Assembly (NCBI RefSeq): GCF_017353515.1
Contig: NZ_JAFMPY010000036.1
Span: 1 to 34,304 of the forward strand
Source of the DNA: Jiella sonneratiae
GTDB taxonomy: Bacteria; Pseudomonadota; Alphaproteobacteria; Rhizobiales; Rhizobiaceae
Direction: 5' to 3'
Length of the DNA: 34,304 bases
The position numbers were made by a program, and so were the translations under genes. Below the pieces are notes generated by a model. It was not told the origin of the DNA, made no database searches, and saw only the letters and a program-made list of their open reading frames with translations. Below are positions 1-34,304 of the stretch, in pieces (position 1 is the first letter of the stretch; each line of letters starts with the position of its first letter).

Positions 1-127
1 GCGCGCGGTTCCGCTCGCTTGCCCAACCCTGGGCCGATACCGATGACAGCACCGGCCGCCTCATGCTGGCCATCCTTGGCGGTCTCGCCGACGTTGAGCG
101 GGATCTGATCAAGACCCGCACGGCCGA
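1..127. repeat. Terminal direct repeat (copy 1) marking a circular molecule
   Basis: These 127 bases are identical to the last 127 bases of the window (34178-34304). Joining the two ends over this repeat gives an uninterrupted resolvase reading frame, so the repeat is best read as assembly overlap on a circular plasmid and not as a biological duplication. The length 127 equals a common maximum k-mer size of de Bruijn assemblers (inference). Confidence 0.93.
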
Positions 128-296
128 AGGCCGCGCCCGCGCTAAGGCGCGCGGCGTGAAGATGGGGCGGCGCCCAAAGCTGACGCCGGCGCAAAAGGCC
201 GAAGCGCTCGAACGCAAGGCCAATGGCGAGCCGCACATGTCGATCGCCCGCTCGTTCAACGTCAGCAATCAGACGATTGGGCGGTTACGGCCATGA
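1..296 (+). CDS. Serine recombinase (resolvase/invertase family), 3' part
   Basis: This is the C-terminal part of the resolvase whose start lies at 33904; across the circular join the full protein is 189 residues. This part holds the end of the catalytic domain (LMLAILGGLADVERDLI, then RTAEGRARAKARG) and a C-terminal helix-turn-helix (residues about 145-189, GRRPKL onward, then SIARSFNVSNQTIGRL) that binds the res site. Its TGA stop overlaps the ATG of the WGR gene at 293 by four bases, so the two are probably translated together. On a plasmid such an enzyme usually resolves multimers; it could also be left over from a transposon, but no Tn3-type transposase is present. Confidence 0.93.
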   Translation, partial: ARFRSLAQPWADTDDSTGRLMLAILGGLADVERDLIKTRTAEGRARAKARGVKMGRRPKLTPAQKAEALERKANGEPHMSIARSFNVSNQTIGRLRP

Positions 297-562
297 CGGT
301 GCAGCTCGACCTTCTGGACAGCCTGGCCGCCTCCCTGCCGCCGCGGCTTTATCTCTGCCGGATCAATCCCGAGCGTCGCATGTCGCGGTTCTATATCCTG
401 GCGATCGAACCGACGCTGTTTGGCGGCTATGCTCTCACGCGCGAGTATGGCCGGATCGGCCGCGGCGGGCGAGTGATGCGGCAATTCTTTGAAACGGCCG
501 ACGCGGCCGTGAGGGAGTATGGTCGGCTTCGCCGGGTGAAGGAGCGCCGCGGCTACGCCTAA
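293..562 (+). CDS. WGR domain protein
   Basis: The protein has 89 residues. From about residue 31 it matches the WGR domain: RFYILAIEPTLFGG, then the name-giving region as REYGRIGRGG (W replaced by Y), then an FFETADAAV helix and a closing KERRGYA. WGR domains occur in eukaryotic PARP proteins and as short stand-alone proteins on alphaproteobacterial plasmids, where a nucleic-acid-related role is assumed but not shown. The start overlaps the resolvase stop (ATGA), which suggests translational coupling. What it contributes to resolvase function is unknown. Confidence 0.85.
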   Translation: MTVQLDLLDSLAASLPPRLYLCRINPERRMSRFYILAIEPTLFGGYALTREYGRIGRGGRVMRQFFETADAAVREYGRLRRVKERRGYA

Positions 563-608
563 GGAGAAAGGTCACTGGCATGGCGCTTTCGTTCGCGCGG
601 CTGAAACA

Positions 609-638
609 GAATACGATGAAAGTGTTTCAAAATCGAGC
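609..638 (+). repeat. Inverted repeat, left copy, flanking the kinase module
   Basis: About 30 bases beginning GAATACGATGAAAGTG are repeated in inverse orientation at 3503-3532 with only a few mismatches. The pair encloses the response regulator, histidine kinase and small unknown gene. It may mark the ends of a module that moved as a unit, or two copies of a regulatory site. Confidence 0.75.
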
Positions 639-702
639 GTTTGCATGACCCAATTGGGGAGAACCTGCTGATTAGTCCGATCTAGGGAGAACTCAATGTA
701 TT

Positions 703-1092
703 CTACGTCGTCATCTGTGGTTTGATCTGTCTCGTTAGTTCTTCAATCAGAATTTCTGGGTCTGTTGTCTTTGAAAATATAGGAACAGACGGAAATTCAC
801 CTTCCATCTCCCAGGGCCGTATGGTCCCTGTGTTGACCACCACCGGGCGCTCCAGCTCCACGAGACTTTTGAGAACAGGCGTAATGTCGCCGTCGAGAAG
901 ATTGACATCTAATATGGCGGCCGTGACCGGCTCGTTTCCAAGATGGTCCAAGGCCTCTTGGACGGTCGAGAATGGCCCAACGACTTCTCCTCCTGCATCC
1001 TGAACTGCAAACGCGATGTCTTGAGCGATGAACATCTCGTCTTCCGCGATCAGAACAATCTGATCTGCGAGGGGGTGATTGGAGAGAGTCAT
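703..1092 (-). CDS. Single-domain response regulator (receiver only)
   Basis: The protein has 129 residues and consists of one receiver domain without an output domain. The acidic pocket (LIAEDEMFIA, residues about 13-22), the phospho-acceptor Asp in AAILDVNLLDGD (about residue 62) and the conserved Lys in IFSKTTD (about residue 107) are all present, so it should be phosphorylated. It starts nine bases after the stop of the HWE kinase on the same strand, so it is almost certainly the kinase's partner. Related single-domain regulators paired with HWE kinases in alphaproteobacteria act as phosphate sinks or relays, including in the general stress response; which applies here is not visible. Confidence 0.9.
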   Translation of the reverse strand: MTLSNHPLADQIVLIAEDEMFIAQDIAFAVQDAGGEVVGPFSTVQEALDHLGNEPVTAAILDVNLLDGDITPVLKSLVELERPVVVNTGTIRPWEMEGEFPSVPIFSKTTDPEILIEELTRQIKPQMTT

Positions 1093-1101
1093 TGTACGTG
1101 A

Positions 1102-2991
1102 TTAGGCCTGCAAACGAGACAAAGGTAAACAGAGTTCGACTACCAGCCCTTCCTGGCGCCAATCGAGATCGACCGTGCCACGCAGCTGGCTTCTGACACT
1201 CATGTCAATGAGGGTTGAGCCAAAGCCGGAGGTGGATTGTTCGTGTTCGACCGGAGGGCCACCGCTTTCGGTCCATGTCAGGTAGGCGACGTCAGCTCTT
1301 ACCGACCAGCGCACGACAAGACGTCCCTGCGGAGCGGAAAGCGCACCGTATTTCGCCGCGTTCGTCGCCAGTTCATGAAGGACCATCGCAAGATTGGTAG
1401 ATCCGTTCGCTCCAAGTGAGATTGCGGGACCTTCGATCGTTATCTGGTCATTCTCATGGGTGAGATGCGGTTCGATCAGAGACGCGACGAGATTTTGAAG
1501 GGAGACATCCGGCTGACCGATCTCTTCCTGCGTCACTGCTGGACGGATGAGTTCATGGGCTTGCGCCAAAGCACTGACCCGACCTCGTAACGCCTTAGCC
1601 ATTTCGGCAGGGGTACGTGTGTGGCGCGCGGTCATGCCGATCATGCCGGAGACAACCGCGAACAGGTTTTTGACGCGATGGTTTAGCTCGCGAACGAGCA
1701 GCTGACGGGTTTCGACGACCTGTCGCTCAGCCGTGACATCGCGGAAAAAGACCGTGAGATCTTCCTCACTCGGGAAAGCACGCGCCTCATAACGTTGGTT
1801 GGTCTTCTCCAGGAACAGCTCCGCCGTTTCCATCACATCGTTTTCTACGGCATCGTGAAACGCATGCCAAAGCGGGTTTCCCTTCCAACCCGGAAAGGCC
1901 TTCCATACCGTTTCGCCGCTGAGGTCACGACCGCCAGCAAAGTTTTTGGTGAAAGCCTTGTTTGCGTAGGTGATCGTCCAGTCCTGCTTCAGAAACAGGA
2001 TGGGATCACTGGTTGCTTCCAGGACTTTCAGAAGCTGAGCCCGCGCCTCATTAGCTGAGGTTTCGGCCTGCTTGCGATCGGTCACGTCGACGAAGGTGGC
2101 AACCGCTGTTCGCTGGTCTTCTCCGACGCGCCTAGAGCTGACCTCAAACTCGACGAGAGCGCCGTCGCCACGCCGATATAGCATCGGTTCATTGAGGACG
2201 ACCTCTCCCTCTACGACAGTACGGACAAGAGGATATTCAGCCGGTTTGTAGCGCGCGCCGTTATGGTGCTGTGCGCCTAATCCTCGATAATCTTGAGCTT
2301 TCTCAGCCGAGACCTCTTCGTTGACGAGCGAAAGGCCAACATTGTTGGTCATCACGATTGCAGCGGAGGGGACTTTTGCAATGACAACACCGATCGGCAG
2401 CTGGTCGATCACGTCTCGAAAAAACGTCCTCTCCTGCTCCACATGCACAAGGCTTTCGCGCAAAGCGATTTCACTTTCCACGAGAAGGGCGATATCCGTG
2501 AGATTGGTAAGGTCATCATCCGTCCATTCTCGAGGCTCGGGCATGATCGCGCAGAGAGAACCAAGTACTTCTCCGCCCGGCGCACGCACCGGTACACCGA
2601 GATAGGCAACGACATTCAGATCGCGGATCGCGAGATTGTCTTTGACTCGGGGATCTGTTCGAGCGTCCGACATCCGCAAGGGGGCGTTCTGCTGAACGAC
2701 GTGCTGACAGAACGAATGCGAAAGCGGTGTTTCTCGCGCTTCTGCGGCCGAGCCGGCCAACCCCGTCTGCGCTTTGAAAAACTGTCTTTCAGTGTCGACG
2801 AGCGACAGCAAGCTCACGGGGGCCTTCAACAAGCGGCTGGCAAGACTGACAGTCCGGTCGAAGACCTCCTCGGGAGCCGAATCCATCAAGCCCGATCGTT
2901 GTAAGGCTTGCAGGCGATCCTGGTCGCTGAGCGATGTGTCCGGGGCCGAAACGAACGATGTCTTTGCGGTTGCGGAGGAGCTTTCTGTCAT
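1102..2991 (-). CDS. HWE-family sensor histidine kinase with GAF and PAS domains
   Basis: The protein has 629 residues from the ATG at 2991 (a GTG two codons upstream is an alternative). A GAF domain lies at about 35-190, a first PAS at about 200-315 (ending FVDVTDRKQAE), and a second PAS at about 320-430 (TSDPILFLKQDW onward, ending FFRDVTAERQ). The kinase core begins with the phospho-acceptor in LVRELNHRVKNLFAVVSG. The HWE signature is visible: His in the N-box (VLHELATNAAKYGALS) and the WTE motif (LTWTESGGPPV). No membrane segment is seen, so it should sense an internal signal. HWE kinases are enriched in alphaproteobacteria and include light, redox and general-stress sensors. The GAF lacks an obvious bilin-binding Cys. 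Confidence 0.94.
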   Translation of the reverse strand: MTESSSATAKTSFVSAPDTSLSDQDRLQALQRSGLMDSAPEEVFDRTVSLASRLLKAPVSLLSLVDTERQFFKAQTGLAGSAAEARETPLSHSFCQHVVQQNAPLRMSDARTDPRVKDNLAIRDLNVVAYLGVPVRAPGGEVLGSLCAIMPEPREWTDDDLTNLTDIALLVESEIALRESLVHVEQERTFFRDVIDQLPIGVVIAKVPSAAIVMTNNVGLSLVNEEVSAEKAQDYRGLGAQHHNGARYKPAEYPLVRTVVEGEVVLNEPMLYRRGDGALVEFEVSSRRVGEDQRTAVATFVDVTDRKQAETSANEARAQLLKVLEATSDPILFLKQDWTITYANKAFTKNFAGGRDLSGETVWKAFPGWKGNPLWHAFHDAVENDVMETAELFLEKTNQRYEARAFPSEEDLTVFFRDVTAERQVVETRQLLVRELNHRVKNLFAVVSGMIGMTARHTRTPAEMAKALRGRVSALAQAHELIRPAVTQEEIGQPDVSLQNLVASLIEPHLTHENDQITIEGPAISLGANGSTNLAMVLHELATNAAKYGALSAPQGRLVVRWSVRADVAYLTWTESGGPPVEHEQSTSGFGSTLIDMSVRSQLRGTVDLDWRQEGLVVELCLPLSRLQA

Positions 2992-3174
2992 GCTCACTTA
3001 CAATTTGTGTGACTAAGTCTCTGATCATATGGCTGAAATCTCATAGATCATCGAAAGAGACCCAAAGCCAGACAAGGGCACCATTTCGTAAGAGCGTTGC
3101 CTATGTTGCAAATGACCGTGATGGGTTGGAAGCCACTATCCGATCAAATCTAAAACAGAATTGCGCATTCTGTT

Positions 3175-3369
3175 TCAGATGGCGACGCCTTGTTGGGATG
3201 TTTGCGAGTTTGCGCCTTTAAGGTCGCGCTGCGCGCGCTTCTCGGTCACCCGGATCGCTGAAACGATGGTCGCGTAAAGGTTTTGCGCCTCATGTACCAG
3301 TTCACGGTCTTCCAGGTGCTCCATCTTCTCGACCAGAGCCTTGGCCTGAGCTTCGATCATTCGCAGCAT
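3175..3369 (-). CDS. Small conserved protein of unknown function (intact copy)
   Basis: The protein has 64 residues, begins MLRMIEAQAKALVEKMEHL, and is predicted to be mostly helical and charged in its first 40 residues. I do not recognise a family. The ATG at 3369 is chosen because it follows a GGTGGGGAACT ribosome site and because the second copy (32717) aligns from exactly this residue. Homology between the two copies continues through the coding region to the same stop and also some 70 bases upstream. The gene lies upstream of the kinase gene on the same strand, but with a gap of about 180 bases. The many charged residues and A/L pattern suggest a short helical hairpin or coiled coil (inference). 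Confidence 0.72.
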   Translation of the reverse strand: MLRMIEAQAKALVEKMEHLEDRELVHEAQNLYATIVSAIRVTEKRAQRDLKGANSQTSQQGVAI

Positions 3370-3443
3370 AGTTCCCCACCCTATGGCTGTCCAACAAATG
3401 GTTCGATAACAAAAGCTTAGCCGATTTTTCGGGGGTGTCATCC
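3370..3443 (-). promoter_or_regulatory. Conserved upstream region of the small gene, copy 1
   Basis: Read on the minus strand, this contains GGATGACACC, then a GGCTAAGCTTTTGTTATCG block and CAGCCATAGGGTGGGG just before the ATG. The same blocks in the same order and spacing occur at 32642-32716 before the second copy. Such conservation outside the coding frame suggests a shared promoter or leader. No sigma-factor consensus could be assigned with confidence. Confidence 0.55.
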
Positions 3444-3502
3444 TGTTTTTTGCGCCGGCGCAAGTTTCGCGCATGTTTCAAGTTTCAGGCAGACGGATCG
3501 AA

Positions 3503-3532
3503 GCTCGTTCTTGAAACACTTTCATTGTATTC
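3503..3532 (-). repeat. Inverted repeat, right copy, flanking the kinase module
   Basis: This is the partner of 609-638 in inverse orientation. On the minus strand it begins GAATACAATGAAAGTG; the match covers about 30 bases with a few mismatches. Confidence 0.75.
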
Positions 3533-3533
3533 G

Positions 3534-3827
3534 GCTTCAACGCCTTAGCCACGCCAGCATGGGTTGACGGCTTGCGGGCCCGCCGAGACTGGTTGAGGTC
3601 CGGTCAGAATGGCCTGACCGCGCCCGCAGGGCAAACCAGCGGGCCTACAGGCTGTCACCGCCGCGCGGGCCCCCATGGCCATGCGGGAGGCCCGGTTGCG
3701 CAGCAAGCCCGCGAGACCCGTGGCTCGAGGGCAGAGCCGGAGCATTGACGTGGGGAAGCGGCGGGGAACCTGGGCGGGTGGGCTCGCTGCAATGGTCGAT
3801 GCGACATGCATACGGTGTCCATGGGAA
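3534..3827. other. G+C-rich spacer without a supported gene
   Basis: Open frames on both strands here have low-complexity Arg/Pro/Ala translations with no family resemblance and no good ribosome sites. A small hairpin, CGGTCA-N8-TGACCG, lies near 3600-3620. Nothing else was recognised. Confidence 0.6.
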
Positions 3828-3843
3828 GGCCGCGCGCGCGGCC
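3828..3843. terminator. G+C hairpin just after the DUF2958 stop
   Basis: A perfect 16-base palindrome (GGCCGCGCGCGCGGCC) lies five bases beyond the minus-strand DUF2958 stop at 3849. It lacks a clear T-run, so it may be a weak or factor-dependent terminator. Confidence 0.4.
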
Positions 3844-3848
3844 TCCGG

Positions 3849-4193
3849 TCACGTCCGGATGGCTCCGGCCTGGCGCGCCGCTTCCGCATAGGCTGACAAC
3901 GGTTTGTCGGCGGTGAAGTGCCGATCGCGCTCCACCGGCAGCCCGAGCTTGCCGCGGATGCTGGCGATTTCCGAGATCCGCACCGAGCCGAGCTCCGGGC
4001 ACTGCAGGCCGAGATCGCAAAGTCCGAAGGCGATATCGGGATCTTCCGGATCGAGTTCGCTCAAGAGCCAAGTCGCATTGGCATCCGGCGTGAACAGCTT
4101 CACCACCGGCAAGGGGTCGATGTCCTGGCCGGCAGCGGAGCGACGGCCGTTCTCGAGCATGGTCGCGCGTTGGGCGTTGGTGAGGAGGGTCAT
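3849..4193 (-). CDS. DUF2958 family protein, copy 1
   Basis: The protein has 114 residues from the ATG at 4193, which has a GGGAG site eight bases upstream; longer upstream starts would run into the HTH gene at 4456. The family core is clear: PVVKLFTPDANATWLL, then ELDPEDPDIAFGLCDLG and ELGSVRISEI, ending with LPVERDRHF and LSAYAEAAR. DUF2958 proteins are small cytosolic plasmid-backbone proteins with no known activity. A second copy, about 60 percent identical by eye, sits at 28059-28415 next to a DUF736 gene. The copy here stands alone and is divergent to an XRE regulator. It may be a displaced duplicate. Confidence 0.9.
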   Translation of the reverse strand: MTLLTNAQRATMLENGRRSAAGQDIDPLPVVKLFTPDANATWLLSELDPEDPDIAFGLCDLGLQCPELGSVRISEIASIRGKLGLPVERDRHFTADKPLSAYAEAARQAGAIRT

Positions 4194-4455
4194 GGAGAAG
4201 TCTCCCGTTGATTGCTCTTTGCCCTGACGGGCACGGGAGAAGGCGCACACCGGCTTCAATCCGGCAGTCCTGCCCAACACGGTCTGGTGCGGGCCGGGCG
4301 TGGACGGACGGATGCCGGCGGGCAGACACGACCCTGCCGAGGGGCAGCAATCGACGACAAGCGGCATGCCATCCTTCACCGGCCACAACTGACACGTCTC
4401 GGTTGCCATCAAGAGGGCCACCCGGCTAGCATCCCGTTTGGCTGGGAGCGGGGTT

Positions 4456-4854
4456 ATGGCGAAGACAAAGACTGGCAACACGATCGACGCGGCGGTCGGA
4501 GGCCGTATTCGTATGCACCGGCTTGCGCACGGCATGAGCCAGACCGCTCTGGCGCGCTCGCTCGGCGTGAGCTTTCAACAGGTGCAGAAATACGAAAACG
4601 GAACGAACCAGATCAGCATCAGCCGGCTGCAGAAGGTGGCGGACGTCTTCGACCTGCACCCCAGCGCACTCTTCAACGATGCGGCCGCCTCAAAAATCGA
4701 CGACGGCGGGCTAGCGTCCTTCGTCCAGTCTCCTGAAGGTCTCGAGCTCAACAACGCCTTCGCGACGATCTCTGACCGCGACGTGCGACGCGGCGTCGCG
4801 CGGCTGGTCGAGGCGATCGTCAAAGACGCGGCGTCTCAAGCGACAGAGGAATAA
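4456..4854 (+). CDS. XRE-family transcriptional regulator
   Basis: The protein has 132 residues from the ATG at 4456 (GGGAGCGGGG ribosome site just upstream). A helix-turn-helix of the Cro/C1 type lies at about residues 15-70: IRMHRLAHGMSQTALARSLG, then VSFQQVQKYENGTNQIS and RLQKVADVF. The C-terminal half (SFVQSPEGLELNNAFATI, then VRRGVARLVEAIV) matches the layout of the many XRE regulators of alphaproteobacteria that carry a short C-terminal dimer or sensor part. It is divergent from the DUF2958 gene, with a 260-base shared promoter region, so it may control that gene and itself. It directly abuts a truncated IS, so downstream targets may have been lost. Confidence 0.88.
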   Translation: MAKTKTGNTIDAAVGGRIRMHRLAHGMSQTALARSLGVSFQQVQKYENGTNQISISRLQKVADVFDLHPSALFNDAAASKIDDGGLASFVQSPEGLELNNAFATISDRDVRRGVARLVEAIVKDAASQATEE

Positions 4855-4884
4855 AGGACATTATCATATATAGAAACATGTGCA

Positions 4885-5344
4885 GCATGTTTCTCGCGCT
4901 GCCCAACCAGGAGGAGCGACGGCAGTCGCATCCACGATCTGGCCGCCCATCGCCAGATAGCCACGCCTTGGCGAGATGTTTGTCGAAGCGCGCGAACAGG
5001 GTCTTGATCGCTCTGGCTTCGGCCAGCTGCTCTCGGAACAACCAAACCGTCTTGCCGTCCGGCACCTTGTCGGCGAGCCCGAGACCGAGAAAGCGCATGA
5101 ACGACAGGCGGTCCTGGATCTGAAACTCGGCCTGATCGTCCGAACGATCGTACAGCGCCTGCAGAACAAAGACCTTGAACATCAACACAGAATCGTAGGG
5201 CGGCCTGCCGCCCTGCGATCCAATGGATCGCTTCCGCGCTTTGACAAGCGAGTACACCTCACACTGCACGATCGCATTCAGCTTTTCCAACGGATCGCCA
5301 GCCTCACTCAAACGCCCGTGACACTCGTCGATATTCCAAAACAC
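4885..5344 (-). pseudogene. Truncated, frameshifted IS5-family transposase
   Basis: The minus-strand frame begins MFWNIDECHGRLSEAGDPLE and continues through SQGGRPPYDSVLMFKVFVLQ and FMRFLGLGLADKVPDGKTVW, typical of the N-terminal half of IS5-group transposases. At about 4964 one extra base shifts the frame: the expected GYLAMGGQIVDAT continues in the next frame. The sequence then stops matching after VDATAVAPP (about 4885). The whole C-terminal DDE catalytic part is missing, so the element cannot transpose by itself. It separates the plasmid backbone from the A+T-rich DUF4062 island and may be a relic of how that island arrived. Confidence 0.85.
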
Positions 5345-5618
5345 GGCTGTCCGCGCATCCCGACCTCCTCATCGCTCCCAAGGCCATGGAATCACGAAAC
5401 AGGGGCGTTGGGGAGGTATTTCAAAATCTCCATCCTGCCCAACGCTTACCCTAAAAACACTCCAACGCGCCAATCAGTCCAAGCCATCCCGGTCTACTAA
5501 GCCATATACGAGCTGGCTTTTAACAATCGATACGATTTTAGTAGCAACCCAATTTGATATATAATATAGTCTCTGTCGATATACTTATGTTTTTAATTGT
5601 CAAATATTGGATTCTCGA

Positions 5619-5927
5619 ATGCCTCTAATCAATAAAAATATAATATCGCAAATGTCCCCGACGAAGCGACTTGCATTGCTTTACAGCGAAATAATTAAAA
5701 CCGGTGTTCGTTCCGATCAAGGTCACTATGTCGTGTCATGCACCGACGGATTAGCGTCTTGTCTCAAATTAATCGGCGACGGCCTTGGCGTTCAATCTGA
5801 GTTTGTCAAGCCGCCCGCATATTGTGAAGACGGCAGTTACGGTCCCGTCGTTATCGTCACGCCCGAGCAACTAAAGAAGGCCGAAGATTTATCTTATAAT
5901 GCGGAATCTCTAAACAAATTGTTATAA
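5619..5927 (+). CDS. Small hypothetical protein convergent with the DUF4062 gene
   Basis: The protein has 102 residues from the ATG at 5619 (a TTG at 5607 is possible). It begins MPLINKNIISQMSPTKRLAL and has no recognised domain. It shows a mixed alpha/beta pattern, with a central HYVVSCTDGLASCLKLIGDG and an EDGSYGPVVIVTPEQL stretch that could be a small globular fold. The gene is A+T-rich compared with the backbone, like its neighbour. Its 3' end overlaps the 3' end of the DUF4062 gene by 34 bases on the opposite strand, so transcription of one would produce antisense RNA to the other. It may be a partner or immunity component of the DUF4062 protein, but this is inferred from position only. 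Confidence 0.6.
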   Translation: MPLINKNIISQMSPTKRLALLYSEIIKTGVRSDQGHYVVSCTDGLASCLKLIGDGLGVQSEFVKPPAYCEDGSYGPVVIVTPEQLKKAEDLSYNAESLNKLL

Positions 5928-7345
5928 GCCACATATGTCCATATCTCCCCTGATTCAAACGGTTCTATTATAAATCCCCTTTTTTTCAAAAACTCATGAA
6001 AGTTTTTGCATTTATCCTCTAGGTATCCACCGCTCACAAAACACACCGGCTGTGACAACAGTATCTCTTCCCACATTTTTGAATCAAATACTCGATAGTA
6101 AGCATCACTGCGCGTAGGGCGAAAATTGATTTTTCCCGATGTCTGCAGGATAATTTTATTCGTTTTCGTTCTAAATATTGCGTGCTTAAATAAAACGTTT
6201 TTATACTCTAATATATAAGGGGCAAATCCGTCATTTGCATCAAGACCACCAAACGCAATAATCGCTATCCCAAGAGATTCTTGCTGCTCTAAGCATTCCT
6301 TGATTTTATTTGTAACCAAATTTATGCCGTCATCTGCGTCTTTCCTCAACGCATTACTATCATAATCTAACTTATTTACATCTGGTACGTCTTTTAAAAC
6401 ACCAATTGTTTTCCCATACTGAGGTGATATAGGAGGTTTTGGAAGATAAGTGACATCTATCACAGCAGGTAGTTGATATCGACGCAAGTCGAATATGATT
6501 TTCGCGAAAACTCCGTTCAAATATATTTTGATGATCTCTGGCACCTTACGCAAGGCATCGTCCGTTTCGAGAATATGCAATAACTCTATTGCCAGAAAAT
6601 CACAACTAGAACCTGCTTCAATAAATATATTATGTTTTTTATCAATAATTAGTCTTGTCTTAAATCGATCGAAGAATACTTTAGCAATTGCTGCTTTTAT
6701 CTCGGAATCTATATTAGATCTTTTGGTTAGTGCTTCAAACGCCTTTAGTCTTTGAAGTATATGTGTAAAAGTCCTACTTTTCGATTGTTCGGGATCGAGG
6801 TGACCGAGAGTATTGATTTCATCAAAACGACTGGAATGAACCCATCCCCCCTTCGGAACATCCCGAAGGGCGTCGATTTCACTTTGCAAGCCCTGCTGGA
6901 CAACAACTGCGAGACTTTCGGGCTTTGCCATGCTAAAATGACGGTAGAAGGTTCCTTGAGTTTTAATTCTTGTGATAAAGCGGGTAAGTCGTTTGTCTGT
7001 GTTTGATTTTTCAAAGTCTTCGTCATCTGCAATAAAGGCAATACATTTAACCCCGGCGGCTTGTGCTATATTGTATTCGTACTCTGTAAAACTAATCCTG
7101 CCGCACTCTTTGACAACTCCGCCGATGAATGTACCAATTATTAGTACCAAAATGTCTGATTTTCGAACCTTGTCGGCAATATATGAAACATTTTTTTGAG
7201 AACTTGCTGCAAATGTCTCCATATTAATGGGGATATTATTTTGCCCATTAATAACCTCAACTACGGCCTGTCGATGAGCAGCTAGATCTCGGGTAGTTGA
7301 GCTGACGAAGATTTGATAAAGTCGGCCGTCAATCTGAGTTTTCAT
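5894..7345 (-). CDS. DUF4062 domain protein with a large C-terminal region
   Basis: The protein has 483 residues. The N-terminal 120 match DUF4062: YQIFVSSTTRDLAAHRQAV, then NINMETFAA-like PINMETFAASSQKNVSY, SDILVLIIGTFIGG, and ISFTEYEYNIAQAAGVKCIA. DUF4062 belongs to a TIR/SLOG-like group of Rossmannoid domains that recur in conflict and immune-like proteins. The C-terminal 250 residues are unassigned; short pieces (NIFIEAGSSCDFLAIELL, then FKHAIFRTKTNKIILQTSGK) resemble the sugar-phosphate sensor domain of DeoR regulators, but no HTH precedes them. The gene is strikingly A+T-rich for this plasmid, uses different codons and lies next to a broken IS, all signs of recent transfer. A role in anti-phage defence or nucleotide sensing is a hypothesis. 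Confidence 0.8.
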   Translation of the reverse strand: MKTQIDGRLYQIFVSSTTRDLAAHRQAVVEVINGQNNIPINMETFAASSQKNVSYIADKVRKSDILVLIIGTFIGGVVKECGRISFTEYEYNIAQAAGVKCIAFIADDEDFEKSNTDKRLTRFITRIKTQGTFYRHFSMAKPESLAVVVQQGLQSEIDALRDVPKGGWVHSSRFDEINTLGHLDPEQSKSRTFTHILQRLKAFEALTKRSNIDSEIKAAIAKVFFDRFKTRLIIDKKHNIFIEAGSSCDFLAIELLHILETDDALRKVPEIIKIYLNGVFAKIIFDLRRYQLPAVIDVTYLPKPPISPQYGKTIGVLKDVPDVNKLDYDSNALRKDADDGINLVTNKIKECLEQQESLGIAIIAFGGLDANDGFAPYILEYKNVLFKHAIFRTKTNKIILQTSGKINFRPTRSDAYYRVFDSKMWEEILLSQPVCFVSGGYLEDKCKNFHEFLKKRGFIIEPFESGEIWTYVAYNNLFRDSAL

Positions 7346-8063
7346 AGTGTCCCTATGTCACGCTCGGGAGTTACATAGCTGGTTATATCCCCCTACGAGC
7401 TTACAGTGCTTGTTACATGATGGGAAGTCCGGTCGCGCAGTGACAGGCGCGGCAACGACGATCGTGCCCCGTTAGCCCTTTTCTGATAAACGAAGACACG
7501 CTACACACGTGCGTCGCACCACCGCACCACCGATTTCCAGGCGGTCGCGGTTCACGCTTAGCGGGCGTAGGAGGGCTTTTCGGTGTGCCTTCGATGCAAC
7601 TCACCTTGCTAGCCGTGTCGAGATAACGCTTGTTCTCGGCCTTTCAGTAGGGCTAACAACCCAGACGTTTGGATGCGGTATGCGAAAGACCGACCAGACC
7701 TTCGGGCAATCGAGCGCTTTCATTTGCAGCAGCATCCGCGACGCAAGACTTGCGGATAAAGTCATGCCTGCGATCAATCGAGATATGGTCTTGTACCTGA
7801 AGGCCAATTAGTGATGTCGGCAAAGCTCCTATGACCATCTCTAGCCATTTTGGCCTAGCAGAACTTGACCATCTAACGCGCGTCCACATCCTTCTACCAC
7901 CCACGTCTGAAGGCTCCCGCGAACTATAAGTTTCTTCCTTCTTTAATCGCTTTCCAGTTGCATTGAGTCGCAAGCTAGCGTACGTTGCCGCAGGCAATGT
8001 ATAAACGCGCCATTAGAGCCTTACCGCAACAAACCGGAGAGTTGAGCCAAGGGAGCGCACAGG
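7346..8063. other. Long spacer upstream of the relaxase operon; likely place for oriT
   Basis: About 718 bases with no supported gene. Reading frames at 7509-7811 (+) and 7601-7807 (-) oppose each other and neither resembles a known family. MOBQ relaxase genes normally sit next to their origin of transfer, so oriT is expected here. I could not match a known nick consensus and do not call one. Confidence 0.45.
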
Positions 8064-9041
8064 GTGGCCATCTACGTCCTCTCGGCCAAGATCGTCGCCC
8101 GATCCAAAGGCCAATCCGCCGTCGCCGCTGCCGCCTATCGCGCCGGGGCATGCCTCCACGACGACCGTGTCGACGCCACCTTCGACTACACCCGCCGGGG
8201 CGGTGTCGTCCATGCCGAGATCCTGCTTCCCAAGGGCGCCCCTGACCGCCTCGCCGATCGCCAGACTCTCTGGAACGAGGTCGAGGCCACCGAGAAGCGC
8301 AAGGACGCCCAACTCGCCCGCGAGTTGATGTTCGCTGTCCCCCATGAGCTCGAGACCCTCGAGGAGCAGCGCGCCCTCGTCGTCGCCTTCGTCACCGACC
8401 AGTTCGTCCGCCGCGGCATGATCGCCGACATCGCTCTCCACATGGGCCGCACCGGCAACGGCAAGCCCGCCATCCACGCTCATGTCATGCTGACCATGCG
8501 CGCCGTCGGCCCGGAGGGGTTCGGCAAGAAGGTCCGCGAGTGGAACGCAGCCTTCGCCACTAAAGAGGCCGAGACCTTCACTGTCGGCACCAACACGCTG
8601 GCCGACTGGCGCAAGGCCTGGGCCAAGCATGCCAACGCCTCGCTCGCCGAGGCCGGCTCCGACGCCCGTATCGACCACCGCACCCTCGCGGCCCAGCGCG
8701 AGGAGGCCATGGCTGAGGGGGATTTCGCCAAGGCCGAGGCGCTCAATCGCGAGCCGCAGCCAAAACTCGGCGCGGCCAAATGGATGGCTGCCCGCGCCGC
8801 CGATCTGCGCGATGCCGTCGCCAAGTCCAAACTGATGGAAACGATCGACGCCTGGCGCCGCTGGGTTGGCGTCCGCCATCGCAACGGCGTGCGCGAGCGT
8901 GCCCGGGCCCAGGCCGAGCAGACCAGCCCCGCCGCCACCGGTGCCGAGCTGGTCGCCCGCATCGTCCGTCACGGGCCCCGCATGGGCCTCAAACCTCTCG
9001 GGCCGGGATGGCCCGACCCCGAGCATGAGGCCGGATCATGA
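8064..9041 (+). CDS. mobA: MOBQ-type (MobA/MobL) relaxase
   Basis: The protein has 325 residues from a GTG start at 8064, chosen because the family N-terminus (AIYVLSAKIVARSKGQSAVA) begins right there and a GGGAG site precedes it. It nicks one strand at oriT and is carried into the recipient covalently attached by a Tyr. Visible motifs are the AAAAYRAGACL region (residues about 20-30) and the metal-binding HAHVMLTMRA (about 138-147). The protein stops after the relaxase domain, with no helicase or primase part, unlike TraA of Ti plasmids. Its TGA overlaps the next ATG by four bases. It heads an eight-gene transfer operon. Confidence 0.93.
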   Translation: MAIYVLSAKIVARSKGQSAVAAAAYRAGACLHDDRVDATFDYTRRGGVVHAEILLPKGAPDRLADRQTLWNEVEATEKRKDAQLARELMFAVPHELETLEEQRALVVAFVTDQFVRRGMIADIALHMGRTGNGKPAIHAHVMLTMRAVGPEGFGKKVREWNAAFATKEAETFTVGTNTLADWRKAWAKHANASLAEAGSDARIDHRTLAAQREEAMAEGDFAKAEALNREPQPKLGAAKWMAARAADLRDAVAKSKLMETIDAWRRWVGVRHRNGVRERARAQAEQTSPAATGAELVARIVRHGPRMGLKPLGPGWPDPEHEAGS

Positions 9042-9493
9042 CGATGCGAGAGGATTTCAGCTTCACGAATCGATATGCGGGCGGCAGCCCCCCGAGCTTC
9101 GAGGAGAGCGAGGCCGTCAACGACCCGAAGCATCGGAGAAGCTATGCCGCCACCGAGATGATCCGCGCGGCAAACCGGCCGGGGTCCTGGATGTTTACCT
9201 GCCGCTGGCGCGAGCGCCAGGCCGGAGGCCTGCCGCAGCGCCGGGTCAAGACGCTGCCGTATTTTCATCTGGGCGAGATCGACACCCTCGGAACTGAGCA
9301 CCTCTCCCTCATCACCACCTACAGCCTCATCCACATGGAAGGCGAAGGGCTCGATACGATTGCCGGCGAGCTCGCCCGCCAGCGCGTCGAGGCCCTGCAG
9401 GAATTCGACCCCGATCTCTGGGACAAGCCCGCCCCCGGCGCTGCCGTCATCGCCCGCATGTGGGTCGAGCCCCTCGGCAAGCTCGCCACCTGA
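9038..9493 (+). CDS. Hypothetical protein of the mobilisation operon
   Basis: The protein has 151 residues, begins MTMREDFSFTNRYAGG, and overlaps the relaxase stop by four bases, so it is translationally coupled. It has no signal peptide or membrane segment. A Trp/Arg-rich patch (SWMFTCRWRERQ) and an acidic C-terminal half (LDTIAGELARQRVEALQEFD) are the visible features. I do not recognise a family. Position right after the relaxase suggests a relaxosome accessory or a factor docking the relaxase to the coupling protein, by analogy with other operons; this is inference. Confidence 0.8.
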   Translation: MTMREDFSFTNRYAGGSPPSFEESEAVNDPKHRRSYAATEMIRAANRPGSWMFTCRWRERQAGGLPQRRVKTLPYFHLGEIDTLGTEHLSLITTYSLIHMEGEGLDTIAGELARQRVEALQEFDPDLWDKPAPGAAVIARMWVEPLGKLAT

Positions 9494-9547
9494 CGCCGCC
9501 CTAAACAACACTGTCGATCCCCGATTTTCCGCGCCGAGGACAAGCCC

Positions 9548-9868
9548 ATGGCCGACGACAAGAGCAAGGACGCCGCTGCCGAGCCCCAGGAGAAGAGCCG
9601 ACTGCGCCGGGGCCTCGAACAGGCCTTCGATGTCGCCTGGGAGCTCGGCGCCGAGGCGACCCACGACATCCGCCACAAGGTGGTCGAGGAGCCCTGGTTC
9701 GGCCGCGCCGTCACCGAGGCGCAGGAAACCAATATCTGGTCGACCCTGCCGGCGAAGCCCGACGCCGACGCAGCATCCGTCCGGAAGCCGAAACAGCCGA
9801 AGGCAGAAGCCGACAGGTCTCCCAATAGCGTGCCCGACGGGGCGCCCGATCTCGAACCCGAACTGTAG
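9548..9868 (+). CDS. Small hydrophilic hypothetical protein
   Basis: The protein has 106 residues and is strongly charged. The first 65 residues (RLRRGLEQAFDVAWELGAEA, then HDIRHKVVEEPWFGRAV) look helical. The last 40 are Pro/Asp/Glu/Lys-rich and probably disordered. There is no signal or membrane segment. The ATG follows a GAGGACAAGCCC ribosome site. It lies between the relaxase-linked gene and the membrane components, so it may be a cytosolic accessory of the transfer complex; no function can be named. Confidence 0.75.
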   Translation: MADDKSKDAAAEPQEKSRLRRGLEQAFDVAWELGAEATHDIRHKVVEEPWFGRAVTEAQETNIWSTLPAKPDADAASVRKPKQPKAEADRSPNSVPDGAPDLEPEL

Positions 9869-9883
9869 CCGGAGATTGTCGTC

Positions 9884-10528
9884 ATGCCGGCTCCGCGTCA
9901 GCATGAACGCGCATCTCCACCGCGGGCGGGGCGCTCGCCCGCCGAGCGGCCGCCGTCCCGCTCCCGCTGGCGCGGTCTGGCGGGAACCGCGCTCGTTCTC
10001 GGCTGCATCGCCCTCGGCGCGGCTTTCGCCGGCGCCACGCCCGACAAGCTTCTCGCCGCGCTTCAGACCGGTCTCGGCCTTGCCGGCGGCGATCCGGGTC
10101 TCAGCGCTCAGGCGGCACAGGCCAGGACGGACGCCTTTGACGCCGCCCGGCCTTTCGCCCTTGCCCCGCTGTCGGCCGCCGAAGCGGCTGCCGCCCTGCC
10201 ATACCTCGGCCTGTCCGCCGGAGCGGCCGCGGCTCTCAAGACCGATCTCGACAAGGGCGCCGTGCGCCTCGTCGCTCTGACCCTCTGGGACGATCAGGAG
10301 GAAGACGGCGATGTCGTGCGCGTCGAAACCGCCGGCTACGGCCGCGATATTCCCCTCGCCGCCGCCCCGACGCGCATCGTCCTGCCGGTCGACGGCGACA
10401 ATTCCATCAGGGTCAGGGGCACGGCGGATGGCGGCGGCGGCATCACCATGGCGATCGCGGTGAACGGCAAGGCCGTGCCGCTGCCGCCGCTCGCCGTCGG
10501 CGAAACCGTCTCGCTTCCCATTGGCTGA
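9884..10528 (+). CDS. Bitopic membrane protein of the mobilisation operon
   Basis: The protein has 214 residues. An Arg/Pro-rich cytosolic tail of about 30 residues is followed by one hydrophobic segment (LAGTALVLGCIALGAAFAGA, about 31-50), with the rest predicted outside the membrane. The outer part has an Ala-rich helical section, then a beta-rich end (ETAGYGRDIPLAAAPTRIVL, then IRVRGTADGGGGITMAIAVN) that could form a sandwich. It is not a recognised VirB component. Spacing to the next gene is two bases, so the two membrane proteins are probably made together. Confidence 0.8.
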   Translation: MPAPRQHERASPPRAGRSPAERPPSRSRWRGLAGTALVLGCIALGAAFAGATPDKLLAALQTGLGLAGGDPGLSAQAAQARTDAFDAARPFALAPLSAAEAAAALPYLGLSAGAAAALKTDLDKGAVRLVALTLWDDQEEDGDVVRVETAGYGRDIPLAAAPTRIVLPVDGDNSIRVRGTADGGGGITMAIAVNGKAVPLPPLAVGETVSLPIG

Positions 10529-10530
10529 CC

Positions 10531-11727
10531 ATGCCGGATTTCCTGCCCTCCGGCTTGATCGCACGCGCCGTCCTCGGACTGCTCGCCGGCTATTTCCTGT
10601 TGCATCTTCTGACGCAGGCAAGCTGGATTTTGCTTCTCACAGCATTCCTCCTGTGGTTGATGGTGACGGGCTGCGTGGTCCATGTCGCACGTACCCCCGG
10701 ACGGGCTCCTTCCGCAAAAAGGCATTGGCTCATGGATATCCTCGACCGGCTCACCAATCGGGAAGCGCTGCGGGACGCCCTGAAGACCGCGCCGCCCTCC
10801 GGGCCGCTGTCGATCGAGATCGATGCGCCGGCGCTCGCCGACCGGCTCAAGGGCAAAGTGTTCGGCCAGGACGCGGTGTGCGAGGACGTCGCCCGGGAGA
10901 TCAAGCGCCGGGCCGCGCGCACCGGACGTTCGGTGCCGCTCGGCATCTTCTTCTTCGTCGGTCCGCCGGCGACCGGCAAGACCCACTTCGCCAAGGTGCT
11001 CGCGGCGAGCCTGCCGAGCGAATTCACGCTGCTCTTCGTCGAAATGGCCCAGCATAGCGAGCCCCATACCGCCGCCGGTCTCTTCGGCCAGGCGCCTGGC
11101 TATGTCGGCTCCGACCGCTATGGCACCCTCACCGGCGCCTTGCGCAACAACTCCCGCACCGTCGTCGTCCTCGACGAATTCGAGAAGGCGCATCGCGAGG
11201 TTCAGGAAAAATTCCTCTCTGCCTGGAACGACGGCTTCCTCACCGAGAGCTCAACGGGCGAGAAGATCGCCACGGTCAACGCCATCTTCATCGTCACCAG
11301 CAACGCCGCAGAGCGCGAGGTCGGCGAACTCGCCAAAAGCTACGCCGGCGACCGCGAAGCGCTGTCGCAGGCCTGCAAGCGGGCGCTCGCCAGCCATTTC
11401 TCGGGGCCGGTCCTGTCGCGCGTCGATCGGGTCTTTCCCTTCCTGCCGCTCGGCGAGGAGGATCTCGCCCGGCTGATCGCCGGGCAGATCGAGCGCAACG
11501 CCGCCGAATTCGAGCTGGCGATCGCCCCCGGCGGCCTCGACTTCCGCATTCTCGTCGACACCATCCGCGACGCCAGGCGCACCGATGCCGATGCCCGCGA
11601 GATCAGCCGCATCGTCAGCCGCGCGATCGACGACGAGCTGATGGCCTTCAAGGAGCGCCATCGCGGCAAGACGGCGATCCGCCTCGGCCTGACCGAAGCC
11701 GGCGCCATCGCCGTCATGCCGGCCTGA
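10531..11727 (+). CDS. Membrane-anchored AAA+ ATPase related to the ClpA/ClpB second ring
   Basis: The protein has 398 residues. Two N-terminal hydrophobic segments (about 9-28 and 31-50) anchor it. The rest is one AAA+ module of the ClpA/B type: VFGQDAVCEDVAREI entry, Walker A in FFVGPPATGKTHFAK (about 141-155), pore-loop GYVG in QAPGYVGSDRYG (about 187-198), Walker B in TVVVLDEFEKAH (about 210-221), sensor 1 in FIVTSN, and an Arg-containing SRVDRVFPFLPL. Clp proteins with a GYVG loop thread unfolded polypeptides through their pore. No ClpP-docking loop was seen and no protease is encoded nearby. In this operon a role in unfolding the relaxase for transfer, or in remodelling the transfer complex, is plausible but inferred. 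Confidence 0.92.
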   Translation: MPDFLPSGLIARAVLGLLAGYFLLHLLTQASWILLLTAFLLWLMVTGCVVHVARTPGRAPSAKRHWLMDILDRLTNREALRDALKTAPPSGPLSIEIDAPALADRLKGKVFGQDAVCEDVAREIKRRAARTGRSVPLGIFFFVGPPATGKTHFAKVLAASLPSEFTLLFVEMAQHSEPHTAAGLFGQAPGYVGSDRYGTLTGALRNNSRTVVVLDEFEKAHREVQEKFLSAWNDGFLTESSTGEKIATVNAIFIVTSNAAEREVGELAKSYAGDREALSQACKRALASHFSGPVLSRVDRVFPFLPLGEEDLARLIAGQIERNAAEFELAIAPGGLDFRILVDTIRDARRTDADAREISRIVSRAIDDELMAFKERHRGKTAIRLGLTEAGAIAVMPA

Positions 11728-11730
11728 GCC

Positions 11731-12234
11731 ATGGCGGGCGCTGCGGCCTATGGTTCGGCGGTCTTCGATCTCTGGCGGAGAAGCCGTCCGTTTCGCCGCC
11801 TGGGCGTCGGTGCCGTCGTGGCGACGATCCTCGTCTTGTTGTTTCCGCCGCGCTGGCCGCAGGCAAGCCCGTCCCTGGGACAAGCGAGCTATGTCTCGAC
11901 CACTTCGCAGCCGGGCTTGCCTCCACCCATTCCGACCGGTCCGACCGTCGGAACCGCCTCCGCCCTGCCCCGTCCTGCTCGGCTCGTCCCGCCGCTCCGG
12001 CCGTCCCTGATCGACGAGGCGACAACGTCGAACGCGAACCCCGGCATCGAGACCCGGGCCGGCGCCCAAAGACCGGCGCCGGCAGCTCTCTCGCAAGCCG
12101 AAACCCTGACGCCGGCCCGCCCGCCGCTCGGCATGCCGGGTACCCTCTCCGCGGCGCCGCGCGGCGATCCGCCGCCCGTGGCGAACGGATCGTCGATCCT
12201 TGTACCCTCTCGCCCTGCTCTTTCAGATCCGTGA
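11731..12234 (+). CDS. Proline-rich bitopic protein
   Basis: The protein has 167 residues. A short basic start is followed by one hydrophobic segment (LGVGAVVATILVLLFPP, about 24-40) and then a long Pro/Ala/Ser-rich outer part (PGLPPPIPTGPTVGTA and similar), likely extended. That layout is like the periplasm-spanning stalks of VirB10 or TonB, though no sequence match to either is claimed. It starts three bases after the AAA+ stop and ends on a TGA that overlaps the next possible start. Confidence 0.75.
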   Translation: MAGAAAYGSAVFDLWRRSRPFRRLGVGAVVATILVLLFPPRWPQASPSLGQASYVSTTSQPGLPPPIPTGPTVGTASALPRPARLVPPLRPSLIDEATTSNANPGIETRAGAQRPAPAALSQAETLTPARPPLGMPGTLSAAPRGDPPPVANGSSILVPSRPALSDP

Positions 12235-12242
12235 GGTTCTCG

Positions 12243-13007
12243 ATGCGACTGCCGCGCTGGTTCCTTGTCTCCGCCGGAGCGACGGTGGCCCTGTGGTTCT
12301 CCGCCCCGGTCTTTGCAGAGGTCGACCTGCAGACGCAGATCGACGCCCTCAGAACCGATCTCGACCGTCTCAAGACCGAGGTCGAAGCCTTGAAGGATGG
12401 CAAGAGTCCATCTTCTGGCAACACGGCGGCCGCACCCGCCATCGCCAATCCCGCCCCAGCCGCGCCGCCGCTCGAACCTGGCTGCATGCTGCAGGGATCG
12501 GTCAAATACTGCACCGGCTGGACGGTCAGCGTGTTCAATGTCGATCCACGCGGTGGTGCCGCTGCGCTCGTCGGCCGTTTCGTTCCTGAAAACGCCGCCC
12601 GCATCGGCATCGAGGATCACAAGGCCATCTTCGCAGCCAACTCGAACGATCTCGAATATCGCGGCGAAGGCTTCTTCAATGCGCGCGAGACCGGCGCCTA
12701 CAGCTTCCTTCTCGACCTGACACCCGGCTATCGCGACAAGTGCCGCGCCAGCCTGTCGTTCGCCGGCACCGATCTCGTTTCCGCCGACGATCGCAGGCCC
12801 AACGGGTCCGCCACCAGCACGCTGCAGCCAGGGCTCTACCCAATCGGCTTTCGCCTCGCCTGCTCGATCTATCCCTACAAGCGGCAGAACCGATCCGACC
12901 CGTCGACGGTCCTGTTACGGGTCCTGACCCCGAAAAGCGGCGCGCCGCGGCCGCTCCGGGCAGCAGACAGCCCCGCCGACAGCGACGTCATCCGCGAGGC
13001 GCCCTGA
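12243..13007 (+). CDS. Exported coiled-coil protein of the mobilisation operon
   Basis: The protein has 254 residues from the ATG at 12243; a GTG at 12231 would add four residues. A signal peptide is clear (WFLVSAGATVALWFSAPVFA, cleavage after VFA). Next comes a heptad-like coiled coil (LQTQIDALRTDLDRLKTEVE), a Pro/Ala linker, and a 150-residue domain with four Cys (EPGCMLQGSVKYCTGW, then RDKCRASL and RLACSIYP) that could form two disulfides in the periplasm. The beta-rich stretch with RETGAYSFLLDLTPGY resembles a carbohydrate- or ligand-binding sandwich only in a general way. The family is not recognised. It lies directly before the coupling protein. Confidence 0.82.
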   Translation: MRLPRWFLVSAGATVALWFSAPVFAEVDLQTQIDALRTDLDRLKTEVEALKDGKSPSSGNTAAAPAIANPAPAAPPLEPGCMLQGSVKYCTGWTVSVFNVDPRGGAAALVGRFVPENAARIGIEDHKAIFAANSNDLEYRGEGFFNARETGAYSFLLDLTPGYRDKCRASLSFAGTDLVSADDRRPNGSATSTLQPGLYPIGFRLACSIYPYKRQNRSDPSTVLLRVLTPKSGAPRPLRAADSPADSDVIREAP

Positions 13008-13012
13008 CCGCG

Positions 13013-14860
13013 ATGATCGGCCTCGGCCTGCAGCTCGCAAAGTTCCTCGTCTGGCTTTGGCCGCTGTGGCTCTGGCTTCTCGCCTGGAACTGGGGAGGCG
13101 AACTAGTGCTCGGGACCGTCTTCTACCGCACTGGCCAGGTGGCCGCCTCGGCTGCCCTGCTCGTCCCGGCGACGCTGCTCGCCGCACGCGGCATCGGCCC
13201 GCCCTGGATCGCGCTTCTGGCCGCGATCGGCGCCATCGCAGCGGGGTATTCCGGGCTGGCCTCGGAATGGCAACGCGTTGGCCCCTTCGCCATGGCGCCC
13301 GGCCAGAACATCGCGGCGGTCCTTCCCTATCTCGACTATCCGCTGTTGGCGGTCTCCGTCGCGGCCATCCTCGGACCCTCCCTCGTCCCGGCGCTGCGCT
13401 GGCTCGCCTATCGCCGGAGCGCGACCGCGAAGGGCACGCTCCTCGGCAGCGCCCGCTGGATGAGCCTCCGTGAGGCAAGGCAGGTGTTCCAGAATGGCGA
13501 TCTCGTCATCGGCGAAGCCTATGACGCGGTACGCGATCCAAGGGCCGGAGGCAGCGCGCCGCTGCTGCGACACCGGCCGAACGGTCATCTCCTGACCGTC
13601 GCCGGATCGGGCAGCGGCAAGACCACCAGCATTGCCATTCCGAACTGCCTCTCCTGGCCGGAAACCCTCGTCGCCCACGATCCGAAGGGCGAGCTGGCGC
13701 GGCTCTGCGGTCCGAGCCGGAGCAAACGGGGCCGCTCGGTCTTCGTCCTCGATCCGCTCGATCCGCAAACCGACAGCCTCAACGTCCTGTCCTGGCTCGA
13801 TCCGACCTCCGAACGACTGATCGACGATGCCCGCGCCATGGTCAGCTGGCTCACCGACGGCAAGCCGCCCGAGGGCGAGAACAAGATCTTCGAGGAGAAT
13901 GCCCGCGAGCTGATCATGACGCTCCTGCTGGTCGTCGTCTGCGACGATCGCTGGCCGGCAAGCGAGCGCACGCTCGAGCGGCTGCGGCGGTATTTCTATC
14001 AGGAGGATTTGCGCGGCATGCTCGCTGATCTCGCCGCGCATGGCGATCATCTGGCCTTCGGCGTGCCCGCCGCCAATGCCCGCGTCTTCCAGGGTTTTGG
14101 CGAGCGGCTCTGGGGCAGCGTGCTCGGCAGCGCCAAGGACCTCCTCAACTGCATCAGCGGCCCGCCCATGGCGCGCCTCGTCTCGGGCGGCGGCGGCAAG
14201 GTGTTGACCCGCGACGATCTCGCCGGCGGCAAGACGGATGTCTTCATCTCGATCCCCGTCAAGGACCTCGACGCCAATCCGGCGATCGCCCGGCTGCTGC
14301 TCGGTACCCTTCTCAACGCCGCCTACGAGATCGGCCAGGGCAATGCCGGCCAGAGAAATGCTGGAAAGGCCCGAACCCTCTTCCTCCTCGATGAGATGCC
14401 GCGGCTTCGCTACATGGGCCTGCTCGAGACGGCCCGCGACGTCGGCCGCGGCCATGGCCTCACCCTCTGGGCGATCGTCCAGGACCTCGGCCAGCTCGAG
14501 AAGCACTATCAGAAGGAAGGTCTCGTCAGCTGGCTGGAAAACAGCGAGGTGAAGAGCTTCTTCGGCATCGGCGAATATTCCACCGCCGAACGTCTGTCGC
14601 AGACGATCGGCGAGACGACGATCACCAGCCGGTCGCGCTCCTTCGAGCACCCGTTCGAACTTGTCTCCGGAAAGTCCGACAGCCCCACCGCCCGCGCGCT
14701 GATCACGCCGGACGAGATCATGCGCATGGCGGTCGACGCGCGCGGCCTGCCCGACGAGCAGATCGTGTTGTTACGCAATCAGGCGCCGCTGCGCTGCGGA
14801 CTCGCCAAATACTACCGGCGCAAGGAGTTCGCCGGCGAGACCGGCGACACAAAGGGGTAG
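13013..14860 (+). CDS. traG: Type IV coupling protein (VirD4/TraG family)
   Basis: The protein has 615 residues from the ATG at 13013; the open frame runs farther upstream, but only over the preceding gene. Four hydrophobic segments occupy the first 130 residues (for example FLVWLWPLWLWLLAWNW). Then come the TraG signatures: LLGSARWMSLREAR, Walker A in VAGSGSGKTTSIAIPN (about 196-211), VAHDPKGELARLCG, and Walker B in TLFLLDEMPRLRYMG (about 455-469), with FFGIGEYSTAERLS near the end. This hexameric inner-membrane ATPase links the relaxase-DNA complex to a secretion channel. It is the last gene of the transfer operon. No VirB channel genes follow, so it must work with a channel encoded elsewhere. 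Confidence 0.95.
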   Translation: MIGLGLQLAKFLVWLWPLWLWLLAWNWGGELVLGTVFYRTGQVAASAALLVPATLLAARGIGPPWIALLAAIGAIAAGYSGLASEWQRVGPFAMAPGQNIAAVLPYLDYPLLAVSVAAILGPSLVPALRWLAYRRSATAKGTLLGSARWMSLREARQVFQNGDLVIGEAYDAVRDPRAGGSAPLLRHRPNGHLLTVAGSGSGKTTSIAIPNCLSWPETLVAHDPKGELARLCGPSRSKRGRSVFVLDPLDPQTDSLNVLSWLDPTSERLIDDARAMVSWLTDGKPPEGENKIFEENARELIMTLLLVVVCDDRWPASERTLERLRRYFYQEDLRGMLADLAAHGDHLAFGVPAANARVFQGFGERLWGSVLGSAKDLLNCISGPPMARLVSGGGGKVLTRDDLAGGKTDVFISIPVKDLDANPAIARLLLGTLLNAAYEIGQGNAGQRNAGKARTLFLLDEMPRLRYMGLLETARDVGRGHGLTLWAIVQDLGQLEKHYQKEGLVSWLENSEVKSFFGIGEYSTAERLSQTIGETTITSRSRSFEHPFELVSGKSDSPTARALITPDEIMRMAVDARGLPDEQIVLLRNQAPLRCGLAKYYRRKEFAGETGDTKG

Positions 14861-14900
14861 ATCGACGCCATGATCGACGCGCCGGAACGGGAACGGCAGA

Positions 14901-15089
14901 TTAAGAAGGGCGGGTTGTCTGGACAGACACGCTTTTAGGCCTCTTGCCCGCCGTCTGCTCGTTCTGCCAAGCCCCGATCTCCTTGATGGCGATCGCCTCG
15001 AACGCCTCGCGTGTCCCTTCGCCTTCGAGAAAGGCATCAAGGTGCGTCAGCTCGTCGGTCGTGCGTGATCTGGTGGCATTGGCTTTCAT
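14901..15089 (-). CDS. Short protein downstream of the TA pair, perhaps a truncated regulator
   Basis: The protein has 62 residues from the ATG at 15089, four bases after the antitoxin stop. The first 45 residues (ELTHLDAFLEGEGTREAFEA, then IAIKEIGAWQ) resemble the N-terminal arm of a group of small XRE antitoxin-like proteins (pattern DxFLxEEG...AxKxxxAWQ), but the HTH that should follow is missing and the end is low complexity. It may therefore be a remnant. It is probably co-transcribed with the toxin and antitoxin. Confidence is modest. Confidence 0.5.
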   Translation of the reverse strand: MKANATRSRTTDELTHLDAFLEGEGTREAFEAIAIKEIGAWQNEQTAGKRPKSVSVQTTRPS

Positions 15090-15093
15090 AATG

Positions 15094-15399
15094 TCAGCGT
15101 GCCGGTGACGAAGGCTGCTCGAAATGGATGCGAAGCTTGGTCCCGGTCGCGTCGGCATACTTTCTGAGGGTACTGGTCGAGGGCATCCTGCGGCCGCTTT
15201 CGAGCCGGGCGACAGCGGCTTGAGTGGTGCCCATCTTTTCCGCCACCTGCTCTTGCGTCATCTGCGCCGTCACCCGTGCGCCGATGAGCGCCTGGGCGAT
15301 CGCAAATTCTTCCTCAAGCGCATCGTAGGCTTCGACGAATTTCGGGTCTTTAAACCACTCCTTCGCCACTTCCTCGACTGGAATATATTTGCGCGTCAT
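15094..15399 (-). CDS. higA: HigA-like antitoxin (XRE family)
   Basis: The protein has 101 residues. An HTH lies at about 43-95: ALIGARVTAQMTQEQVAEKM, then GTTQAAVARLESGRRMPSTS, then LRKYADATGTKLRI. The N-terminal arm (PVEEVAKEWFKDPKFVEAYD) fits the toxin-neutralising extension seen in this group. Its ATG overlaps the toxin TGA (ATGA). The order toxin first, antitoxin second is typical of HigBA-type pairs. It should neutralise the toxin and repress the operon, probably through the palindrome at 15762-15779. Confidence 0.9.
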   Translation of the reverse strand: MTRKYIPVEEVAKEWFKDPKFVEAYDALEEEFAIAQALIGARVTAQMTQEQVAEKMGTTQAAVARLESGRRMPSTSTLRKYADATGTKLRIHFEQPSSPAR

Positions 15400-15725
15400 A
15401 TGACCTCTTTTGCCCTTCGCAAGGCGGTTTCGATTTCGCGGCGCGGGGTTTTCTGCGTCTTCTTCGAGAACACATGCACCACCACGACGCGGCGGCCGGA
15501 CGCAGCGACATACGCAGCCCGCGCTATGCCATCTTTGCCCTTCATCCGCATTTCCCAGACCGGCCCTTCAAGGTGCTTCACATAAGGCTCGCGCATCTTA
15601 TGAAGCCCCTCGCTCTCGATCAGCCGCACAATGCGCAGAAAGCTCGCCATGATGTCCTGAGACATCGCCTCCAGGTCTGCCTGCACGCCTGCATCGAAAA
15701 ACTGAACCTGCCATTTCACCGCCAT
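15396..15725 (-). CDS. higB: HigB/RelE-type toxin (phage Gp49-like, DUF891)
   Basis: The protein has 109 residues from the ATG at 15725 (a TTG six codons upstream is less likely). The RelE-like fold is recognisable from VQFFDAGVQADLEAM at the start, LHKMREPYVKHLEGPVWEMR in the middle, the basic IARAAYVAASGRRVVVVHVF strand pair, and KKTQKTPRREIETALRRA at the end. Family members are ribosome-dependent mRNA interferases. With the overlapping antitoxin gene it forms a type II addiction module that favours plasmid retention. A TATATT box lies only a few bases before the start, so the mRNA may have a very short leader. Confidence 0.9.
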   Translation of the reverse strand: MAVKWQVQFFDAGVQADLEAMSQDIMASFLRIVRLIESEGLHKMREPYVKHLEGPVWEMRMKGKDGIARAAYVAASGRRVVVVHVFSKKTQKTPRREIETALRRAKEVI

Positions 15726-15761
15726 AATATACCATTTTTGCAATGTTTGTCGAGAAATATC

Positions 15762-15779
15762 GGTTCAACCCATTGAACC
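15762..15779. promoter_or_regulatory. Palindromic operator candidate of the higBA-like operon
   Basis: GGTTCA-N6-TGAACC is a perfect 6-base inverted repeat about 37 bases upstream of the toxin start. Position and symmetry fit an autoregulatory site for the XRE antitoxin. Confidence 0.5.
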
Positions 15780-16137
15780 CATGTCAGCTCACTTTCACCG
15801 GGGGCAGATCTGCAAAGGGCCGCACCCAGCCTGCGACACCCTCTGCGACGGTGCATCCTGGCGCATAAGACACCGCGCTCCACCCTCGCCCCTTTCCCGC
15901 TACAGCCTGCCACCGTGCTCGCTCCGGTCAAGGACGCTGCGCGCCGCCTCCCGGCGGTGCCTGCGGCATCCCTGACCTACGCTGCGCGCGATGGCTGTCC
16001 GACAGGCAGGCCGGGACGAGGGAATGGCCTTTTCGCCTCCGGCGGAAGCCGAACAAGGGAATGTCCCCGAAAAGCGGGACAAAATAAGCCCCGCTTAGAG
16101 GTTCCGGGGAGCGACGGCGAAGCCGTGAACGCGCCGC
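15780..16137. other. Spacer without a supported gene, with small hairpins
   Basis: No convincing reading frame was found. Two hairpins are visible: GTCCC-N8-GGGAC near 16062-16080 and ACGGC-GAA-GCCGT at 16114-16126. The second contains GCGAAGC, a sequence known to form unusually stable mini-hairpins in single-stranded DNA. Confidence 0.5.
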
Positions 16138-16371
16138 CTATCCGCCAAGCCCCAACCACCCGCCGAGGATCGGCAGCATCCGGTCCGCATGGGCGAGAAT
16201 GGGAATGGCGACGGGCAGGACGACGAAGAGCCGCTGCTTGCGCGGCAAGGGCCGCCGTAAGCGCAGGCGACCGCATCCCGAGGTCGGCGGCAGGAACGGC
16301 CGCTGCCAGTGCGGCGTGAAGGCCGCGAACCAGCCGCTGTTAGTGGGATTTCTCGGCCACCAGTCGGTCAT
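16138..16371 (-). CDS. Possible small membrane protein
   Basis: The frame encodes 77 residues starting seven bases after the stop of the gene at 16379, on the same strand. The N-terminal half is Trp/Pro/Arg-rich; the C-terminal half has one hydrophobic stretch (LFVVLPVAIPILAHADRMLP). No family is recognised and the composition is unusual, so it could be spurious. The tight spacing is the main reason to keep it. Confidence 0.4.
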   Translation of the reverse strand: MTDWWPRNPTNSGWFAAFTPHWQRPFLPPTSGCGRLRLRRPLPRKQRLFVVLPVAIPILAHADRMLPILGGWLGLGG

Positions 16372-16378
16372 GATGGCC

Positions 16379-17533
16379 TCATGGCAGCGCCGCGGCGAGT
16401 TTCGGTTTTGGCGTCGGTATCGGAATATTCGACGAGGGCGTCAGCTCACCGCTGGAAGAAGGCCCGGGAACCGTAGCGGCGGGCAGATCGGCGGCGGCGC
16501 GTTTGAGTTCGTCGTGGTAGCGCTTGCCGAGGAGTTCGCCGGCGATCAGGCCCATCTTCTGGGCGGTGATGGTTTCGCCGGTGGCGGCGATGTTCGCTTC
16601 GGTGATGTCGGGATTGTAGCAGGCTTTGGCCATGCGGCCGACTTGCTCGTCGGTGAAGCCGGGGCGGTCGACGGCCTCGGGATTGGCGGTCGCCCAGGTG
16701 ACACCGGCATCGAGCGCCTGCGGGCAGGTGAGCGGTACGGTGCGCCCGGCGGCGTCGGCATAGCTCGTGTCGCCGCGCTCGGCGGCGGCGCGGATATGGC
16801 GCAGGATATAATTGGGCACCGTGGTCGGGGCATCGTCGGTGAAGCCGCCGGAAGCAGCCATTTGGATCTGGGCTTTGTCGGCAATTGCCTGCCAATAATC
16901 GGCGGTGTTCTGCACAACAATGGATTCGGTAACGATGGCATTGGCGGCCGCGCCCTTGCGGCGATCGTCGGCGGCCAACCCGGTGAAAGCGGCGCGGGCC
17001 TGCCGATAGGCGGTCCCATCAATGCCCATGCGCTCGGCAGTGGCCTCGGCCCGCGCAAAATCCTTGGCGTCCTGCCGCATGATGGCAGCCATGTTTTTTT
17101 GAACTGGAGGAGGGTTCTGGCGCGCGGGCTTGCCCGTGGTCAGGATATCGGCATGGGCATAGGCGTCGAATTCCTGCCCCTGCTCAAGCTGCTGCAGGCC
17201 GAGATTGAGGTAGAGTGCGCCCGTCTGGTTGCGATCTACGCTCTCCTTGAGCGCGGCAAGGCAATACTCTGAACCCTCAGGAAAGCTGTCGGGACCATAG
17301 GCCGCTTCGGCTTTGGCCTGCATTTTATCGATAAAGTGACTGGCGCAAATCTGTCGGTCCTTAGCCAGATCCCTGTTGGTCGTCTGGATGATTTCGTTGA
17401 AGAACCTCTGCCGGGACTGTTCCTGAGTCAGCGCTTTTTCGTCAGCCATGGCATGTCCTCCCCAGGAAATGATGTTTCCTCCGGCATACAGGGCAATAAC
17501 CGCGCTGTGTGTGACAATTGCGAGAAGCCGCAT
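16379..17533 (-). CDS. Exported protein with a domain shared with the 18542-19825 gene
   Basis: The protein has 384 residues from the ATG at 17533. The first 30 (MRLLAIVTHSAVIALYAGGN onward) look like a signal peptide ending at GHAMA. An alternative ATG at 17449 has a better GGAGG ribosome site but would remove that signal. Four Cys (in DRQICAS, SEYCLAA, PLTCPQA, AKACYNP) fit a periplasmic disulfide-bonded protein. Residues about 150-225 (IMRQDAKDFARAEATAERMG, then DGTAYRQARAAFTGLA and VVQNTADYWQAIA) match a stretch of the gene at 18542-19825 closely. No known family is recognised. The Pro-rich tail (IPIPTPKPK) may be extended. It could be part of a plasmid-specific envelope structure. Confidence 0.8.
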   Translation of the reverse strand: MRLLAIVTHSAVIALYAGGNIISWGGHAMADEKALTQEQSRQRFFNEIIQTTNRDLAKDRQICASHFIDKMQAKAEAAYGPDSFPEGSEYCLAALKESVDRNQTGALYLNLGLQQLEQGQEFDAYAHADILTTGKPARQNPPPVQKNMAAIMRQDAKDFARAEATAERMGIDGTAYRQARAAFTGLAADDRRKGAAANAIVTESIVVQNTADYWQAIADKAQIQMAASGGFTDDAPTTVPNYILRHIRAAAERGDTSYADAAGRTVPLTCPQALDAGVTWATANPEAVDRPGFTDEQVGRMAKACYNPDITEANIAATGETITAQKMGLIAGELLGKRYHDELKRAAADLPAATVPGPSSSGELTPSSNIPIPTPKPKLAAALP

Positions 17534-17732
17534 TTTTAGGATGCCTTAGAACCGCTTAGGCATCTATGATAGAATTTATGCAACGTTATGGGCAATTTTG
17601 TTGCATTTACACTGACATAAAATATAAGAAAATCATAAGGATTGCCCAAAAATGCAGAATTTTAGCTTATATAATCAAAAAATCGGCGAATATCGACGCG
17701 ACGCTCTTGCCCATAATGTTGCGGAGGAGCGC

Positions 17733-18308
17733 ATGCCGCCATGGCCCAAGGCCGATAGCTGGCAGTTGTTCGACGGCTGCGGGAAGCGCAAATACGTGAC
17801 GGCCGGGGAGCGCGCGGCGCTGCTGGCGGCCGTGGCGACAGCGCCGGTGCCGACGAAAGCCCTGGTGTTGGTTCTGATCTATACGGGTTGCCGGATATCG
17901 GAAGCGCTAAGCCTGACGCGCGGCCAGCTCGATACCGAACGCGGCGAGCTGGCGCTGCGCACCCTGAAGCGCCGCCGGCTGCATTACCGGATCGTGCCGG
18001 TGCCGCCGGCGGTGGTGCAGGCGCTACTGGCGCTGCCGGTCGAGGCGGGCGCGCCGGAGCGATTTTTTCACTGGCACCGCAGCACGGCCTGGCGGCGGAT
18101 CAAAGCCTTCATGGCGCGGGCCGGTATCTGCGGCACACCTGCCTCGCCCAAGGGTTTGCGGCACGGCTTCGGCATGCGGGCGGCGGAAAAGAACGTACCG
18201 CCGGCGCTGGCCACCCGCTGGCTAGGCCATGCCTCGGCGCGCACGACGGCGATTTATCAGACCGCCACCGGCCCGGAGGAGCGCGCCTACGCGGCGCGGA
18301 TGTGGTGA
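17733..18308 (+). CDS. Tyrosine recombinase with catalytic domain only
   Basis: The protein has 191 residues from the ATG at 17733, which has a GCGGAGGAGCGC ribosome site; an ATG at 17652 would add 27 residues. The catalytic residues are present: first Arg in LIYTGCRISEALSL, His/Arg in SPKGLRHGFGMRA, His in TRWLGHASARTT, and the Tyr nucleophile in TAIYQTATG. The N-terminal core-binding (SAM-like) domain of Xer and phage integrases is missing, which also holds for FimB/FimE-type enzymes of similar size. A separate gene at 23008 carries something like that missing domain. Likely roles are dimer resolution or inversion. Its stop overlaps the start of a small membrane peptide gene. Confidence 0.9.
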   Translation: MPPWPKADSWQLFDGCGKRKYVTAGERAALLAAVATAPVPTKALVLVLIYTGCRISEALSLTRGQLDTERGELALRTLKRRRLHYRIVPVPPAVVQALLALPVEAGAPERFFHWHRSTAWRRIKAFMARAGICGTPASPKGLRHGFGMRAAEKNVPPALATRWLGHASARTTAIYQTATGPEERAYAARMW

Positions 18309-18439
18309 AGCGGCGCCTCGGGGATGGGCTTGCCCTGGCCTTCGCCCTGCTGGCGATCGTCGTTTCGCCGGAGGTGCTGTGTTTCTTCAGCCTGCGCCAG
18401 CTCGTGCGGCTGTGGCGAATCCGGCGTGGCCGCCGGTGA
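18305..18439 (+). CDS. Possible 44-residue single-pass membrane peptide
   Basis: A GTG at 18305 overlaps the recombinase stop (GTGA) and opens a 44-codon frame: MKRRLGD, a hydrophobic core (GLALAFALLAIVVSPEVLCF), and a basic tail (LWRIRRGRR). The layout fits a single-pass small membrane protein made by translational coupling. Small size and lack of known relatives keep confidence low. Confidence 0.45.
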   Translation: MKRRLGDGLALAFALLAIVVSPEVLCFFSLRQLVRLWRIRRGRR

Positions 18440-18541
18440 TGGCTCCTCACGCCGTGCGTTCTCACCCATGCGGCGAGAGCGGACTTGCCATCAATACCCG
18501 CACTGCTCGTGACGATCGACATGGGGAGCCGGCATAGGCCA

Positions 18542-19825
18542 TCAGATACTGACGCTGGTGCCTTTGGCGGGTTTGGCCTCGGCGAGCTGGACGGGGGTGA
18601 TCTTCGGGGTGGCGTCTTTGGCGCCGGGATCGGCCTTGGAGGTATCCTGCGCGACCGGAGTGGCGGCGCGTTTGGCCTCCTGCTGCGCCTTTTCATCGAG
18701 GCCGACGAAGCGGGTCGGGACAGTCGGGCCGCTTCCCTGCGATGCGGCGGCTGCCTCTTCTTTCTCGCCCTGAAAGACCCGGGGCGCTCTTTCCGCCATG
18801 CCGGGCGTCTCCGAGCGGATTTCCTTGAAGATATTCTCCCGAAGGCCGCTTGCAGCGCGGCCCGCATTGGCGTTCATTTCGCCACGCAACGATGCGGCTC
18901 GCTCCGGCGAAATCAGACCTTGCTGCTCCGCTCTGTCGATCGCCTCCTTGTTGCGCTTTGCCAGACGCTGGTCGGTCTGCGTTTCGATCACGGCGGCACG
19001 CTGCTTCTTGTCGGTGAAGGCGGGACGCTCGCCGCGGGCGATATCCCGATCCAGCTCGTGCGTGACCTCGGCCTTGACTGCCTCGCGCGCCTGCTGCTCG
19101 GCCTGTTCGGCGAGCTTCTGGTAGTGTTCGGCCTTGCGGCGGGCGTCCTCGTCGCCGGATTCGCGAGCGATTTTAGCCCAGTAATCGGCGGTGTTCTGGG
19201 CGCTGATCGCATCGGTGACGATGCCGCCGACCCGATCGCCCTTCTGCCGGTTCTCGGCGGCGATGGCGGTGAAGGCAGCACGGGCCTGCCGGAAGGGCGT
19301 GCCGTCGACGCCGTAACGGCGAGCGGCGCTGTCGGCCTCGGCAAAGCCCTGGGCGTCCTGGCGCATGATGCCCTGCATGCTGTGCGCGATCGTGTCGAGG
19401 CGGGCATGATAGACGGCTTCGGCGAGCTGGTGCGAGGAAATGGCAAAACCCGAAACGCTCTGGGCGTTCTGCATGGTTTCGGCGGCGCCGCGCAGGGTCT
19501 CGCTCACCTGATGGCGCAAGAGCGCGATCTCGGCCGGGGAGCGGGCGTTTCCGAGGCGTTCGCGCAAAGCCTCCAGCTCTCCGGCGCGCTGCTCAAGCGC
19601 ACCGCGCTGGGGGGAAACCGCCTCGGCATGGCCGAGCGCATGAAGCTGGTCCTGCAAGGCGGCGAGCTCGGCGGTGATGCCACGCATCAGCGCTTCACGG
19701 CGCTCATCGGCCGCGGTGCCGGTCTCCTGCCCTTGCCGTCCACGCGCCGCATCTGCGGCGGCGCGCGTTGAACGGTCGTCGGCCGGGGGCGTCGTATCGC
19801 CTGCGCGGTCTTGCGGCGGCGCCAT
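18542..19825 (-). CDS. Large coiled-coil-rich protein sharing a domain with the 16379 gene
   Basis: The protein has 427 residues from the ATG at 19825 with a GGGAGG site. It lacks a signal peptide. Residues about 55-105 (ALQDQLHALGHAEAVSPQRG onward) and 225-300 (HYQKLAEQAEQQAREAVKAE onward) are helical and charged with heptad character. The stretch at about 150-220 (IMRQDAQGFAEADSAARRYG, then DGTPFRQARAAFTAIA and SAQNTADYWAKIA) is the domain shared with the exported protein at 16379-17533. The C-terminal 100 residues are Ala/Lys/Pro-rich and probably disordered. Unknown function; large proteins of this type on mobilisable plasmids can be cytosolic DNA- or relaxase-associated factors, but nothing in the sequence proves it. 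Confidence 0.82.
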   Translation of the reverse strand: MAPPQDRAGDTTPPADDRSTRAAADAARGRQGQETGTAADERREALMRGITAELAALQDQLHALGHAEAVSPQRGALEQRAGELEALRERLGNARSPAEIALLRHQVSETLRGAAETMQNAQSVSGFAISSHQLAEAVYHARLDTIAHSMQGIMRQDAQGFAEADSAARRYGVDGTPFRQARAAFTAIAAENRQKGDRVGGIVTDAISAQNTADYWAKIARESGDEDARRKAEHYQKLAEQAEQQAREAVKAEVTHELDRDIARGERPAFTDKKQRAAVIETQTDQRLAKRNKEAIDRAEQQGLISPERAASLRGEMNANAGRAASGLRENIFKEIRSETPGMAERAPRVFQGEKEEAAAASQGSGPTVPTRFVGLDEKAQQEAKRAATPVAQDTSKADPGAKDATPKITPVQLAEAKPAKGTSVSI

Positions 19826-20262
19826 TTGGTATCCTCCCTCGCCCGCGCCTCGTTGAAATGGGCGCGGTGCAAGGTCAGAATAAGTAAAATTGGTTCATAT
19901 TTGATTAATTTTGAAAGGATGAATCTTAATAATGAATTAATAAATGAGACTTATACTGAACAGCATAGGATACGCCCGTCGCCGGAGCTATCCTGATGCT
20001 TTGCGCCGCCCGCGCCCTTCCGGCCGGGCGGCTTTTTCTTCGGCTGTAGATCGCGCGGCGGAACCGGCCCTTTGCGAAAATGCCCGTAATTGCCCCAGGA
20101 AGCGAAACCCGGCCGTTATGCCACCCTCCCCCGCACCCGACCTGCTGCCGCGCTCCAGCGAGGCAAAAACGGGGGCTATTCGCCTTTTTTCCGTCCTCTC
20201 CACCCCGCTAGCTTTTGGCATGGGCCGCTGACCTCGCTACCTCACCCTTTTCCCTGCCGAGC
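19826..20262. other. Spacer upstream of the replication region, with an A+T-rich stretch
   Basis: No supported gene. Bases about 19876-19960 are conspicuously A+T-rich (ATTTGATTAATTTTG, ATGAATTAATAAATG) inside a G+C-rich plasmid. This could hold the promoter of the 18542-19825 gene, or an easily melted segment. Confidence 0.5.
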
Positions 20263-20411
20263 GGGGCGCGAAGCGCCCCTTGGGTGGGGGTTTGCGGGTC
20301 GCGCCGTGAGGCGCGAGGGGCATCTATGAGCAGAAACCAGTGCCGAAGGCACGCTTTTCAGACCAATCGCCGTAGGCGATGCTTTTAGGCGGCTGAAGGC
20401 CGCCGGGTTTT
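20263..20411. repeat. Five tandem short hairpins
   Basis: Perfect short stem-loops follow one another: 20263-20279 (7-base stem, GAA loop), 20299-20316 (7-base stem, GTGA loop), 20340-20352 (5-base stem, GAA loop, then GCTTTT), 20366-20380 (6-base stem, GTA loop, then GCTTTT) and 20388-20404 (6-base stem, then GGGTTTT). The last three look like rho-independent terminators in series. Together they shield the origin from outside transcription, or they serve as single-strand initiation structures. Confidence 0.75.
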
Positions 20412-20442
20412 GTGCCGCTTTATCCATATTGTAGCGTCTTTC

Positions 20443-20475
20443 TAAGTCTTTAATAAGTCTTTAAGTAAGTCTTTA
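20443..20475 (+). repeat. Three TAAGTCTTTA direct repeats (probable origin element)
   Basis: The 10-mer TAAGTCTTTA occurs at 20443, 20454 and 20466, about one helical turn apart. The stretch is A+T-rich and lies between the hairpins and the iterons, as expected for a DNA-unwinding element or initiator/DnaA-type site. Confidence 0.7.
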
Positions 20476-20518
20476 GGGCATGCCAAGCGGCTGGAATCCC
20501 TTGTGAAACTGGCTCTCC

Positions 20519-20602
20519 TTGTGGCCGCCGTTCCGGTATTTGTGGCCGCCCCTCCCGGTTTTGTGGCCGCCCCTCCCGCATATGTGGCCGCCCCTCCGCG
20601 TC
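20519..20602 (+). repeat. oriV: Iterons: four tandem 21-bp repeats (origin of replication)
   Basis: Four head-to-tail units of exactly 21 bases with core TGTGGCCGCCCCTCC (first unit TGTGGCCGCCGTTCC) start at 20519, 20540, 20561 and 20582. A length of two helical turns, tandem layout and position before a replication gene are the hallmarks of iteron-controlled plasmid origins. Confidence 0.9.
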
Positions 20603-20684
20603 CGACGATCCGAGTTTTCACGATATCCACAGCGGTGCGATTCGCGGCCGAAAGCCGGATAAGTGCCGGATTGCAAGGAAAAAA

Positions 20685-20747
20685 ATGTGGCCGCTGTTCC
20701 GGTATCTGCGTTGTCTGTTCCCGAATATGTTGGCGCTGTTCCGCATG
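20685..20747 (+). repeat. Second iteron group: three degenerate 21-bp units
   Basis: Units at 20685, 20706 and 20727 keep the 21-base period and a CTGTTCC core (ATGTGGCCGCTGTTCC, CTGCGTTGTCTGTTCC, ATGTTGGCGCTGTTCC). They end 19 bases before the initiator ATG, so they probably act as operator for autoregulation of the initiator. Confidence 0.7.
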
Positions 20748-20765
20748 GTCTTGTAGGGTCGGCAG

Positions 20766-21719
20766 ATGCCCATCAAGTCCCTCAGCCCGTCGGATCAGCG
20801 CCGTATCGATCGTTTGCGCAATCGCAAAGGCAGGCGCAAACCTGCGAAAGTTCCGGCGCGGCTGGCGCGAACCTCGGCCTTCGCGCCCAAACGGCGGGGG
20901 TTGATAACCGATAGCGGCTTCCAGCGGCTCTATGTCGTGCCTGGACATTCCGTGGTCCGGGTTCATGGCCGGGAGCTCGGTTCGCAACATCGCGACGCGT
21001 TGTACGCGATCTTCCGGCTGCCGTTTCAGCGGGTGGTGGAGAACGACCCGGATTCTCCGATCGGCCGCACCACACGGTTTCAGGTGACAACGACGTGGCG
21101 AGAGCTGATCGGGGCGCTTAACCTGACAGAACATGCCAACAATGTCGCCAGCCTTGCGTTGACGGTGGAAGAAATCATGCAGGTGGTTATCACTATTTAC
21201 GAAGGAAACGTCGAGTCCATCGTTAAAACAATCAGCGAAGGCAGGCAGCCGGATACGCCCCATAGCGGCAAACATATTATTCATAGTTTTGAGGCCGAAG
21301 GCGCAAAACTCGATTCATCGGTTTATATTACGTACGGTCAATGGGCTACGGAGAGCATGGCGCGGCTGCGATTGGTCAGCTTGAATGCTGACGTGCAGTT
21401 CGAGCTGAAATCGGACTATGCCAAGTCGTTCTGGCCGTACATCGACAGCTTGCCCAACCATAACTGGGTCGATGAGGCCATGCTTTCGGCACTGGTCGGC
21501 CGCGATCTCTGGGCGGAGGACGAAACCGCCGCTTCACGCCGGGATTTTCGGGCGTATTGCCGTAAAGCGTTTGACGATATGGTGCATGCCGGCGGCCTGC
21601 TTAGCTGGGAAGAAGAGGTACGCGGGCACGGCCGCAAAAAGACCCGGCGTTACCATTACAAGCAAAAGCAGTTCGTCCAGATGGAGCTTGAGCTCGGGGA
21701 CGCTGGGACGCCCGCCTGA
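20766..21719 (+). CDS. repA: Probable plasmid replication initiator (Rep)
   Basis: The protein has 317 residues. It starts with a very basic region (RRIDRLRNRKGRRKPAKVPA), followed by a body that fits the paired winged-helix plan of iteron-binding initiators: HRDALYAIFRLPFQRVVEND, then TTTWRELIGALNLTEHANNV, then SLNADVQFELKSDYAKSFWP and FRAYCRKAFDDMVHAGGL. Sequence similarity to a named Rep family is not obvious to me; the assignment rests mainly on two iteron groups just upstream, a further iteron-like unit just downstream, and the adjacent parA. The ATG at 20766 is the first in the frame. It should bind iterons as a monomer to open the origin and repress its own gene as a dimer (family knowledge). 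Confidence 0.82.
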   Translation: MPIKSLSPSDQRRIDRLRNRKGRRKPAKVPARLARTSAFAPKRRGLITDSGFQRLYVVPGHSVVRVHGRELGSQHRDALYAIFRLPFQRVVENDPDSPIGRTTRFQVTTTWRELIGALNLTEHANNVASLALTVEEIMQVVITIYEGNVESIVKTISEGRQPDTPHSGKHIIHSFEAEGAKLDSSVYITYGQWATESMARLRLVSLNADVQFELKSDYAKSFWPYIDSLPNHNWVDEAMLSALVGRDLWAEDETAASRRDFRAYCRKAFDDMVHAGGLLSWEEEVRGHGRKKTRRYHYKQKQFVQMELELGDAGTPA

Positions 21720-21722
21720 AAA

Positions 21723-21743
21723 CTGTGGTCGCCCCTCCGATAC
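21723..21743 (+). repeat. Single iteron-like unit after rep
   Basis: CTGTGGTCGCCCCTCCGATAC differs from the main iteron core at one position. It starts three bases after the rep stop and may take part in copy-number control by pairing of iteron arrays. Confidence 0.55.
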
Positions 21744-21830
21744 GAAACGATTGATTCCAGTGGCTTATCCAAAAAGGTCTTGCCATTTCGCCGCCTCCTC
21801 TAAAGCCTGAGCCATGGCTTCGGGTAGCCG

Positions 21831-21874
21831 CCAGCATGTAACCATGCTTCCATGGGATCATGGTTACATGCTGG
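21831..21874. promoter_or_regulatory. parS: Centromere-like palindrome upstream of parA
   Basis: Perfect 16-base arms (CCAGCATGTAACCATG at 21831-21846 and its complement at 21859-21874) enclose CTTCCATGGGAT. The CATGCTTCCATG motif recurs at 21973 and around 22907-22932. Repeats of this kind bracketing a ParA operon are best read as partition sites and as operator for the operon. Confidence 0.7.
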
Positions 21875-22005
21875 CATGGTTTGTTGGTTCCATGCCACAG
21901 TCCCGGGCATTCACCACCAGAACCAGCGCAGGCTTCGCGAAGGGTTTGCATGGGAACATGGTTCGATGGTGTCATGCTTCCATGGAAACAACGAAAGGGG
22001 GAGAG

Positions 22006-22659
22006 ATGGCTTACATTATCGGATTTGTTTCGCAAAAAGGCGGGGTCGGGAAATCGACGCTGGCGCGCCTGCTCGCCCGCGAGATTGCAGCGGGGGGCGC
22101 GTCGGTGAAAATTGCCGATGTCGATATCCAGCAAGGCACGTCTTACGAATGGGCCAAGCGCCGGGCGCAGGCGGGCATCGAGCCGGAGATCCGTATTGAG
22201 ACATTCAGCTCGGTGCGCACGGCACTGAAAGAGGCCGATCAATACGACATCTACATCTTCGACGGCGCCCCTCATGCGTCGCGCGACACGACCACCATCG
22301 CCAAAGCGGCCGATCTGATCGTTATTCCAACGTCGCAGGGTCTCGATGATCTAAACCCGTCGATTCTGCTGGCGCATGATCTGCTGAGCGAAGGCATCCC
22401 GATCGAGCGCATCGCTTTTGCGATGGTCAAGGTGACGGATTCGGAAACCGAAACCAGCGGCGCGCGTGATTACATCACGCGGGCAGGCTACCGGGTGCTC
22501 GATGGTGAGCTGCCTGTGCGTACCGCCTACAGCAAGGCCCATGATGCGGGTCGCGCCGTGAGCGAAGCGCCGTTCGCCACCTTGGCAAAGAAGGCCGATC
22601 TACTGGCGCAAAGCCTGGTCGATGCCGTGGCGCATCTCGCCGCGCGGGAGGCGGCATAA
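22006..22659 (+). CDS. parA: ParA-family partition ATPase
   Basis: The protein has 217 residues from the ATG at 22006 (AAAGGGGGAGAG ribosome site). The deviant Walker A motif is KGGVGKSTLARLLA (about residues 11-24), with the A' motif in KIADVDIQQGTSYEWAK and a B motif in YDIYIFDGAPHASRD. Small size and absence of an N-terminal HTH place it in the type Ib group, whose operons are regulated by the small partner. It moves plasmid copies over the nucleoid. Its stop overlaps the start of the partner gene (TAATG), so the two are coupled. Confidence 0.95.
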   Translation: MAYIIGFVSQKGGVGKSTLARLLAREIAAGGASVKIADVDIQQGTSYEWAKRRAQAGIEPEIRIETFSSVRTALKEADQYDIYIFDGAPHASRDTTTIAKAADLIVIPTSQGLDDLNPSILLAHDLLSEGIPIERIAFAMVKVTDSETETSGARDYITRAGYRVLDGELPVRTAYSKAHDAGRAVSEAPFATLAKKADLLAQSLVDAVAHLAAREAA

Positions 22660-22904
22660 TGGCCGACATCACCGCCCTGAAGAGCAAAGGCAAAGGCCAG
22701 CCGCCTGCACGATCGGAAGCCCCGGCCAACACCAAGAACCTGCCCCGCGACAAAGCCGTGAAAAACCGCCCCCTGCAGGTCCAGGTGCCGGAAGACGTGT
22801 TTCTGGCATTCAGTGCCGAGGCCGGACAGCAATTCGACTTCCAGCATGGGGCGAAGTCGCAATTGTTTCTGCGCATGTGGGAAGCGTATCAAAACGCCAA
22901 GTAA
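22659..22904 (+). CDS. parB: Small ParB-like centromere-binding partner
   Basis: The protein has 81 residues. The N-terminal 40 are basic and flexible (ALKSKGKGQPPARSEAPANT). The C-terminal half (PLQVQVPEDVFLAFSAEAGQ, then KSQLFLRMWEAYQNAK) has the strand-helix-helix pattern of ribbon-helix-helix proteins such as ParG. Such partners bind the centromere repeats, stimulate ParA ATPase through the N-terminal arm, and repress the operon. The stop codon lies inside the palindrome at 22899-22940. Confidence 0.85.
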   Translation: MADITALKSKGKGQPPARSEAPANTKNLPRDKAVKNRPLQVQVPEDVFLAFSAEAGQQFDFQHGAKSQLFLRMWEAYQNAK

Positions 22905-22940
22905 CCATGCTTCCATGTTTCCATGGAAGCATGGTTACTT
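22899..22940. promoter_or_regulatory. parS: Second centromere-like palindrome, overlapping the parB stop
   Basis: Arms of 19 bases (AAGTAACCATGCTTCCATG at 22899-22917 and its complement at 22922-22940) are separated by only four bases. The left arm includes the TAA stop of parB. A further CATGGAAACATGC follows at 22946. It can act both as partition site and as the hairpin at the end of the operon transcript. Confidence 0.7.
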
Positions 22941-23007
22941 GCATACATGGAAACATGCTTGCGCTTGCGGCTATCCTCCAAGGCACACTCCGGCCGCGCC
23001 CCACCCC

Positions 23008-23754
23008 ATGGGGCGCGTGAGACCCGGCGGCTTGCGGCCAAGACGCCACGCCTTGTCGGATAGTAGCGAGCCTTTCAAGGTGGATGTGCGGTTTGCCTTG
23101 CTGCAGGCCTCAGGCCCGGACAGGCTGGCGGCCATGGAGGGGATTTCACCGCAGATCGAAGATATCACCGCATCGGTGTTTTTGCGGCTGTGCGAGCTGC
23201 AAAGCGAGAGCCTGCTGGCGATCGTCGAGGCGCAACTGCGGCTGCAGGCGCTGGCGGCGGGGGGTGACAAAGCGGCGGTGCTGGCGGAGCTTGGCGAAAT
23301 AGAGGCCGCCCATAGCGGGTTTCAGGCGCGGCTGCGGCAAAGCGGGGAGGAGCGCACGACGCGCCAGCCGCGGCGGGCGCATTTCACGCCGCGCGTACCG
23401 CACAGCGTCGCCGCCGCCGGCGAGGACGCGCGCCAGCGCTATGTCGCCTTCTTTCATACCGAGCTGCAGACGGTTCCGACCGCCCGCCAATATGCAACGG
23501 CGGCAGGCCGGTTCTTTCACTGGTGCGAAAGGCGCGGCTTGGGTTCGGTGCGCGGGCTGACCCCGGAATTGATCGGGCAGTGGCAGCGCGCCGCCATCCA
23601 GGCCGCCGGTTCGTCCAAGGCGGCCAAGGTCAGGATCAGCCTGATCCGGCGACTGCTGGAATGGCTGATCTTGGGCGGCATCGTCGAGGCGCGCTGCCGG
23701 GAGGGGTTGGTTGAGGCCTCTCCACGATCACGGCGGCCCCGGCCGCCCCTTTGA
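23008..23754 (+). CDS. Protein ending in a recombinase core-binding-like domain, no catalytic part
   Basis: The protein has 248 residues if the ATG at 23008 is used; the start is uncertain because no good ribosome site is seen. The first 130 residues are helical (ITASVFLRLCELQSESLLAI, then VEAQLRLQALAAGG) and of unknown family. Residues about 140-235 (ARQRYVAFFHTELQTVPTAR, then QYATAAGRFFHWCERRGL and VRISLIRRLLEWLILGG) resemble the SAM-like core-binding domain of XerC/XerD and phage integrases, which normally precedes a catalytic domain. Here the frame stops where that domain should begin and a strong hairpin follows. The catalytic-only recombinase at 17733-18308 would complement it. It may be a DNA-binding partner or a fragment. 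Confidence 0.72.
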   Translation: MGRVRPGGLRPRRHALSDSSEPFKVDVRFALLQASGPDRLAAMEGISPQIEDITASVFLRLCELQSESLLAIVEAQLRLQALAAGGDKAAVLAELGEIEAAHSGFQARLRQSGEERTTRQPRRAHFTPRVPHSVAAAGEDARQRYVAFFHTELQTVPTARQYATAAGRFFHWCERRGLGSVRGLTPELIGQWQRAAIQAAGSSKAAKVRISLIRRLLEWLILGGIVEARCREGLVEASPRSRRPRPPL

Positions 23755-23772
23755 CAACGGCGGCAAAAAGCC

Positions 23773-23800
23773 CCGGCCCGGACATGTCCGGGCCGGGGAG
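23773..23800. terminator. Strong hairpin terminator candidate
   Basis: CCCCGGCCCGGAC, then AT, then its complement, forms a perfect 13-base stem about 20 bases after the stop at 23754. The convergent ParB-domain gene ends just beyond (23821), so it could serve both. There is no T-run. Confidence 0.6.
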
Positions 23801-23820
23801 GCGGCCAGCGATACCCCGCT

Positions 23821-25572
23821 TTACGCCGCCTGCGCGGCGGCTTCGCTCCGGGGCGAACGCAGCGGCGCGGGCAGCCAGCCGGGGCAGGCCTGCATCGCCT
23901 TGTGGGTCCGGCGCGCCGCCTCTTCCTTCTTGAGTTCCGAAAGCCGCACCGCGATGGGAGCCTTGGCCTCGGCAGTGATGGCAATGAGTGTTGCCTTGGT
24001 GAGCTTGCCGTAGAAGCCGTCAACGCTCGGCGTATAGTGCTCCGCCATGTTCAGACTGAGCGTTGCGGCCAGCCGGTCGGCATGAATAAGGCGCGGGCTG
24101 TCCTGCCAGTCATGCTTGGCTTGAACCGCGTTGACGGACAAGCCGGCGAGGAAGGCGAGCAGATCGAGCAGCACCTCCTGCGTCTGGCCAAGGCACCATG
24201 CGAAGAGGTCACGCGGGTCTCCGGGCAGGCGGTCGCCCCAGTATTCGCGCATCTGCGCGAATTGCCGATGCGCATCGCAGTCGCCGGTCGCCTCGGTGTG
24301 GCGGGCCAAATCCTCGCTTGAGGCTTTGAGGGCAAGGCTCGATGTAGCGGCCTCCCACGGCGCGTACAGCAAGGACAGGGCCAGCGCCTCGACCGTCGCG
24401 GCAAGCGCGGTCAGGGGATGGCTCGCCAGTTCCAGCCGCAAGGCGGCGGTGCGGTGGGCGGTCAGTTCCTCGACCAGCCGGGCGGGCAGTTCGCCGGGTT
24501 GCAGCTTGCGCTTCGCCTTGGCGGGTGCGTTGCCGTCTGCTGCTTCCGGCTCCCGGTCGTGGGGATGGACGAGACCGCGCCGGACGACAAGACCGCCGTC
24601 ATGGCCGATGCGCAGCACGACGCCCGCGCGGGCCACGTCCTCGGGAGCATAGCGCTCCTCGGCTTCATCGTCCTCCTCGCCCGTATCCGCATCCTCATCG
24701 ATGGGCAGGGCAGGGAGATGGTCGTAATGGACTGTGTAATCCGGTTCCGGCTCGGCCTTCACCCATTTCCAGCCCTCGGCCTCAACGGCGGTCACGGCTT
24801 CGGCGAGTTTTGCGTCGGCAAGCCGCATCAACAGGGCGCGGTCGGTGAGATAGCCGTCATTCGCCTCGTCGAACAGATCGCGGATGACCGCCCCGCCCGC
24901 CGCGACATAATCTTCGATGCCGACGAACAGCGCCAGCCGGTGGGTGGCGGGCAGGGTTTCGGCGGTGAGAGCGGCCCGGATGTCGCGCGGATGGCGGCTC
25001 CAGGTCGGCAGGCTCGTCCAGACGTCTTCCTGCGCCCGATGATCGTCGACGAGGGCGAAGGCCATCATCTGTTCGAGCGACAGCGTGCCCTTGCGATAGA
25101 GGGCGCGCAGCTTCGGCGAAACATGGGCGATTTTCAGGCGGCGCTGCACCACGGCGGGGGTGACGCCGAAGCGGGCGGCAACCGCTTCGATGCCCATGCC
25201 GTGCTCGTCGATCAGGGTGCGGAAGGCCTCGCACTGGTCGTCGGGATGCATGTCGGCGCGCATGGCGTTCTCGGCGAGCGAGATTTCCGTGGCGTCGTCA
25301 TCCTCGTTCAGAACCTTGCAGGGGATCGGCGCATTGCGGGCGATCCGCTTTTGCTTGGCGAGCCGCTTGAGGGCGGCAAGACGACGGTTTCCGGCGACGA
25401 CTTCGTGACGGCTGCCGTCCTCGGCGGGCCGCACGACGAGGTTCTGCTGCAGGCCATGGGCGGCAATCGAGGCGGCGAGCGCGTCGATACCCTCCATGCG
25501 AGCGGTGCGCCGGACGTTGGCCTTTCCGGCGATCAGACAGTTGAGGGGGAGGGTGGTTTCAAGCGTGGTCAT
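23821..25572 (-). CDS. ParB/Srx-domain protein of accessory elements
   Basis: The protein has 583 residues from the ATG at 25572 (AGGAGAAATCCC ribosome site). The N-terminal 110 form a ParB/Srx domain: IAAHGLQQNLVVRPAEDGSR, then HEVVAGNRRLAALKRLAKQK and ATEISLAENAMRADMHPDDQ. A ParB-type HTH follows (about 125-165: MGIEAVAARFGVTPAVVQRR). The rest is a long C-terminal region with an acidic linker (IDEDADTGEEDDEAEERYAP). Large proteins of this layout are common on alphaproteobacterial plasmids and islands next to ardC-like genes. They differ from true partition ParB, and here the partition role is already filled by parA/parB. CTPase or nuclease activity is assumed for the family, not visible as such. 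Confidence 0.92.
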   Translation of the reverse strand: MTTLETTLPLNCLIAGKANVRRTARMEGIDALAASIAAHGLQQNLVVRPAEDGSRHEVVAGNRRLAALKRLAKQKRIARNAPIPCKVLNEDDDATEISLAENAMRADMHPDDQCEAFRTLIDEHGMGIEAVAARFGVTPAVVQRRLKIAHVSPKLRALYRKGTLSLEQMMAFALVDDHRAQEDVWTSLPTWSRHPRDIRAALTAETLPATHRLALFVGIEDYVAAGGAVIRDLFDEANDGYLTDRALLMRLADAKLAEAVTAVEAEGWKWVKAEPEPDYTVHYDHLPALPIDEDADTGEEDDEAEERYAPEDVARAGVVLRIGHDGGLVVRRGLVHPHDREPEAADGNAPAKAKRKLQPGELPARLVEELTAHRTAALRLELASHPLTALAATVEALALSLLYAPWEAATSSLALKASSEDLARHTEATGDCDAHRQFAQMREYWGDRLPGDPRDLFAWCLGQTQEVLLDLLAFLAGLSVNAVQAKHDWQDSPRLIHADRLAATLSLNMAEHYTPSVDGFYGKLTKATLIAITAEAKAPIAVRLSELKKEEAARRTHKAMQACPGWLPAPLRSPRSEAAAQAA

Positions 25573-25671
25573 GGGATTTCTCCTTTGAAAGGTTGATTGA
25601 AGGACGGGCCGAAGGGTGAGACGGGCGAGAGGCGGCGGTCGGCCCATGCCGCCGCCCCTCGCGCGAAAGGC

Positions 25672-26640
25672 TCAGGCGGCGCGGGGCGCGGCCCCGTGGT
25701 CGGCGTCAGTGTCCCCGATGCTCGCGGGGGCGGCATCCGGCTGCAGGGCGTGGAGAAAATCGGCGGCGCGCTGGGCGTGGGCGGCAGCGCTGACAATCGC
25801 GCGCGTGTCGCCTTTCAGGACTTTCAGCCACGAAGCGATGTAGGCGGCATGGTCTTCGCGCGGCTCCGGCGCAATGCCGAGGTCGGCGGCAAGGAAGGCG
25901 CTGCCGAGTTCGGCCACCAGCTCCTCGACGGCATAGCCTTCGTCGCCCCAGCGCTTCCTGCCGAAATCCCGGTCAAGCCGGGTCGCATGGCGCGTCCAGT
26001 GGGTCAGCTCATGGGTGAGGGTGGCGTAATAGCTCTCGGCGTCGCGGAAGCAGGCGAAGGACGGCATCTGCACATGGTCGCTGCCACCGGCGTAATAGGC
26101 TTGATTGCCGCCGTGCCGGATATCGGCCCCTGTCGCAGCGACGAAGGCCTCGGCATGGGCGATGCGCTCCACCGGGTCGAGCACGGGCGAGGCCGGGGCA
26201 TGGTAATGCTCGGGGAGGCCCTCGATCTGCTCGACGTTGAAGACGGTGTAGCCCTTCATGAAGGGTATGGCCCGCTCGACATCCTCGCCGCTGTCGTCGG
26301 TTTCGTGCCTGTGGAGGCTGCCCGCATAGACGACGAGAGAGCCGGTCTCGCCCTTCCTCACATGCGCGCCAAGATCGAGCGTCTGCTTGAAGGTCATCCA
26401 GATCGGCGCGGCAAAACCTCGGGCGACGGCTTCCGACCAGAGCAACAGGACGTTGATGCCGGAATAGGGCAGGCCGTTATGGCGGAGGGGCCGGGTAATG
26501 CGTCCCGCCGCATGTCCGGCATTCCACGGCTTGAACCATGGGCGCACGCCTCGTTCGAGATCGGCGACGATGCGCTCGGTGACGCGGCTATAGACATCCT
26601 TGCGGGGGCTGTCGGTGCGGCTGGCTGCGGGTTTGGTCAT
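25672..26640 (-). CDS. ardC: ArdC-like antirestriction protein (ssDNA-binding plus zincin domain)
   Basis: The protein has 322 residues from the ATG at 26640 (AAGGAGAGC ribosome site). The N-terminal ArdC domain is at about 10-130: DVYSRVTERIVADLERGVRP, then WFKPWNAG, NGLPYSGINVLLLWSE and WMTFKQTLDLGAHVRKGETG. A metallopeptidase-like domain follows, with the zinc-binding HELTHW motif in ATLTHELTHWTRHATRLDRD (about 210) and the downstream Glu in YAVEELVAELGSAFLAADLG. ArdC coats entering single-stranded DNA and protects it from restriction in the new host. It lies upstream of the ParB-domain gene on the same strand, about 100 bases apart, and is probably in one transcript with it. Confidence 0.93.
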   Translation of the reverse strand: MTKPAASRTDSPRKDVYSRVTERIVADLERGVRPWFKPWNAGHAAGRITRPLRHNGLPYSGINVLLLWSEAVARGFAAPIWMTFKQTLDLGAHVRKGETGSLVVYAGSLHRHETDDSGEDVERAIPFMKGYTVFNVEQIEGLPEHYHAPASPVLDPVERIAHAEAFVAATGADIRHGGNQAYYAGGSDHVQMPSFACFRDAESYYATLTHELTHWTRHATRLDRDFGRKRWGDEGYAVEELVAELGSAFLAADLGIAPEPREDHAAYIASWLKVLKGDTRAIVSAAAHAQRAADFLHALQPDAAPASIGDTDADHGAAPRAA

Positions 26641-27777
<1,137 letters not shown>

Positions 27778-27843
27778 GGCACCCCGCCGGCCTTTCCCGA
27801 CATTCCGAGAGCTGCGAGACAATCCCAGGAATGGAGCGCACCC

Positions 27844-28038
27844 ATGATGATCCGCAGACGAACCCAACTCATCGAGGCCGCGCAGATCGTGCCTCTGTCG
27901 TCCGACGACCAGGCGCACCTCGTCGAAGCGGTGCTGGCTCCGGCTCTGCCAACGCCGGCGATGCGACGCGCCGTCGCTCAGCATCGCCGGCTCGTCGGCG
28001 GCACAGGCTTACTCATGAAGGAAAGGGCGCCACGGTGA
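27844..28038 (+). CDS. Small hypothetical protein downstream of the TA pair
   Basis: The protein has 64 residues (MMIRRRTQLIEAAQIVPLSS, then DDQAHLVEAVLAPALPTP). The ATG at 27844 follows an ATGGAGCGCACCC ribosome site. It lies 66 bases after the toxin on the same strand and may be read from the same transcript. It is predicted helical with no known domain. It converges with the DUF2958 gene at 28059. Confidence 0.6.
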   Translation: MMIRRRTQLIEAAQIVPLSSDDQAHLVEAVLAPALPTPAMRRAVAQHRRLVGGTGLLMKERAPR

Positions 28039-28058
28039 GGTGACGCCCAGAAGAACCT

Positions 28059-28415
28059 TCATGCCCGGATGTGCCCGAGCTGGCTCGCCTCCGCGGCATA
28101 GGCCGACAGCGGCCTGTCGGCCTCGAAAGAGAGGTCGCGCTCCACCGGCAGACCGAGACGGCCGCGGACCATTTCGAGTTCGGCGAGGCTGACGGAGCCG
28201 AGTTCCGGGAATCCGAGCCCCAGATCGCAGAGACCGAAGGCGATGTCCGGTTCCTCCGGATCGATCTCGGTCAGGAGCCGGGTGGCACCGGCGTCGGGGG
28301 TGAAGAGTTTGACCACGGGCGGAAAGTCGATTTCGCCTTCCGTGCCCCTGACGGGTTGCTGCTGGCGACCGTTCGCCAGCAGCTTGTCCCGCAGTTCCCG
28401 AGTGAGAAGCTGCAT
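28059..28415 (-). CDS. DUF2958 family protein, copy 2
   Basis: The protein has 118 residues from the ATG at 28415 (AGGAGGCTGAC ribosome site). The family core is FPPVVKLFTPDAGATRLLTE, then IDPEEPDIAFGLCDLGLGFP, ELGSVSLAELEMVRGRLGLP and ADRPLSAYAAEASQ. It follows the DUF736 gene with a ten-base gap on the same strand, the standard backbone arrangement. It is the likely parental copy of the lone gene at 3849-4193, or a separate acquisition. Molecular activity is unknown. Confidence 0.92.
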   Translation of the reverse strand: MQLLTRELRDKLLANGRQQQPVRGTEGEIDFPPVVKLFTPDAGATRLLTEIDPEEPDIAFGLCDLGLGFPELGSVSLAELEMVRGRLGLPVERDLSFEADRPLSAYAAEASQLGHIRA

Positions 28416-28425
28416 GTCAGCCTCC

Positions 28426-28671
28426 TCAGGCCTGGCCCTTGGCCGCATCGTCCTTGGGCGGCACCCTGAGGACGATCCGCCCGTTGAGCGGCAGGGCATC
28501 GAGGACCAGCGTCCCGCCATCGCCGTCTTCATGCTCGAAAAAGGCGCCGATCCGGGTCCAGTAGTTCTTCTGGCCCTCATCCTTCGCCTCGCGCACCGTA
28601 TAGGCGAGAAGCACGGGAGCCTTCGGATCGGGTTTGGCCGGGGCCGAGGTGGTGTTGCGTTTGAACGTCAT
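28426..28671 (-). CDS. DUF736 family protein
   Basis: The protein has 81 residues from the ATG at 28671 (AAGGAGATCATC ribosome site). The DUF736 pattern is recognisable: PVLLAYTVREAKDEGQKNYW, then TRIGAFFEHEDGDGGTLVLD, then ALPLNGRIVLRVPPKDD. Small proteins of this family are frequent on alphaproteobacterial plasmids and transferable islands, usually near DUF2958 and ardC/ParB-domain genes as here. A beta-rich fold is expected. The role is unknown. Confidence 0.88.
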   Translation of the reverse strand: MTFKRNTTSAPAKPDPKAPVLLAYTVREAKDEGQKNYWTRIGAFFEHEDGDGGTLVLDALPLNGRIVLRVPPKDDAAKGQA

Positions 28672-29076
28672 GATGATCTCCTTTGTTGTGGTTACTGTCC
28701 CGAAGGACGGTTCCAAAGGAGCCCGGCGCTGCCGGCGGCTTGTCCCCAACCCGGGACCCCGGACACCGCTCCGGGGGAATGGAGCGGGCAGGAGAAGGAC
28801 AAGGCGTCCGCAAGCCGGGCAGGAACCCGGCCTCAACTTCGGGATCGGAAACACGACAAGGAGACAGCACCGTCAGGAATGCGATCTTCCGGCCGAAAAC
28901 CGACCGTCTTCTAGCTTGCGACCATGGACTGGGACGCGAGGCGAAGGAGAAGCCAAAACTTGAGTGCCCGACTCGAAACTCCATCAGACATAACGGTATT
29001 TTGCGAGGCGTCGGGTGAGGAGGCGCACAGTGCACGACTCATTGGTTAGCCGGATGGGGGGCCACTTTAAGCGTCA
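28672..29076. other. Spacer without a supported gene
   Basis: The first part is the leader of the DUF736 gene. The rest has only opposing low-complexity frames. It ends at an IS66-type transposase remnant, so part of it may be IS debris. Confidence 0.5.
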
Positions 29077-29225
29077 GTGAAATCAACTATCCTCGCCGAG
29101 GCAATCCGCTATGCTCTGTCGCGGTGGGAAGGGCTTTGTCGTTTCGTGGTCCACGCCACGATTGAGATCGACAACAACACCGTCGGGCGTGTGATCCGCC
29201 CGCTGGCGCTGAAACGGAGGGCAAT
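29077..29225 (+). pseudogene. IS66-family transposase fragment
   Basis: The frame translates as KSTILAEAIRYALSRWEGLC, then IEIDNNTVGRVIRPLALKRR. This is the conserved end of the IS66 TnpC transposase (usual pattern LAEAIRYALSRW...IEIDNNxVERAIRPIALxRK). Only about 50 of about 500 residues remain, with substitutions in the normally invariant VERAIRP. It marks a scar at the border between backbone and the signalling cargo. Confidence 0.85.
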
Positions 29226-29414
29226 CCACACTCCACTTAAGCGCTTATCTGATCGACTGCCGCAGTCCCTCAAAGGGACATAAATCTATGAAAATTTTAG
29301 TCATGAAACACTACTAAAAGGTGTGTTAATAAAATTGATTGTAAATGCCTCCAATTGCAAACGTCTAGCCATGCCGTGATGGAAAAGGGCGGTGCAAACG
29401 AGGGGAAACGTTCG

Positions 29415-31601
29415 ATGCGCCTGAGAGATGTACCCGTCGGTCTGCGTCTGGCCGCGACACTTCTGATACCTGCCGCCCTGCTCATCTTCATTGCTCAAGG
29501 CGAATTACGGGCGTCCTGGACCCGATATCACCATATGTACGATCTGCGTAACGCGACCAAGGAAATCGAAATCGTCGCCAACCTCATCCACGCACTGCAG
29601 GTCGAGCGCGGCACGACGGCGGGCTTCATTGGTAGCCGCGGCGCCCAGATGGGTGAGAAGATGCGCAAGGTCCGCGAAACGACCCATGAAGTTCATGAAG
29701 AGTTCGAGCATGCCGAGCATGTGATCGAAAAGGTCGGCGATCAATACGCCAAACCGCTAATGGAGCGGGTTGATCCTATGACTCATGACGGCCTGGAGAA
29801 GCTTCGCAAGGCGATCGATGCGCTGGCAGCGACGCCAGAAGAGGCCTTCAACTTCTACACCGATCTTATCGATGGGCTTGCCGCTCTAGCCGTTTCGCTT
29901 CATCACGGCATCGACGACATGGAAATTGCGGCACCACTTTCGGATTTCACCCTGCTCTTGAAGGCAAAGGAGTTCGCCGGCCAAGAGCGAGGTCTTGGAG
30001 CCGGCGCAATCGCAGCCCGGCGCTTCACTCCCGAGCATTACTTCCTGTTCGCCGAACTGGGCGGCAAGGAAGACGCGCTCATTGATCTCTATTACCAGGG
30101 GGTCGGGCCCGAACTCGCTGAAAGCGCTCGGCAACGCCTCGCGGCCGCGCGGGCAGCCATGATCGAAATGCGCCACGGCATGATCAGCAATGGCCAAATT
30201 ACGGCCCTGTCGTCCTTCAGTGCAGAGAAGTGGTTCGACGTCGCGACGGCCCGGATCAATGTCCTCCGCGAGCTTGCTCAGGAAACGATTCATCGCATTG
30301 AGGCCAAGGCTGCTGCTCTGGGTGACGAAGCGCACGCCGACTTCATCAAGCTGGCAGGCATTGTGCTCCTGCTCACATTGACCGTCGCAGGTGTGACAAT
30401 CGTCCTCGCACAATCGATTACGAGCCCACTGCAAGCTTTGACGCAAAGCCTGAAGGGCCTGCTTCAGGGAAGTATGGAAATGCAAGGCGTCGATGGCTCG
30501 CGCAAGGATGAACTGGGGGAGATGGCCCGCACCGTTCAGAACATCGTCGTCCAGACCAAAGAACGCGCCATGCGCGAACGCGAGGAAGAGGCCGCTCGCG
30601 TTGCCGAGCGTGAATGCCTCAGAGCCGAGACGGATGCCGAACGCGCCGAGACAGCCGCCGCATCCTTGCAGGCCGTGGAAGAGCTCGGAACGGCGCTGCA
30701 GCGGTTGTGCGATGGGGATCTCAGCTATCGCATCGAGACACGTTTTGCTGACGTGTTCGAGCCGTTGAGAGCGAATTTCAATCGCTCGCTTGACGCGCTT
30801 GACGAAGCGGTCAATGCGGTCGCTGAGGTGTCCGGTTCGCTGCGGGCCAATACGAACGAGCTGCAGATCGCAGCCGACGATCTAGCCCGGCGCACTGAGC
30901 AGCAGGCGGCTTCGTTGGAAGAAACGGCAGCGGCACTCGGCGAAGTCTCGCAGACGGTGTCTGACAGCGCGAAGCGGGCCGAGCGCGCAGGAAACATTGT
31001 CGCCAACACCGCGCAGGAAACGCAAAGATCTAATGCCGTCGTGAAGGAAACGGTCGAGGCTATCCGAACGATTGCGGCTTCATCCGATGAGATCACCCGC
31101 TTCGTCAGCGTGATCGATGAGATCGCCTTTCAGACAAACCTTCTGGCACTGAATGCCGGCGTCGAGGCGGCACGGGCTGGCGAGGCTGGCAAAGGCTTTG
31201 CTGTCGTCGCCAGCGAGGTTCGCGAACTTGCCCAGCGCTCGGCAGAAGCCGCCAGGGAGATCAAAGAACTCACCGGCCGTTCGGTGAGCGAAGTGGAAAA
31301 TGGCGTCGCATTGTCGGAGCAGACCGGGGTGGCACTTGAGGGAATTCTGCAGCAAATCGATGCGGTCCATCTGGAAATGCAGGAGATGATATTATCAGCG
31401 AGGTCGCAATCGACTGCGCTCGCCGAAGTCAATCAGGCGATTTCACAAATGGATCAAACCACCCAGCAGAACGCCGCCATGGTCGAACAGTCGACGGCGG
31501 CAACCAACAATCTCGCCGAACAGTCCCAGATGCTCGATGCAAGGGTTGCTGAATTTACATTATCGAATAAGAAACAGGCAAGCTATGGCTTGGCTGCATG
31601 A
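29415..31601 (+). CDS. Methyl-accepting chemotaxis protein with NIT sensor domain
   Basis: The protein has 728 residues from the ATG at 29415 (GAGGGGAAACG site; an ATG at 29379 would add 12). A membrane segment lies near the start ([17 protein letters not shown]). A periplasmic NIT-type sensor domain follows ([20 protein letters not shown]), then a second membrane segment ([20 protein letters not shown], about 313-332), HAMP units, and the signalling domain with hairpin tip [20 protein letters not shown] and [23 protein letters not shown] domains are linked to nitrate/nitrite sensing in some proteins. No C-terminal CheR-binding pentapeptide is visible. As there are no che genes on the plasmid, it would plug into the host's chemotaxis or similar array. 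Confidence 0.95.
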
Positions 31602-31641
31602 AATTCGTCGGGATGCAGGTCGATAAAGCATATGAGGTGAG

Positions 31642-31675
31642 TGGGTATTAGGCGGGCATTGCCGCTTAATACCCA
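31642..31675 (+). terminator. Hairpin terminator after the chemoreceptor gene
   Basis: GGGTATTAGGCGG and CCGCTTAATACCC pair with a single mismatch around a short loop, 40 bases after the stop. The T-run is weak. Confidence 0.6.
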
Positions 31676-31874
31676 TAAATCAAGACTTTCTATTTCGAAT
31701 AGAAATTTAAATGTAGCTTTTGGTTGCATGGGACTTGTTGGCCGCGACTGAATTTTGAAGGCCGGATTGCTCGAGGCATCACACCGGAGTTCTTGCACTG
31801 TCTGTCTTTCCCGCGGCTATGGCACCCACCGACGTAATGAGGGGCCGCCGCTGCAGCGACCCCCCGCCTTCTGA

Positions 31875-32366
31875 TCAGGCGACAGCCTTCTTATTTACCT
31901 TCGATTCCGCAATCTTCGTCAACTTGGCATCCGCGGCCTTCTCCTGCTTCAGCGTTTCGCCGAGAAGGGTAATGGCTTCCGTGTGGCCCAGTGTTTCGGC
32001 CCAGGAGACAAGCGTACCGTAGCGGGTCATCTCGTAATGCTCGACGGCCTGCGCCGCCGCAATGAGCGCGGCATCAAGGGTCTCGGCGTCCTCGATTTCG
32101 TCCATCAACTCCTCGGCCTCGGAGACGATGCCCTCGATCGCCGGACACTTCTCCGCCTTCGGCTTCTGGCCAAGCGATTTGAACACTGCTTCAAGACGCT
32201 CGATTTGTCCCTTGGTCTCTTCGAGATGGCTGTCAAAAGCTTTCTTGACGTCGGTCGACGTCACCTTCTTTGACATCTTCGGCAAGGCCTTGGTGATGGT
32301 CTTTTCGGCGTAGTAAATGTCCTGCAGGGTATGAAGAAAGAGATCGTCGAGGCTCTTTACCGACAT
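31875..32366 (-). CDS. DUF892 ferritin-like protein (YciE/YciF family)
   Basis: The protein has 163 residues from the ATG at 32366 (TTGGAGCTGAAACC site). The four-helix ferritin-like pattern is clear: LDDLFLHTLQDIYYAEKTIT, then AFDSHLEETKGQIERLEAVF, then AALIAAAQAVEHYEMTRYGT and HTEAITLLGETLKQEKAADA, with the Glu/His residues expected for a di-metal site. Family members are induced under osmotic, oxidative and general stress, but activity is not established. An EcfG-type promoter at 32413-32437 puts it under the alphaproteobacterial general stress sigma factor. Confidence 0.93.
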   Translation of the reverse strand: MSVKSLDDLFLHTLQDIYYAEKTITKALPKMSKKVTSTDVKKAFDSHLEETKGQIERLEAVFKSLGQKPKAEKCPAIEGIVSEAEELMDEIEDAETLDAALIAAAQAVEHYEMTRYGTLVSWAETLGHTEAITLLGETLKQEKAADAKLTKIAESKVNKKAVA

Positions 32367-32412
32367 GGTTTCAGCTCCAATAAAACGCGGCCCTTGCGAC
32401 CGTCGCCGATCA

Positions 32413-32437
32413 AACGATTCCATCCCGCGCCTGTTCC
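32413..32437 (-). promoter_or_regulatory. EcfG-type general stress promoter of the DUF892 gene
   Basis: On the minus strand GGAAC (32437-32433) and CGTT (32416-32413) are separated by exactly 16 bases, matching the published EcfG consensus GGAAC-N16/17-CGTT. The distance to the ATG (47 bases) is suitable. Confidence 0.8.
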
Positions 32438-32641
32438 TTGCGAAACATGCCGAATTTAGTTAGCTGAAGACCTCAAAGTCTGGGATAATAGCAATGACGA
32501 GGGAGGCCCGCAGGCCGTCAACCCGGACGGGGCCGCGGAGTTGGAGATACGCTGAAAGAGGTCGAAATCGAGCGGCGACTTGCGCCCGCCTGTCATTCTC
32601 CCCTTGCCCAAAGCTGACCTTTCCGGCACCGATGCAAAAAG

Positions 32642-32716
32642 TTGGATGACACCTCCGAGAAAATGGGTAAGCTCCTGTTATCGTTTATTTTGTTAGCCAG
32701 CCATAGGGCGGGGACT
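32642..32716 (+). promoter_or_regulatory. Conserved upstream region of the small gene, copy 2
   Basis: It holds GGATGACACC, GGTAAGCTCCTGTTATCG and CAGCCATAGGGCGGGG in the same order and spacing as on the minus strand at 3370-3443. Confidence 0.55.
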
Positions 32717-32910
32717 ATGCTGCAGATAATCGAGGACCAAGCGAGAGCTCTTGTTGCGAAGATAGAGCGCCTTGAAGACGCGGAATTGGTGCATGAGGCG
32801 AGAAACCTCCACGCAACCATCTTTCGGCGATCCGCGTGACGGAGAAAAGAACGCAGCCAGGCCTAACCAGCGCTAATTCTCAGCCCTCACCACAAAGTGC
32901 GGCCATCTGA
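32717..32910 (+). pseudogene. Frameshifted second copy of the small unknown gene
   Basis: It begins MLQIIEDQARALVAKIERLE and aligns with the intact copy at 3175-3369. One base is missing at about 32821-32824 (ATC-TTTC against ATCGTTTC), so the frame ends early at 32839 with 40 residues. Reading on in the other frame restores homology (SAIRVTEKR, then ANSQPS) to a stop at 32908-32910, matching the end of the intact copy. The truncated 40-residue product, covering the conserved helical part, could still be made; a ribosome site (GGCGGGGACT) is present. Confidence 0.8.
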
Positions 32911-33210
32911 ACAGTTAAGAGACCGAGCGAAAAGAAGTTGAGCGATCATCAGGTTGTGATTTTCCGTCGTTGTCGAGACGATGGGAGAAGACAATGCTGT
33001 GGGATGATACCGCTCGCCGCGAACAACTAATAAAGCGACCATTTAATAAGTCTTATATATCACAATTTCTGCACGGAAAGTTCATGACACTAGGCGAATG
33101 ACTTTATCGCGGAAAGGTGCGACACGGCAGTGCCGTTTGGGCAATTTCCCAAACGATGGGCAATTGCTCGGACGATTGCCATTTCCCTGCCGTCTTTCAC
33201 AAGAACAGTC
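32911..33210. other. Spacer with small inverted repeats
   Basis: No supported gene. TTTGGG-N6-CCCAAA lies near 33137-33154 and GGCAAT-N10-ATTGCC near 33160-33181, just upstream of the pseudo-receiver gene. These may be regulatory. Confidence 0.45.
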
Positions 33211-33684
33211 ATGTCCAGCTCCTCCGCTATCAATCGGCCTGTATTTACTATGGGTAAGATTACGAATATACCGTCTCTGCTGTGTGTGTGTCGCGATAGA
33301 GCGGAGCACGACCGCTATGTTGAATACGGTTCTAGACTTGGATGGAATGTACGCGCGACGACCGAACTTGATGAAGCGATTAGCCTTTCGATGCGTAATA
33401 CATTCGACGTTCTCGCGATTGCTGGTCTAGTCCAGGGCGTGCTGGGGATCGATTTTCTCGAGAAAATTCGCAACGAACCTGGGGCGAACCAGCGCGCGCC
33501 GGCGATATTAGTGGCAAACCATAAGAACGTCCTCGAAATGAAGGCGATCGAGCGGCGCGACCATATCAACATTGAGCACATCGAGTTCGGCCAACTGCTG
33601 CTGTCCAGCTTCAGAATTATCGTCATCGGACTGATGGCAAGAACGATGAAAGCTTCAGTCACAGCGGAGCGCTCCGGTCCGTAA
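33211..33684 (+). CDS. Receiver-like protein lacking the phospho-acceptor Asp
   Basis: The protein has 157 residues from the ATG at 33211; an ATG at 33250 is also possible, and neither has a strong ribosome site. The stretch from LLCVCRDRAEHDRYVEYGSR through WNVRATTELDEAISLSMRNT, FDVLAIAGLVQGVLGIDFLE and KIRNEPGANQRAPAILVANH follows the alternating helix/strand plan of a receiver domain. The Asp that should follow FDVLAI is replaced by Ala and the acidic pocket is missing. It would therefore be a pseudo-receiver that cannot be phosphorylated in the usual way. It lies beside other signalling genes (kinase, regulator, chemoreceptor). Confidence 0.6.
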   Translation: MSSSSAINRPVFTMGKITNIPSLLCVCRDRAEHDRYVEYGSRLGWNVRATTELDEAISLSMRNTFDVLAIAGLVQGVLGIDFLEKIRNEPGANQRAPAILVANHKNVLEMKAIERRDHINIEHIEFGQLLLSSFRIIVIGLMARTMKASVTAERSGP

Positions 33685-33845
33685 TCCGGCAGCGATCGAC
33701 GCATTTTCCCATAGCACTTGGGTACGGCTGCCACGAGGGGCGCGTGGCAGCTCGTGACGCGGCGACGGCAATCGGCGGCCGTCGCCGCGTCTTCGCATGA
33801 TTTTTCCAGCATTCTGATACAGAATTCAAAGATAGCGAATATCAA

Positions 33846-33903
33846 GATTTATGGAATATTTTGATTGCGTAACCTGGCCAATGGGTTATCCTTTCCATAA
33901 ATC
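33846..33903. promoter_or_regulatory. res: Probable res site upstream of the resolvase
   Basis: GATTTATGGAA (33846-33856) and its exact complement (33893-33903) bracket a nested TAACC-N9-GGTTA repeat, ending right at the resolvase ATG. Resolvases bind inverted half-sites directly upstream of their own genes, so this is likely recombination site and promoter in one. Confidence 0.65.
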
Positions 33904-34304
33904 ATGGACAAAAGTCGCGCCCCCATCCGCTCCTTCGGCTATGCCCGGGTTTCCACCGTCGGCCAGACCCTTGAGGCCCAGCTCGAGGAGCTGCAAGCCG
34001 CCGGATGCACGATCGTCTTCCGCGAAAAGGTTTCCGGCGCCAAGGCCGACCGCAAAGAGCTGATGAAGCTCCTTAGCACCCTCGGTCCTGGCGATGAGCT
34101 GGTGGTGACCCGCATCGATCGCCTGGCTCGATCGACCTTCGACATGTTCGCCATCGTCAAGCGCATCGTCGACGCCGGCGCGCGGTTCCGCTCGCTTGCC
34201 CAACCCTGGGCCGATACCGATGACAGCACCGGCCGCCTCATGCTGGCCATCCTTGGCGGTCTCGCCGACGTTGAGCGGGATCTGATCAAGACCCGCACGG
34301 CCGA
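33904..34304 (+). CDS. Serine recombinase (resolvase/invertase family), 5' part
   Basis: This is the start of the resolvase that continues at position 1 after circular closure (stop at 296; 189 residues in all). The catalytic domain begins SFGYARVSTVGQTLEAQLEE with the Ser nucleophile in YARVST, followed by IVFREKVSGAKADRKELMKL, DELVVTRIDRLARSTFDMF and DDSTGRLMLAILGGLADVER, all standard for small serine recombinases. It is the first gene after a res-like inverted repeat. Likely role: resolving plasmid multimers. Confidence 0.95.
   Translation, partial: MDKSRAPIRSFGYARVSTVGQTLEAQLEELQAAGCTIVFREKVSGAKADRKELMKLLSTLGPGDELVVTRIDRLARSTFDMFAIVKRIVDAGARFRSLAQPWADTDDSTGRLMLAILGGLADVERDLIKTRTA
34178..34304. 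repeat. Terminal direct repeat (copy 2)
   Basis: Identical to bases 1-127; the redundant end of a circular contig. Confidence 0.93.

Follow-up and report, generated by a model that had tools for sequence, protein, structure and literature searches.

The window analysed here, a stretch of 34,304 nt from Jiella sonneratiae (NZ_JAFMPY010000036.1), carries an operon in which the genes for a MobQ relaxase and a TraG/VirD4 coupling protein (T4CP) enclose a set of envelope genes centred on a membrane-anchored AAA+ protein. Its sequence places the AAA protein in a branch of its own, made up of Clp relatives that have one ring and a membrane anchor and are accompanied by bitopic proteins. We see an even chance that the set is a remodelling AAA+ module of the inner membrane, taken on by mobilisable plasmids and acting beside the T4CP. 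Relaxases must unfold to pass the conjugation channel. Plasmids in which relaxase and T4CP genes are linked to one for a Clp-type ring could allow a direct genetic test of what unfolds the relaxase, a question left open in the available part of PMC5826034, where it is stated as unclear which enzyme unfolds T4SS substrates.

A relaxase-to-T4CP operon on a probably circular replicon

The two ends of the window share an exact 127-bp overlap; most likely, therefore, the replicon is a plasmid closed into a circle of 34,177 bp. Positions 8064-14860 hold eight genes in a row, with the relaxase first and the T4CP last, all on the + strand as originally predicted (Table 1). Successive intergenic distances from p1 to p8 are -4, 54, 15, 2, 3, -4 and -4 bases, the last four of which (+2, +3, -4, -4) join p4 through the T4CP; the start of p8 was taken as the ATG at 13004, the mechanical ORF opening at 12740. 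All eight frames are open, with a third-codon-position GC of 0.76-0.85 in a replicon of 61% GC. A promoter and terminator scan was uninformative (0 promoters vs 0.8 expected; 3 terminators vs 4.2 expected), and an oriT scan found, by the script's criteria, no inverted repeat in front of the relaxase gene of the window; nor was any 10-mer common to three or more loci. At the DNA level, the operon matched 281 plasmid records, of which 0 covered 80% of it; among the 40 matches listed, only the relaxase start was matched.

Table 1. Features of the window and the evidence for each
Feature	Positions	Strand	Evidence or remarks
End repeat	1..127 and 34178..34304	.	identical 127 bases at both window ends
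p1, MobQ-type relaxase, 325 aa	8064..9041	+	MobA_MobL, NCBIfam MobQ; AYRAG at residue 24, HxH at 138
p2, 151 aa, no known family	9038..9493	+	no BLASTP match in related loci compared
p3, 106 aa, no known family	9548..9868	+	no BLASTP match in related loci compared
p4, predicted N-in/C-out bitopic protein, conserved C-terminal domain (LWDD...EDGD...DGGGGIT)	9884..10528	+	TM 31-49; homologues
p5, single-ring Clp-D2-type AAA+ ATPase, membrane-anchored, 398 aa	10531..11727	+	AAA_2 E 1.8e-27; tree branch
Walker A GPPATGKT of p5	10960..10983	+	motif
Pore-loop motif GYVG of p5	11107..11118	+	residues 193-196
p6, predicted bitopic protein: LWRRSRPFRR anchor, one TM, Pro-rich periplasmic tail	11731..12234	+	
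p7, predicted exported protein: helix 30-55, then beta domain that may resemble PA14 folds	12231..13007	+	model, fold comparison
p8, TraG/VirD4 coupling protein, 618 aa	13004..14860	+	T4SS-DNA_transf E 2.2e-78

Both transfer proteins were identified as predicted: p1 matches Pfam MobA_MobL (E 1.2e-61) and scores 246.5 bits against the NCBIfam MobQ model (cut-off 200), as a relaxase of a MOBQ mobilisable plasmid does, and p8 is recognised by the T4CP family model. The reported lack of VirB genes extends, for the two families searched, to the whole host genome (98.23% complete), in which VirB4 (PF03135) and VirB10/TrbI (PF03743), the pair by which a VirB/Trb type IV secretion system was to be recognised, each gave 0 matches. 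The window is best explained as a mobilisable plasmid that encodes both a MobQ relaxase and a T4CP and for which no VirB channel was found.

p5 belongs to a separate branch beside the Clp second rings

The original prediction had described p5 as an AAA+ protein with two N-terminal membrane segments and a ClpA/B second-ring signature including a GYVG pore loop, and each of these features was recovered: hydrophobic segments lie at residues 9-27 and 32-50, the AAA_2 family is matched, and the Walker motifs, the arginine finger and the pore loop are all intact. The best NCBIfam matches are to the second ring of ClpV, ClpA and ClpB, and the best PDB match has an E value of 2.1e-60. In the AAA tree, a split with a support of 100/100 sets the p5 family apart from 16 Clp D2 rings.

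p5 thus has the Clp-type D2 AAA+ core with an aromatic pore loop that marks the Clp/HSP100 proteins, and the pore-loop Tyr/Phe is present in 19 of the 20 family members. The two rings in one chain of class I (ClpA/B/C/V) were not found in p5, which has a single AAA stretch and scores far below the class I equivalog cut-offs. We take the IGL/IGF-type motif, at its loop position, to be the ClpP-docking tripeptide; the corresponding pattern of ClpP partners, [LIVM]G[FLI], was absent from all 19 of 19 loop segments of the family. Nor does p5 resemble an FtsH-type membrane AAA protease, as Pfam contributed no protease family and FtsH models reached only E 0.02; the Pfam Torsin model matched weakly (E 0.03, 14.9 bits vs 27). 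An anti-phage defence role was rejected, PADLOC returning only generic AAA matches (best for p5, E 4.5e-20) that were weaker than the Clp matches, as was a viral origin: at least 443 viral-contig stretches encode AAA relatives, the best 80 of which reach up to 37% over the core, like ordinary Clp proteins.

Envelope proteins without a VirB match

In keeping with the bitopic, proline-rich bitopic and exported coiled-coil four-Cys proteins announced by the original prediction, p4 and p6 are predicted to be bitopic and p7 to be an exported coiled coil; the p7 chain opens with a hydrophobic segment, its model includes a helix, and its four Cys are residues 85, 94, 171 and 211. None of p2, p3, p4, p6 and p7 has a Pfam/NCBIfam match above the curated cut-off (the weak sub-threshold rows reach at best E 0.018) and, at E 0.01, neither PHROGs nor PADLOC gave a match. 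A VirB identity of p4, p6 and p7 was rejected on the Pfam/NCBIfam and PHROG searches, and these proteins are, as had been proposed, unlike VirB components in profile searches. Copper-binding proteins of the CopC type were also matched weakly by p7 (best E 0.006).

Homologues of p4 occur in L044, L045 and L159 and in seven loci where a p4-AAA pair stands without a T4CP in the stretch read (L157, L158, L183-L186, L192). A single-sequence p4 search of the class at E 1e-3 gave matches in 4 of 385 genomes, namely the window's own and three weak ones (E 5e-5 to 6e-4) that align chiefly outside the conserved C-terminal part; since the p4 of genome G434 (L192) escaped it, this search is not sensitive. 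On the Rhodovulum plasmid pRGUI01, the p4 domain is part of a longer protein, and the 30 kb seen there include no gene annotated for transfer. One viral contig (L190) has a p4 match, whereas the profiles of the other components found nothing in it. The p6-type anchor pattern was found in 12 of the 3067 ORFs in 19 loci, every one of the 12 being the gene directly after the AAA gene; the pattern was derived from these same 19 loci, and L192, fetched later, also shows it by eye.

The block is conserved beside transfer genes in diverged elements

The order p4-AAA-p6-p7 is shared by four diverged elements, the window, L044, L159 and L045, each time beside relaxase and T4CP; the three besides the window come from Methylorubrum (two) and Microvirga splendida (one). 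Identities among the four are 29-36% for the AAA protein and 26-62% for the T4CP, the two Methylorubrum plasmids having an AAA identity of only 31% vs a T4CP identity of 62%. The kinship of p7 between the window and other loci is weak (E 4e-5 and 1.8e-4), and that of p6 across loci rests on position and build. In a fifth locus, L187, the order is T4CP-AAA-p6: the AAA ORF directly follows the T4CP, with a 4-base overlap if read from the first TTG and an 11-base gap from the first ATG, and a p6-like frame comes next. Profile scores are high by construction for the window, L035, L037, L044, L045 and L156-L159, and only those for L178-L187 are independent. The loci lie largely on mobile DNA, a setting that in itself raises co-occurrence.

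Among Methylorubrum plasmids, pB146-2 is a complete circular plasmid of 38 kb that closely copies the element at L044. The sister plasmid pB146-1 keeps p6, p7 (identical to that of L159), T4CP and MobQ; AAA and p4 were not found, and the position immediately upstream of p6, taken by the AAA gene in L159, is occupied by an IS21 element.

Because p4-AAA-p6-p7 is kept beside T4CP and relaxase in these four elements, the transfer-associated sub-complex of the original prediction is plausible. The conservation of the AAA gene with relaxase and T4CP likewise stood for these four, together with AAA after T4CP in L187; neither extends to the family as a whole, in which 15 of 20 AAA loci have no T4CP within the stretch read and p4-AAA pairs also stand elsewhere, so that the outcome named by the original prediction as refuting it was half obtained.

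A proposed remodelling module beside the T4CP, and its alternatives

We suggest that an AAA hexamer at the cytoplasmic side of the membrane would be connected through p4 and p6 to periplasmic p7, and that the ring would thread or remodel a protein without degrading it. The module would most likely act beside the coupling protein during mobilisation, where it might unfold the relaxase or remodel the coupling protein or an envelope contact, while the DNA channel would come from a helper element. A dedicated transfer unfoldase, in which the AAA ring, linked via p4/p6 to p7, strips the relaxase and passes it to the T4CP, and which may even form, jointly with the T4CP, a reduced, VirB-free inner-membrane route, seems rather unlikely to us.

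The loci away from transfer genes raise the possibility, which we entertain with some doubt, of a general envelope module, in which p4, AAA and anchor protein remodel or monitor inner-membrane or exported proteins on plasmids and chromosomes, for fitness, surface exclusion or stress and outside DNA transfer. Besides the seven p4-AAA loci without T4CP there are eight more with neither p4 nor T4CP (L035, L037, L156, L178-L182), p4-AAA pairs also stand beside Sel1-repeat or other proteins, and the contigs that carry L183 and L182 measure 4.4 and 4.5 Mb; a p4-AAA genome, G787, has no match to the T4CP, MobA/MobL (relaxases in genomes being sought with PF03389 only), TrbI or VirB4 models. In addition, the part of the third component after the membrane helix varies between lineages, as if the client differed. 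Against such a module stands the tight, ordered linkage to a T4CP in five loci, four of which (all but the window) were found without a T4CP query. The T4CP-linked members moreover fall, with moderate support, into two sub-branches of the AAA tree that includes the Clp D2 rings; in the outgroup-free tree, the five form no single clade (3 changes, with 27 of 500 shuffles as low).

Returning to the plasmids that do carry transfer genes, a VirB-free export station, with T4CP, AAA ring, p4, p6 and p7 as a reduced envelope path for relaxase-DNA, strikes us as very unlikely. VirB4 was not found in 4 of 4 T4CP-linked AAA genomes (G000, G834, G835, G1090), nor TrbI in 3 of 3 tested, and pB146-1 (over the 50,000 of its 52,774 bases listed) and pB146-2, both complete, have no annotated VirB genes; after the fact, among the unlinked AAA genomes with a result shown, VirB4 was present in five (G578, G849, G1035, G1050, G1118) and absent from two (G690, G787). 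However, 210 of the 298 genomes of the family surveyed also have no VirB4 match, which makes the four of four weak, and we did not accept VirB4 absence as proving a channel free of VirB. Within the block we recognised neither an outer-membrane protein nor a VirB6-like channel or lytic enzyme, and there are known mobilisable plasmids, such as CloDF13, that encode a T4CP themselves and borrow the channel (available part of PMC7434980). That the block is a decaying conjugation remnant, its AAA part without present function, we consider scarcely probable: the AAA protein of L044 has DHQG instead of GYVG and the longest branch, the AAA gene was not found in pB146-1, and p6 is a short stub in L035 and L178-L181, but the window has intact AAA motifs, eight open frames and overlapping or nearly overlapping genes. 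Least credible is a plasmid-borne, ClpK-like chaperone for stress tolerance. Although the D2 region is matched by each of the NCBIfam models for ClpK, ClpA, ClpB and ClpV and many ClpK rows stand among the plasmid matches, p5 scores 118 bits against a ClpK cut-off of 1900, on which grounds heat tolerance of the ClpK type was rejected, and its single ring, membrane anchor, separate branch and envelope partners also speak against it.

Relation to known systems

Among the papers listed in literature searches, no title or abstract opening describes this AAA block, and the available part of PMC12857230 contains 0 words beginning with Clp. The p5 family resembles the second ring of Clp/HSP100 proteins (the D2 of ClpE, ClpC, ClpB, ClpA and ClpV) in its AAA_2 core, Walker motifs, arginine finger and usually aromatic pore loop; it differs in having one ring, an N-terminal membrane anchor and no ClpP-type tripeptide, in forming a separate branch, and in genes that usually adjoin those for bitopic proteins. 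The modelled beta domain of p7 may resemble PA14 folds, lectin-like domains of adhesins and glycosidases, the fold match being weak. Compared with the TraA/TraG of Ti plasmids, the window relaxase has a TraA_Ti relaxase domain, below the model cut-off, and the best matches of the T4CP among the plasmid matches listed are Ti-type TraG proteins (33-34% identity); in contrast, the relaxase, at 325 aa, is without the long TraA part, no Trb channel was found, and the AAA block is extra. We know of no AAA+ envelope block in CloDF13. CloDF13-type plasmids have in common with the window a relaxase plus their own T4CP and no VirB channel, but their relaxase is of the MOBC type (a table in PMC12857230), whereas the window combines a MobQ, not a MOBC, relaxase with an added AAA-p4-p6-p7 set.

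The operon and its replicon

As originally predicted, p1–p8 form a single-strand run of eight genes, with intergenic gaps of −4, 54, 15, 2, 3, −4 and −4 bases, and Pfam and NCBIfam matches identify its ends as a MobQ relaxase (p1) and a TraG/VirD4 coupling protein (T4CP; p8). Third-position GC is alike across the eight genes. The window begins and ends with the same 127 bases, and most probably it represents a circular plasmid of 34,177 bp; ParA-like, ParB-like, resolvase and integrase-like genes and an HTH/Gp49 pair are consistent with a plasmid.

The T4CP and MobA/MobL relaxase of the window are the sole matches to those models in the host genome. The reported absence of VirB genes extends to the whole genome for VirB4 and VirB10, neither of which was found in profile searches. 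VirB4 was not found in any of the four genomes, the host's included, with a T4CP-linked AAA gene (p5 family), but it is also not found in 210 of the 298 genomes of the Methylorubrum thiocyanatum family; the remaining 88, which contain a match, are a possible source of a helper channel. Among the results shown, five genomes with an unlinked AAA gene have a VirB4 match and two do not, an after-the-fact observation to which we give no weight.

Positions of features and placement of T4CP genes relative to AAA
Locus	Feature	Position	Strand or placement	Remark
Window	Operon p1–p8	8064–14860	+
Window	AAA (p5)	10531–11727	+
Window	DUF4062 protein	5894–7345	−	Upstream of operon
Window	HTH and Gp49-like proteins	15094–15743	−	Directly downstream of operon; likely HigBA-type toxin-antitoxin pair
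Window	T4CP		Downstream, same strand
L159	T4CP		Downstream, same strand	Beyond one extra gene
L045	T4CP		Upstream, same strand
L044	T4CP		Upstream, opposite strand
L038 (pB146-2)	Predicted APH(4) resistance call	12677–13000		Over small hypothetical gene adjoining mobQ; may be a prediction artefact
L191 (pB146-1)	Annotated TIR, caspase-family and second TIR genes	22314–24192		Consecutive, near parA
L158	p4-AAA and Sel1-repeat bitopic protein	7494–10910		Large RTX-repeat protein farther along
L157	p4-AAA and Sel1-repeat bitopic protein	8316–11730
L043 (Rhodovulum plasmid)	p4 C-terminal domain behind different exported part	14053–15282		No annotated transfer genes near
L035 (Microvirga-type)	Small conserved gene closely ahead of/overlapping AAA	11382–11759
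L178 (Microvirga-type)	As L035	8885–9277
L180 (Microvirga-type)	As L035	10549–10935

AAA belongs to a rare, membrane-anchored Clp-like family

By profile, AAA is closest among solved structures to the second rings of ClpE, ClpC, ClpB and ClpA. When 15 family members were placed in a tree with 16 Clp second rings, a branch with 100/100 support set the family apart. Profile scores are two-peaked across 397 genomes of the order, with five places at 426–590 bits and the next best at 188. The family is present in 5/397 genomes of the order and 2/385 of the class (both counts including the window's genome), and in 11/397 genomes, at 13 places, of the family of M. thiocyanatum.

The Walker A and B residues, the arginine finger and the sensor-2 arginine do not vary among nine aligned AAA sequences. 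All but one of 20 sequences carry Tyr or Phe in the pore loop, the exception being DHQG in L044 (M. thiocyanatum). A ClpP tripeptide is absent from all 19 segments examined of the loop that bears it in ClpA. Every member has one or two predicted hydrophobic segments ahead of the AAA core; in L192, these fall inside an over-long frame.

Linkage of AAA to transfer genes

We compared 20 AAA loci, leaving near-copies such as pB146-2 (L036, L038) out of the count. Five of them (L187, L045 from Microvirga splendida, L044, L159 and the window) have a T4CP within the stretch read. Conservation of AAA with relaxase and T4CP, on which the original prediction depended, stands for the window, L044, L159 and L045, where a relaxase is also adjacent and the order p4, AAA, p6, p7 is shared, and fails for most relatives, which show no T4CP in the stretch read. 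The relaxase is of the MobQ type in the window, L044 and L159; in L045 it is a 2046-residue MobA/MobL-helicase protein. Kinship with L044 and L045 is clear for AAA (E 3e-65 to 2e-42) and p4 (E 3e-23 to 9e-19) and weak between loci for p7, while that of p6 is judged from its place and architecture. Eleven of the 20 loci have p4, seven of these without a T4CP. A p6-type anchor pattern, derived from the same loci on which it was scored, directly follows AAA in 12/19 loci and occurs in no other of 3067 ORFs; p6 of L044 and of L159 fail it, and by eye it is also present in L187 and the later-added L192. Beyond the membrane helix, the p6-position protein varies by locus (Pro-rich, Sel1 repeats, other).

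T4CP matches are scarce (7 in 7 genomes), four lying beside an AAA gene and three elsewhere in one genome, G578. By rough arithmetic, a random gene would lie within 10 kb of a T4CP in ~0.4% of cases, as compared to 4/19 loci excluding the window, a comparison that overstates the link, since AAA and T4CP genes alike are found preferentially on mobile DNA. In the rooted AAA tree, T4CP-linked members fall into two sub-branches, one with the window, L044 and L159 (support 85/95), the other with L045, L187 and Microvirga loci in which only AAA and a stub of p6 remain (support 85/98). This topology would therefore fit either one recruitment followed by losses or two recruitments, both of which are possible; without an outgroup, the tree requires three changes in linkage.

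M. thiocyanatum carries two p4-AAA-p6-p7 elements (L044 and L159). In Methylorubrum sp. B1-46, the complete plasmid pB146-2 is a close copy of the former, and pB146-1 is a sister of the latter. Neither AAA nor p4 was found in pB146-1, and the position immediately upstream of its p6 is taken by an IS21 element. PLSDB types both B1-46 plasmids as non-mobilizable, yet both bear an annotated mobQ gene.

A putative role in transfer

The anatomy of the module would fit an AAA ring on the cytoplasmic side of the membrane that p4 and p6 link to an exported partner; the ring may pull on proteins without degrading them. Given the neighbouring T4CP, a role in transfer is the most likely use of the module on mobilisable plasmids. 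The relaxase, proposed originally as the protein being unfolded, is a candidate client. Against it stand the absence of a T4CP from the stretch read around most AAA relatives and the fast divergence of AAA in Methylorubrum, where two plasmids share 31% identity in AAA as against 62% in their T4CPs; moreover, one Methylorubrum plasmid encodes an AAA lacking the pore-loop aromatic residue and in another no AAA was found.

Among the papers listed in literature searches, none is on this AAA block, and a T4SS nomenclature review contains no word beginning with Clp (PMC12857230). Mobilisable plasmids bearing their own T4CP are already known (PMC7434980); to such plasmids, the AAA block is an addition.
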